Source of the DNA: Apostichopus japonicus
Taxonomy: Eukaryota > Echinodermata > Holothuroidea > Aspidochirotida > Stichopodidae
Assembly: GCF_037975245.1 (NCBI RefSeq)
Contig: NC_092566.1
Coordinates: 8,226,001-8,290,000 of the forward strand
Direction of reading: 5' to 3'
Length of the DNA: 64,000 nt
This document shows, piece after piece, positions 1 to 64,000 of the stretch. How positions within the stretch are numbered: the first letter of the stretch is position 1; the number at the start of each line of letters is the position of its first letter. The position numbers were made by a program, and so were the translations under genes. The notes beneath the pieces are model-generated. The model was not told where the DNA came from. It worked only from the letters and a program-made list of their open reading frames with translations, and ran no database searches.

Positions 1-33
1 CATTCCTTCTTTTTCCCTCTTTGTTTTTGACAG

Positions 34-175
34 ATCGATGCATGCAGCATCAACCACAGTAGAAGAGGAGAATTCCTCCAATCAGGTCTCTGAGGTAGAT
101 GGAGGGAAGGAAGAGGATGGAGAACAAAATAAAGAATCCAAGAAGAAGAAGGGACCTGGATTTAGAGACCGGAAG
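34..175 (+). CDS. MICU1: MICU1 visible exon 1
   Basis: The acceptor is a T-rich tract ending in GACAG at 33; the donor is GTTTGG at 176, weaker than consensus. The first base completes a codon from an exon outside the window. The exon encodes an acidic low-complexity stretch followed by [12 protein letters not shown], the polybasic patch typical of MICU1. Confidence 0.85.
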
Positions 176-3100
176 GTTTGGGAAAAGAGATAATTAATTA
201 AAAAAATAATAATTAAAGATAATAAATTAATAAAATATTAAAATGACAGTACGATCAAGCCTAACGCTGTCTGTACAACCGTGGATCAATCTAGCTAGTT
301 CCGTTTCTTACACGTTTTTCGTGGGAATAATTGACTCGGTATCGTAGAGGTAAATGATATGCTGGGTGGAGGGGGGGGGGGGGGGGAACAACTGCTGCAC
401 AAATACAAGGATGTACAACGTTTGCTTGTTGTTCCTTTCATTAACCACTGAAAGGTCTGAAGCAGTTGAAAGTATCATAAAACTGAAAAACTGCAAATAA
501 TGTGAACACTTCATTGTTCTCTGATTTTTACAATTCTTATTAGATCACTTAATTACACATCTTGATCCACGTTGTGTCTAGAAAGCTTTTCTCTGCATCT
601 GAAAAGGCAAGCTGAACGAGAAGATATAATGAAAACAAAAATACAATTCTGTTCTTTATAGGCAATAGAAAACTTAACAGATAAAACTTGAAGAGAACTG
701 GAAAATGTCAATAAATGTGTCATAATTATTTTGTTGCATATATTTTGCATTTATTCATTTGTTTTGTTTAAAGCAGCATTTTGCGTTGGGTCGCTTTTTT
801 CCACTTTTTTAACATGTGCATCGATTTTTTTACATGTATCAATCATAAAACAGCAATCTAAGATACCATCCAAGTTTCACCCTGCAAAGAGCGTTAATTA
901 GCGAGTAATTAACGATTTATGTCGATAAATGAGAAGAGTGTCCTCGACAAATTTCACAGTTAAAATTAATCGCATACAATTCCGCCAAACCCACTAGTTT
1001 GAATTCAACCAATCAGAGATGCAGGTTTAGTTATGAGCCGTTATTGCTAAAAATAGATTCAAGACTTTGCGTTGTCACAACCAGGGAGTTGTTATGGAAC
1101 TCCCTGGTACAACTGCCATATAGACTGTACACAAATCAAGCGTGGTGTTATATTACGTATCTGTCAATGACGTTCGTAGTGTTTAAATATTCATATTATG
1201 GGCGAGGTTTATTGGGTTCCCAACGGAAAATATCTTGGAGAACAACAAAGTTGAAAGTTGCAAATTTTTCGACTTTTATGCCACCATTTGAAGTAAAATA
1301 TAAATAGATTAGCTAGTTATGTATGTCGTTATGGCAAAGTGGAATCAGTGAGGTTGAGAAAAATCATAGAAAAGGACGCAAAATGCTGCTTTAAGCGATA
1401 CTAGTAGTCGAAACTGTTTCCCGTTTCATCAGAGCTCTGTTTCTCGTTTCGCAACAGGTGATTGAATACGAAAATAGAATACGAGCCTATTCCACGCCTG
1501 ACAAGATATTCCGTTATTTTGCTACTCTGAAAGCCGCCATGGACAACGGTGACGTTGAAATCTACATGACCCCTGAAGATTTCATCAGATCGATAACACC
1601 AGATGAAAAGCAACCAGAAGGTCAGTTGAATTTGAAATGTTAAAATCGGTTGTTGTGACCTCTCGGTCAAATCCAATTAAAGTTAGATACTCGTTGGTGT
1701 TGTAGCCTGTGTAAAATTTTCTTTGGTGGTTATGTGTGATTCATAAGTAACCTCAGATATCGACAATCGCACTTTAACAAGAGATGTGTTTTGGGTTTGT
1801 CACTGCAGGTTTCACTAAGTAAAGGCAAGATGAGTAAGAGTAATAATAACTTGATTGATCCGTAAAAGGAAACTACAGTGCTCGCAAGTCAATAAAACAT
1901 AAAAGAATAACGAAGTAGAAAACTAACAAGAAAGAAAACATGAAAAAGCAGCAGGCTGTACAGGAATGGCGAGAAAGACATGCTAGCGTTTAAAAATTAA
2001 TATTAGGAATTGTTTTATTTCATAAATTTTTATGTTTACCCACAGGGCTCGGTTTGGACCAATTCAAAAAGATTGATCCTCAGGTAATTTCTTGACTTTT
2101 TAATTTGTAATTCTAAATTCTCTGTAACAGAGTAACAAATCTAGTAGTTACGGTGACTGGGTCTGTCTCGTTCGTGCTATATGAGTGTGCCTACCACTGC
2201 AGTTCATAGAAACATTGGTGTGACGTAGAACCATGTAGAAGATAAAACACAGCTATGTAGACCAAAAATCCACCATTTGAAAATATATATATGAAATACA
2301 TTGGTCAACCTCTGATGGTTCTCATCTTGACTGCTTGTTCTCCTGCTAAGATGTAAAAATTGAGAACTTTTTAAATTCAGTTATTGATCACGTATGCATT
2401 TGTTAATTTTTTTTCTCATCAATAAGTGCATTGCACAGCCACCTCTGATGCAATACATGGAGATAAACACTAGTTCAAACTGGCCTTTCTCCTTTTTCAA
2501 ATACGAAAAACCTGAACCACTTTCATGAATCGCCAATGTATGACAGTGACCTCATCCAATAAAATATCAAAATGAATTCAAATGATTAAATTGAATAAAA
2601 TTTCAATATTTTTACTCCTCAACAATTGGAACAAGTCGAGACTGAGTTGGATAGAAGTACTTCACTTCACAAGCTCTGCCTACATAGCGTCCTACTCAGT
2701 AATTAAAGGGGCTCGTTTACATTGATAGCCCACGTCAATTATTTTTTATTAATTAAGAAACGACAGATGTTGGTCAAAAAGTGCGACACCCTTCGACGAT
2801 AACTCTTTGTAGCCCAAAGAATAATTTCTGTTCGATTCTGACAATGATACGGTACGACGACTTCATCACATTAATCTTGTAGAAGACCAAGCAAGCCTGG
2901 ATTCAAAGAATCACAAATTTTCTTGATAAACTTTGAATTTTGAAATGAATAGATGTAGCTCAAGAGCTACTTTGTAATTGGATCATAATGGTTTTGGAAG
3001 AAGGATGCTTCATCTGAGATTTTGTTTGGGGGAGGATAGGGGGGGGGTTGGGGAGATGGGGAGTGTTACAGCTCACAAAAAAGGCGTGTGCTCATGACTT

Positions 3101-6100
3101 GATGTAGACAACGTCTTGTCATCATGAGAAAGTCCTGTCTTTGTCATCAACAATTTTCTTTCAAATTATTGTGAGCCGTTTTAAAGTTCTGATAAAGTGG
3201 CAGAAATTGTAACTTGTTTCTGTAACTTGTCCTTTTCAGAGATACAAGTCCTCCAAGACCTCAGGGCATTCATGGGATGAAGACAGCATCTTCAATATCC
3301 TCGGAGATTGCGGTCTCATCTCGTTCACGGATTACATGTTTCTCCTCACGGTGCTATCCAGTAAGTTTGTGAATGTCACTCTCCGTAAACAGCTCAAAGC
3401 CCATTTTGTCATTTCCCTCACAAAATCTCAGGAAATTTTGTTTGCACCCAACTTGCTGAGAGTTACTACTAAATCAAGATTGTACTAGATTAATCTAAGA
3501 TACCCCTACTTGGTTCTGAATGCCACAAAATGCAATGAAGCCCTTTCCTTTAAAATTGTGCTAGTAATTTCAGGAGTGAATCAATTCACTCTGTTGTCTA
3601 TTTACATGTGGAATGCCTAGATAAAGTTGTTCCCTTTGTAAAGATGTTTGTTATTATTATTATTATTAGAAGTATTATTATGATTATTATGAAAGATTGG
3701 TTTGGGATGATGTTTCTTTGTAGGATGATCTTAATCTTGTTTAGAAAGGAGTGAAACAGAAATAAACTTAAACCAAAAAATCAAGTTAACAATTTGTGAC
3801 ACATACAGTATAGCCACGACAATACTAAGTCAGGCCAAATAATACATCTTTTGGTTTGGTGGAATGGGTCACAATTTCCCTCATTTCAAACTTTGAGATA
3901 TTTCTTAACAAGATGAATGATAACTTTGTGTCCCGAAGACGGAACGCAGGATACTTTCAAGCAATGGCTCTCTGGTTACCAGTTCTAAGATTATAGTCGA
4001 GGCGATCGTACCAGCAGGTATAGATAAAGTGATGTGTACAAGATCGGACAAAAGGTTCCATCTTGTAGTATCTCGTTCAATTCTTGGTGATAATATTTAC
4101 ATAAATATTTTATGTCAGGAAGGGTGTAACGGAATCTTGTTTGTGTGTCTCAGTTTTTAAAACTGAGAAACTACCAGCATCGCGGAATCCTTTTTCAATC
4201 TGTCGAAAAGGATCTTCTAATCTGACTGGCAGCTGTCCCAATGTGAGGTGAATAGCAGTTTGGGAAGAGAGGGGGGGGGGGGTGAACTGGGGATGAGAAA
4301 TGGGTAAAAGAGTGGAGTGGGACAAAAGGGGGATAGTCTGAGGCGGAGAAATACAGATGCAGAGGTTGCGGGACACACAAAGGGATAAGTGATTTTTAAC
4401 TTTTCAAAATAACAGTTAGAAAACCATTATATCCATGTGTTAGGTCGTTATACCCACTACAAAGGAAACCTTACTTCTCATTTATGTAAATAAAGGTGGA
4501 TGACTTTAACTTAATTCGTGACCAAAATTTGACCTTGATGTAAAGCAAAAAAAGGATTAGCTAAATATGTGGAAAAGAGATTTCCGAGGGTGCTGTTCGT
4601 TAGCGTAATCAAGTGGAAAGCCTTGAAAATTCACTAAGTCCAAAGTAGGGATCCTGGAGTAGTTCTGAATCTCCTGTGATATTAAAGCTCTTAACCAATA
4701 CAAGTTGGAGAAGAAAAACCTTGCTCTGCAAAGTCTTGCCAAAACTGTCTTTCTGAGTTCTCATGGAGGTTTCAAATTTGTGATTTTTGGAGTTGTGAAA
4801 ATGGGTACTCAAAACAAAATGCACAAACTTTCTTTACTTTAGTGATAACAAATTCATAGGGTTAATACTCTTTCAAAATTATGACTCAAAAGGAAAATTA
4901 AAATTATCCCCACTGAGCCAAAATGGACTTCCTAATTTTTTTTTTCAGAAGGCGCTGTTTGTAAGTGTAGGGCCCCTGTTGAACCTTTTCCAGTATTTTC
5001 TATTACTACTATTATGGCTATTCTAAGATTCTATGCATTTTAACCATCAAATCTGCATTTTCAGAGCATCTCAAAAATAGCACTAGAAATGTCTGATGTT
5101 TTTTTTATCAATTTTGATAATCCGTTGCAGTGACACAAAGCAAAACAATGTGACTCATAGCATAATGGAAAGACTCCATCTAGGTCTTTCACAATAGCTG
5201 TAAAAAGACGACCAAATTTCTCCTCTTCATGGAATGGGTTTACCCACCACCCCCAACCCCCCCCACCCCCTTTAGCCCTCCTCCTTTTCTACCACAAGGC
5301 TTGAGATTAATCACTCCAGACAAGGATGACCGTGTTAATCTTATTTGTCAATTTATATTCTTTTATTCTTCTCAAATATTTTTATTTCAGTCTACATTGT
5401 TAACCTTTGACCTTTCTTTTTTGCATCAAACAGCGCCCGAGAGACATTTTGAAATTGCCTTTCGATTGTTTGACCTTAACGGCGACGGAGACGTGCAAGT
5501 AGACGAATTTCAACAAGTGAGTAGGTTTAGACTGGGTTATTCAGGGACAGAATATTCTATTTTGTTTTTCAATTTCCTTAATGGCATCACGTTACCATTC
5601 AGCCATTGATCATAAGATATCACGTAGCCAAGTGACATCGATACACTACCTGGTAGATATATATAGATGTGTATCCTTGTGAGCAAAGAAGACGAAAAAA
5701 CCCTCTTTTTTTTTTCTTTACTCTTACACTGTTTGTCAGCTATGGACAATTCAGGGTTAGTCCAAGGACAAATTTGAATGCCCAAAACATGACATGAATT
5801 GCGCTTTTGTTTTCCATCGACCAATCAGAGTCTCTGATTTTCATGACGCAGGGTAACATGAAAGGAAAGTTTATTTCAAGGCCTAACCATGTATATTGTC
5901 AGCTGGCTGGCAGATAGGTGCCAAATTGCCACATTCACATATTGTATCGAGGGTGTTTTATTGTTTGACATCATCTGTGTTTGTTCATGTCTGTTGATAG
6001 GTTTTGCTTCTTTGGGATTTATTGAAATATATTTTAATTTTAAGTATTAATGATTATTTTTACTTACACAGTTTTTGACAGTGCCTCTTATAGTATAGTA

Positions 6101-9100
6101 CTACAGTAGAGTTAAACGCTATGATGGCAACAAAGGGTTGAAATTTTTGGCACTTCCTGTTGTCATCATGTTTTACATCACTGCTTTCTTTGTACTGGTA
6201 ACTTGGTAAGGTACTCAACATGATCAAGTACCTAGTACTTTAAATCAGGTACCAAGTACGAGTCTGTTATCACATCCGAGAACCGGTAATGAAATATGAG
6301 TACAAGCACTATTACACAAGAGCACTATTCATGGGTTGCAAAAGTACCAAGTACTGGCAAATATGTACCCTAGTACTACCGGGGTACCCAGTACGTTTGG
6401 GAGTATTACAACATTGAAACATTCTAGATGTTAATACCTATTTCAAAATGAAAAGTAAATTTTTATTTATTTATTTTTTTTATATAATTTTTTTTTATTT
6501 ATATAATTTTTTTTTTTGATATCCATCGTCCAGGTTACCAACGTCATCAGAGCTCAGACTGCCACAGGAAAGAGGCACAGGGACAGAGTCACCACAGGGA
6601 ACGTGATCGGCAAGACCTCGAATAGCTCCCTCACTACTTACTTCTTTGGCAAAGACTTACAAAAGAAATTGACGACGGCGGAATTTTTAGCTTTCCATCG
6701 GAAGTTGAGAAGAGATTTATTGAAATTAGAGGTAAATGACAGAAGACTAATTGATATGGAATCGCATCTCATATTCTGCGAAAATTTGGCATATTGTTAT
6801 AGAAATACAAAGATGTATAGCAGCTTTTAAGCACTGGAACAATAGCATGTTATAAGAGAAACTCAAATTTTTGCCTTCAAAACTGCTATGCAAAATTTTC
6901 AACACCAAATTTGTCCCTGAATGAACATAGAATGGAATATGGCTAAGGATGGTATCTCTTCTAAGTATTGGAGCTTTGAAGCTAATAAGAAAAAAACAAC
7001 ATTTAGGAGTTTAATTTCTGATTTCCAAATGACAGGACAAATATCAGCCTTTTATTATCCTCAACAGTTGTTACATGCACAATGAGACTTGAGCGAGTAA
7101 AATGTCTTTCCTATTGGAATAAATGGAAGGATGAATGGATGGATGGATGGATTCAGGAATGGATGGATGGACAAATGAATGGATGGATGAATGGATGGAT
7201 GAATGAATGGAAGAATAAATGGATGGGTAATTGATTGAGTGAATGGATTTAGGAATGGATGGATGGATAGACAAATGAATGAATGAATGGAAAGAGGGAT
7301 GGATGAATGAATGAATGGATGGATGATTGATTGAGTGGATGGATTTAGGAATGGATGGATGGATGAATGAATGGATGGATGGATGAATGAATAGAAGAAT
7401 GAATGGATGGATGATTGAGTGGATGGATGGATTCAGGAATCAATGGATTCAGGAATGGATCAATAGACGAATGGATGAATGAATGGATGGATAGATAGAT
7501 TGATGAATGCATGGATGGATGAATTAATGGATGCATGAATTAATGGATGGATGCATGAATGAGTGGATGGATTCAGGAATCAATGGATTCAGGAATGGAT
7601 GGATGGACAAATGAATGAATGAATTGATGGATGTATGGATGAATGAATGAATGAATGATATGGAAGATGATGGATGCATCAATGGATGGATGGATGAATG
7701 AGTGGATGGTTGGATGGATGGATGGATGCACGAATGAAGGAATGACATTAAGTCTTAGGCAGAAAGCATCATGGAGGCTTTTAGTGTGAGATTTCCTTTT
7801 GTTTCCTGAAATCGAACTGAAGTAATCAGTCTTTTAATGTTATGTGATTTTAATCTCAAATCCTATAAAATTGACCAGAAACTGCTTTTTAGCAAAACAG
7901 ATGTAGAGAAAGATCTCTACATTGCTCCTCAAGCTTACTATCTTTCCCCCTCCCCTTCCCCACCCCCTCATATAAACGGGGCAGAAGAGAATTGATCTGT
8001 GGGGGAGGCACAAACCTCAAGGGGCATTTGGGCCGTGACTTTGGTTTCAGCAGGGGGCAGACAACAAAAGGACTTTCAAATATTTTCTTAAAAAGTAGTC
8101 TTTTGTGCAGTCAAACTCTTTCATACCTAGCAAAAGAGAGAAGTTTTACTAGCATTATATTAAATAGAAATATTAGAATACTTCATTTAACAAAGGGGGA
8201 ATTATTGGGAAACACATTTCGGTGTGGCACCAATCAAAACAGCTACAGGAATGAGAGGTGGATTAAGGTTTTAAATCTATTTGGCCAGTTCTACAGACAC
8301 TCCCAATATATGCCACACAGTATTTATAACTTAAAAGGCAAGAGCTAGAATCTCGCAGGGTAAACTTCGTACTATAGTACGTCATCAGAAATCTTTGGTT
8401 ACCAGATGTACCAATATTTGGCAGCCAAGTGTTACTTTAACTAATTGGCAGAATCGAACATGCAATATAATGAGAGCAGCCCTGTATTTGGCTAATTAGT
8501 AAAGCTGGTTGGTAGTTATTACTTTCATACAAGTGTCATCATTAAAAATTGATAGCTGATGTAAGGTTTTCAGTCTTGTTTGAAGCCAAGGCCTCCTCAA
8601 ACGACTTTACAACTTAACCCCTGGATATTGGTAACTTGTCACACCCACACCCCAGTGTGCACAATTCAATCAATCCCTCCTGGGGCACTATAGTGCACCA
8701 CATCTCACCTGGGGGACTTCCCATTGGGTGCAGCCACAAACTGGCCCTTGCAACTATATTTACAAGTTACCTCAGAGGTCCCCATTTATACACCTGGGTG
8801 AAGAGACACAATGGAGATTAAGTGCCCAAGGATACAACGTAATGATCTGGCCAGGACTCGAACCTGCAAACCTTAGATCACAAGTTCACTGCCTTAAACC
8901 AATTGACCACAATGCTCTCACTAGTAAAGTTGTATATATCGCAGTCGTTCAGACACTACTGTTAAAGAATTTGCTACAAAAAAAAAAAAGTCAGAAATGT
9001 GGATAATCTCTGAAATTCCAGTTTGAAATTTTCACTCTAGGGTTATCCTAACATTGACTTAGTCCCTGCAAGCTTCTTTCCTTTTCTTGAAAATAATTAC

Positions 9101-12100
9101 TTTGTGGCTTACACTGGGACCACCTATCGCCACTTCAAGCATATCTAGAAATTTGTGGATCATTTTAGGGTTCAAACGATAATGCTTTAACAGAAAATAC
9201 CGGGCGATTCCGATTATTTGAAAAAGGGAAAATATCCCGTTTATACGAAATCGGCAATAAAGTATGTGATAGAAACAATTGTAATAGAAGGCTCTTAGGT
9301 ATCCTATTGTATGCACCAAATCACCTCTGGAGTTTTGCAGAAAGAAGATTTTTTTTTACAAATTTCCAAAATATGACATCCTACCTATGAAGCACTGTGC
9401 TAAGCATATGGCCTAACCACCTTGGAGTGTATGTCACCTGTTAATGGCTTGAAATGGGATAAGAATAGTTACTCAAAATATCCATCTCAAAAAGTATCTC
9501 AGACAAACCATCCATCTTCAATCTTTACCAAAGTGTAAATTTTAATCACATATATATATATATTGTATGACATAACTGGTATTCCACGTAATTTTTACGA
9601 TTCAGATTATGCAATGATCAGGCCGATTCCGATTCAGTTAATCGTTTGAACACTAGATCATTTGAATGATCCCTTGATGGGGTTTTATGGTATTCTAATA
9701 TGATTAGTTTTAAAACGTTGATGTAATAGTATTTGTGTACATTATTCTTCCAGTTCAACAAATTTGACCCAGTGGACGGACGTATTCAGGAGCGCTGCCT
9801 AGCTAAATTCTTAATTGTTCACGCAAACTTACCACAGAAGCGGAGATCAAGAATGTTGAAGCGGGTCAAGAAGAGGTTTGCTGACGATCCCGAGGTAAGC
9901 CATAGAGCCAAATCCTTGATCCACTAGCAACAGATCTTGGATTGATTAACATATCAACACATAACAGATAAACACACACACATACCTACAGACCCCACCT
10001 TTCTTACTTTGTTGTTGAACGGGTTAAATGATTGAAAACTATTTACTTGTGTATGACAGTGGAAAATATGAAATACTTTGGCGTTCTATGTCAAGTTTCT
10101 TCACTTATTGACCCACCAAGTTGTCACCAGGATCACGCAGTACAAGCTGACGTGACTGAGATAATTTATTTTAAATTAGCATGTAACTAGTGTCACACAA
10201 TGTAAACTGTTATTGGACAGGGATATTTCACTCTAATGTACTTTGTCACCAGGATCACACAATGTAAGCTTATCTTGTAACAGGGATCCTTCATTTTAAC
10301 TGCCTTGTGACCGGGATCACACAATGTAAATAATTGTTGGACAAGGATTGCTTATTTTCACACTATATTGTCTCTAGGATTACACAGTTCATAACTTTTG
10401 GACAAGGATTGCTTATTTTACACTACATTGTCTTCAGGATCACTCATTTCAAACTATTTTATTACAGGGATCACTAACTTTAAATTACCCTGTCACCATG
10501 ATCACACAAATGTTAACTATCTTTGGATAATGGATTGCTTATTTTCATGCTATATTGTCCACAGGATCACAATTTATCTTGTAACAGGGATCATCCATAC
10601 CTCAGCCATGCAGTTAATACAGTACTTAGATAGCTGCAGAGACTACATTGAGGTGTCGTCGGGGCAACCAAATTTTTCACAAAATTTCATACCATGACAG
10701 AATCTCTGAAATGCTCAGTGTTGATCGATTGCATTTGCTTGATAAACCTGGTTTTTGAATGACCCAAATTTAAAAGTCTGCATTAATAGACGTGGTGCAT
10801 GGTTAAAATATCTTTGTGGTTTCATATGGTTTTTTTTGCTCCGAAAATTCCATTCTCTCCTTCTTTTTCTTTCCATGACTATAATAACAATGTTTTTTTT
10901 TTAATGCAGTCAGTAGTGTTGGCTTTCACTTTTAAATTAACCATAATTGGCTCTCACTAATAGCAATTCATGTAGCTGTACTTTATACATTTTTACATTT
11001 GTAAATTGGTACATTTATACATTAATACATGAATAAATTAATACATTTATACATTTATACATTGATACATTTATATATTCATACAGTTATACATTTATAC
11101 ATTTATTCATTTATGCATTTATACATTGATACATTTATATATTCATACAGTTATACATTTATACATTTATACATTCGTATATTTGTACATTTATACATTA
11201 ATACATTTATACAATTATACATTTATACATTTATACATTTACATTTATACATAAATTTATACATTTCAACATTTACACATTTATACATTTACACATTAAT
11301 ACATTTACACTTATTTATACTCTTATACTGTATTATTCACTGGGATGTAAGGAGTCTCTACCAATTTGCAAATGACCCTTTGATAAATTACCATTTAATC
11401 AAATTTTTTTCAAGTGAAATTAATATGTGAGTCCTTTGTGTTTTCCTGACATGTTTAAAATTCACTTCCAATTGCAGCTGGGTCTGTGTGTCTACTAGTC
11501 TTATTACATGTCTTAGCAGTACATATCAGTTGTGGGGGTAACAAGTTTGGGCATCGTTACTTCCATCTTAGGTTGCCAAATTTGTGACGTCAAGACTCAG
11601 GATGTGTTTAAATGGAGTTGTCGTGTCAAATTACTGTCATTAAATCAAATTATTGTCATTAAATCATTTTAAGTTGTCGCTGCTAAATGGATGCTGGAGC
11701 CTGGATATAATAGGAGATAATTTAATATTTACATGCAGTATCAGTGCCAATATTTCTGGTATCATTTATAAAGGTAGTGTACAACACTAAAGCATAATTC
11801 TGTCTCTTTTTAAAAATGGCACGACCACACGACTGATGTGTCCGTTTATTTTGCAATCGTTTACATTCCTTATCCAAAATTTTGCAAAAATTTGGAATTG
11901 AAAAATAGGAAAACAAGTGAAAAGACTTGCTATTAAAGTGATTGATACATTCATTGGAGGGCGTTGTGGTTAAGGCAGTGGAATTGTGATCTAAGGATTA
12001 CAGGTTCGAGTCCTGGCCAGATCATTGCGTTGTGTCCTTGGGCTAGGCACTTTATCTCAATTGCCTCTCTTCACCCAGGTGTATAAATGGGGACTTGCGC

Positions 12101-13121
12101 GGTGACTTGTAAATATAGTTGCGTGCGCCGGTTTGTGGCTGCACCCTATGGGAAGTCCCCCAGGGGACATGTGGCTGTGGTGCCCAGGAGAGATTGTTTG
12201 AATTGTGCACACTTTGGTGTGTAGGTGTGACAAGTTACCAATGACCAGGGTTAAGTACAGCGTGGTGAGACTTTATTGTAAGTTGCGCTATATAAGAACT
12301 GTTAATTATTAATGATTATTATTCATAATATCAGGGTGTTTTTGAAAGGGGTGTACTCACTGAGATGAAGATGAGCCTGGGCAAGACTTCTCAGTGAAAT
12401 GGGCTTGCCTACCCCTTCTCTGCCCCTCCCTACACTTCCCCTCCCTTCCCCCTCACTCCCCCCCCCACTAATCATTGTCGCCATAGAAACCTGTAATCCT
12501 TGAATCGGTGACTGATAATTTACTAAATATAGCCTTTCATGTAGGAAATATGAAGACCAAAAAATGTATTTTCATATAATCTTGTGTGATAATCTTTCAT
12601 CCCCAATGACACTTATCTGTCTGTCTGTCTGTCTGTCTATCTCACATTCTTGAAGCACATAAAGAGATACATTGATTTTCTTTGTGATTGTGTGTTGTTT
12701 TTTTCCCCCTTCAGTTGGTTTTTCTTCTGTATTTCAATAGTTAAGTGCTTGAAGTGGTGCAATTAACTTTAGTGTTGAACTTCCGAGCATCAAAAACTCA
12801 TTCAAGAATATATAATGCTGGTTATAATATCCAGTTGAGTTAATACCGCAATAACTTTTGTCACAATTTCTTCACATCCGATGAAATGGAAGCATTGCCA
12901 AAGGTTTAAGTTACGTCAACGACATGGACACCGCCCTCTCCTTCTATCACTCCCCTCACCCTCCCTCCCCCATTAATCATTGCGCTAAATATCATTGCCG
13001 ATAGAAACCTGTAATCCTTGACTCAGTAACTGATAATTAACTAAATATAGCCTTTTATGTAGGAAATATGAAGACCAATTTTCATAATCTTCTTTGATAA
13101 TCTTTCATCCCCAATGACCTA

Positions 13122-13161
<40 letters not shown>

Positions 13162-16100
13162 ACATTCTTGAACCACATACAAAGATACATTGTTGTGTGT
13201 GGATGTTAAATTATGTTCTGATCCATTGTGCCTGACAGTCAAAGAAACAGCTATTTTTATGAGTTTATTTCATATCAAGAGAAATAGAGCAAACTTCAGT
13301 AATGTGATCCATATATTCAGCACTTACCCACATCCTACCTTGCAAATTTCCATAGGAAATTTATGTTCTGAGTTTTTGTTTTGTTTTAAAGGGTATGTCT
13401 TCTTCTTTAAGATATATATCCTTAATTTTAAATTGCCCAACTGTGATTATATGATGCAAATCAAGGGCGTAGGAACCGGGGGGGCTGGGGGGCACCAGCC
13501 CCCCCCAGTGAAAAATGTGGAGGGGCGGAAGTATCATTCCGCCCCCCGCTTCGCAAGTCAGAAAACCCCTTTTTCATTTCCAAATGAGAAAAAAAAGTCT
13601 CATTTGGAGCACCAAATTGCATCTAAGGCCAGGTGAAAATACAAAATTAAGTTTACAAAATGGAGTGGGTGTTGAAGTGTGCTATATTGCACCAAATTAC
13701 ATCTGAGGCCACCTGGAAATGAACAAAATTCCAAAGGGGAGGGGGACACCCACTCCCCTTAGACCCCTCCCCAGGCCGGCCATCAGTCTTCAGCCCCCAA
13801 AACTCAAAAGTACCTTCCTACGCCACTGATGCAAATTATGAATTGTGGACCTGTACACACATTCATCATATCACTGGAGTTATAACAGCGAATTTTTTAT
13901 TACAATTCATACCCTCAAATCTGTTGTATTTGAACCTAAATTTGAAAAGTCATAGAAGATGAGATATTTTATTACAGATGTAGCAGGGAATAGGTATTAA
14001 GCTAAGTTTCTTTTCTCATTTATACGATAATAGATCGATTTGTTACATCTCTTTGTAGTTTAGTGAATACAAGAGTAGTTCTATGGCTTATTTATGACGA
14101 CCATCGTCGTGGTGTGATGGCGTTGTCAAACAGTTTTTGACAGGGTTCCAGCTACTTTACCCAGCTCAAGGTCGACCTTTGAATTGCTATTCCCTGGGGC
14201 AGCCTCGGGCTCTGTGATCTTGATTTTCTTTTGTGATTGCCTGTTGTTGTTTTCCCCCTTCAGTTGGTTTTTCTTCTGTATTCCAATAGTTAAGTGCTTG
14301 AAGTGGTGCAATTAACTCTGGAGTTGAACTTACGAGCATCAAAAACTCTTTCAAGAATATGTAATGCTGGTTATGAATATCCAGTTGAGTTAATATGGCA
14401 ATAACTTTTTGATATGGGGAACAATTTCTTGGGTTTTTGTGTGTAGCTGAAGGGAGGACTAACTGCAGCAAAATTAGTGGTGCATGACTGCAATTGATAA
14501 AATATAGCACTTTATTGCAACACACTGTTTGTATAATTTTCACTTCTTTGCTAGTAAAGAACATAGGTGCTGTACATAAAGCCACCCACCCGCACACACT
14601 GACTGGACGCAACCAACTCAACTTGACCAGCGAAAAGTAGATTAATAATCATTGATAGTCTTGATATAAGTAGTTTGAGTGCGACTAGGACTGATTGAGC
14701 CATATTTTAAGCTTTTGTCAGCTTTAAGTTGGATCACTCAACGTGCCACTTCGTACCAACTAGCATATCGGCAAGAGTGCTGTGTTTTTTCGCTCAACCG
14801 CCCAATTTTAACAAAAATTGCAACAAATCACAGGTGAATGTTATGATTATGGTCGCGGCTCAATAAATGAGGTTCGGTCTTTAACGACAACCATTCGTTC
14901 AGTTTGCACATAGCTGTCCTACATTGTGTCCACTGAATATTAATTGTTATGTGGTTACGAAATATCAAACCACGATTCCTCTGTCTCAATTTCCTCCTTT
15001 GTAAGGAGTTTAACAGCTGTGAAAGTTAAGATAACATCAGGTCATAATTGTGAGAGCATGTTGGCTAAGGCGTCGGACTTGTGATCCAAGGATTGCTGGT
15101 TTGATTCCTGCCTAGTTCAAGACGTTGTGTCCTTGGCAAGATGCTTTATCTCACTTGCCTCTCTCCACCCAGGGGTTAAATGGGTACCTGTGAGGTAACT
15201 TGTCACAATTGGGCACAGTATATAACTGCTGCCGACTGGAGGGATTGTCAATGGGACAGGTTATCATTGACCAGGTGTAATATAACGTCTGTAAAGTGCT
15301 TTGAGACCTATCACTGGTATAAAGCGCTATATAAAAAGCAAATATTATTATTATTAATTGTAATGTATTCTGCATTATTTGCAATACACATGGATGTGTC
15401 CAAGTCGTTATGTGAGGGCTTCACAGACGGATTGTACTGTACATGGGGCTCACTTTACTTTGTCAGGGCCAAACTGGTGGTGATGTGAAATTTTATATGG
15501 TTGGATGCTTCAGTGCCAGCCTGCTTGACATATTTTATAAGAGAATTTGTTCCTTAGCCTCAGATGAGATCCAAAGAAAAAAAAGTAGATATATATTTTC
15601 CAAAAAAGTATATCTACATTTTTCTCTCCTATTGTAGGGAATCACATTTGATGAAATGGAAGCATTGCAAAAGTTTCTTAGTAACGTAAACGACATCAAC
15701 ACCGCCCTCTCTTTCTATCATGTTGCCGGGGCAGATATCGATCCAGGTGAGTGAAAATGTCTGATTTTGAAAACTGTTTTGGGGGTTTTATTGTAGATCA
15801 TTTCTTCACCGATAGGAGTAAAGTCATCATTTTGAGTCTGAAATATCATCCACAGGTGACTTTAATCCGAGTTAAACTTAAAAGTATATCGCGAGGATTG
15901 AAATATAATCAAAGCATTCTGTTTGGTGGTTTGAACTTGAAATTGTTCCTACCTTGTCCTGTTTTCATGTCTTTAACACTAACATGTCATGGGAGAATGA
16001 TTGTTAATTGAATAAGATGTATACTTAAATAAGAGCCCCCCCCCCAAAAGAAAAGTGGGGAGAGGGGGGTGGGGGGAGGTGTGAACTCAGCCCACCTCAC

Positions 16101-19100
16101 TCACACCTTAGTATAACCAATGAGACGTGAGTATGCTTGAGTTATATATCCATACAAGTACTGTCGGTATTTTGTCAGCAACTTGCAGAGCTGTGTTGAC
16201 AAGAATGAGTGTTTCCTTAATAGAAGAGGTGAGAAGGGAACCAGGATTTTCAACCGCATGAGAAGCCTTCTTGTTTATAATTTCATATGACGTTGCACAG
16301 CTACCTTAGTTTTTTCTTTTGGTCTTTTTCCAAACCACTTTTTATCTTACCATTTATATGTTTGTGAAATGAAGTCGTATCTAAAATGAAAGGGCAAGCA
16401 AAGACATTGCAGAGAGGGACGAAGGTATTGGCTAAAGAGTACGAATGACTTTAGAAAGAAAAAAAAATGAGCTATCCAGATCGAAGAGGGTGGCGATCAG
16501 ACGCGTAGCCAAGGGGGGGGGCGAAGGGGGCAGCCAGTCCCCCAACCTTGAGCATATTTTTTAATTTTGTTTTTAATGTTTTTATGAAAACGCTAGTAAT
16601 TTCAAAAGGGAAAATGCTAAGATGCAACTTACAAGGCGTGGGAAGTGCCATTTCCAGCGATCTGGGGGGCATTTTCAGCCAAAATTTTCTTGTTCGCTTC
16701 GCGCCAACCATGGTGGCGCTACTCTTAGATAGTTTGCAATGCCGTATCTACTGCTCTGATAGTTTGCCTACATTTTCGCCCTTCCCTTGGCAAATTCCTG
16801 GCTATGCGCCTGGTGGCGATCTCTATTTCAACATTCCTAATGAAGGAGGAGAATAATAGAAAGAATCATATTAGAAAGAATCATAATAGACACTTTGAAC
16901 CGCTAGTTCTTATCCAGAGTAGAGTTGACTCTCAGAAATCACAGTTGCACTCTGTTTGGGTTGATAATGACTAATCTTTAACTGTTTTTCTTCTTGTTTC
17001 ATCGCTTTTGTTTCTTTTATAGACACATTCAAGCACGTCGCCAAAATGGTCGGAGGCTCTGATCTCAGCCAGCGAGTCGTAGACGTTATATATTCTTTAT
17101 TCGATGAAAACGGTGAGTTGTGGTGTTAAAGCAAATTTCAGCAGGTTTCCAAAAGAATTTGACAGTAGACGACTTGTAAGCTACTGGGGAGACAGATATT
17201 CAGTTGCAAAGATGAGAACAATATACATGACGGCAAAATATTATTTGTGTCCATGTGTGGAAGGAGGTTGGATAAAAATCTTATTTTGGCGTTGTGAAAT
17301 AGCCAGGGAACTGGCAGCCTTGCCTGGTAATGTTTTGTAAAAACAATGACCCATTTATTGTTTGCAGTGCCCTTCATCAGCTCTCCAGAAATATCCTGGT
17401 TTGAAATTGTTAAAAAAGCATCTAAAGGCAGAGAGGGAGAGAGAGAGATTATAAAGTTCCATTATATAAGTTTGGATTTGATTCCATTCTGGTATTTGTG
17501 ACCTTTTGACATTGTGAACTGTCAAGTAGAGGCAAAGGTGCTTGTTTTTGTTGACTTTGTGAGTGACAATGGTAAGATCACAATCTACATAGACTGCTGA
17601 CTTGATAAAGTTCTTCATACAGTAGGATGAGATGTTTGTATTTTAAAGTCATTACAAATGAACTGATCTGTTGTTATCAGGCCAGTGAAGCAAGATACAA
17701 ACAACCTAGTGAACTTAAAGGGACAGTGTAACACTTCATTGTATTGCTTACATATTATTTATTATTCACCTTGCCATGTGGCCCCGGTTGCAAGGGATGG
17801 ACTTGCATATTAATGCACAAAGATAAGCAGTAAACTGAAAGCCTGACAGTTTGTTTTAATTTTGTTATAATGGATGGTCTTTCTTATCAGGTCAGTAGTG
17901 GTGTAAGTAGCAAATAGTCACTTATCTTAAAGGGGCAGTACCACCTGTCATAATAGTCTTATGTATTATTCAACCTTGTAAATGTGGCCCTTAACTTGAG
18001 TCATGGTCTCAGATTTTACCATATATATCTTACATAACTGAATCTTAAAGCTTTTCAGTCACATCTGATTTGGTTTTGGAGGGAGAGGTGGAAAAACATT
18101 AATTAAGTTAAAGGGACAGTGTCACCCACCATACTCATTTTACATTCTGACTTTTAATAGCACAATTCATAGCATGATGCTTCTCGCTTTTGATTTATGA
18201 CGAATCTTCCACACCTCAAGAAGGTCTGCTAAATTTCAATATTTAAAACATCAGACCATGAACAGAGTACAACTTTGGTAACAAAATGCCTGACATAACT
18301 CCATAACTCTTTTGTCTGTATAATTGGAGTCTAATTGTTAATGATTCAAATCGTTAATCTTGTTTGGATAATTGTTCTTGAGCTCTCTTAATCTTATTAA
18401 TCAATTGTTTCGATGTTTACCCTTCTTCTCTCCCGGTTGTCGAAAAAAATCGTCCGAACAAACACAAACACCGATTTTTGTCTTGCAGCTGTATGTAACC
18501 CTTCCAGACTAAACTTGCTATGTCATATGGTATCAATTTTCTAACTGTGCTGGTGGGGAAAATAACTTATCTTAAATAATTTGTACCGTTTTTAAAAGAA
18601 ACAGGGGAACAGGTTATGTGTGGTGGTATGAGCTGGTCTATGTTTGTTCTTCCCCAACCTTGGTACTCAACCATATCAATTGCCTTTCAAAGGAGCATGT
18701 TCATATGGCATAGATGAAAAGAGCAAACCCTCCCCCCCTCCCTGTGTGTTAAAGTGATATAGGTACGGTTTATTCTGCCCTACCTAGGATGTATGGTGTT
18801 TCCCTTCATGTTACTGATACTGATGTATTTCTGTGAGCCTCATAACCAACACCCCAATCCCTGAAATGACATCTCCAAGCATGTACACATAGAGTAAAGT
18901 ATCCTTGTGGACATTTACAAAGAGAACTGGAGTAGCTTCTCCTATCTGATATGAGGGGGGGGAGAGGGGGGATTCTAGGCAATCTATTAGCCCCTCTTCC
19001 CCCACTTCATCCTCGATGAATCATCGCAAATGATATTCACCAGATTACTGACAATCAAAAAACAAAATTAAGAATCTTCTCTGCTTGCAAATTTTGTTAT

Positions 19101-19886
19101 TTTTTATAACTGTATATTAAACACAACCTGTTGATTCAGGATCTACGGAAAGCCTCACATTTGCTTTGAAATTTATGAGTATTGATATCTTTTGATTATG
19201 TAAGCTTTAGAGTCAGGGTTTCCCTAACTTTATCCCCACACGAACCCCCTTGGATGGATTCACGCAACCCCTGGGGGTTCATGCACCCCAGTTAGGGACC
19301 CCCCCTTTAGAGGGAAAAAATTCTATCCTGTACTTTTCATGTCCCATATTTCAAAGTGCTCGTACTAACAGTGCAAGCAGGATGAATGCCCTGTTTATGT
19401 TAGACGAAAACAGAACTGCTCATACTGTCAGTATGAGTGCTTTGTAGCATGATATTAGAGGACAGTATGGAGTGGTACTAGGAAAGTAGCAAATCATCCC
19501 AACTGGCTGGGATTGATAACGTATGTTCGTTAAGAGGTTAAGAACTGTTCATACTGTCAGTATGAGTGCTTTGAAGCATGATATTAGAGGACAGTATGGA
19601 GTGGTTCTAGGAAGTAGCAAATCATCCCAACCCGCTGGGATTGATAACGTATGTTCGTTATGAGGTTAAGTTTCATGAAGGTCTTTTCCCGACAGTTGTC
19701 ATATTTTCCGGTATTTTCTTTCTTTATCGATCAGATGACGGTAAACTGAGCCACAAAGAACTCATATCCGTGATGAAACACAGACAGCAACGGGGTCTGG
19801 ACAAGTCCAAAGAACTGGGGCTCTCTCGAATCATGGAGGCCATGTGGAAATGTGCAAAGAAAACCAAGAGTGGATATTTCAATTAG
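34..19886 (+). CDS. MICU1: MICU1, mitochondrial calcium uptake protein 1 (3' ten coding exons; 5' end outside window)
   Basis: MICU1 is the EF-hand regulator of the mitochondrial calcium uniporter; it sits in the intermembrane space, binds MCU/EMRE and gates the channel by calcium. Ten exons join in phase (142, 163, 38, 121, 83, 198, 141, 109, 90 and 152 bp) into 411 residues plus a TAG stop; human MICU1 is about 476 residues, so the targeting peptide and N-terminus are missing. Seen: a polybasic [12 protein letters not shown] segment (the EMRE-contact region in human MICU1), [17 protein letters not shown], first EF-hand [13 protein letters not shown], second EF-hand [13 protein letters not shown] with all calcium ligands, and a C-terminal MWKCAKK whose Cys matches the residue used for the MICU1-MICU2 disulfide. 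These favour MICU1 over MICU2/3. The tail after that Cys is short and lacks the human ending. Introns range from about 0.4 to 5.7 kb. Confidence 0.93.
176..1457 (+). other. MICU1 intron after visible exon 1
   Basis: AT-rich intron with a G tract at about 370-387. It contains the inverted-repeat motif at 1081-1107. Nothing coding was seen. Confidence 0.6.
1081..1107. repeat. Short inverted repeat, CCAGGGAGTT arms
   Basis: Perfect 10-bp arms CCAGGGAGTT and AACTCCCTGG flank the 7-nt spacer GTTATGG. The same arm sequence forms a longer perfect palindrome at 29786-29811. Confidence 0.8.
1458..1620 (+). CDS. MICU1: MICU1 visible exon 2
   Basis: Acceptor GCAACAG, donor GTCAGT. It encodes [20 protein letters not shown] and then [19 protein letters not shown], which is highly conserved among MICU1 proteins. 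It ends in phase 1, and its last G joins the next exon to give Gly. Confidence 0.93.
2046..2083 (+). CDS. MICU1: MICU1 visible exon 3 (38-bp micro-exon)
   Basis: Acceptor CCACAG, donor GTAATT. It encodes [13 protein letters not shown], matching the LGLDQ segment of MICU1. At 38 bp a gene finder could easily miss it; only phase continuity and homology reveal it. Confidence 0.9.
2084..5433 (+). other. MICU1 introns between visible exons 3 and 5
   Basis: Apart from exon 4 (3240-3360) these introns are AT-rich with G-rich or C-rich runs near 3030-3060, 4270-4282 and 5245-5285 and a short ATT repeat at about 3650-3670. No further coding or RNA feature was recognised. Confidence 0.5.
3240..3360 (+). 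CDS. MICU1: MICU1 visible exon 4
   Basis: Acceptor CCTTTTCAG, donor GTAAGT. It encodes RYKSSKTS, then [20 protein letters not shown] and [10 protein letters not shown], the helical lobe before the first EF-hand. It ends in phase 1. Confidence 0.92.
5434..5516 (+). CDS. MICU1: MICU1 visible exon 5, first EF-hand
   Basis: Acceptor ATCAAACAG, donor GTGAGT. It encodes [20 protein letters not shown] followed by QVDEFQQ. The loop [12 protein letters not shown] has Asp, Asn, Asp and the closing Glu at calcium-coordinating positions, so this site should bind calcium. Confidence 0.95.
5517..6533 (+). other. MICU1 intron between visible exons 5 and 6
   Basis: AT-rich intron. At 6215-6400 the motif AAGTACC/GGTACC recurs several times in both orientations, which looks like degenerate local repetition. 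A T-rich tract leads into the next acceptor. Nothing coding was seen. Confidence 0.45.
6534..6731 (+). CDS. MICU1: MICU1 visible exon 6
   Basis: A long T-rich tract precedes acceptor CCAG; donor GTAAAT. Phase 0 at both ends, 66 codons. It encodes [35 protein letters not shown] and [18 protein letters not shown], matching the central MICU1 lobe. Confidence 0.94.
7110..7745. repeat. GGAT/GAAT tetranucleotide satellite
   Basis: About 630 bp of GGAT and GAAT units in varying order, with longer higher-order blocks around GGATTCAGGAATGGATGG. Long open frames here (Ser-Ile-His repeats on the minus strand) are artefacts of the repeat. It lies in the MICU1 intron before visible exon 7. Confidence 0.95.
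8601..8923 (-). repeat. tRNA-derived SINE, copy 1
   Basis: Read on the minus strand it starts at a tRNA-like head (box A about GTGGTCAATTGGTTTAAGGC, box B GGTTCGAGTCC at 8854-8864). The body is shared with the copy at 11957-12320, including the CACCCAGGTGTATAAATGGG and GTGACAAGTTACC segments. It lies in a MICU1 intron, antisense to the gene. Confidence 0.8.
9754..9894 (+). CDS. MICU1: MICU1 visible exon 7
   Basis: Acceptor TTCTTCCAG, donor GTAAGC; 47 codons, phase 0. It encodes [20 protein letters not shown] and a basic helix [15 protein letters not shown]. The DPVDGRI motif is a MICU1 hallmark. Confidence 0.94.
10115..10600. repeat. Degenerate ~60-bp tandem repeat
   Basis: Seven or eight diverged units share the motif GTCACCAGGATCACACAATGT followed by a variable part containing GGACAAGGATTGCTTATTTT. 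It is intronic (MICU1). Confidence 0.75.
10975..11340. repeat. TACATTTA-type AT-rich tandem repeat
   Basis: About 360 bp built from ATACATTTAT-like decamers with substitutions and short higher-order blocks. The open frame through it is a repeat artefact. Confidence 0.95.
11957..12320 (+). repeat. tRNA-derived SINE, copy 2
   Basis: Box A-like GTGGTTAAGGCAGTGG at 11966-11981 and perfect box B GGTTCGAGTCC at 12003-12013 mark a tRNA-derived head. A roughly 250-bp unrelated body follows, ending near GCGCTATATAAGAACTG and an ATT-rich tail. This is the best-preserved copy here and is in sense with MICU1. Confidence 0.85.
12467..12674 (+). repeat. Intronic duplication block A (first copy)
   Basis: Shares TAGAAACCTGTAATCCTTGA, TAGGAAATATGAAGACCAA and a TCTG microsatellite with 12971-13193. 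The two copies differ by small indels. Confidence 0.85.
12672..12857 (+). repeat. Intronic duplication block B (first copy)
   Basis: Shares CCCCCTTCAGTTGGTTTTTC, TAGTTAAGTGCTTGAAGTGG and CAGTTGAGTTAATA with 14219-14412. It sits immediately upstream of the exon 8 relic. Confidence 0.85.
12872..12949 (+). pseudogene. MICU1: Decayed duplicate of MICU1 visible exon 8
   Basis: Aligned by eye with the functional exon at 15638-15746, about 67 of 79 positions agree, including the run GATGAAATGGAAGCATTGC and the end ACACCGCCCTCTCCTTCTATCA. The copy has lost the acceptor AG and the first codons, carries an in-frame TAA and a 1-bp deletion, and lacks the exon's 3' third and donor. It cannot be spliced in as a functional exon. 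Directly flanking sequence belongs to the duplicated blocks A and B. Confidence 0.88.
12971..13193 (+). repeat. Intronic duplication block A (second copy)
   Basis: Second copy of the 12467-12674 block, with a longer uninterrupted TCTG/TGTC microsatellite at about 13120-13160. Confidence 0.85.
13462..13828. mobile_element. Non-autonomous hAT-type MITE, 367 bp
   Basis: The ends are CAAGGGCGTAGGAA and TTCCTACGCCACTG (imperfect inverted repeats), flanked by identical 8-bp direct repeats ATGCAAAT at 13454-13461 and 13829-13836. An 8-bp duplication and CA(A/G)NGGCG ends fit the hAT superfamily. It has no transposase. The outer element at 26775-28078 is the same family. Confidence 0.93.
14219..14412 (+). 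repeat. Intronic duplication block B (second copy)
   Basis: Second copy of 12672-12857. Unlike the first, the exon 8 relic does not follow it; similarity ends near GCAATAACTTTTTG. Confidence 0.85.
15050..15358 (+). repeat. tRNA-derived SINE, copy 3 (diverged subfamily)
   Basis: Box A-like TTGGCTAAGGCGTCGG and box B GGTTTGATTCC at 15098-15108. The middle (TTGTGTCCTTGGCAAGATGC, CTCTCCACCCAGGGGT) is shared with copy 2. The 3' part differs and ends with TATAAAGCGCTATATAAA and an ATT tail, just 280 bp before MICU1 visible exon 8. Confidence 0.8.
15638..15746 (+). CDS. MICU1: MICU1 visible exon 8
   Basis: Acceptor CCTATTGTAG, donor GTGAGT. It encodes [20 protein letters not shown] and [16 protein letters not shown], ending in phase 1. 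This exon has a decayed duplicate at 12872-12949 in the preceding intron. Confidence 0.94.
16498..16812. mobile_element. Non-autonomous hAT-type MITE, 315 bp
   Basis: Ends CAGACGCGTAGCCAAG and CCTGGCTATGCGCCTG are imperfect inverted repeats. Perfect 8-bp target duplications GTGGCGAT lie at 16490-16497 and 16813-16820. It carries the internal GGCATTTTCAGCC...CGCGCCAACCATGGTGGCGC segment also found in the 40404-41646 and 48704-49352 elements. It is intronic (MICU1). Confidence 0.92.
17023..17112 (+). CDS. MICU1: MICU1 visible exon 9, start of second EF-hand
   Basis: Acceptor CTTTTATAG, donor GTGAGT. It encodes [20 protein letters not shown] and VIYSLFDEN. The intron splits the second EF-hand loop after its third residue. 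Confidence 0.93.
17640..18150. repeat. Degenerate three-copy intronic repeat
   Basis: Three diverged units start near 17717, 17936 and 18110 with TTAAAGGGACAGTGT or a close variant; two are preceded by TTATCAGGYCAGT and followed by a GTGGCCC segment. Spacing is about 175-220 bp. Confidence 0.6.
19411..19668. repeat. 129-bp tandem duplication with internal palindrome
   Basis: Two nearly identical units (19411-19539 and 19540-19668) lie 66 bp upstream of the last MICU1 exon. Each contains the palindrome CTCATACTGTCAGTATGAG (perfect in unit 1 at 19419-19437; one arm base shorter in unit 2). They differ at only a few positions, so the duplication is recent. Confidence 0.9.
19735..19886 (+). CDS. 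MICU1: MICU1 last coding exon
   Basis: Acceptor ATCGATCAG; stop TAG at 19884-19886. It completes the second EF-hand ([10 protein letters not shown]) and encodes [20 protein letters not shown] and [17 protein letters not shown]. The conserved Cys is kept, but the tail after it differs from the longer vertebrate ending used for MCU contact. Confidence 0.94.
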
Positions 19887-20615
19887 TTGTACGGTACGAG
19901 AGACGGCTTCGACTCTCCTTTACAGCGAAATAGGAACGCGGATATCGCTACGGAAACTGCCCCTCATTTGTAGTGTAAGTTTGAGAGGACGAGGCGTCGG
20001 TGAGATATTGACATTCTCCATTTTTGTCCGCTGTAAATTATCTCTCGGCATAAATCCGATTCCCGAAAGTTTGAGATGCTTTGAGAGTTTGAGAGCAGGA
20101 GGATGGAGATGTCTGTCCCTAATTGGTGAGATCGTGTTACCACCCCATTGGAGCTGTTTACCCTAAGTACCAAGGGCACAGAACCAGTAAGATGCCTGAA
20201 GCCAACCTTGAAATATTTTCCAGCAGTACGTCATTTTTTTGGTCAGAATTTTTTTTTACTTTCCAGAGAACAGCTGATGGTGTGTTGATTTTTGAAATTT
20301 TACAATTCATTGTTTCCCTTACAACCTGTTGTACTTTATTTTCTACTCTCAAAATTAAAAATGACAGTATGTTATAATCGGTGGGAATGAGTGCTATGGA
20401 CTACGGTATATTCTTCTTGACCAAGATGGTGTAGTCAGTTGACAGGCTTTAATACTTACTCGTTGATAGTAAAAACAAACATGTGCCATGAATGTTATAT
20501 GCAACTTAGAATAGGTATTTAAACGTACAGTATGTCTGCTGTGCTAGTGTTGTAGGCCTTTGGGAGGTATTAAAGTCTTGTTGCTTGCTTTTAAATAAAA
20601 AGAAGAAGAGATTTT
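19887..20615 (+). other. MICU1: Probable MICU1 3' UTR with poly(A) signal
   Basis: No open frame continues after the stop. An AATAAA lies at 20594-20599 in an A-rich context followed by GT-rich sequence, and is the first convincing poly(A) signal downstream. Only the signal supports the end point; other sites are possible. Confidence 0.4.
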
Positions 20616-23600
20616 GGTGAATGTATTAACATGATCTCTTACGATATGAAAGCTACAAGTTAACTTAGCGGTTTTATTTTATGCCCTTGAGTAATAGGAC
20701 ATATCATGCAAAATTTATCATGCATATGATGCAAAACGCATGACATATCATGCAAAACGCATTCTGTCTATTTTTTTGTGACAGATTTGTTGTGTTGATT
20801 ATGAAGTCTGATATATGATGGAATGATAGGCAACATATTTGAATACATATAGAATAGTGTTAATTTTCTCATTACAAAACTTTTCAACTGGTGGGGATAT
20901 TGCAGGGGTAGGGAAGGGGAGGGGCTGGGAGGGGAAAGGGTATGGGGACTCCATCTAGAATAAGAAATTGATTTCTCTTTTATAATATTGGACAGGGCTC
21001 ATGAAATCAATAATGCCTACTTCCTTCCTACATTGAGCTTTTTTTCAGGAATGGGTCAAGTAAGGTTGGGGTATGGGGTGGTAAGGGGCAGGGTTGGAGG
21101 GTGGATTGTCAGCGAAGATGTCGTCATGTGTATACTTCCAGCTATATGCATCTGAAAAATATGGTCAACAAATTTTACAAGTGTAATTAATTGTTATTAC
21201 AATAGTTTAAGAATTTCAAAATAGTACAGTTAATAATTATGTGATTACCTTGTTTTTGTATTGTCTATAATATTTTTTGCAATAATATTCGTTCATTTTC
21301 TTTCCTTTTTCTCCCATCCGTGGTTTTTTTTATAAGCTGTGTAGGAACAGAAAGCTGACTGGAAAAATAGAAAGGAATTTTTGAGAGAGAGAGCAAATGT
21401 ATTTACATTTTGTGGCTAAAATTCATAACCTGTTAACATCAATAATGATTTTTGATCTCTCAAACTTTGATTTACTTTTGAAACATAAATTGTAAAGTAA
21501 TGATGGGTCAACAAACTATGGGGTGTGACCCAAAAGTGGGTTGTATAAAATTTGCAGACATGGAAAATATTTCTACAGGTTTTGGAGCTTGCCTATGACG
21601 ACAATGGATTAGGATTTTTTCCCACTTTTCAGGCATTTCTGAGCAAATATTCTGACGAATGGGTATGTGTTTAGGTGGGGCCTCAGCCCTTATGTAAGAT
21701 TTCTGGGTGGGAGACCGAAAAGTTTGTAAAGTTTCTATAAATAGTACTAATATAGCTAATAAACTATTAAAGGCAAGCTTCAGATGATTGGAAAGGGTGT
21801 ATCTCTCTCTTTTGTTGAAGTGCACTGGTATAGAGTCCCAGAGTGTTCGGATGGTATAGAATAAGGTTCCTTTATAGAGAAAGGAATTCTAGTATAGAGA
21901 AAATTGAGGGCACATCGGTAAAATTATATAAGACACATAAAAGTAATTGGTTTAATTACAGAAGTAGAAGAAAAAGGGTTGTGTGTTAGGTCACAACAAA
22001 AATGTCAAAATTAGCTCACATGAGGTCAGTGCTATTAAAGTTTTCTCCCATAAAATTTGTCTGATTATGATAAAATGAAATAGTGTCTGTAGTCGTCAAA
22101 TAGGTCAGGAATGTGAGGTCAAAGGTCACAAACACTAAAAGCTGTGGGTAGAGGGGGGAGGGGATTTTTTTTATTGAGGAACACAATGATCTGTGTATAT
22201 TACAATAGCATTTGATTCTTGATTCTGAAAATCCACATCAATACACTGTTTGTATTTGGTTAAAAATATATATTGTGGCTGGAGATAACTCTAACCTAAT
22301 GAGGGTCTATAAAATAATGTATGCTATGGTATCTCTTCAGAAGTGTCATATGCTTTTGAAATTGAGGGACAGAAGAACAAAATTTGAGTTTTCTAAGCCC
22401 CTGCAACTGAGCTTTGATGGAAATATTTACATAAATTTCATATTGCTATAAATTTGATTATTAATAATATATTCAAATTTGGAAATAAATCAAATATTCT
22501 GCATTTCTTGTTTTACTTTTGCTGATTTAATTTTTTTTAAATCATGAGGTTGTAAATAGTAGTGCCATCATTGAGCAGTGATGCAACCAGTATACATCTG
22601 GTGACAGGTCTTCCCCCTGAGTAAAGTCAAGAGGAGTTTTCTCCCCAACCCCCCCCCCCTCCCCTATCCAAACTGGTTGACATAAGTTTACAAAAAATCC
22701 TTTAATACGGCACATAAATATACAACGTGTATTGCGTCATACAATCTAAACAGTCGAAGCTTCTTCAACATAGTCTCATAAGTTGCAAAATACAGCACCA
22801 TTTTGTATCTAAACACTCTTCATTGTACCAACATTTCTCACAGGAGAGTGGTCACCCCACCCCCGGACGTGGTATTACGCATACAGTAGCACGTACCAGA
22901 AGTATCGTCCGCGCAATATGCTGGAAAGTCAAAGTAATGGCCATTCGTGTTCTGACATTAACCGGTGTCAATGTCACACATACTTGTTTGAAAAGAAAAC
23001 ATTATGATTGTACCCCTGGCATTGAGGTGCTTGATGTATAGTTTACTTTATCACAGAATTGTATTACTTTGTCAACGCCCACATGCCTCTACTCTCTCCC
23101 TCCATCGTCAACTAAGCCAACTTTTGAAATGAATCACAGCTTGAGGATAAATCAACAACAATATTAGAACAGGAATCTACAGCTTTGAAGAACGTTTTCC
23201 ATGATTATATCACTGCAGACCATTTTACTACGATCCTTTTCCAGGCGTAAAGGTATAAGCTTGATCCTTGTTACACATGAGTTTACATTCAAACAACCAT
23301 ATCTATAGTTTAAACAACGAAAAAGCAATATATCCATTTTAATTTGAACCAGCGTTTTGACAAGTTGAACAATTTGATGAAAAGGATAACCCACCCATAA
23401 GTTATGAATAAGGCTATAATAATTTCAGAATATTGCTGTAAGCCTTTGCATCGTGACATAATGATGGAAAGGATATCAATGGTCGAGTGAGTATGTTTTA
23501 TTTCTTGAACGTTATTGATATTATGGTAATTTAAAAAACAAAAGGTTGGTAACTTCAACAGACCAATGACTCTAGACCGATATCCAAAAAAAAAATAATA

Positions 23601-24060
23601 AAATACATTTAAAAAAGAGGAAGGAGAATGAAATGTTTGATGGTTAGTAATATACGAGTCCACTTGGCGGTATCTCGTTCTGCTAATTCCGGAAACACAA
23701 GCACACACACATACACACACACGAATGAGAGGATGCTGAAGGCACTTTTATAGATGAGCCGAGGCAGCTCTATATAAGTATATATATATACATATATATA
23801 TAGTTCCGGTATATTCGACATAAATGATAACAGTAGATACAAATTCGTATGGAGATTCCCTTAAGCATACAAAATGGAGAAAATTGCAAGGTCTTCTTTT
23901 CATGTTTAGTGTTTAAGATTTTCACTTTTAAAGTAGGCCAAGATGCGAAATGTCTGAAACAAGTTTATGATGACGTCAGCTAATGAGGTCAGGCTTAAAT
24001 GGTGTATATATATATATACTAGTATTGTTCGATTCAGGTGACAAACGCCTCCAGTGGAAT
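20616..24060. other. Intergenic, no gene recognised
   Basis: AT-rich with G-rich runs (20890-20945, 21060-21110, 22150-22165) and C-rich runs near 22645. Short repeats of TCATGCAAAA occur at 20705-20760. A perfect DR1 site lies at 22116-22128. Nothing coding could be supported. Confidence 0.5.
22116..22128 (+). promoter_or_regulatory. Perfect DR1 nuclear-receptor-type motif
   Basis: AGGTCAAAGGTCA: two AGGTCA half-sites with one base between, the consensus for HNF4/RXR/PPAR-type receptors. It is intergenic, 2.2 kb after the MICU1 stop. Function is only inferred; a 13-mer can occur by chance. Confidence 0.3.
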
Positions 24061-24104
24061 TACGACCTTCCTTACCGGTTTCGAACCTCTGGACATACAA
24101 TCAG

Positions 24105-24177
24105 CATCCCGTAGCCTAGTGGTTATAGGGTATCCGCATATAAAGCGGGAGGCCCGGGTTCGAGTCCCGGTGGAGGC
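24105..24177 (+). repeat. tRNA-like sequence (SINE head or tRNA relic)
   Basis: Box A TAGCCTAGTGG at 24112-24122 and box B GGTTCGAGTCC at 24157-24167. The anticodon arm pairs TCCGC with GCGGG around loop ATATAAA (would-be anticodon ATA), and the T arm CCGGG/CCCGG pairs perfectly. The acceptor stem (CATCCCG against TGGAGGC) pairs poorly, so it is unlikely to be a functional tRNA. An AT microsatellite begins 50 bp downstream. A reversed box-B-like GGTTTCGAACC lies just upstream at 24077-24087. Confidence 0.65.
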
Positions 24178-24224
24178 TGGAACGGGTTTTTCACTGTTCT
24201 GGATTTCCTTCTCATTACGTTTTC

Positions 24225-24229
<5 letters not shown>

Positions 24230-24303
<74 letters not shown>
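24230..24303. repeat. (AT)n microsatellite
   Basis: About 37 uninterrupted AT units. Open frames of alternating Ile-Tyr through it are artefacts. Confidence 0.98.
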
Positions 24304-24307
<4 letters not shown>

Positions 24308-25547
24308 AATGGCGTCCCAAGTAATTATATTAAATATGATTTTAAATCGAGCTTGATGCCCCATGCATGCTCAGTAGTTCCGGCACCCACCTCCTGTCAC
24401 CCCAACCGTTAACTTGTGTCGTTGGCCCTGGGTTGTGGTCTTCTACAAAGGGAGGAAACGATCTCGTAGGAAATTTGACTTTGAAAAGAGACTCTGCAGA
24501 CTACATACTTTTTTATTTTGTTAATTTTTTGTTAAAGAAAAGTCACCCAAGATAACCGCCTGGTCAAGGAAACCAAACAAGTAAACTGGTCCACTCACAG
24601 CACCAATCTCCTGTAACCGTATGATCATGACGTTGTTACGTAAGTATCACGGTTCTCTTGAAAAGAACAGATACTATACTACACAGGATCTTAGCCAAAA
24701 TATAAGGCCAAGAATTGTGTGTTGTCACTTATTGAGGAGCTGCCCTTACGGTCTGCGGGCTAAACTAGGTACTTCATCCGCTTTGACTGATGAACCCCCT
24801 TTATATAAACGGTAATTCGCCATAAAATAAAAATGTTACTGAGGTGGTTGTTACATTGGCTGAACTTCTTTTCGATGGTATACATGCATAGCACTTAGAT
24901 CAAGAATTATACTGTTAGTGTGTATAGGGGTGACCCGAAAAGCTCATTCAACAGCAATGAATGACAATTGTTTAAATAAGTGTTTGTTTTACAAGTCATA
25001 TCTGTATTTCTGCTTACCTAATCTCTTTAATGAACCATATTACATTTCGTGACGTCACGCTCGTCATATAGACAGAAATATGCCTCGTACGATCCATAAC
25101 CCCATCTCTCTAAAATATATATAACGGCCGACTGTGGTACGATCCGTCGTACCAGAAATCGCACGAGGTTGATCGTATTTAAGCCAACGTTATAAGGAAG
25201 TGTTGATATATCTGTATTTCTATACACAGACCGGGAGCCAACTATAGAAGGAAACAAAAAAACATAAAAGACACAATGGATATTTTTTTTGAGTTGATTT
25301 TGATAATATCCCGTCCTTATATTTGTACAGGTTAGATTCGCATATGGGGTGAGTTAGAACTTAGGAAGACTATATATATGCTATACAAAAACAACTGTGG
25401 AAAATCATGATAGGCCTAATTTGGTCGATGACGTCAGCGTTAGACTACCATTTTTTTTTTGCAGACTTGGTAAGGGAAAAAGTGCATGGGGGATCCATGT
25501 CATTGTCCCTGGACGTTAGTTATTCATCAATAACTACATTCATACGG
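24304..25547. other. Intergenic, no gene recognised
   Basis: Mixed-composition sequence without recognisable coding exons, RNA genes or repeats. Confidence 0.4.
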
Positions 25548-25555
25548 GTTTTTAC

Positions 25556-25942
25556 CAGTGGCGGAGCTAGGGGTATTGGTCAGAGGGGGCGAGAATGGTC
25601 TGTAGGGGCGCTTTGGACACTATCTAAGCGGAGCGCCACCACAGGTTGGCGCGGAGCGTACATAATTTTTTTGAGTATAGATACTCCCTAGATCACCGGA
25701 AATGACCTTTCCGGGCCTTGCTAATTTGCAGATAAACGAAGAATAAATAGCCGTTAGAGCATTTTGTCAGGAAATTACACCAACAAAATGTGACAAATGT
25801 CAATAGGTAGATGAGAGCGCAATAAAAAAGTCAATAATCGCGAATAAGTGAAGAGTGGTAAAAAGCTGAAAAGGGCGCCAGCAGTCCATTTGAGTTCGTC
25901 AGGGGGCATCCGCCCCCTGACTATACGGACGCTCCGCCACTG
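25556..25942. mobile_element. Non-autonomous hAT-type MITE, 387 bp
   Basis: Terminal inverted repeats CAGTGGCGGAGC and GCTCCGCCACTG are perfect. Flanks GTTTTTAC (25548-25555) and GTTTTCAC (25943-25950) are an 8-bp target duplication with one mismatch. Its sequence matches the innermost element at 27324-27712 almost end to end. Confidence 0.94.
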
Positions 25943-27274
25943 GTTTTCACTAATCAGTGAATAGCGTGAAAGAGGCTATCGGGATATAGCTGAAGCTAAC
26001 AGTTCACAAAAAGTTAATGCCAAACCCCGCCCTCTTACCCCTCCCTCACAATGATTGTCCATCGATACCAAATGAATTTCCTATGATCACTGTGATCGAC
26101 AAAAATGGTAAATCAATAAGTATTAAAGATCATGTTGTAAAGCCTGCAAGACCTATATGAATCCGGGCAGCCCGAGTTGCTTTCGTCGGACGGCCTGCAT
26201 CCATTGACCGTGTACCGGTATCGTATAAGTATACGTATAACAGACCAGGAACCACCTCCCTTCCCACCCATCCCATCCCCTTTCCCATCCCTCCCCTTCC
26301 CCACCCCTCACTCAAATTCATGCCGCCGCGATGTCCTCACAATCGAACTTGAGAACAATAATAAAAGTTCATTGGTCATAAGTATTCCTTCCATGAAAAT
26401 ATCGGCACCAAAGCAAAGACACTGTCTTCACCATGTACACCAAAGACACTGTCTCCCCCCCCCCCCCCTCACCATACGTCCTATACTTACAACCTTACAA
26501 CCTACGAGGAAATGTTCTTCACTGGGACATTCAGTCATATAGTGTGTTCCTTAAAATTGTCTGAGAACAATTTGGAGAGTACAGACGTACCTCAAGGAAA
26601 GTACATTTTGAAAACTTCTGGCAATTATTGCGTGCTATCATTTGGGGCCTATACTGACTACCTTTAAAGCAGGGAGTTGTATAATCTGGAAAAGTTTTTC
26701 TATGTTCTTTGATACGGCCAGTTCAAGTCACCCATCAGTGAATCCGTGTAAGTCAAATGAAAGCCAAGTGTATTCAAGGGCGTAGGAACCGGGTGGCTGG
26801 GGGCGCCAGCCCCCCAGTGAAAAATATGGGGGCGGAAGTATAATTCCGCCCCCCCCCCCCCCGCTTCGCAAGTCAGAAAACCCCTTTTTCATTTCCAAAT
26901 GAGAAAATTGCATCTAAGGCCAGGTGAAAATGCAAAATTACATGGAGTGGGTGTTGAAGTGTGCTATATTGCACCAAATTGCATCTGAGGCCACCTGGAA
27001 ATGCAAAAAATTTCCACTCAAGAGTACCTTCCTACCATAGGCGTAGGAGCCTCATTTGATTTGGGGGGGCTGTAACGACTTGCCCGAAAAATATGACCAA
27101 AATTTTTCGCGCGCCCCGCGCGCGTTTCGCATGTTAATGTGCTTATCATATAGGCATTCTTCGGTTATTACATCACATGCCAATAACAAACAATCATTTT
27201 CCGTGTTTTTACCCTTCCATATTGGTTAGAATTATTGGGGAAGTCGTTACAACAATAATGATAATAATATAAGT

Positions 27275-28016
27275 TTAACCATTGAAAAACACATTGCAAA
27301 TTCTTCTTCTTTTCAGTAGGTGCCAGTGGCGGAGCTATAGGGGTAGTGGTCAGGGGGAGAGAATGGTCTGTAGGGGCCCTTTTTCGACACTATCTAAGCG
27401 GAGCGCCACCACAGGTTGGCGCGGAGCGTAAATTTTTTGAGTAAAGATACTCCCTAGATCGCCGGAAATGACCCTTTCCGGGCATTGCTAATTTGCAGAT
27501 AAACGAAGAATAAATAGGTGCCATCGCCATTTGTCAGAAAGTTGCACCAACAAAATGTGACAAATGTCAATAGGTATTTGAGAGCGCAATAAAAAAGTCA
27601 ATAATCGCGAATAAGTAAAGAGTGGTAAAAAGCTGAAAAGGGCACCAGCAGTCCATTTGAGTCCGTCAGAGGGGCATCCGCCCCCTCTGACTGTATGGAC
27701 GCTCCGCCACTGGTAGGTGCCCGAAAAATTCTCAGCTTATTGCCCGAATATTCACCAAAAAACTTGAAAAACACATTGCAAATTATTTTCTTTCAGTAGG
27801 TGCTGGAAAATTCTCAGCATATTGCCCGAATTTTCACCAAAAATTTGAAAAACACATTGCAAATTATTATTCTTTCAGTAGATGCCAGAAAAATTCTCAG
27901 CATATTGCCGAATTTTACCCCCCAAAAAATGAAAAACACACTGCAAATTATTATTCTTCCAGTAGGGTGCCCGAAAAATTCTCAGCATATTGCCCGAATT
28001 TTCACCAAAAATTATG
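27275..28016. repeat. ~85-bp tandem repeat inside the middle hAT element
   Basis: Four to five copies of a unit with GTAGGTGCCCGAAAAATTC, CAGCATATTGCCCGAATTTT and GAAAAACACATTGCAAATTA. The inner MITE interrupts the first GTAGGTGC. Confidence 0.9.
27324..27712. mobile_element. Inner hAT-type MITE inserted in the middle one
   Basis: Ends CAGTGGCGGAGC and GCTCCGCCACTG; identical 8-bp duplications GTAGGTGC at 27316-27323 and 27713-27720. It is a close copy of 25556-25942, and so the youngest insertion of the nest. Confidence 0.95.
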
Positions 28017-28660
28017 GTTGGGGGGGCTGCAGCCCCCCAGCCCCCCCGCCTCCTACGCCTATGCTTCCTACGCCACTGAGTGTATTAGTATTGATGCAAC
28101 CCGACTCAGATCCGGTACCCTATTATATATATAGCCTATATTGAACAACTTTCTTGTATAAACGGGCTCAGTATCACCGGCGGTTGCTCCCATTTTGATA
28201 GAACGATGAAAGTGTGAATGTGTACGGCTATCGAAGTCGATGGTTTTACTCATACATAGACCCCTGGTTCACCTTTCCTTAGACTTCGACATGATCACAA
28301 ACAATTCAAAACAAATAAAAAGCCAAGTGAAACAACTCCCTGGTTACACACTCACTGTAAATGACCTTCTCTTTTCCAATAGCTCTCCTTCACATCTGAC
28401 CTGCCAAGCTAGTATCACGCCACACGATCGTACCATCATTGCCCAATCAATTCTATGCTGTAAGGCCTGCTTGAGTCTATTACAAAAACATCCCTGTTTG
28501 CGTACATGACGCAATAGTCTGTTATAGAATACATCATCCTTTGTGTACAATCGCTCAAGCTCGACCAGCTACGCAGACTAGGCATTCATTTCTCATCTTT
28601 TTTAGTTTTACAAATTACCTCAGTAAGGACATGATGTGATGTAACTGTGGCTGTTTGAAG

Positions 28661-28881
28661 TATAAAGAGACGCACAGTATCAGGCGCACGTGAGCTACAC
28701 GGGTTCGAGATCGAAGGACACATTAGTTTGCGACTGTCTGGAAGTGCAATTCCGTTTTCTTGAAATTCTTGTGGATCGTAGAATATCTATTGAATATATT
28801 ACCTTTGGCTTTTATAGAAGTTAACATTCCCGAAGGAAAGAATTGGCGGTTATCGATCGTTTATAGGATAATAAGAATACG
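28661..28881 (+). promoter_or_regulatory. Candidate TATA promoter and ATG-free first exon (possibly of the desaturase gene)
   Basis: TATAAA at 28661-28666 is followed about 25 bases later by CACGTG (28687-28692), near the expected start site. The stretch from about 28690 to 28881 contains no ATG and ends in a strong donor ACG|GTAAGT. These are features of a non-coding first exon. The next strong plus-strand acceptor in front of a recognised coding exon is at 38822, ahead of the desaturase ATG, so a 9.9-kb 5'-UTR intron is possible. The link is inferred only. Confidence 0.4.
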
Positions 28882-29785
28882 GTAAGTCGTGCTTATGTTT
28901 TTGCACTGCCCCTTTTCTCTCAGTATAGGTTTTGCATCGTATTTTGCCGTTGCAAAGTTCTAGAAATCATTGTTCTATTATTAATTTAAGAAAAACAAAA
29001 ACCTCTGCGGGAATATTAGGCCTGAGAGAACGAATCAATCAGTTATCAACTTCTGTTTATTTCAAATTTGCGTTGAGGCTATCCTAGCAGTTAATAAAAA
29101 AAAGAAATTTGTGACCATCGCCGTACTACAAGTACAAGGCCTGTCTGTACTGTCAAATTAACATTCACGGCTTTTCATATATAGTCTCCGTGCACGTACG
29201 TGCACACGATATATTAGTGTGTATATATATACATAGACATGTTTCATACTTAGCTCGGCACATAAAACAATTTCCGCAATATCTGAACGAACCATCTCAT
29301 TTTCAAAATTTATGTGCATAGTGTAATTAATAGTGAGTCTCTGCGAAGGGTTAAGGAGTGTGGATTGATTGGATTTGCATGAAAAACAAATAGTTCACTT
29401 GACAGCGAGCAGTGTAGCATTTATGTAACATCAAGTTTGGACAAAGCTTATTATACAAGCTGCATCTAAGAGATGACATATACCTGTCATAATTGGTTTT
29501 GGCCACGGAGGGTGTAGCTCCAGAAAATTAGATTTAACGTTTTTTTGTTTCGCAATGAAAGAAAGAAATGAAGAACCTTTAGGCAGGTCGGGTATGTAGT
29601 TATGGGAACGATACTGCAAATTTACCCCGTGTTGTCTATAGAAATAATGTCAAAGGAGGACTTATGCACAAAAATTCATTTTGAAAAGTTGGCGATCATA
29701 ATAAATCGTTGCTGTCAGGCCAGGTTGCGTGGTGTGGTGTACGTGGTTTATACCAATTAAATTTTTAAGAACAGACCGGTATTAT

Positions 29786-29811
29786 CAGGGAGTTGTTATA
29801 ACAACTCCCTG
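29786..29811. repeat. Perfect 26-bp palindrome
   Basis: Arms CAGGGAGTTGTTA and TAACAACTCCCTG are exact reverse complements with no spacer. The arm core is the same as in the inverted repeat at 1081-1107. Confidence 0.93.
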
Positions 29812-29898
29812 GTATACTCATATGATGTTCATTAGTTCATGTGGCTGGATTGGGTGGAACGCACATACCGTACGTTAGTTTGGTTCCTCATGATGCAG

Positions 29899-30351
29899 CA
29901 GTGGCGTAGCCAGCATTCTATTGTAAGGGGGGCAAGATTTTTCTTAAGGGGTGCAACACCGTGATGGTTGATGGTAGGAATTACCAAGAAATATATGAGT
30001 GGCATCATAGGTCGCTGAAAATGCACATGTATGGGTTGCTAGCGCTAGTTTGTAATGGTTATACAACCGGCCAAATTATTGGCGCTTATTCTGTAGGACG
30101 ATATTGATCAACGGTCTCCGTATGTGGGTATGATGAATGTCCAAAATGTGTAATATCTCGGTCTGATATCCAAGTTCTGACCTTATATGAAGTATGAACA
30201 TGAGCCCTGAGGTAAGTTTGTGATAGAACTCGAAAAATGTAAAAAAGAAGTATTTTGAATACATCACTGGATTTCACTTGGGGGGTCAAGACTGTAGCAC
30301 AAAGCAAATTGGAGGGGGGGGGGGGGGGCATTGCCCCTGGCTACGCCACTG
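29899..30351. mobile_element. Non-autonomous hAT-type element, 453 bp
   Basis: Perfect 15-bp inverted repeats CAGTGGCGTAGCCAG and CTGGCTACGCCACTG; flanks TGATGCAG (29891-29898) and TGATGCAC (30352-30359) are an 8-bp duplication with one mismatch. It contains no transposase. Confidence 0.92.
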
Positions 30352-31059
30352 TGATGCACACAAAACTTAACAGGAAAATATAACACATTTACGACCCCAA
30401 CTGACTTACAAATTGGGCAATGATAAAGAGTGTTCAATGTCACCGAAGGCAGGGTGCTCTGCTGGTCACATGACATGAAGTAAAACGAGCATGTTTTAGG
30501 TTGAGTTTTTAGAATTTATGAAACAGTGGATTAACATTAACATCTATAGGCCTGCACTGAGGAGCTGACGTCACCGACCATCGTCATCATCTATAATTAG
30601 CCTTAAAGGAGCCGTCCGGAGAATTAAAAGTTTAGACGTCAAATGGTGCATTCTGGGGTATATTTGGAGAATAAATTAACGTCTATACAAGTGTAGCTCT
30701 AAACGGAAAACGTTGTGGAGGATGAAAAAAGAGTGGGACACACTTAGTAGTGGTCTAATTCTTCTCCGGCTGAATGTTAAAATGAATCCCCGACTGACAT
30801 ATTTGCCCCCCCCCCTCCCGCTGACGATGGGAGGTGGGAGGGGGCATGTTGTATCGCTGACGATAGGCTAAGTACTTTTTATACCATGAATGAATTGTAT
30901 ATGGTGTCAATAACTAGTTTTGACCGTAGATGGCGAGGAGGGGAGGGGGGATGCGAATGGGACTTGATCCGTAGAAAGACAAGCGCATGGTCATTCTCAG
31001 AGAACAGTCAGTGGCGTACACAAAGGAATGGCTCCGTCAGGTTTTTATTTTGGCATTTT

Positions 31060-31370
31060 TGGTTTCGATGATAATCGTAACATTTGGTGTCACCAGGGTC
31101 AAATTATGAAAATCTTGTAATCACGATATCTCAATACTGGACGCATGGCTCTAATGTAGTGTGTAGAAGTACCACATTGATTTAAAGAAGCCTATTGTTT
31201 TTGGTGGAGGTCAAAGGTCATTTGGGGTCATCAGAGGTCAAATCTTGAAACCCTTGTTAACATGTACACCCTCACTATACATTACGTCAGATTCATGAAG
31301 AAAACTGCTCATGTTACATCATCGAAACCCACAATACATTTTTGCATTCTGGTTTTCTTTGCATACAGCT
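31060..31370. repeat. Dispersed repeat, short copy
   Basis: Shares GGTTTCGATGATAATCGTAAC, GTGTGTAGAAGTACCACA, TTTTGGTGGAGGTCAA and CCCTCACTATACATTACGTC with 34255-35070, in the same order, so the two regions are copies of one interspersed repeat. Confidence 0.85.
31208..31240 (+). promoter_or_regulatory. DR1-DR4-DR4 nuclear-receptor-type half-site cluster
   Basis: AGGTCA half-sites begin at 31208 and 31215 (spacing 1), then GGGTCA at 31225 (spacing 4) and AGGTCA at 31235 (spacing 4), all on one strand. DR1 suits PPAR/HNF4/RXR and DR4 suits LXR/TR-type dimers. It lies in a dispersed repeat 7.6 kb upstream of the desaturase start codon; whether it is used is unknown. Confidence 0.3.
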
Positions 31371-32553
31371 GGATAAGATTTGGAACATTATGGGTGCACA
31401 CTCCCCACCCCCTTTCAACCTAACATTAAGTAATTTATTGGCAAAAATCTTGCGTTTAACGCTACCAATATGACCAAATTATGATCTAAATATGTCTCAG
31501 AATTTTTTTTTCTCTAATTTTTGTTTGGGAGGAAGGACCCCCCAAACTGAGACTCCCCTACACAATTTCACGTACAACTAGGGCCTGCGGAAATTTTGAA
31601 TTTATTACTTTTTCTTAGCACAACCTTTTCTTTAGAGCTACTAATATAAACCTCAATTATAATAAATGACTCAGAATGCACCGATTTGACTTCTTTCTGG
31701 GTTTTTTACTCTTTTTTCCGGGGGAGCACACCCATGCAGACCCCCCCCCCCCCCCACCCACCTATCCCTCCCTTAATTCACACCCGGTCTCTGTTTCTCT
31801 CTTTCTGCCGGCCTATAAATTAACGTTTACAAATTAATATTTACAATATTTACTATCGTTGTTTACAGTTATATAAACGTAGCAAGTGAAATATCACATG
31901 CAGGAAACTAATTCATTCATCTCGCGTATAATTATGTACAAAATGGCTAACTAAATTTAAACGAAGGTCAAATAGAGTGTATACGTACACGCTATTATAG
32001 ACATATGCATGACACGCATGCATGCATTGCAATTTGGTTCTGTTCCACTGTGAAGATTGTTTACCAGCATTTGTATTTGCAAGTACTCAGCAACTCTTCA
32101 TACGTTATCAAACAAACGTACGATACACTATAAATACATATGTATGTATATTGTACGCAATGCTGCTATATGGTACAGAATGTCACGGTGACTTTCACAC
32201 TATGTATAATGTAACACTTGTAGATCACGCACGGGATTGTCGATCACACGCACATGTCTGAATTTAACTTGTAATAATACTGCTTATACGGAGTGGCGAT
32301 CCGCCGTCTCTTCCCGTAATACGAAAGATGGATCGCTGATGGATGAATCACGACGTCACCTATACTTCCATCATCCATGGTGACATTCATCATAAACGCA
32401 CTATACTTACTGCTGTTCGTGCAAGCCGTACTGCATGTTAGTACTACAGGTCAAGTCAACTGTGGCTAAAACAAGCCAAAAAACAGCCAAAATGCATTTG
32501 TAAGGCCTTAACAAGTTTATCTTCTCAGACGTTTGGTCTTCGTCTCATTCTTG

Positions 32554-32924
32554 CGGGGTAGGGGAACGGGGGGTAGGGGAACGGGGGGTAGGGGAACGGG
32601 GGGTAGGGGAACGGGGGGTAGGGGAACGGGGGGTAGGGGTAGGGGAACGGGGTAGGGGAACGGGGTAGGGGAACGGGGGGTTAGGGAACGGGGGGTAGGG
32701 GAACGGGGGTAGGGGAACGGGGGTAGGGAACGGGGGTAGGGGAACGGGGGTAGGGAACGGGGGTAGGGGAACGGGGGTAGGGGAACGGGGGTAGGGGAAC
32801 GGGGGTAGGGGAACGGGGGTAGGGGAACGGGGGTAGGGGAACGGGGGTAGGGGAACGGGGGTAGGGGAACGGGGGTAGGGGAACGGGGGTAGGGGAACGG
32901 GGGTAGGGGAACGGGGGGGGGGGT
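32554..32924 (+). repeat. G-rich minisatellite (GGGGTAGGGGAACG)n
   Basis: About 25 units of 13-16 bp, mostly GGGGGTAGGGGAAC, with a central stretch of shorter variants. Every unit has two runs of four or five G, so the plus strand is strongly G-quadruplex-prone. The Pro-rich minus-strand frames are artefacts. Confidence 0.97.
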
Positions 32925-34254
32925 AGTCTGGCCGTCTTAATTCCATTTACAGATGTATAGCCTCCTGCCCTGTAATAGGCTACCCCACACGGTATAATTT
33001 GTCGGTTGAGAGTCATATTTAGCACCGTTGAGAAAAATGTGTTGATCAAACCCCCAAACCATATACTTACTTATCGGTTTGACAATCGGACGTACCCAAA
33101 CGACGATGTATCCTATTGAGTTATTCGTCGATCAGTCGTTCAATTTTACTCAGTACGGTACTGTTTCTTTAAAACTGTATACCTCTGCCAAAGCCTCTTA
33201 TTTTATAACCCTTAAGTATACTTGCCTATAACCTGCAACTATACAAAGTCCTCACGCATAATTACCACTCAATGTCGTTTTGCAGAACAGAATAAAAGGG
33301 TAGGCCTAGACGAATATCATGCGCGTCTTTGAACTTCGCCAGCCTTGTTCAAGACCATAGAAGTCTTCCTCTCCTCCATCCGACCTCATCGTGAAACAAC
33401 AGCATTTTGAAGAAAACAATGGCGGCATATAGGACTGTTTACAAGCGAATTAACGATATTTTGTTCGTTTTTTCATTTATTAAAGCAACTTGGACTTGTC
33501 GTCGGTGAAACCGGCTCATACCGTGCTTCCATATATTATGTGCAATCGGTACTGGTTGACTGTGAGCTGACTTAAACCATATATAAAGTAATTAGATTAG
33601 ACAATGCTTAAACTCAGTAAAAAATGAATGTATGTTAGCTCAGATAACGTGACATGGTTTTGTAAATTCAACATGATAGTCGGGCAGTAGTTTAATGGGT
33701 TTTTTTTGGGTTTTTTTTAAAGGGCTCTTTGCAGGGAAGTAGTTGTTTTCCGGCCCCAAATTCCTTAATTCACACTAACGTCCATGACAATACGCCATGA
33801 TCACTTAAAACTTTTGCATAAAAATATTCCATAGATTGCTTGCACGCAGACATGTGCATGCATCATGGTTAAGCAAATTCATTGTTGTATTGTCTTGTCT
33901 AACTTGTACATGGTAAATGCAGTTGTGCAATTTCCGAATCCGTTTTAAGAACAGCAATATTTGTTTTCTTCCGGTATATAACCTATTTAGCAGACATATC
34001 TGTTGATTATATTGACGAACATAATATCCCACTGTACAGTACAAACTATGTGTGTTGCATTCATTTACGTTGTTGTCTTGGCCAAGCACAGAGATAAAAG
34101 AAATTGGCATGCCTTCGTAACGGCTTTATTAAATTTCTCATTTCGACTTGTAATTGCATTACTCATATCCCCAAAGTCCTGGACAAACTTTAAAGTGAGG
34201 CAATGTTAGACAGATGTTTTGCCATAACTCAATCCCTGTTATTGGTAAATACTT

Positions 34255-35070
34255 TTTGGTTTCGATGATAATCGTAACCTTTGCCTTAATGGTTGCGTAC
34301 CGTATATATGTGTGCGTGCGTTTGTGACGCCCAGCTTGTAAATACGATCTCTGAAGAAGGGAAGGTCGGACCAATTGCATATTTGGTGTGTAGAAGTACC
34401 ACAGTGAGTACAATAAAGGCTTTTTTTGTGGGGTTCAAATGTCATTTTTGGTCACAAGGGGTCACATTGTGAAAACCTTGTAAACATGATATCTCAAGAA
34501 GGGGAGCTTTGGGCAGACCTCATATTTGACTTCAAATTTAAGGGAACCTATTATTGCTTTTGGTGGAGGTCAAATGTCATTTGAAGTCAACAAACGCCAA
34601 CGCCAAATATTTACTTCACTCCCCCTCTTACCTGTCTCTCTACAATAGCGCACCTTCCTAAACATAATATCACAATGGAAGCTTGGACAGATCGCATATT
34701 TGGTATGTAATTTAGTATACAAGAAGCTTTATGTGGGAGGAGGTCTATGGTCGTTTTAGTTCACCAGGGGTCAAATTGTGAAAACCATGTTTTACACAAT
34801 ATTTCAACAAGGACAGATTATCATATTTAGTATGTTGATGACTTGATGTATCACATTTAGTACAAGAAGCCTGTTGTTGAGGTCAATGGTCATTTCAGGA
34901 CAGTCTGTGTCATTGTGAATTGATTGTTTGTTACACCACACTGCTTTTCACTGTATTACTAAGATTAAGTATGTTGTACACCCTCACTATACATTACGTC
35001 ACATTCATGGAGAAAAATGCTCGTGTTACATTATCGAAATCACAATGCACTTTTGCATTCTGGTTTATAT
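34255..35070. repeat. Dispersed repeat, long copy
   Basis: Repeats modules of about 150-170 bp containing GGGGTCACATTGTGAAAACC, GATATCTCAAGAAGG and TGGAGGTCAAATGTCATTTG. It ends with the same CCCTCACTATACATTACGTC block as the short copy at 31060-31370. Most AGGTCA half-sites here are degenerate. Confidence 0.8.
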
Positions 35071-38000
35071 TACTATTTTAAACAGGGTGTTTGCAAAAAC
35101 AAAACCTGAAGTACTCATTATCCTAAACTATATATGCTCAGAAATCATAAAGAGGGGGCCGGGGGGGGGGTCAGCGGGGGGGGTATTTATAAATCTCCTC
35201 TTTCTCTCAGTCTTCTCATGTGTCTTCCAGTTTCTAAAATTGAAATAGCTGATAATTTTGTTTACAGAATTTATATTTACTTCGATCTATCCCTTTAACT
35301 TGTAGCTCCCTGTAGAATATTAGCATACATTCATTGCTGTGAATAGGTTTTGTGATTATGATTAACTGCAAGATGCGTAATAAAGAACTAAACACAAGCC
35401 ATCCATGGAACGCCATCCTTCCCATCGTCACATTCCTCTTGTGGTATTGCTCTAGGGTGTCCAAATCAGGGAGTGTCCCAAATAGTCTGAGGTTTGATAA
35501 ACCATGGAGGTGAAAACGTAGTAGAAACACAGTCTGCAAATTAACAGCGACTTTCTCGAAAGCAATATATCTTGAAGGCGGAGTTAAGGCCTTTAAAATG
35601 ATCCCTGCACAGCGGTTGTCAAGCAAGAATGAAGATCATTACGCACAGTTGAGTGCACCTGGATGTGTTGTTTGCAATAATAAGACATGCATAGCTCACA
35701 TGTATTCGGCTAGGTTGCATGACGTATATATAGATATAAGTCCGCCAGTCAGTCTGTCTGTCTAGCTGTCTTTCTATATCGATGTCTGTCTACCTGTCTA
35801 TACATCTGTCTATTTATCTGTCTCTTTATCGAATGTGCAAAGAGTGGTCGTGGTGAGGAGATGAGGGGTCAGGGCGTGAGGGCGAGTCAGTTGACAAGTG
35901 AAAAAAAAAAATCTCAGACAGCTACTTTAATGCTGCATGTAGTAGTTCCATTGAATTGGTAGCAGGTAACTTTTAAACTTACTCCTCCCCCACATGGCGT
36001 CTGCGTAGATTGGTAAGCTGTCGTCGAGCGAAAATTGGGAAATGAATGGAACTATACATTACATTAGCTAGCACCCCCCCTCTCCCTCCAACCCCCCGAG
36101 TTATTTATTATTCATCCGTTACAAGTGCATCATGTTTCATCTGCATGCTCAATGCAATGAGATCAATAATGTCTGTCAATATCACATGTTTTGGAACTTT
36201 TTGAAGCAAAATTTGTCATTAAGAACACATGTGACCTCGTCTATTCTCCACTCCAATTAATATCGGACAAAAATTAATGATTAAATACGAAATCATTGTA
36301 CTGTAAAACAAATAAAACAGGAAGTATAATGATAACGTCGTGTCAGACAGCAAAAATGTCTATTGTAATATCACCTTATATCATTGCTTAAAGTTCACTT
36401 TTATTTGTTATCATTTAATTATTAAACGGGAAATGTATTGTTTCTCCCGTTATTTCTTATCAGTCAATCAACATTTATAAGTTCATGTTGTGAACTATGG
36501 TTGAACCTCTGATTCTGCTGTAAGTATATGAATTAGTCTGAAGGTCTCTTTGAGGACACGCAGGGAATTTGCGACGGTGTCGTTGTTCAAAGGAATTTGC
36601 ACCGCTGTTATATGCATGGCTGTATCCTCGAGGATGTGTTAAATTCTTACAAATCCCTGCTATATATCAAATGTAGATGCCATGTTTTTGAATTAAAATG
36701 TCAAATCTTTTTACAGGCCTTCTATAACACAGTACAGTGTGAGTTGTACGGGTTGAAATCGGAAAACAGTAATGAAAGATTTTCTAAAATGTGCAATATT
36801 TCCATCTGTACATATAGTATACGTACTATCATTTACCGTTTTTGTAACTGCTGTTTAGTCGCATTTTGTGCAAACAGCAAATAACGGCATTGTATACAGT
36901 CTAGTATAGTAAAACGCCTCATTTGATTTTTAATGTTAAACACTAATTTATAACACTCCACGGAAACAGCTTTGGTTGCCTCGTACACCCGTACCCTTAC
37001 CTAACCCTAACCCGCCCCCCCCCCTCATTCTTTCCCGCGTACCCCACTTCCTCCCACCTGTCCACCTTGCTATACACCATCAAAATGTTTTATGTGTCCT
37101 CGTAAAATATTAAGGCAAAAGGGATATATTTTATATGTAATCTCAAGGACACTGAGTTGTGACTAATAGCACCAGCATAAAATTGAACCAATCCGTTGTC
37201 ATTCTGTGGTTTACACTTCACTTCTAACATAGAGGTAAAAACAGTTTTTACCTCCATGCTTCTATCAATGAACTCTTAGGAGCTGTTGTTTTGCAGCTCT
37301 CGGAATCTACATAAACAGCATGTAGTAGTAGTCGTTGCGCGTCGTATGCATGCACAATGTACGTTACCTTGGTAACATGTAGTCTTCTACAGCGTGCGTC
37401 ACTACTACACTCAAGTACACAATCATGATTTTCCAGCGCAGATTCATTCGCGCCTTTTTCAATCAGTCGCTTTTCTTGAAACGATCACATCATTCATTGT
37501 CTAAGAATTCTCAGTAGATTCCCTGGCTCGATAAATGCTCAGTTAGCTCTGGGCGTTTCATATCGTTTTCCTTTTTCACGTTGAAGCGGTACGAATGTGC
37601 ATCTCTATATATACCGCAAAGTTAAAAATCATTAAAGAGTTTTTATTCGCCCAGATGACATAGAATATATAGGTAAGCCTAAGCCTAAAAGCTTTTGAGA
37701 GGTTACTATATCTAGTAATATCAACGATGGATGATCGACGTTGCAAGTCTAACTATCCAGTGTGAAGGGCGTAGAATTTTGTACTTGTGTCATTTTAGCT
37801 TCTGGAAAGATCGTATTGTGACTGGTCGCTTTTAGAATATAAGTGATCATATCGCCATTGCATATTGTACGTTATATTGCAGTGTAATATATTTATATCT
37901 GTGATGATGATTCATAGAGTTGATTGACAGACTATATTAAATGTTAAATTCCTTTTAGAAACACGGTGCAAAGTTACCGAGTCAGACTGGAAAATATATC

Positions 38001-38480
38001 CCCTTCCCATCCAATGGGAACGGGGGCGTGCGACGGGGAGGGTGGGTTTAATCGTTGGTATATTGTCATGACTTGAGGAGAAGAATAATGCATATTCATA
38101 GCGACACGCTTAAACGCAAACACTGTACGATAACACACAGATCTGCGCGCATGGCACGGACTCCATCGAGGGCAATGGACTCTATGTACTAATTTGTGCC
38201 TCCATCAGATCCCATGTTTATATGTCTCAATGTTTGACAACCGATTGCTCTCAAGTCACATGTGTGGTGAATTCCCACCGCTAGCTTCAATTTGTTGACG
38301 TCATAAGCGGACCGATCTCTGCAAGTGTCCGTATTGATCACAACAATCTTGCATTTTAATTCCACAAGGCGAATATAATATGTGCTTTGGTATAGTTGTA
38401 TTTTCAAAGTGTGCCAAAGGGATATGGGAAATACATTTGTCGGTTCTGAACATAACCTTCACTGGGCAGCTAATGTTTTC
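35071..38480. other. Intergenic or 5'-UTR intron, no gene recognised
   Basis: Contains a TCTG microsatellite at 35748-35830 and C-rich runs near 36065 and 37013. Otherwise AT-rich, with no coding exon or RNA gene recognised. Confidence 0.45.
35748..35830. repeat. TCTG/TCTA microsatellite
   Basis: Imperfect run of TCTG and TCTA tetranucleotides. Confidence 0.85.
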
Positions 38481-38492
38481 CACACTTCGGGT

Positions 38493-38509
38493 CACGTGGA
38501 TTGACGTCA
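38493..38509. promoter_or_regulatory. E-box and CRE pair upstream of the desaturase
   Basis: CACGTG at 38493-38498 and a perfect TGACGTCA at 38502-38509 lie three bases apart, about 335 bp before the desaturase start codon. Both are palindromic bZIP/bHLH sites. They suggest a proximal promoter or an intronic enhancer, depending on where transcription starts. Confidence 0.4.
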
Positions 38510-38842
38510 CAAGCAAGCTTTTTCGCGCTGGCAGATCAATATCGACTGCGTTATTAAGAAAATTCGAAGATGTTTATAGTTCACATGTTGTCTATTCAGA
38601 CTTGTTTCACTCTTTAAATAACTGCACAAGGAACAGGGCTCTTGACGACATACCTGCTGAGCAAAAAATGAACTTCATATGACAAAAACTAACATAATTG
38701 TGGCAATTAATGTAACACGGTTCGGTTTGTTTTCTGGATACAAGTTTGGTCTCGTTTGCCGGACGACGAAATGCACAATTATAACGAACTCACTTTTTTT
38801 CTTCTTCTTCACCCCGATATAGATAAAAAAAATATATATAAG

Positions 38843-39053
38843 ATGCCACCCCGTAACACCGACACCGACCCAGTTGAGGACCTCTTGGCTACTGATGAGG
38901 CTGAAACCTCCGTCAGACGGGACGAGAAACCAATTGTCGTCCCCACCAAGATCGTATGGAGGAATTTCTTTTGGCTAGCCCTTCTTCACGTAGGATCAGT
39001 TTATGCCCTGTTTGGCGTCACATGGAAATGCCACTGGTATACACTCATATGGG
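38843..39053 (+). CDS. SCD: Desaturase coding exon 1
   Basis: Starts MPPRNTDTDPVEDLLATDEA, a hydrophilic N-terminus, then the first membrane segment and the CHWYTLIWG turn. Donor GTAAGC; ends in phase 1. The exon probably begins at 38823, leaving 20 bases of 5' UTR after an acceptor. Confidence 0.9.
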
Positions 39054-42000
39054 GTAAGCTTATCAAGAAATAAGTTGTTGTTTGTTAATCAGGGATCATA
39101 CTTAATAGGGGAGGGGAGGTGAGCTTTACACATTCGCTAATGGTTAAGGTTGGACCGGGTGGATGGGGCGAAGGTAAGGAGTGAGGGGGGGGGCGGGAGG
39201 AGCGGTCGTGGGTCGATGTGGATATATACTTGAACCTATACGTATACGATCTTTTGTATGAAATATTAAACTTATCCAGGAATAGGTGGGCAGGGGGGGG
39301 GGGGGTAGAAAAGCGATGGTCAAGTGTGCCTATCTCTCTAACCTGTCATCAATATATACATATACTCTGGTTGGTCAAAACCTAAGTAGTATAAGCACTC
39401 TGGCCAACGACCCGACCCGTTCACCCATATCCGAGTCACCGCCCACTTACTGTGAATCTTTCTGATCATCTTTCAAATTCGGTACATTTAATAGTCTTTC
39501 ATAGCGCCCCCTCCCCTCCCAACCCTTCTCGTCAGTACTAAAGCTGGACTTGGGTTACTACACTGTGCCTCCTTCACACATATACGCGATGCCCCGTCGT
39601 CTGCGCCCATCCATATGTAGCTAATGAACTATAGAAGGAAACGAACATCACACTGCCTATTTAGTCGTCGTTATACCCCCGCTCCAACTTTTCTTCATCA
39701 TAGGCTTATGACCTCATTTGATCTCTCTGATGTATGTGATGCTTGAACGGCAAGAATCAGAAACTCCCCAACTTTCTCATTACAAAACTTGTAAAACCAA
39801 GTATACGAACGTACCGCTCCGTATATATATACCAAATACAGAATAGTGCGAAATTAATTAAGGTGTCGCCTCAAGTGCAGTATTTTCATGTGCACATTTT
39901 CTCGCCTTGGAAAGGTTGGACGGTCTCAGTCGCTGACTTGCTGTCCAGCGAACTGTTATATATTGGTTCCGTAGTGCCTGGCTAACTCCCTACGGGCATA
40001 TGTAGGCCCATGGAGGTAAAAACAGATGGTAGGCCCTACGTTCTTCGAGAAAGTCTGCGCTCCCTGACAGATCGAAATAACCAAACAGATCCAAACACTT
40101 CCCAACTGTTAATATAGCATCATATAGTACAGAGGGATTGCGCACATGTTATATCATACTATGTATGTCTAATGTCTAAATGTCTAGGTCTAATGTCTGT
40201 GTCTAACCATACTAATGTATGTCGTCCAGTTACAGAGTTGTTGACAATTGACAATTCATAATCATGGACGTTAAATATATGATTGCAGGGGCGGATCCAG
40301 GGGGGGGCCCGGGGGGCCCGGGCCCCCCTTTTTGAAAATCCTGATTTTTTTTTTTTTTTTTTTTTTTTTTACCGCGTTCGAGGGAAAGTGCCCCATGCGT
40401 GATTAGTGGCGTAGCTACGGGGGGCCTGAAATTGCAGACATGAGATCCATATTTTCAGGCTAGGTACATGCTGCTTAGAATACTCGGGAAGTGCCGTTTC
40501 CGGCCATCTGGGGGGTTTGTAAAGCCCAAAATTTTCTTGTACGCTCCGCGCCAACCGATGATGGCGCTCCGCTTAGATAGTCTTACGTTCAGGCTCAGCT
40601 GGACCAGTCAGACCCCCCCCCCCTGTCACAAATCCTGCATCCGCCCCTGATATGTCATTGAATATTCCACAAAACAACTTTTTATGTCCACGAAACTGTC
40701 GAAACATGATTTTCACTACTGGTAGAGATATAAAATATTGGGAGTTCTGAATTTCCTGCAAACATGCGGCTGTGCCTGTTCAATACTCACTACTGTATCG
40801 CCTTAAAAAATGATGAGTGGAAATAGTTTCTCCAGGACCGTATCGTATCGTGGGTATCGAGTGCGTCTGATATACGAACGTACACATTCCGGTATAAGAG
40901 TGAATTTCCACTCCATTGGAGTAAATCTTAACTCCTAATAGAGTTATATTCACTCATATTAGGAGTGAGGGTTAACTCCAATAGAGTTAAATTTTACTCT
41001 TAATTTGAAGTGCGCCGAGTGATCACTCCAATGGAATGAAATCCACTCATTTGTTTTTAGAGTGTTGCTAGATATATGAAGAAGAAATTTACATACCAAT
41101 ACATGTTATCGGTCATCGATTGGCACAAAAAGCCAGATTCTGATGACAGCTGCCTCAAGAAACCCAATAAATGGCCTAATAAGCACCGAGCCATCAATGT
41201 GGACCATTACCGAAACATCGATGCGTGTTAGTCTTCCACCCCCTTCCTCTAATGCTATTTAAGTCCACATGTGGGCATATCCTGCAAATCTACCGGTAGC
41301 CCACAGGGGTTTGAGTTGGGAGAAAGGCCTTGACAGCTTGAAACGACAAACGATGCCAACTTCCCTCAAGTTAAAAGTCTGGCTGAGTTGGCAAGGCCAG
41401 TCAGCATGAAAGAGAAAAAACTTTTTTTGCATTTCTGTCACCAAACTTGCACATCTTTTTGGTTGCTATTTTGCCTCACAGGTGCCATCTCCTGCGATCT
41501 GGGGGTGCTGAAATCTCAAATTTTCTCTGTACGCTCCGCGCCAACCAAGGTGGCGCTCCGCTTAGATAGTAAACTCCGCCCCCCCCCCACAAGAAAGAAC
41601 AGCCCCCCATGGCCCCCTCACTCAAAAAATCCTAGCTACGCCACTGTGCGTGTAATTTTTTGTAAAATAAATTTGCAAAAAGAGTACACCATCATTCTGA
41701 TAAAGTGAAGGTGAGAGGGGCACTCTGACTGCATCAATAGTCTCCATCTGGAAGGGGGCATCCAAGATGAAATGGCCTGGAGTAGCCTGGTAAAAAGTAG
41801 TTTGCATCACCACCTACTCCCCAAAGACGTAAATCCCAGCTCATTGCTCGAAATTGCAAATATATGCCGGCAAACCATGAATACATGATTTATTGGAAAT
41901 AAATTTTACTCCAAACTTTCACCAAAAGTAGCACCAGATTGCACCGAGGACCTCCATATTTTGTGAAATTTTCCCAAAGGGGAGGGGGGCACCCACTCCC

Positions 42001-43819
42001 CTTAGACCCCTCCCCCAGGACGACGATTAGGCATTTCCCATTTGGGCCCCCCCTTCGGCGAAATCCTGGATCCGCCACTGGATTGTAAGAGACTGACTTC
42101 GGTCAGCTTGCGGCTTTGATAAGCCAATGAGTCTTCTTCGCGAGTTCCTGCTTGCAGGAGGATCTAAAATACATACATACATACATACACACATACACCC
42201 ATACATACTATCGTTATTGAGCTAAATGCTATACATGTAGGTTAAAACAACATACTGGAACCCGCAATGTAAACCGATGGGTGATATCTTGTTTTAGGCC
42301 ATTATCAAGTGATATCATAGGATCATGATGTTGACTATATTGTAGAATTATCTGTAACTATCAGTATCAAAGGTCGATGATTCAAGCAAATTGTATAGAT
42401 ATGAAGTAGGTTATCTCCATTAGTATTGTTTGATCGTATGTTTGTCCGCATTTTAGTTGTTCTTAACGTTCTGACGTTATTAACTCGTGGCACCAGCAAA
42501 TGATTTGAATAAGCGGCTCCCCATGACGCCTGTTATGTGACTATAAAAGGGTCCCGGCGACACCCGGTTGCATGGGGATCTCTGTATATGCACATGTATA
42601 TAAAGTATACATGAATTTTTCTTTGATATATATATTTTTTTCTCTGCACAGAGGAAAACAATATTTCTACAAAAAGTTGTAATTTGATGAAATTCTAAAA
42701 TACAGAGAACCAGATTCAAAATGCATCAGCTTTTCAGGGATAATCAACCAGATGGTTGTAATAGGGAAATAAAGCTTCTGAAAAAAAAACGTATTTGCCG
42801 TTATGACGTCACAGACCACCGACTGTGATTAGATCAGGATCCAGGGAAGAATTAATGGATTAGACATTCAAAACAGGTCACATTGAAACACTATATATTC
42901 AGTTAGGGACACTAACAGTGAGGATTTTTTTTTATTTTCCACACCAGAAAAGCCCTTTAAAAAAAATGATCATGGAACGCGAAATGAGACTAATAAAAAG
43001 CAGATATTGTTTCTCATTTCACATTACTCGATCTCACGAATTTTCTCTGTTTGTTTCTTTTAGCCCTTATTTTATACATATGGGGAGGACTCGGTGTGAC
43101 AGCTGGTTCTCATCGTCTGTGGGCCCATCGAACTTATCAGGCCAAGTTTCCTCTTCGAGTTTTCTTGGCCCTGGGACAAACGTCAGCCTTCCAGGTAAAG
43201 AAATTTATAATCTCATTTTGGTCCTTCAAGCATGGTAAAGGCCGAGTGTGGTAATATATAAAAGCGTCGTCCATTTTGGATTGGTTTGTTTGTTTGTTTG
43301 TTTATTTCGGATATAACTGTTTACCAAACCTATACCCAGTATCATTGTTCATACCCATAATGAGCATTAATTTAGATCATTCCTTACCTGGTCTAGTAAT
43401 AGGAACAGTGTCGGATATTTACAAACTTACGCTGCTTTAAGGAGGGTGGTATATTGGAGCGTTGAGATGCAAATTGGATACCTGGTAATAATATATCCAA
43501 CTGGGTCCACTTTTTTTAAGTCTTTAATTTCCCTTTTATATGTATATATATATCGCACAGGGCGAATAAGAGCTATTTCTTTTATCACATATTTCCTCGT
43601 GGCCCGGGGCTCCACCAACCCCCCCCCCCCCCCCACTGGCTCCCTCCCTCTCGTCAGACCTGGTGATATATGAGTATCGTTTACTACCAACATCATGTAT
43701 GGCGAAAGTCGGTCAGGGGGATACAGCCCCGGGCCCAGGGTCGATTTGAAAGCCCGGGAAAGTATGGAAGGGGCCCAGGAATATATGGGATATATGAAGA
43801 GTTCAAACTGGGGGATAGT

Positions 43820-43888
<69 letters not shown>

Positions 43889-45172
43889 AACATACCTATA
43901 TACAAACATACATACACACATTTGTTTGCAATTGACCTATTCTACTCGTCCTCATACTTCATTTTTCTTTTCTTTGTATAGAATGATATTTATGAGTGGT
44001 GCCGCGACCACAGGGTCCATCACAAGTTTTCGGAGACGGATGCAGACCCTCATAACGCCAGCCGGGGATTTTTCTTCTCTCATGTCGGATGGTTGCTGGT
44101 CAGAAAACACCCGAATGTGAAAGTTAAGGGGGCCGGAGTTGACGTCAGTGATCTGTTGAAAGACCCAGTGGTCTATCTACAGAACCGGTAGGTTGCTACG
44201 ACAACTTGAAATTTCCTTCTCTATCATTAACGTAACACGTCTTATCAGACTGCAATATCAATCATGAACGTTAGGATTCTTATTTATTATTTACCATTAT
44301 ATCTAGCACACAAAACGCGCTAGTATGTTTCTAAAGGGTATAGATATCAACTAAATGCTTTGACTGACACAGAGAGACATTGAAAGTGAGGGGGGAAAAC
44401 GCAGCCGACAGAAAATCTTTTACTGTCTTTACTTATACTTCCTTCCAAGATTAACAGTTTGGTTTGATATGTACCGTAGCGAGGCAGGCAAGCATAACTC
44501 GCATAATGCGCGAGGTCAGGAGGGAAAGGTACACGTGTGATTTGCATCTTCTCTCCTTGTTGTATACTGTCCCATAATATCTATCGCCATGGAAATAGGC
44601 TACACGTGGTCTCTCGGAGATAATCCAGAGGCATAAATACCCAATCTGTCTCTAAACTTGATGAAATCGATTAATTTCTGTGTGTATATATTTTCCTGAG
44701 ATAATAAATAATATTTCTCGCTTTTCTTACCTTTCAACGCAGCTATTATATTCCCTTGATGTTTCTCCTCTGTTTCATCGTACCGACTGCTGTCCCAGTC
44801 TTCTTCTGGGGTGAGAGCGCATGGAACGCTTTCTACGTGGCTGGCTTGCTCCGTTACTGTCTAATCTTAAACGCGACATGGCTTGTCAATAGCGTAGCTC
44901 ATATTTGGGGTATGCACCCGTACGACGACCAGATTAACCCATCGGAGAACCCCCTGGTATCTACCTTTGCACTCGGAGAGGGTTGGCATAATTACCACCA
45001 CGCATTTCCCAGCGATTACCGTACGGGGGAATTCGGTTGGCGGATAAATTTAACCACCATGTTCATCGATGTTATGGCGTTTGTAGGGCAAGCGTACGAC
45101 AGGAAGCTGGTTTCAACTGATATCGTGTTGAAACGAGCTAAAAGAACTGGCGATGGGAGTCGTTTTAAGTGA
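38843..45172 (+). CDS. SCD: Acyl-CoA delta-9 desaturase (stearoyl-CoA desaturase type), complete
   Basis: An ER-membrane diiron enzyme that puts a cis double bond at C9 of palmitoyl- or stearoyl-CoA using cytochrome b5 and oxygen. Four exons (211, 131, 206, 430 bp) join in phase to 325 residues; human SCD is 359, the difference being a shorter N-terminus. Three histidine boxes are intact: HRLWAH in exon 2, HRVHHK in exon 3, HNYHH in exon 4; the accessory His in NSVAHIWG is present. Hydrophobic segments flank box 1 (NFFWLALLHVGSVYALFGV; YIWGGLGVTAG) and precede box 3 (IPLMFLLCFIVPTAVPVFFW). The start at 38843 was chosen because a strong acceptor (pyrimidine tract plus GATATAG at 38822) lies just upstream; the upstream in-frame ATG at 38756 would fall inside that intron. 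The E-box/CRE pair and nuclear-receptor-type sites around the gene are candidate regulators. Confidence 0.93.
39054..40280 (+). other. Desaturase intron 1, 5' part
   Basis: Contains G-rich runs near 39187 and 39293-39306. No coding or RNA feature was recognised. From about 40205 it carries the left half of a SINE-like element. Confidence 0.5.
40205..40285 (+). repeat. SINE-like element, left half (split by a hAT insertion)
   Basis: GTCGTCCAGTTACAGAGTTG and CATAATCATGGACGTT match the element at 50050-50296. The homology stops exactly where the hAT-type element begins and resumes at 42081. Confidence 0.85.
40404..41646. mobile_element. hAT-type element nested in the 40286-42080 element
   Basis: Ends TAGTGGCGTAGCTA and TAGCTACGCCACTG match at 13 of 14 positions. 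Flanks TGCGTGAT (40396-40403) and TGCGTGTA (41647-41654) agree at 6 of 8. It contains two copies of the CTCCGCGCCAACC...GTGGCGCTCCGC segment (about 40540 and 41540), which suggests internal duplication or a further insertion. Confidence 0.75.
40913..41063. repeat. Foldback cluster of ACTCC/GGAGT palindromes
   Basis: About 150 bp with at least five short hairpins such as ACTCCATTGGAGT, AACTCCAATAGAGTT and ACTCCTAATAGAGT. The outer 25 bp of each end are also imperfect inverted repeats (GAGTGAATTTCCACTCC against its near complement ending CATCCACTC-like), so the whole segment can fold back. It lies inside the nested hAT element. Confidence 0.75.
42081..42205 (+). repeat. SINE-like element, right half, and CATA microsatellite
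   Basis: AAGAGACTGACTTCGGTCAG, TTTGATAAGCCAATGA and CTTCGCGAGTTCCT match 50210-50296 and end in a (CATA)n tail. This continues the half at 40205-40285. Confidence 0.85.
43064..43194 (+). CDS. SCD: Desaturase coding exon 2, histidine box 1
   Basis: Acceptor TTTCTTTTAG, donor GTAAAG. It encodes ALILYIWGGLGVTAGSHRLW, AHRTYQAKFPLRVFLALGQT and SAFQ, containing HRLWAH and the conserved AHRTYKA-like motif. Confidence 0.95.
43822..43883. repeat. (AT)n microsatellite
   Basis: About 31 uninterrupted AT units in desaturase intron 2. Confidence 0.98.
43982..44187 (+). CDS. SCD: Desaturase coding exon 3, histidine box 2
   Basis: Acceptor TTTGTATAG, donor GTAGGT. It encodes NDIYEWCRDHRVHHKFSETD, ADPHNASRGFFFSHVGWLLV and RKHPNVK..., including HRVHHK and the FFFSHVGWL motif. 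It ends in phase 2. Confidence 0.95.
44743..45172 (+). CDS. SCD: Desaturase coding exon 4, histidine box 3 and stop
   Basis: Acceptor TTCAACGCAG. It encodes two hydrophobic helices, NATWLVNSVAHIWG, GEGWHNYHHAFPSDYR and the C-terminal tail to TGA at 45170-45172. Confidence 0.95.
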
Positions 45173-45215
45173 ATTCTATTACTGTAAACATTGTAATTAA
45201 AATGGATAAGGTAAC
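45173..45215 (+). other. SCD: Desaturase 3' UTR start with ATTAAA signal
   Basis: ATTAAA at 45196-45201, 24 bases after the stop, is a common variant poly(A) signal. Such a short 3' UTR would be unusual for SCD, so a later site is possible. Confidence 0.3.
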
Positions 45216-48200
45216 ATTAAATATTGCTTCTCACTCACATATCTTCCCTCTACAAATGCACTACCCGATCTAGTAATCCTTACAACGCGGTTACCTCAGA
45301 AAAAAAAATGTACTTTTCTGATATCATCCAATTCCGGGCCATAGCCCGCTTTCGCTTCCGTCCGAGTTTACTAATCGTAAATCTATAGCAATGACACTCC
45401 GTATGTTACTTGCATCTATCTGGACGTCCGTTAGCTATTTTTGTCAGTGGTCACGTGGTAATGGAAAGGTAAGGAGTCCGATAGGAGACTGTGGCCCGGT
45501 TACAGTGCTAGAAGTCACACCTTTGCTAGGATTAGCAAAATATCGTCAACATAGTGCAATTGTATAGAGGGGATATGTAAGTAACGCCGCTCGTAAATGT
45601 ACGCAAATCAAACAGTCTCGGAATTTGTCTAACTCGGAATCGGTACGAAATATAAATTATTCGTTGATGTTGATTCTTATTTTGTTTACCAAATTGCTCT
45701 CATAATGGACTTGAGTAATTAGGACTTGTAGTGTCTATTTCGAAGAGAATTTTGCCTATCATTTCGGTACCGTAACGTTACTTTTACTTCAACCCTCCCT
45801 CATCTGTCTCCTGTACATTCGGGAAGGAAGAGGACAACGACTCCACAGTTTGAGGTGGGAGGGGTGAGAGGGAGTGGGGGTAACAGGCCGGGAGAGGCAA
45901 TGCAAACTGCTACCACTTGTCGTGAAGTATGTAGAAAGGTGTGTGTGTGGGGGGGGGGGGGAGTAAGTATCTTCGATTGTAAATACTGGTAAGTTTTGGG
46001 GTAGGCGTATAATTTTGTGTCAAATAAGACGATGTGTTAAATTATTCTCACCACTGTTTCTTTCATGTATTGTTCACGGTCTACCTGCCACCCGCCCGCC
46101 ACCCCCCCCCCCCCCCCCTCCGAGGCGCAATTATACAGCGGGAGTTCGGGAGGGGATGTAGCTATCCCTAAATAACAACGTCAATGTTTCAACTTCGGAC
46201 GGTTCGCAAAAGAATGTGAGGGGGGGGGCGTGGGGAGGGGGTATTGTGCAGACTTGGCGAGTTATGATTGAAACTGGCAATTTTAGTCAAAGGCCCTAGC
46301 TAATTGTTTTTATCACCTTTCCCGTTTTCACCTTTGAATGGAAGAACGAGACGAAGGGAAAATCCATCTGGATAGTGAAATAATATATTTATAAGATTAA
46401 CGTTTATTGTTATTTAATAACTTAAATTTACCATAAAAATGGCTGTCTAAAGTATTTGCTATACAAAACTACATAAAGCTTAAAACATTTCTGCCAAATA
46501 CTGCATTTAAAACGCATTTTAATAACTGAAAGTTAACTGTTAAATTGACTATATATTAATTTTTCCAAATTGCATGTTAACTCTTTCTCTTTCTAAAATT
46601 GAGAAAAAAAAGTTAAAAAAGGACTTCAAATTACCTGGGCGACGGGAATAATAAAACGCCACAATTGACGTCTTGTAAATATTTAGAAAACAGCTATTTA
46701 CCCTGCAGGGTCTTATTTTATCTCTGGTTGTTCTTGTTTTAATCTTGGAGTCAACGAAAATTCCAACCCACTTGAAAAAAAAGGATAATTCATCTACCGA
46801 CAGTTTTTGTTCTCAAAAGTAACAGTTTCCGGCATGTAAATTTTGATTGGAAATATAACCTTACTGCATGAAAACAAAACATCAGAACATCATACGAGAA
46901 GGAGATTACTTTCCTCCTCTGACCTCCTTTGACCTTTAAAACTGATTATGCTTCTATGAATGTTTGACCCTTGAATTATGTTGTATAGTCGTTTCGTCAG
47001 TATCGTGAGGCGATATTACTTTTTATTTTATCATGATTGATTTTGAGTTGCGCAGCTTGGGAATTTCTACTCAGTGACGTATGACGTTTGGCCTATGTTC
47101 GCACTCAAAGCAAAGCACAGTATGTCTAGTTTTGTACCTTTTACTACAAGTTGTCCCATTCGTGCAAAAAATAAAATAAGTAAAAATAAAAATATTAACA
47201 AAAAATAGTAATCATAAAAAAAAGAAGCATGTTATGCGCTTGACGTGTATGTCACGTAATTATTATGCCGTACAAAGCGTTTGAGGTTATTCAGCAAATT
47301 TGAAGTATATCTTATAGTATACAATTGCATGCCATACAGGGTACAATTTGTCGGTATAGCGTTAATCTTGTGGGACAGTATAGCTTACGCTATTTCATAT
47401 TTAATTTTATGCGTAACATCATGAAGGTGCTTATTATTTTCGAACATACATATAGAGATGAGTCTTCATCAGACGCTGGTGTTGGAACAATGGCCTTGTG
47501 AAAATCATTCCTCTGAAAATTATTGAGGGATCGGAACATGTAACCTGCTGCATTGTCGGTAGCCATGTATGCCATTTATATATGTCATGTCCTAAAGATT
47601 GACAAGGGTCTTATGGTTCCAATTATAGAAAGAGTGCCACGCTCCGTCATTAAAATCCTGGATCAACCAGGCCTGTTTCTAACTAAGTTTGGGGTGAACT
47701 TTGAGAGGAAATCTTAACTTATTTTCACCAGTTTCATTTAAAAAAATCTTTCAAACGTAGGCTCACAAGTTGTCAAAATTGTCTGGAAATTCTGTAAATA
47801 ATACTTCCATCTCAAAAATAGTGAACTGTCAACTTCAAAATGAAAGAAAAATATTATTTGATTTCTGCTATACGTTTTCGTTGAATTTACATATTGAATA
47901 TTCATGAAATTATTTGTGCAAGAGCAACTGTGAGCACGATGTTGTATATTGCTTATCAATGGGCATGCATGCATGCAATATACGTCTGCTATCATGTTGA
48001 CTTTAAAAATTAAGTTTATACATTCTTTTTTTGGATTTGGTGAGTTCATTGAGTAATATTTCTAATTGTGAACAAGCAGTGGTTGGTCTTTTTAAATTAA
48101 ACTCTGTGTTTTTTCTTTGCAGAAGAAAATAAAGCACAACGAAAAAGGCAATACATTTCCAAGTATTTTCATCTTTCCTTCCAAACTTAAAACTTCTGAC

Positions 48201-48695
48201 GAATCTGTTAAATTTACTGCACTGAGGAACCTGTGAGATTTATACAGCTGTCGCCGTTTTTGTTTTATTGTCGGCAATTTTGACAAACCTGATACCGAGT
48301 ATTATGCATAATTAAACAAACCAGACACCCCCTAACAGATTTTCAACTGAGTGAATATTCATCAAGAAGAAGGCAATGACTTGGATTCAATCCTTAACAT
48401 TTAGTGGCCCGGTCACGATGTTTTTCTTTCCCAAACAGGTTTGCAATCGTTTGTAAATAGTCGCTCATGATTGGTTGGAAAAGTTACGTCATCACCAAAA
48501 TGTCTGCATTCATTCGTTTTAACGAAGATATACCCGTTCACAAATACTCGAAGCTTTTCGAATCTTTGGAATTGGTTTAGACATATTTAGCACACTAGTA
48601 TATGATTGTTTGATCTACTAATACTATCGATGTTTGTTCGAAGTTTTATGTGAAGGCATTAATCGATAACATCGCACAGTGAAAGTTTCGTACAG
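45216..48695. other. Intergenic, no gene recognised
   Basis: G-rich runs near 45950 and 46225 and a C run near 46103-46120; otherwise AT-rich. A DR4-type site lies at 46920-46935. No coding exon could be supported. Confidence 0.45.
46920..46935 (-). promoter_or_regulatory. Perfect DR4 nuclear-receptor-type motif
   Basis: On the minus strand AGGTCA-AAGG-AGGTCA: two half-sites four bases apart, the LXR/TR-type spacing, 1.75 kb after the desaturase stop. Functional use is inferred from known regulation of vertebrate SCD only. Confidence 0.3.
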
Positions 48696-48703
48696 GGTGC
48701 ATC

Positions 48704-49352
48704 CAAGGGCGGCGGAACCGGCGGGGGGGGGGGGGCACGTGCCCCCCCACTTTTCCTCAGGTTAAAAATGTGCCCTTTTTCTACATAAAAATTGAGGTGT
48801 CTCAAGTAAGCAAGAGGCCAGGGAACCAAAATGACCACTCGGGAAGGGCCGTTTCCGACCATCTGAGGGTTTTGTAAAACCAAAAACTTTCTTGTACGCT
48901 CCGCGCCAACCGATGGTGGCGCTCCGCTCAGATAGTCGTGTATACAACCTTGCGATTCCTGGCTACGCCCCTGACCTTTAATGAATTTCTGTGGGTCAAA
49001 CTCAAAGCTATTTCAAATGGAAAAATTTGTTAAGGTATTAACAAGAAATAAACTCTAATTTGGAAGATTCCTACGTGCAACCATGATTTCACCTCATTTT
49101 GTCGATCAAAAGAAGACTTGTTCCTTGTTTCCCAGTTTGCACATTGGATATTGCAGTGCTAGTATGCATATTTTCCTTGAGAGGGGGGGGGGAGCGTTGA
49201 TGGAGTGATGTGTATACGCAAATAAGATAATACAATAAGAGTTATAAAGGGTACAAAATATAAGGTAGCATCAGTCCAATCGAATTTCTGCAAAGTGCCC
49301 TTTGATGTCGGTGCCCCCCCCCCCCAGATTAAAAGTGCTTCCGCCGCCCTTG
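48704..49352. mobile_element. Non-autonomous hAT-type element, 649 bp
   Basis: Ends CAAGGGCGGCGGAACC and GCTTCCGCCGCCCTTG are near-perfect inverted repeats; identical 8-bp duplications GGTGCATC lie at 48696-48703 and 49353-49360. Its interior (48838-48975) has the CTCCGCGCCAACC...GTGGCGCTCCGC module followed by CCTGGCTACGCCCCTG, which looks like the right end of a second, nested element. Confidence 0.93.
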
Positions 49353-50049
49353 GGTGCATCAAACATGTGCTGTAGGGCTATATGTTATTAATACTGTGTA
49401 CACAGCGCAGTGACGGGAATGTATCATACTGCAGACTACTGTTTTGCATATATTCATTCAAAACTCGTGAACTCGCGTCCTGAAGTTGATTTTAGCGTAA
49501 CCATTCCACGAAACGAATTCCGATTTCAATAGAACGGCTCACGAATCTTTGAGAACGTAAACACGAACCCAATTGAATGTAGCGTACGTATCATAAGTAA
49601 GGTCAACATGTGATCCATACATTAAAAGTAAAGTTAGAGCGTTTGAAGGGAAACCCCGTAACTAGACATAATTAATTGTCAGTGTGTTCAGTGTATGTCT
49701 TCGAACCTCCAAGCGATGGTCATTATTGGTGCTGACGTAACGAGGAATCTGATTGGCTGAAAACTCTGTAATTGCAAACCTGTTTGGCCAAAAAAATATT
49801 CGCGGCCCGGTCAGTTTTGTTATCATAACACATCCACAAACAACTTTTATAGGAGCAAAATGGGAAATTTATAATATTTTCCCCTTCAAAAACAAGACTT
49901 TATTTCATTATTTAAAATAAAAAAGTAACTGATGCAGCTGATGAGTTAGACTTGAACGGGCTTTAGTATCCAATGGCACAGATTAAGAAAGAAAAAAAAA
50001 CAAATCAAGATACAATAAACATATGATTAAAGTTGGGAAGAAAATTATG

Positions 50050-50296
50050 GGATATTAGGTGCAGTGATCCAACTGCAATCGTGTTGGTTACTTCGTATCG
50101 TCATGCATAAGGTCCCGAGTTCGAGTCACTCCAAGATAAATGTACGTCGTCCAGTTACAGAGTTGTTGACAATTGCCAATTCATAATCATGGACGTTTAA
50201 ATATGAATCTAAGAGACTGACTTCGGTCAGCTTGCGGCTTTGATAAGCCAATGATGGCTTCTTCGCGAGTTCCTTCTTGTAGGAGGATCTAAAGTA
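50050..50296 (+). repeat. SINE-like element, uninterrupted copy
   Basis: Begins with a tRNA-like box B GAGTTCGAGTCAC near 50119, continues through GTCGTCCAGTTACAGAGTTG and GACTGACTTCGGTCAGCTTG, and ends in a CATA-type tail. It represents the unbroken form of the element split at 40285/42081. Confidence 0.75.
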
Positions 50297-50362
50297 CATA
50301 CATACATACACACATACATACATACATACATACATACATACACGCATACATACATACAAGCA
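50297..50362. repeat. (ACAT)n microsatellite
   Basis: Tetranucleotide tail of the SINE-like element, with a few CACA and CGCA variants. Confidence 0.95.
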
Positions 50363-50839
50363 TACATACTCACATACATGCTCTAAAATTATAACAGTGT
50401 CTTAACTTAGCTTGTCTAGGTTATACAGTAGTCTGATCTGACAAGATGGAATGATAAATTTACAAAAATACATCAATTTTACTTTCTCTTTGGGCATTTA
50501 ACACTAATATGGTTAAGTGAGAACACAATGTCTGAACTTGCTGTTTTCAAAGTGAAAATCAATATAATTTTAACCAATTAATTCTACTGTGATGAGCTTG
50601 CTCCATTGTATTATAATCGGGGACAGTTGAGAAGAAATTTTTCAGACAGAAAGGCAGCAACGCGGGGTCTTGTAATACTTCTGTAGGTGTGCGTGGCAGT
50701 TGAGATTTGGCAACGCGATTACGATGCTGTTTAATACTGAAATAACCTTACGCTCCCAATGAATTAAAAGATGAGATCAAGCTAGCGAGTGGCGTAAAAA
50801 GGAGAAATAAACACAATTTTGAGGAAACAAAAATAGAGG

Positions 50840-52701
50840 TTTATTTGTGCGAACAAAGCTACAATGCATGATATAAAGTACTGCGAGAATTTGCGAAGGT
50901 ATAAAATCCATGGCGCTATGCAAAATTCACATATATAAGCCCTAAAGCATTGTCAACATCAAAAAAGAAAAAAGAAAAAAAACCTTTCAAAGCACCGATT
51001 ACAAACTCGATCTCACGCTAAAACGAAATACATAATAATGATGGCAGTATTACCAAACAAAACTATTCATTGCAATGACCGAAATAAAAAGAAAAAAATG
51101 GGGGGGGGGGGAAATTAATGAAATTTGAAAAGATAGTAAAGGCATATAACAATAGACGTAACACCACTGTCAACATCGCATGGGAAAGTCTTGACTAATT
51201 TTAGTGTGTTTATCAGTACTAAGGTTATTATCCCTTTAATAGGAAACATGGTTGGTCTTGGCCAGTGCCAGATTAAAACACTCTGGAGCCCAAAGGCAAC
51301 AGCTGCTTACCCCCTCCCCCACCTTATTAAGTTTTGTAGGCTCAACCCACAGAGAGAAAATTGGCATGTCTTGTTTGGAAGAGTTCAACACACCCCTTGA
51401 CCTTGTAGCTCCTTGACTAATCCCCCTTTTGAATAACTCAACACTTGGCGAGGGCAAGAATTTTCATATGCTTAACCATAGAGCAAAAAAACCATTCAAT
51501 AAAAAAAATTGAAAAAAATTGAAACTTTTGATATAAATACTGCAGATCATTCACAAAAGTAAAAAACAAATACTGCACTTTCACTTAGTGCAGACTGCAT
51601 TCCAACACTGCTTTGTTTTGAGAAATGAAGTATTAAATATTGAGAGCTCACCAACGAATTGACTAGAATACTGCATTTTTTTGGCATAAGCATAAAGAGT
51701 TATGAAAATCAATCGGGGAAAATAATTAAACATTAGTGGTCCTCAAATAACTTTTCAAGGACATCTGGTAATTTCATCCTGGCTTGTCCTATTGTTTTAC
51801 ATGGAGTCAATGAATGTATGCAAAGCTGTTAGAATTTATAAAACAATTAATAAAACTCAACAATTAGGGCAAAGAAACCAATGTCTTGTGAAAATTCAGT
51901 ATTCGTTTTGAAACAAAATTAACATATCGTTAAAATAGGATATTTTGTAAAGCAACGCAGCCTTAGGAATATACCCAGCAATCAGCTCAACTATGACTTC
52001 AACAATACCCTTACTCCTCCTTTAAAATAACACTGCGATATTAATCTAAAAAAAATGAAACAACTTAATACACTGTAGTAAGTCTTGCTTGGGTATTAGA
52101 AAACCATATTTCTAACGTTTCTACAAAGTCCTCCAGAATATATTTTGCCAGAACAAATACCACCAAACACTTTTGTTAGTTTATAACAACGCCTCTTTTT
52201 TTATTGCATTTTTAAACCTGATACTATACTTGCAGGCAGTCAATTAAGTGTTTTCCAGCCTCAAGATATGTACAAGTATTCTGTCAAATATTTCAAACTA
52301 TCAGTCACAAAAATCTGGGGCATGATACTGTGTGACTTTTAACTACTGAATGACCTCATTAAAAACTAATATCTGCATTAAAAAAAAGAGTGTTACTAAA
52401 ATGCAAAATATAAACAAAAAGAAACAAACCCCAACAGAGAAATAAAACACTAAAAAAAAAAAAGTGACTCGACATATGGTCTTGTGCTACTCCAGACTCT
52501 TCTTAAGAGAACAACTAATATCTGAATGTTTTACAAACTCAAAATATATTTTGTTTTTAGTCAGTTTAAGACAAAAGACGATTAATTAAAGAAGAACATG
52601 AAATCTGATTTCATGATACAGTTCAAAGGCACTTAACAAATTGTTTTTTTGGTTTCAGCTGCAATTTACATAAAAAATGTCACAAAAATATTTCTCCCTT
52701 T
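50840..52701 (-). other. Possible 3' UTR of the NCOA4-like gene
   Basis: AT-rich, without plausible exons. On the minus strand AATAAA occurs at 52205-52200 and at 50845-50840. Either could end the transcript; the evidence is only the signal. Confidence 0.3.
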
Positions 52702-52917
52702 TTAGGAACAATCTTTCCTTCTACTTCTTTTGCCACCAGCAGGGTCCTGAGTTGATGACTTAACTTTTTGCTTGTCTACTTTTCTCTTCTTAGGCGCTTT
52801 CTGATTGGTCAAGGCTCCATGACCGACCTGTTGACATCCAACCATTGAGGAGATATCATCATCTGCAGTCAAATCCTCGCCGCCGATGTCAGTCAATCTC
52901 GAAGGTTCCCCTTCATC
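52702..52917 (-). CDS. NCOA4-like last coding exon
   Basis: Acceptor CACTTTTTCAG. It encodes DEGEPSRLTDIGGEDLTADD, then the basic C-terminus with PKKRKVDKQKVK and GGKRSRRKDCS before the stop at 52702-52704. Confidence 0.8.
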   Translation of the reverse strand, partial: DEGEPSRLTDIGGEDLTADDDISSMVGCQQVGHGALTNQKAPKKRKVDKQKVKSSTQDPAGGKRSRRKDCS

Positions 52918-55900
52918 CTGAAAAAGTGACAATTTATTGGAGAAAAGATATTTATATTTACAGTCATCTTTAATGAACTTCAGGCTGCCAAAAATTTCAT
53001 CTTTATGGGTCATTCCATAGTTAGGGGGGGGGGTTCATTGATTGATGGACCTTTGGGATACCTTTGTCTGTGTATTACAACAGCAGCTTCTATTTAAAGG
53101 TAACAGACTGTGCATTGCAATGTATCAGAACGTAACAGATAACTTCCTTCTAGAAGAACGATCAATTTTTTAATCATAACTTTTTTAATCATAACAAGAA
53201 CAACTGTCAAACTTATTTAACACAGTGAAAAAATGTAAAACAAGAAAGCTACAAAGCAGGTATCCAAATAATTATAGACCACTCATGGGCAATTTTTTTA
53301 TCAAGAATCAGGGTGGCAAACCCTTTTTACTCTTTTATTTAACAACAATATATTGATTTTCAATTTTAAGATACTGTATAAAGATCAGGTTTCATGTAAC
53401 AGTGTGGAATGCTTATTCAGCAATGGATGGGTGTGTGTGGGGGAGGGGGGGGGGTGCAGCTGATTGCAATTTGGTTACTGGAAGTATCTCAGAATGCCAA
53501 ATTGTTGTAAGGTTTCTTGGGCATAAAATGCTGAAGTTTGATTGGTCTGATACTTCATGAGTAGAAGAACATTATGCATGTTCTTATTCTTTGAAGAAAG
53601 AGGGTTCAACCTCTCTAGCTGTGGCCCTAAAAGATCCTACCCAGCTGTAATCTGTCAGGGCAGACAAATATAACCCATATCTTAAAGAGGAAAATATATT
53701 CTACACTGTTGGTTGTAAAACACAATTCTCAATATCTGCTCAATAATTTGGTTAATTGTGAAAAGTGACCACTTTTGACTCTTTCTTCACAAAGTTGATC
53801 ATAGTTAGTGGTGTCTGATGTCATCATGGTAGGTTTTCTCCATCGGCTTCACTTTTAGTATTGTAATCTTTCTGTCGATTAATCCTTCAGATGTGAGAAA
53901 TTTGGATAAAACGGAATAAGGATGATGCTTTGAACCACTAATGCAGAAACATTTCCACAAATTTTTGTTAAAGCGATCATATTCAGCCCATCAGAATATC
54001 CCTTTAATTCAAAATAAACAGTTTCTTGTTTTACACCAATACCACCAAGTATGTTTGTCACTCATGGACATGCACGTTTGAAACCGAGAAATACTGGATC
54101 ATTAAAAGCTCACTAGACATCTGAAGATAGCTTTAATAATTTGTGAGAAGCTCTAAACAAAGTCATGAATGTTTTTTTTTCTCTGACATCACATAAATAT
54201 GTCGAGTTATGATTCTATGGAATAGCGGATGGATCTGCAACCTACAGTTGACCTTGCTTAATACTTTACTTGAATCAGGGCAAAAGAGGTATTCTGGCTT
54301 TCTTTGTATGAGGCTGAAAAAGTTTTTCACCAAGTTAGGGAATAAGAACTACTGTTCTCTCCAGTGTTGGTACCAAACAGAAAACTAAAGTCATCAAATG
54401 TAGCCAGCTGTTTTACTATACAGATGAACATTTTATTCAACAACAATAATATTAGACAAGAGTCACAAGATGGTATATATCCACATCTTCCGAGATTTGA
54501 AACTACCTTTTCGTGGCAGTAATTATATATTAATTGTTATCTTCAGAAGGACAACTAATTCAACTACTAGAAAGATTTTTTTTTCACTCACCATCACTTG
54601 TTCATTACTGATTGTCTCTGATACTTCATCACATCTTTCTTCTTGAAAACTAAAGCTGGTTTCTTGTCTATAAATTTAGAAGAACACAAATTTGTTTGGT
54701 TAGATCAGTAAATCTGATGTAAAAGGAAACATTGGTTTCCATTACAAACTTCTCTGGTATCTTTATGGTCAGCAAAAATTTTTGCAGGGTTGGGGGAAAG
54801 AACAAACATTCAGAAGAAATAAGAAATTGCCAATATTCGTGGGAAAAAAGTGGATAAATCTTGTACATACAATTACTTCAAAAGTTGAAAATATAACAAT
54901 ACTCAATTGCAACCATTATAAAGCACCGGAAAATTTCTCAAAGTGGAGGAGGGATACCACAGACCAGTTTTCCCTGGGCCACAAAATCTTCCACTGGATC
55001 GTCCCAGGAAAACTGGGGTTACCAAACGCAACAAAACAAAAATTTAATAACAGGGACTTACAGTAACCAGCCCTCCAACGGAGATTCTGAAATAGTATCC
55101 ATGAACTCCAATACATCGCTGTAATCTCTTGTTGATTTTGTCTCGCGTTGTATAGTATTTTGGTTTGAATCAAGGTGAGGTAGCACTGAATCAATATAAC
55201 TACCTGTGAAACAATGTAAAATTGTTGCATAAATTTTTTTTTTTTTAAATTGCACCCTACAAATGTTGCAACTACTAGTCACCAGCTAGATGATTTGACT
55301 TCTTTGGACCTTAACTAACCTTTCACGTCCACCAATAACCATAGGGTACTTGGAGTTGGAGTCCCCAGTAGGAATCAACGCACTGAACATGTAGTTCAAC
55401 CTTCTCCATTTACTTTTTTCACAAGGTATTCACATTCTAATACCTTTTTGAATGTGAAAAGGAAACCCTTTCTTCCATTTCCCAAGTTTTGTTGTCTTAC
55501 CTTTGTTGATTTCATGTGTCATTTCACTTCAAACAAAACTAATAGGGATTTTTTTATCAATGTAGGCCATTAACATATCAGTACATTGAATTTAACCACA
55601 CATTGACTTAACTTCAGTAACTGCATTTAATTGTTGTGAATACATGCAGACACAACTACACACATGCACCATGCTTTTGAGGACTTTAGTAAACCATAAA
55701 ATAATCAAATATTTATCTCAAAGTTACTGTAATGATGATAATGTTCTTTGCCTTATTAAACTGAATAAAACAATCCCCATTCTCATAACCTGTGATAAAA
55801 GATATGTTGAACAAAATAGAAATAATGACACCAACTCAAATTAACTACAATACCAGTACTACTCCTCAGTAGCAAGGCTAATATTATGAACAATATTCTA

Positions 55901-56949
55901 GCAATTTTTTTGGGGGCCTTCTTCACTGTTCTCTGCTAACTAGCTGTTGCTTTCCTAACTATAGTATAGACTGAAATTATATGCCTTCTTAACCATTCTC
56001 TACCAAACTTTGCCCTCCTAACTGCAAAGACTAAATTTCTTTACCTTTCCCAACTGTTCTTAAATATGAACATACCAGTATATTTTGCCAACCATTTTTC
56101 AGGATCTTCATCAGGCAGGTATACCTGAAACTGAAACTTTGTGGAACTTGTGTCTTCTTGAGTCGGCGGTTGGAGGAGCCACTTAGAGATATCTAGATCC
56201 TCAAGGAATGGGGCCATCGACTGCAGAAAATGTACACAAAACAACACTTTCAACTTCAGTAGAATTGCAACGATCTATCTCACTGTCCACTTAAACCTCT
56301 TCACAAAATGTTTTGCCATGGGAATAGTCTGAAGCATTAGAAGTTCAGAAACTATAGGAAAAGGGTATTGAAAACTGTACTATATAAGTAGTTTATATTT
56401 AAGGTATACTGTACACCTAGCCTGATCTGTCAACTGCATTGATCAACAAAGTTACATGAACTTGAGAGAAATGGCATGCAAGCACAAAGTTCTGTTAGTG
56501 TCTCCAACAATAAAAACAAAGAATGTAACAATCACTAGGGCAGTACACACACAAGTTGCAGGTGCTACTTAAACCTGACTGGCAAAAGAGAAGCTTTGTT
56601 GCAGTTTTAGTGTACATAGAATCAATATGTATCCATTAAGAAGACATCATCTCTTATAAGGCAAATCAATCCTGAAGATGAAGCTAAACCAGCATCTTTG
56701 AAAGAATTTGAAAAATTTACTGAATGTTACTGTATATATGATATTATATATGGTATTAAAAAAGCTACTTTATTCAAGAGATAGCCTGGTAAACAGACAG
56801 TGTAAAACCTATCTTAAATGGAATCTACAGAATCACTATTGCCAACCTTGTATCAAACATAAAGATACAGTAGATTAAATAAGCTGTTCGAAATGATTGC
56901 TGAGTAATTTTCTTACCACTTGTCCTGCTTCCTGATGCCTTGATGCCAT
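52702..56949 (-). CDS. NCOA4-like protein with Trp-Leu ferritin-binding motifs, 203 residues
   Basis: Five exons join in phase (33, 145, 142, 76, 216 bp). The start MASRHQEAGQVSM has a strong context (ATACCATGG) and an in-frame TAG seven codons upstream. Three motifs recall NCOA4, the receptor that delivers ferritin to autophagosomes: LDISKWLLQPP, VYLPDEDPEKWLAKY and ISESPLEGWLL. The last keeps the Ile-to-Trp spacing of eight that human NCOA4 uses (Ile489/Trp497, from memory) to bind ferritin heavy chain. The middle is Glu/Ser-rich; the C-terminus is highly basic (PKKRKVDKQKVK, GGKRSRRKDCS), a probable nuclear signal not typical of NCOA4. No N-terminal coiled-coil (ARA70) exon was found up to 64 kb. 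Alternatives: an NCOA4 gene whose 5' exons lie farther away, or an unrelated Trp-Leu motif protein. Gene structure is firmer than identity. Confidence 0.6.
52918..54591 (-). other. Intron between NCOA4-like exons 4 and 5
   Basis: A 1.67-kb AT-rich intron with a G-rich run near 53440-53455. Nothing else was recognised. Confidence 0.5.
54592..54667 (-). CDS. NCOA4-like coding exon 4
   Basis: Acceptor AAATTTATAG, donor GTGAGT. It encodes QETSFSFQEERCDEVSETIS and NEQVM, an acidic linker. Phase 0 at its end. Confidence 0.75.
55062..55203 (-). CDS. NCOA4-like coding exon 3
   Basis: Acceptor TGTTTCACAG, donor GTAAGT. It encodes GSYIDSVLPHLDSNQNT, RDYSDVLEFMDTISESPLEG and WL; it carries the candidate ferritin-binding motif and ends in phase 2. 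Confidence 0.8.
56076..56220 (-). CDS. NCOA4-like coding exon 2
   Basis: Acceptor TTTTCTGCAG, donor GTATGT. It encodes SMAPFLEDLDISKWLLQPPT through VYLPDEDPEKWLAKYT, carrying two Trp-Leu motifs. It ends in phase 1. Confidence 0.8.
56917..56949 (-). CDS. NCOA4-like coding exon 1
   Basis: Encodes MASRHQEAGQV; donor GTAAGA; phase 0. 5' UTR continues upstream, possibly from an acceptor CTCACCAG near 57038. Confidence 0.65.
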
Positions 56950-58032
56950 GGTATGAAAGAAGAGGTTCTTCTAACTTACACTTAAGATACAATAATCTGT
57001 TCGGACCTGTCGGTAGATACAAAATTAGCTGTTCTGGTGAGAATGAAAGATATAAATATGGCAAGACTTACAAAATATGATACAATATGAACATTATCTG
57101 TACAAGTAACTGGGATACCCCCTTCTACTGTTTGCGATGGTTTCCTGTTTTATTAGAATCTGATGCCAATACTGCACTATAACATCAACTTTCACTTCCT
57201 GGTGTTTACCTAAGTACACGGATGTGGTGGAGTCACTTAGCCTAATATTCTGCCTATTTAGAAGCTGCTTCACATACAGGATACTTCCATGAAATTAGGT
57301 TCAGTAGGGGTGATTTGAACGTCCTTATAAAATTAAATGAAAGTAAACCTACAGTAGTTTAGCCCCTAGATACAAATTGGCTACTTTTGCAAGCGAAATA
57401 ATCTATGTTTTAAATATTCTACTTGTTACCAGGAATAGGTGTAGCAGTACCATAACCAGGACGCGATTAAGAAGACAAGTTTATTTGGCATAACTTACCT
57501 ATTGTCCGCATAAAGGCTCACAATATTTTCTACTAGCTTAAGTAAAACCTATTACTTCGATCGGCCTACACTAAAAGAGCCTACACCTTACATTGTACAA
57601 ATACAATGTTAACGATACAAATACAAGTAACTGAAATAAACTCACATGTTCAATGAAACGCTGCTATTTCAGCATTCAGCAGGTATCGACATGAACATAG
57701 TCTTACTTTTACCAGTTTTATGAATGCTGTGGTGACTTAACCTTTCACTTAGCGAAACTGCTACTAACGTTAATTCAACACTTTGACTTTAGTGACTAGT
57801 CTAGTCAGAACGATATTTTACTTTTGTAATGAAATAGTTTCCAAATATAAATTACCAGGTATCTGATTCACTTGGTAAGCAGCGACAGCTAAATGGACGG
57901 AATCATGTTTGTGTGGATTGGTACTTTATTTAATTTATTTAAAAACTTTCGTATAGTCTATATTGTTTCCCCTCTACGCAATTTTCATGGAATCACGTAC
58001 AGTGTGTTACTTTGTTTATGTTTTGGTAGTTG

Positions 58033-58125
58033 TAGTCACTGATCGTGTAGAGATCGGCTGAGGTTAGTTCCAAGGTGTTTCGACAACAGAGCAGTTGACC
58101 TGTGACGTACTTCCGTTTTCAAGAG
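58033..58125 (+). repeat. GTGTTTCGACAAC element, single copy in the promoter
   Basis: TAGAGATCGGCTGAGGTTAG, TTCCAAGGTGTTTCGACAAC and the following GTTGACCT...ACTTCCGTTTTC recur as an inverted copy at 63815-63910, over about 90 bp. Confidence 0.85.
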
Positions 58126-58170
58126 CCCTCTCTAGTATTGCTATGGCAATGGCGCGAAATGGAAAGTGTA
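58070..58170. promoter_or_regulatory. Candidate core promoter of the NCOA4-like gene
   Basis: Within 100 bp are TGACGTACTTCCG (CRE-like TGACGTA plus an ETS-type CTTCCG), and GGCGCGAAA, the complement of the E2F consensus TTTCGCGCC. Such clusters mark TATA-less housekeeping promoters. It lies 1.1 kb upstream of the NCOA4-like start; direction of firing is not determined, and a tiny plus-strand frame (MAMARNGKCK...) also starts here. Confidence 0.45.
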
Positions 58171-58369
58171 AATTACTTGTACAAGTTGTTGATGACGGCT
58201 ACTCAGGCTGAAGATTAACCCGAAGATGACGGCAACTGGGCAGCATGGGTTTGAAGCCTGGACGTAAAGATTAGACCTAAATGTATTCTATTGACTTGAA
58301 CTTTTAACGTTTGAGAAAATTATATGAGCCAGGCTTTGTTGCAGGTTGTAGCTGCCACAGCTTAGGCCC

Positions 58370-58640
58370 CAAGACGTAGCCTAAGGTACTGTAGGCCTAG
58401 GCCTAACGGCATAACCGTTAGCCTAGTAATGGTTGGTGAATTACTCTGTTGAACAGCTATGTTTAAACGAAATTGGGGGTCGATGGGGGCAGTCATAAAT
58501 TTTGATAAAGATTATATTTCTAGTGGAGGTGCTTATAGGTGTTTTGAAAGGAAGGAAAGTCATTTCTAATAATATCAGGAGGCATGCTAAGGAGTAAGGT
58601 ACACCTAGGCCCCTAGGCCTAGGCCTAGTTACACTTACAC
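58370..58640. repeat. TAGGCC-rich tract
   Basis: Hexamers TAGGCC and CCTAGG recur in both orientations, often overlapping (CCCTAGGCCTAGGCCTAG at about 58612). No gene was recognised. Confidence 0.6.
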
Positions 58641-58726
58641 TACAGGGATAAGCTGAAGATTGTCTTTACCAAAGCTAGAAGTATTTGTAAAATTTTTGCT
58701 GAATTTACTGTTCTTCTTGAGAATCT

Positions 58727-59515
58727 GCGAGGTCCGCGAGACCGAAAGTAAAAAGGTCCGCAACACCGAAGATCTTCGAGACCGAGGTCCGCAAGTCCGA
58801 AACTATTACTAAATACTAGGCCCCGCGAGACCTAAACTACTAGGCCTATAATAGCACTTGGTAAGACAAATCTTACTACCGGTAATATTACCTTGATAAA
58901 GCGTGTAATTTAAAAGAATTTACAGCCATTTCTTTTCATAATGGATGCCAGTGAGTTGCGCAAGGGGGCTGGGGCGGCTTGCATTGATACTAGGCCTCCA
59001 CTAGTGGCGTAACCAGAGGGGGTTGCAGGGGGCAAAAGCCACCGCTCTCAAATGTCTAACCCCCCTGCTGTGTGTTTGTGCTACAAAGTGTACAAATTTT
59101 AGGAAGTAAATTAGACGTTTGGTTTATTATGAGGAAATTGTGTCAACTGTTACAGGCTAGAGGTTAAAAGTTGACCCCTAATTAATCCTGATTTCATAGT
59201 AAAGTGGGATAATAATGACAGTATCCGCTATAACAAGGGAACATGTTGCGGTTTTCAGTTCTACTTCTGTAAGGAGTCAAAATTCTTTAGACTACTCGAA
59301 TTTCAAATAATATTTTTGTAATGTGACAATGTAAAAAAGTGTTTTAAACTGGATTAAATCGCCCGTTTTCCCTTACCTCTTCAGATTTTAAGGGGGGGGG
59401 GGCAGGGACGTCCACCAGTGAAGAATTTACAGTAGGGGGCATGCTCCATAGACCATCGGTCTCACGGACCATCGGTTCTCGGAAATTCGGTCTTGCAGAC
59501 CTTCGGTCTCGTGGA
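58727..59515. repeat. Element bounded by inverted GACCGA-rich arrays
   Basis: 58727-58803 repeats GGTCCGCRAGACCGAA-like units about five times; 59451-59515 has the complementary form (TTCGGTCTCGTGGA, CATCGGTCTCACGGACC). The two arrays are inverted relative to each other, like subterminal repeats of a transposon. A hAT-like end AGTGGCGTAACCAG lies inside at about 58999. Confidence 0.55.
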
Positions 59516-61500
59516 ATTCCCCTGGACGGAGTATGTTGTGTATTGTCAGGACAGGAGGGATACTCGTAATGGAATTGGTGGGTAAGCTTGCACGGTTTTG
59601 TGAAAACTTACAACGGTTTGCCTGAGAAAGTTGTACTTGCAAGAAGTGTGAATGGGTTAAGAATGCTTTGGACAAGCACTTTAAGCATTGTAATCGGGTC
59701 TGAGTGTTTATGTCTTCAGATTTTTCTCTCCTATAGGGTCCTTGGGAATTGAGTGCCCCTCCTGATCCTTATTTTTCTACCAAACTAAACTAATAATAAC
59801 AATAAATACGTTCAGATAGGCACTACGTTAGGTCTACAGAAGTCTGGTAGACCTAGCTAATTTCAGTATTCAAGGTGCCAGTGAGCTGTCAATCTAAGTA
59901 ACTTATTTCTTGGTAATTTGTTTGGCCATAATAAAAGTCTGTTCAGGTGATGCAGAATTTATTCAGCAGGTGGTTCAAGTCCACCAACAGATAAGATTAA
60001 GCCACTGAGTTTCCAAGAAGAATTTGATCATTTGTGCATGTGACTTAATTGCTATAGAAAAAAAGGCTAATCCCATGATAGAAATTTTGTTTGGCAATTT
60101 GGCAAATCAATCAATGAATATTCTGACATTCCTTACAGAGGAGTTTTGTCTGTGAATGTGTGATATAATTTTTTTTGTTCATCTTGGGTCACCATACACT
60201 TGGAAGTGCAATTCCAGTACAAAAAGGTCTCTTAATTTACAGTTAACTTGATACAACATTGTAAAAAAAATTGTGTAAAATTCTTCAACAAAGCATAAGA
60301 CAGTGCCCGCCTTTTTAAACAAGAAAACTGGGAGCTGATGTTGTTAAAGCTCACTACCAGCTGCTTTTGATTGGCAAGAAAACCTTGGCGGAGTGTGTAC
60401 GTTAGGTCTAAAGAAAATTGCAGCAGCTCAGTCCAGCAAACTTGGAAGGATCAAAAACATTGCCCGCTTCAGGAAGGACAAAGAGTGTAGGAACTTCTAA
60501 CAAGCAGATAAAACTCATTTATTTTATATTTCTTTGTTACACATACAATGCAAGAATCATAACATACTTAACAATGTGAAGTTTTTATCTGGTACACAAG
60601 AGGTACAAACAAACCCACTGACAGGAATCTGGGGGTGGGGGCAGGTGCACTCTATAAGGTCTTGTCCCACAGTTTCCCAGACCTTGAGCAAATTTTCAAA
60701 TACACAACTAGAAATACAAATTTCCCAAAGGGGATGGGTGGGGGGAAGCCCTTGTTCCCTCTCCCAGGTTTTCCTCAAAAACCATTACTTGGAAATAAGC
60801 TTACTTAAGCTTCACCATATTATGTATAGGGGCTTAATAAAACCACAATTTTCTCTAATGGACAGAGGCACCTCCCTTATTTTATTCTCACTGGTACCCA
60901 CTTCAGACCCAACATCATGCTTTCACTTGTAGAGCTGCATAATATCTAATTGTGAAGGTAGAAGAGGCCCTGTATTGCCCAGATGAACAAGCATCATGTC
61001 ACATATTCAAGAAACTGATCTAGGCTGGTAGAAGTGTTGTATAGGATCAAGTCACATTGTGACATTTGTAAAACAAATTGCAGTTTTTGCTATATTCATC
61101 GTGAAGTTAGGAACAAGATTATATAAGGAATTATGGAAAGACACTTGAGCATTTTGTCTATAATGAGCTTTGTCCTGACTCCAATCCTCTGAAACATGAC
61201 AGGTGATATTTTCCCACAAACAGAACAATAAGAAACTACATACAGCTGGCACTATGTAAAGGTAGGTTTTCACAATTTGACCAACTCAATCTAGAAGAAA
61301 AAGTGAAGGCATGGCAAAGTGAAGACAACCGAGATTGTTTTTTTTCTTCGCAAGTGCTCAGACAAGCCAAAACAAACAGCTATCTCAGATGTGCAGATCC
61401 ATATGTAAATTTAGTGGTTTTCCATACTGGCGTGCCCTCCCAAAAGTATGATGACTCAGGGGAGAGAAGTTGCAAAGATAACGCAGAAACAAAAGATTAA
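59516..61500. other. Intergenic, no gene recognised
   Basis: AT-rich sequence with a G-rich patch at 60630-60645 and 60733-60745. No supportable coding exon or RNA gene was seen. Confidence 0.4.
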
Positions 61501-61576
61501 CGGTTTACTTGGATAATTTAATAACTTAACTGGAGCAACGGTTTACTTGAATAAATTAACAACTCAACTGGAGCAA
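61501..61576. repeat. Two-copy 38-bp tandem repeat
   Basis: Two units beginning CGGTTTACTTGRATAA and ending CTCAACTGGAGCAA (first unit with one change). Confidence 0.85.
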
Positions 61577-61949
61577 ACTAAATATAAAATATAAAGCATA
61601 ATTTACTTACAAGTCACAAGCTCACTACATATGAATCAAACGTACTCACTCGCTCACAAGTTTTGGCCGGTCAACCATCCGTACTCACCGCCTCATTCAT
61701 AAGCTCTGCCAAACCTTTTCATACACAAGAAAGTTCTATCACACCACACGCACACACTCACACCAGATGCACGCACGCACCACAAACAGCGCGCCGCGCC
61801 CGATACGTTTGAAACCTCTGTTACGTAATTAAACAGCGATGCGTCGCTTACAAGCGCACCATAGCCTAAGGCTACACTATATACATGTACGCCCACACAA
61901 GAATACGCCTATCGTTACAATCGCTCATTTACACATAGAAAGCCCAAAA

Positions 61950-62384
61950 CACAAGGTATTGTCCAAGAAACAGATGATAGGGATGACATGGAAGATGACA
62001 GCTATGACACCAGAGAAAGCACTACTTTCCTGTTCATCCATCAGACCAGCCAGCAACAACTGCTTTTAAAGCGTTATGGAGACATGGTACTCATTGATGC
62101 CACCTACACGACCACAAAATATGCTCTGCCTGTTCTTGGTATTTGTGAGGACCAAGGTTGGTTATAGTCCTGTGGCTGAATTCATCACAGAGAATGAAAC
62201 GACTGTTGCGATAACAGAGGCCCTTGACATCATCAAAGATGGAACCTTGATTGGAACCCCAAGTTCTTCATGCTTGACTATTCCGAACAAGAATACCAAG
62301 CACTGCATGCAGTGTTTCCAGGTACACAGAAGTTTTTATATGCCTTTCACATGGAACAGGCATGGTTGCATTGGAGCAAGGAAA
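61950..62384 (+). pseudogene. MULE/SWIM-type transposase-like relic
   Basis: Three frames in succession encode parts of one MULE-transposase (ZSWIM-like) domain: KRYGDMVLIDATYTTTKYAL, then RTKVGYSPVAEFITENETTV, then MLDYSEQEYQALHAVFPGTQ and FHMEQAWLHW. The conserved IDATY and LDYS aspartates and the FH..QAW motif are recognisable. Single-base losses near 62130 and 62237 shift the frame twice. The relic stops at a GTAAGT donor (62385), suggesting it derived from an intron-bearing or exapted gene. No further domains were found. Confidence 0.8.
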
Positions 62385-62444
62385 GTAAGTTAACTCAAAC
62401 CTACACAAAGTTATTAGTACTTTTCTTTTTAAAAGTTTTTAGCA

Positions 62445-62570
62445 AAGCCACACAGCAAGAGGTTCCTAGTTTGAATCCTGGTCAATGCACCTGTGTTATG
62501 TCCTTATGCAAAGCACTTATTATCTCTCTGCCGACAAAGTTGGTGAAGAGGGGACATAACACTGTTACTG
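62445..62570 (+). repeat. Truncated tRNA-derived SINE
   Basis: Box B-like GTTTGAATCC at 62469-62478, followed by TTATGTCCTTATGCAAAGCA, which parallels TTGTGTCCTTGGGCTAGGCA of the intact SINE at 11957. The 3' body is not recognisable. Confidence 0.5.
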
Positions 62571-63094
62571 TTCATCTGTTTATTTGTCTGTTGGTCCATT
62601 TGTCTCTCTGTATGTTCACACGTTAGCCGTCCTTCTGTATGTAAATCTGTCAGATCAACCTCCACAAAGCGTCTGGAAAAGAAGTAGAGAAAAACAATAG
62701 TGTCAATAGAATAGAGTGGAAATATAATAGACTTTTATAACATTTGATTTGGTTAATAGGTAAGCCCTATTTGGTGTCTATGGGAAAAAAGTTGAGCATG
62801 TTTCTTTTAGGAACTTATGTCAGACTAAAATAAAGGCTAGGTGTGTTGAATTGCAATAGAGTGAGTAAAGGTTGTAATTAAGGTTGGACTGACTAAATGG
62901 TTAGAAGTATATTTGGTAGATCAGTGGATGGCAAAAGGTGGGTGGGGTTAGTAGGTGAATGAATGGAGGTATGTGAATGGTGTTATATGAATTGCGTATG
63001 GTAGATTAATGGGGCACAGTGAGGAATAAAGCATGGGGATTAATGGAGCATGGGAAGTGAATGAATGATGACTTTGTATTGCATTCTGAGGGTT
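62571..63094. other. Intergenic, no gene recognised
   Basis: Low-complexity G-rich sequence with ATGGTG/GAATGG words near 62890-63060. Nothing else was seen. Confidence 0.4.
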
Positions 63095-63560
63095 TCACTG
63101 AGGTTAGTGTCAAGGTGTTTGGACAACACAGCTTGTTGAGGCTAGTTTCAAGGTGTTTCGACAACAATACTTGGTAATGCATTCTGAGGGTTTCACTGCT
63201 CGTTAGTGTCAAGGTGTTTCGACAACACAGCTAGTTGGTCAAGGTGTTTCGATAATGCAGCTAGTTGAGACTAGGTTCAAGGTGTTTCGACAACAAAGAG
63301 ATTAGTGTCAACTTTCAAGGTGTTTCGACAACACAGCTAGTTGAGGCTAGTTTGAAGGTGTTTGACAACAAAACTTGGTGTTGCATTCTGAGGGGTTTCA
63401 CTAAGGTTAGTGTCAATGTGTTTCGACAACACAGCGAGTTGAGGCTAGTTTCAGGGTGTTTCGACAACAAAACTTGGTATTGCATTCTGAGGTTTTCACT
63501 TACCAGGACACAGTGATTCAAACACTTGGAATTCCATGCAGGGTGTTTCGACACCACATC
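63095..63560 (+). repeat. Tandem array of the CAAGGTGTTTCGACAAC element
   Basis: About ten direct copies of CAAGGTGTTTCGACAAC (near 63111, 63149, 63209, 63240, 63279, 63317, 63353, 63413, 63452 and 63539), 31-87 bp apart. They are embedded in longer alternating units GAGGCTAGTTT and GCATTCTGAGGGTTTCACT. Degenerate units continue to about 63700. Confidence 0.9.
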
Positions 63561-63814
63561 ACAGATACAGTGATTCAGACACCTGGTACAGCGCACTGAG
63601 TGTTTCGTGTACCATCTTTACCTAGGGCCTAAATCGGAGGGTTTCGCTTACCTTAGTGATGCAAACAGTTAGTACCGCACACTGAATGTTTCGTTTTCCA
63701 TCATTTGTTGACTTGATTTTATGCATTTCGTTTTAAAAATGCTCTAAAAATAACTAGCATCTTCATCTCTATCCCCAACACATCCCAAAACTCCACAATA
63801 CGATCAGCGAATCT

Positions 63815-63910
63815 GAAACGGAAGTGACGTTAGAGGTCAACTAGCTGTGTTGTCGAAACACCTTGGAACTAACCTCAGCCTGTAGAGATCAGTGGTTGTA
63901 GTATTGTATA
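63815..63910 (-). repeat. Inverted copy of the 58033-58125 promoter element
   Basis: On the minus strand it reads CTGAGGTTAGTTCCAAGGTG, TTTCGACAACACAGCTAGTT and GACCTCTAACGTCACTTCCG, colinear with 58033-58125, including the ETS-type ACTTCCG. Confidence 0.87.
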
Positions 63911-64000
63911 GTGACGTACTGTATATGGCAAGCCAAATACCGAGAAATATTCCAGGTTTTTCGGCTGAATATCTTAGAATGTAGACCCAGATTTGTCTAC

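Follow-up and report, generated by a model that had tools for sequence, protein, structure and literature searches.

Architecture of the locus

The stretch of Apostichopus japonicus DNA analyzed here (64 kb, herein called the window) contains a small gene on the minus strand, running from 56949 to 52702 (C6:8278702-8282949). It consists of five exons with a total of 612 nt, separated by four GT-AG introns, and encodes a protein of 203 residues. A DNA transposon lies between this gene and a complete gene on the opposite strand for NCOA4 (ARA70), the ferritinophagy receptor. The features are as follows, with NCOA4 given in extended window coordinates.

52200..52205, minus strand: candidate polyadenylation signal AATAAA, some 0.5 kb beyond the stop codon of the small gene
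52702..52917, minus strand: exon 5; tail that is first acidic and then basic, APKKRKVDKQKVK...GGKRSRRKDCS; TAA stop
54592..54667, minus strand: exon 4; flanked by introns of phase 2 (5′) and phase 0 (3′); no recognized motif
55062..55203, minus strand: exon 3; flanked by introns of phase 1 (5′) and phase 2 (3′); contains the ferritin-docking-like motif DTISESPLEGWLL; predicted paralog of NCOA4 exon 5
56076..56220, minus strand: exon 2; SMAPFLEDLDISKWLL...YLPDEDPEKWLAKYT, with two Trp-Leu motifs; flanked by introns of phase 0 (5′) and phase 1 (3′); predicted paralog of NCOA4 exon 4
56917..56949, minus strand: exon 1 (coding); MASRHQEAGQV; ATG within ACCATGG
58056..63880, no strand assigned: DNA transposon of 5,825 bp
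68209..74932, plus strand: full NCOA4 gene; 604 residues; own start

The ACCATGG around the start codon of the small gene is a strong start context, and an in-frame TAG (56973-56971) is located just 5′ of the ATG. Two acceptor-like sites upstream of exon 1 (57034 and 57007) lie 5′ of this stop and hence add no upstream coding sequence in the frame of the gene. Two poorer AG sites within exon 1 (56939 and 56932) could in principle bypass the stop, so that another 5′ end is possible. At the rate at which stops occur in the introns, 12.7 would be expected per 203 codons, and the probability of finding none is 2e-6, or 0.002 when the calculation is limited to the 95 homology-anchored codons. The C terminus is basic, with 13 K/R among the final 40 residues, and its tail is of the PKKRKV type, which we take to be a predicted nuclear signal. 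The original prediction had described a five-exon, 203-residue protein with three Trp-Leu motifs, a strong-context start, an upstream in-frame stop, and a basic C terminus; all of this is borne out by the sequence, the strand, then unstated, being minus.

The full NCOA4 gene is oriented head-to-head with the small gene, the two starts lying 11.3 kb apart. Its product aligns with human NCOA4 over residues 8-570 (BLASTP, 136 bits, E 3e-38), and its cysteine block is identical to the human one at 17 of 20 positions, with the Fe-S cysteines present. ARA70 matches at one locus in the 671.6-Mb genome, inside this gene; two candidates were scored, and the match counts are lower bounds. The genome search with the 604-residue NCOA4 revealed no other copy: seven of the eight matches are exons of the gene itself, and the remaining match has E 0.16.

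The transposon carries 37-bp terminal inverted repeats (97% complementary), and a duplicated 10-bp target site, TGTAGAGATC, flanks it at 58046-58055 and 63881-63890. A transposase-like fragment at 61865-62164 on the plus strand matches the Pfam ZSWIM1-3 RNaseH-like domain (E 1.6e-4), with 22.1 bits under a cut-off of 27.2. Translated in three frames, the minus strand of 56.95-64.0 kb, a region that is mostly transposon, gave no match to ARA70 or any other Pfam family; because 58056-63880 is inserted, this absence of ARA70 from the window is nearly uninformative. The six frames of 64.0-68.2 kb gave three Pfam matches, each under its own cut-off.

Relationship between the small gene and NCOA4

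Exons 2-3 of the small gene align with exons 4-5 of the local NCOA4 with a Smith-Waterman score of 69 (z 7.6; none of 5,000 shuffles as high). The 19-mer around the docking motif scores 47 between the two genes, with 10 of 17 positions identical and none of 3,000 shuffles as high. In addition, the intron phases of the small gene (0,1,2,0) equal the last four in the NCOA4 series 0,2,0,1,2,0. The comparison of whole proteins is less clean: against the local NCOA4, the small protein scores 75 (one of 3,000 shuffles as high, maximum 84), and against human NCOA4, 73 (two of 2,000 as high, maximum 92). What emerges is a separate, open, predicted gene model beside a complete NCOA4, with a pair of adjacent exons and four successive intron phases common to both, and the small gene is almost certainly a paralog of NCOA4 on these alignments. 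Since blastn finds no match between the two loci at E 1e-3, the copy is old.

A profile search had been proposed as a check of the kinship. Pfam gave no family for the 203-residue protein and the PDB no match; the kinship is clear from the neighboring gene and not from Pfam. The small protein has no match to ARA70 (PF12489), the one genomic ARA70 locus found being the other gene, which agrees with the predicted lack of a coiled coil. The claims of a relationship to NCOA4 and of a gene separate from it also held, the latter by virtue of the complete opposite-strand NCOA4 with its own start. The proposed likeness to the C-terminal half of NCOA4 stood for the docking motif, which is of the human 484-500 kind, but not for the paralogous block, which matches the middle of the local NCOA4: exons 4-5 sit between the coiled coil and the cysteine cluster.

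A genome search with the small protein returned four matches, all its own exons (four of five), with the 11-residue exon 1 unmatched. Searches of two non-animal collections (viral_contigs and genome_contigs) gave 14 and 43 pattern-matching stretches, respectively, none encoding a relative. In the non-subscription literature searched, no match was found for an NCOA4 paralog, NCOA4-like gene, duplication, or pseudogene, and a single paper, on NCOA4 condensates, mentions an NCOA4 homolog. Among the matches listed from the same literature, no title deals with A. japonicus NCOA4, although such work may be published.

The Trp-Leu motifs and the ferritin-docking motif

The three Trp-Leu motifs are DISKWLL (W25), YLPDEDPEKWL (W54), and ISESPLEGWLL (W105). 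They were compared as W-anchored 14-mers with human NCOA4, two stretches of whose sequence were confirmed in the PDB. The best pairs are W54 with human W227 (score 41), W105 with W497 (34), and W25 with W304 (34). When composition-matched random WL motifs are set against all 13 human motifs, the probability that they attain the observed best score is 0.00034 for W54, 0.0056 for W25, and only 0.0056 for W105; for W105 against human W497 alone, P is 0.00039. A loosened docking pattern occurs once in six frames of the window and five times in 200 mononucleotide-shuffled windows, so that the pattern alone is about a 1-in-40 event over 64 kb.

In the third Trp motif, the human docking positions I489, S492, P493, L494, W497, and L498 are identical, including, at the level of sequence, five of five alanine-scan residues (I489, S492, L494, W497, and L498). 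The substitutions in the docking segment are S485 to F, F486 to M, and I499 to L. The roles of the human residues as ferritin contacts or in the alanine scan are taken from PMC4592949 and PMC11076521.

For the local NCOA4, the best score against the human W497 motif is 22, which is at chance level (P 0.26), its exon-5 homolog of the docking motif scoring 17; against the W227 motif it reaches 23 (P 0.20). Opposite human 484-500, BLASTP places EDTSMPLW, which lacks the docking motif; exon 5, with ILQSPHELWLR, retains the I, S, P, W, and L positions. Judged by these scores, the small gene has the closest match to the human ferritin-docking motif within the locus, and the motif of the full NCOA4 is weakened.

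The local ferritin

Over 173 residues, the local ferritin shows no difference from the A. japonicus structure 7vhr. Its docking cleft differs from the human one by R23K, F82K, K87T, and D90E; together with S485F and F486M of the small protein, these substitutions are points against ferritin docking. In human ferritin, R23A abolishes binding, R23I and R23L keep part of it in cells, and R23L shows no binding by calorimetry. An invertebrate ferritin with K at R23 and a solved structure is thus material for testing the docking rule. For a second ferritin exon (C5:19.69 Mb), a motif scan within 20 kb recognized no partner exon.

Proposed function and alternatives

NCOA4 unites three jobs, namely ferritin grip, clustering, and iron sensing. 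The small protein resembles it in its Trp-Leu motifs and in I..SPL..WL with the five alanine-scan residues, and its gene resembles the neighboring NCOA4 in paralogous exons and equal intron phases. In contrast to NCOA4, it is encoded by a separate, divergent gene, has 203 residues, three Trp-Leu motifs, and a basic tail, and possesses neither the ARA70 coiled coil nor the Fe-S cluster. Its only cysteines (119, 160, and 202) form no cluster, and inspection of all 203 residues revealed no counterpart to the Fe-S cysteines 404/410/416/422.

We consider it probable that the small gene, as an old and partial paralog of NCOA4 in head-to-head orientation, encodes a regulator that binds ferritin; ferritin binding in itself is comparably probable. 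In this reading, segment M94-L107 would occupy the cleft of the H-type ferritin subunit, like F486-I499 of human NCOA4. The coiled coil is required for NCOA4 condensates, according to PMC9452830; lacking it, the small protein would have no such means of joining ferritin cages in condensates. The Fe-S cysteines 404, 410, 416, and 422 are linked to HERC2 in PMC10831263, and with the cluster missing, escape from iron-dependent HERC2 turnover would be expected. The small protein would then be a constitutive ferritin-binding regulator, restraining ferritinophagy as a cap or competitor, or it may ferry ferritin into the nucleus via its basic tail; either role is put forward tentatively.

The closest experimental counterpart is human NCOA4 383-522, which is likewise coiled-coil-free with a docking motif. 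In human cells, this fragment suffices for ferritin degradation and requires its two LIR-like motifs, according to PMC12872393. Hence, the absence of the coiled coil alone is no proof of a brake. It also differs from the small protein in carrying the cysteine cluster and both LIR-like motifs, neither of which is intact in the latter. The first of these motifs is absent from the small protein and the second carries M for F, which speaks against a degradation receptor; one further canonical LIR pattern, YSDV, is located at 87. A grip-only gene, if real, would mean that the jobs of NCOA4 are separable in evolution, and it would serve as a natural experiment on whether ferritin that is docked but not clustered is shielded or delivered.

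A ferritinophagy receptor split over two divergent neighbors is a less probable arrangement. Herein, after a duplication, the small paralog, with its vertebrate-like docking motif alone, would serve as the ferritin adaptor in trans, while the full NCOA4, with weakened docking, keeps self-assembly and iron sensing. The distribution of the W497 and W227 motifs and the segment EDTSMPLW fit such a division. However, the small protein has no coiled coil for contact with NCOA4, ILQSPHELWLR might suffice for docking, and the comparison is confined to a single species, one genome being set against human NCOA4. We know of no contact between the two proteins.

NCOA4 was originally named as a nuclear receptor coactivator. 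It is unlikely that the small protein is a nuclear co-regulator whose Trp-Leu motifs bind a partner other than ferritin, its tail setting the location, as the PKKRKV-type tail and the R23K and F82K substitutions would allow; the six identical docking positions are ferritin contacts or alanine-scan residues. Slightly less likely still is a functionless, decaying duplicate, that is, a pseudogene or untranscribed remnant. The gene is short and without a Pfam match, and its best local alignment with NCOA4 stops before exon 5. However, it has diverged past blastn recognition and yet keeps 203 codons open, with four consensus introns, the strong start context, and intact docking residues.

Finally, it is very improbable that the small gene is ordinary NCOA4 in partial view, its transcript including ARA70 exons further upstream: exon 2 begins at the point equivalent to where the exons on the ARA70 side of NCOA4 end, but a stop precedes the ATG in frame, the next NCOA4 match reaches only E 0.16, and the one ARA70 locus found lies on the opposite strand within a complete NCOA4 with its own full exon set, which refutes this reading short of a contig misassembly here.

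Gene structure of the small gene and of the full-length NCOA4

The small gene encodes a 203-residue protein and lies on the minus strand. Rebuilding of its exon model upheld the coordinates and motifs of the original prediction, in which the strand was left unstated. The spliced CDS of 612 nt consists of 203 codons and a stop, and all introns are GT-AG. A full-length NCOA4 gene (the local NCOA4) is located just past the window, and a DNA transposon lies between the two genes.

Features of the locus (NCOA4 in extended window coordinates, which run on past 64,000)
56949-56917, minus, small gene exon 1
56220-56076, minus, small gene exon 2
55203-55062, minus, small gene exon 3
54667-54592, minus, small gene exon 4
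52917-52702, minus, small gene exon 5
58056-63880, DNA transposon, 5,825 bp
68209-68331, plus, NCOA4 exon 1
69348-69580, plus, NCOA4 exon 2
70491-70698, plus, NCOA4 exon 3
71110-71266, plus, NCOA4 exon 4
71676-71874, plus, NCOA4 exon 5
73035-73140, plus, NCOA4 exon 6 (donor either 73095 or 73140)
74144-74932, plus, NCOA4 exon 7

The start codon of the small gene has the context ACCATGG and is preceded by a same-frame TAG at 56973-56971. Two acceptor-like sites upstream of exon 1 (57034 and 57007) are both 5' of this TAG; hence, they would permit an untranslated leader but no upstream coding in the frame of the gene. An alternative 5' end is possible via poorer acceptor sites within exon 1 (56939 and 56932). 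Neither Pfam nor PDB searches with the 203-residue protein gave a match.

The ARA70 family search of the animal's own genome (671,581,487 bases, 35 contigs) yielded one match among the best two candidates scored, at C6:8295348-8295467 on the plus strand, 5.3 kb beyond the window end. The DNA around it overlaps the window, is identical in the overlapping part, and contains a complete plus-strand NCOA4 gene model of 604 residues. Residues 8-570 align with human NCOA4 (BLASTP 136 bits, E 3e-38), the ARA70 domain scores 33.6 bits (cut-off 23.6), and the cysteine block is identical to the human one at 17/20 positions. This neighbor is expected since NCOA4 orthologs occur throughout metazoans, as stated in PMC4592949.

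Searching the genome with the 604-residue protein returned its own seven exons and one further match with an E of only 0.16; thus, NCOA4 appears to be single-copy. The two genes are arranged head to head, with 11,260 bases between the start codons. Because this NCOA4 is complete, has its own exons, and lies on the opposite strand, the small gene is not the 3' end of NCOA4. The small gene being an ordinary NCOA4 with ARA70 exons upstream is contradicted by the same arrangement, and the predicted lack of a coiled coil holds, ARA70 being absent from the small protein and found instead in the neighbor. Under likely names, no NCOA4 paralog without ARA70 was found in the literature covered, which is that outside subscription journals.

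The transposon has inverted ends of 37 bp (97% complementary) and is flanked on both sides by a perfect 10-bp target-site duplication, TGTAGAGATC. Without the transposon and one duplication copy, the start-codon spacing is about 5.4 kb. Because of this insertion, the 7 kb upstream within the window is nearly silent on ARA70. The transposon contains a transposase-like fragment (61865-62164, plus) with a sub-threshold ZSWIM RNaseH-like Pfam match, and several internal copies of its end sequence TCAAGGTGTTTCGACAACA lie grouped at 63.1-63.5 kb, close to one of its ends. In extended coordinates, tandem in-frame repeats (WMRGCADAESK...) lie between both genes around 66.6-67.0 kb, and two stretches of the 64.0-68.2 kb gap show a sub-threshold DWORF Pfam match.

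Relationship between the two genes

Alignment of small-gene exons 2-3 to NCOA4 exons 4-5 gives a Smith-Waterman score of 69 (shuffle mean 29.2, reached by 0/5,000), and the 19-mer VLEFMDTISESPLEGWLLQ of the small gene scores 47 against LLEQMDSILQSPHELWLRE of the local NCOA4 (0/3,000 shuffles). Whole-protein comparisons are weaker, with 75 against the local NCOA4 (1/3,000 shuffles reach it, highest 84) and 73 against human NCOA4 (2/2,000, highest 92). The intron phases 0,1,2,0 equal the final four of NCOA4's 0,2,0,1,2,0; chance agreement is estimated at a few per cent, so this is supporting evidence only. Blastn found no DNA-level match between the two loci, which indicates an old duplication.

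If stops were as frequent as in the small gene's introns (0.0625), 203 neutral codons would be expected to contain 12.7 of them, and for the 95 codons with a homology-fixed frame the chance of zero stops is 0.002. The open frame argues for a retained small gene, although this is tempered by the exon model itself having been picked for openness.

The ferritin-docking motif

In the human NCOA4 sequence used herein, residues 395-442 and 484-500 were confirmed by PDB search. Anchored on Trp, W54 of the small protein (QVYLPDEDPEKWLA) scores 41 against human W227 (APYIPSTDPQDWLT), and W105 (MDTISESPLEGWLL) scores 34 against human W497 (FQVIKNSPLSEWLI). Random WL motifs reach these best-of-13 scores at frequencies of 0.00034 and 0.0056, respectively, and that of W105 against W497 alone at 0.00039. 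According to the available text of PMC4592949 and PMC11076521, W497 is part of the ferritin-docking site and is named in an alanine scan with lesser effects of I489, S492, L494, and L498; cryo-EM shows hydrophobic contacts by F486, I489, W497, and I499, and P493 bridging over ferritin R23. The small protein keeps I, S, P, L, W, and L at human 489, 492, 493, 494, 497, and 498, with F486 replaced by M and I499 by L.

Thirteen human Trp motifs were compared between the small protein and the 17 motifs of the local NCOA4. The small protein is far ahead at W227 (41 versus 23; P 0.20 for the latter, chance level) and W497 (34 versus 22; P 0.26, chance level), and about even at W204 (22 versus 20) and W304 (34 versus 32). 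The local NCOA4, which offers more motifs, scores higher for the remaining nine, most clearly for the coiled-coil W69 (51 versus 2). The motif in its exon 5, ILQSPHELWLR, retains I, S, P, W, and L, has H in place of L494 and R in place of I499, and scores 17 against the human docking motif; in the BLASTP alignment, the stretch opposite human 484-500 is EDTSMPLW. The better W227 and W497 matches of the small protein and the weakened NCOA4 motif are the ground for a reading that we regard as rather doubtful, namely that the receptor might be split between two genes, with docking in the small protein and weakened in the full NCOA4.

The candidate ferritin partner

The ferritin search of the genome gave three matches, comprising exons at 18.49 Mb of contig C7 and one isolated exon on contig C5. 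The C7 protein has 173 residues and is identical at 173/173 to PDB 7vhr, deposited as Apostichopus japonicus ferritin (available text of PMC8886333); the source animal is accordingly very probably this sea cucumber. For eleven residues within or next to the NCOA4 cleft, comparison with human ferritin shows seven that are the same (A19, N22, L27, Y30, R80, V111, and S114) and four that differ (R23K, F82K, K87T, and D90E). In the source text on human ferritin, R23A abolishes binding, R23I and R23L retain part of it in cells, and R23L shows no binding by calorimetry; R23K does not occur in that text. Judged from these residues, the ferritin-side evidence for docking is mixed. The isolated exon (C5:19691398-19691550, minus; RDDVALSGFHKFLKDMSEKKKENADKLMQKQNKRGGRVTFQDVQ) represents a fragment or else a highly divergent ferritin, and a motif scan of 20 kb recognized no partner exon.

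Possible function of the small protein

In human cells, the ferritin–NCOA4 condensate needs self-interaction via the N-terminal coiled coil (PMC9452830, in part), and HERC2 removes NCOA4 at plentiful iron through [3Fe-4S] cysteines (PMC10831263, in part). The small protein contains neither the coiled coil nor the Fe-S cysteines. The first LIR-like motif of human NCOA4 is likewise missing from it, and its counterpart of the second has M for F (motifs from the available text of PMC12872393). Most simply, these absences suggest a ferritin-binding protein that would act without condensation, iron regulation, or strong autophagy tethering. It may serve as a ferritin cap or competitor or, alternatively, as a nuclear ferritin carrier via its basic tail. 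The missing coiled coil is by itself not decisive, since NCOA4 383-522 alone can degrade ferritin in human cells (PMC12872393, in part).

Other features of the window

An EF-hand exon at 5184-5606 (plus), within 1-20000, is probably one among several exons of a gene, presumably MICU-like; two further ORFs in 1-20000 have no Pfam match. Just ahead of a (TA)38 microsatellite, a tRNA family match of 38.1 bits (24109-24173, plus) may represent either a genuine tRNA or a repeat of tRNA origin. The gene spanning 38711-45169, which we take to be stearoyl-CoA desaturase-like, contains an ORF without Pfam match (38711-39070, plus) and one matching the fatty acid desaturase family PF00487 (44708-45169, plus). 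At 32555-32917, the 14-bp unit GGGGTAGGGGAACG is repeated 26 times, the plus strand being G-rich.
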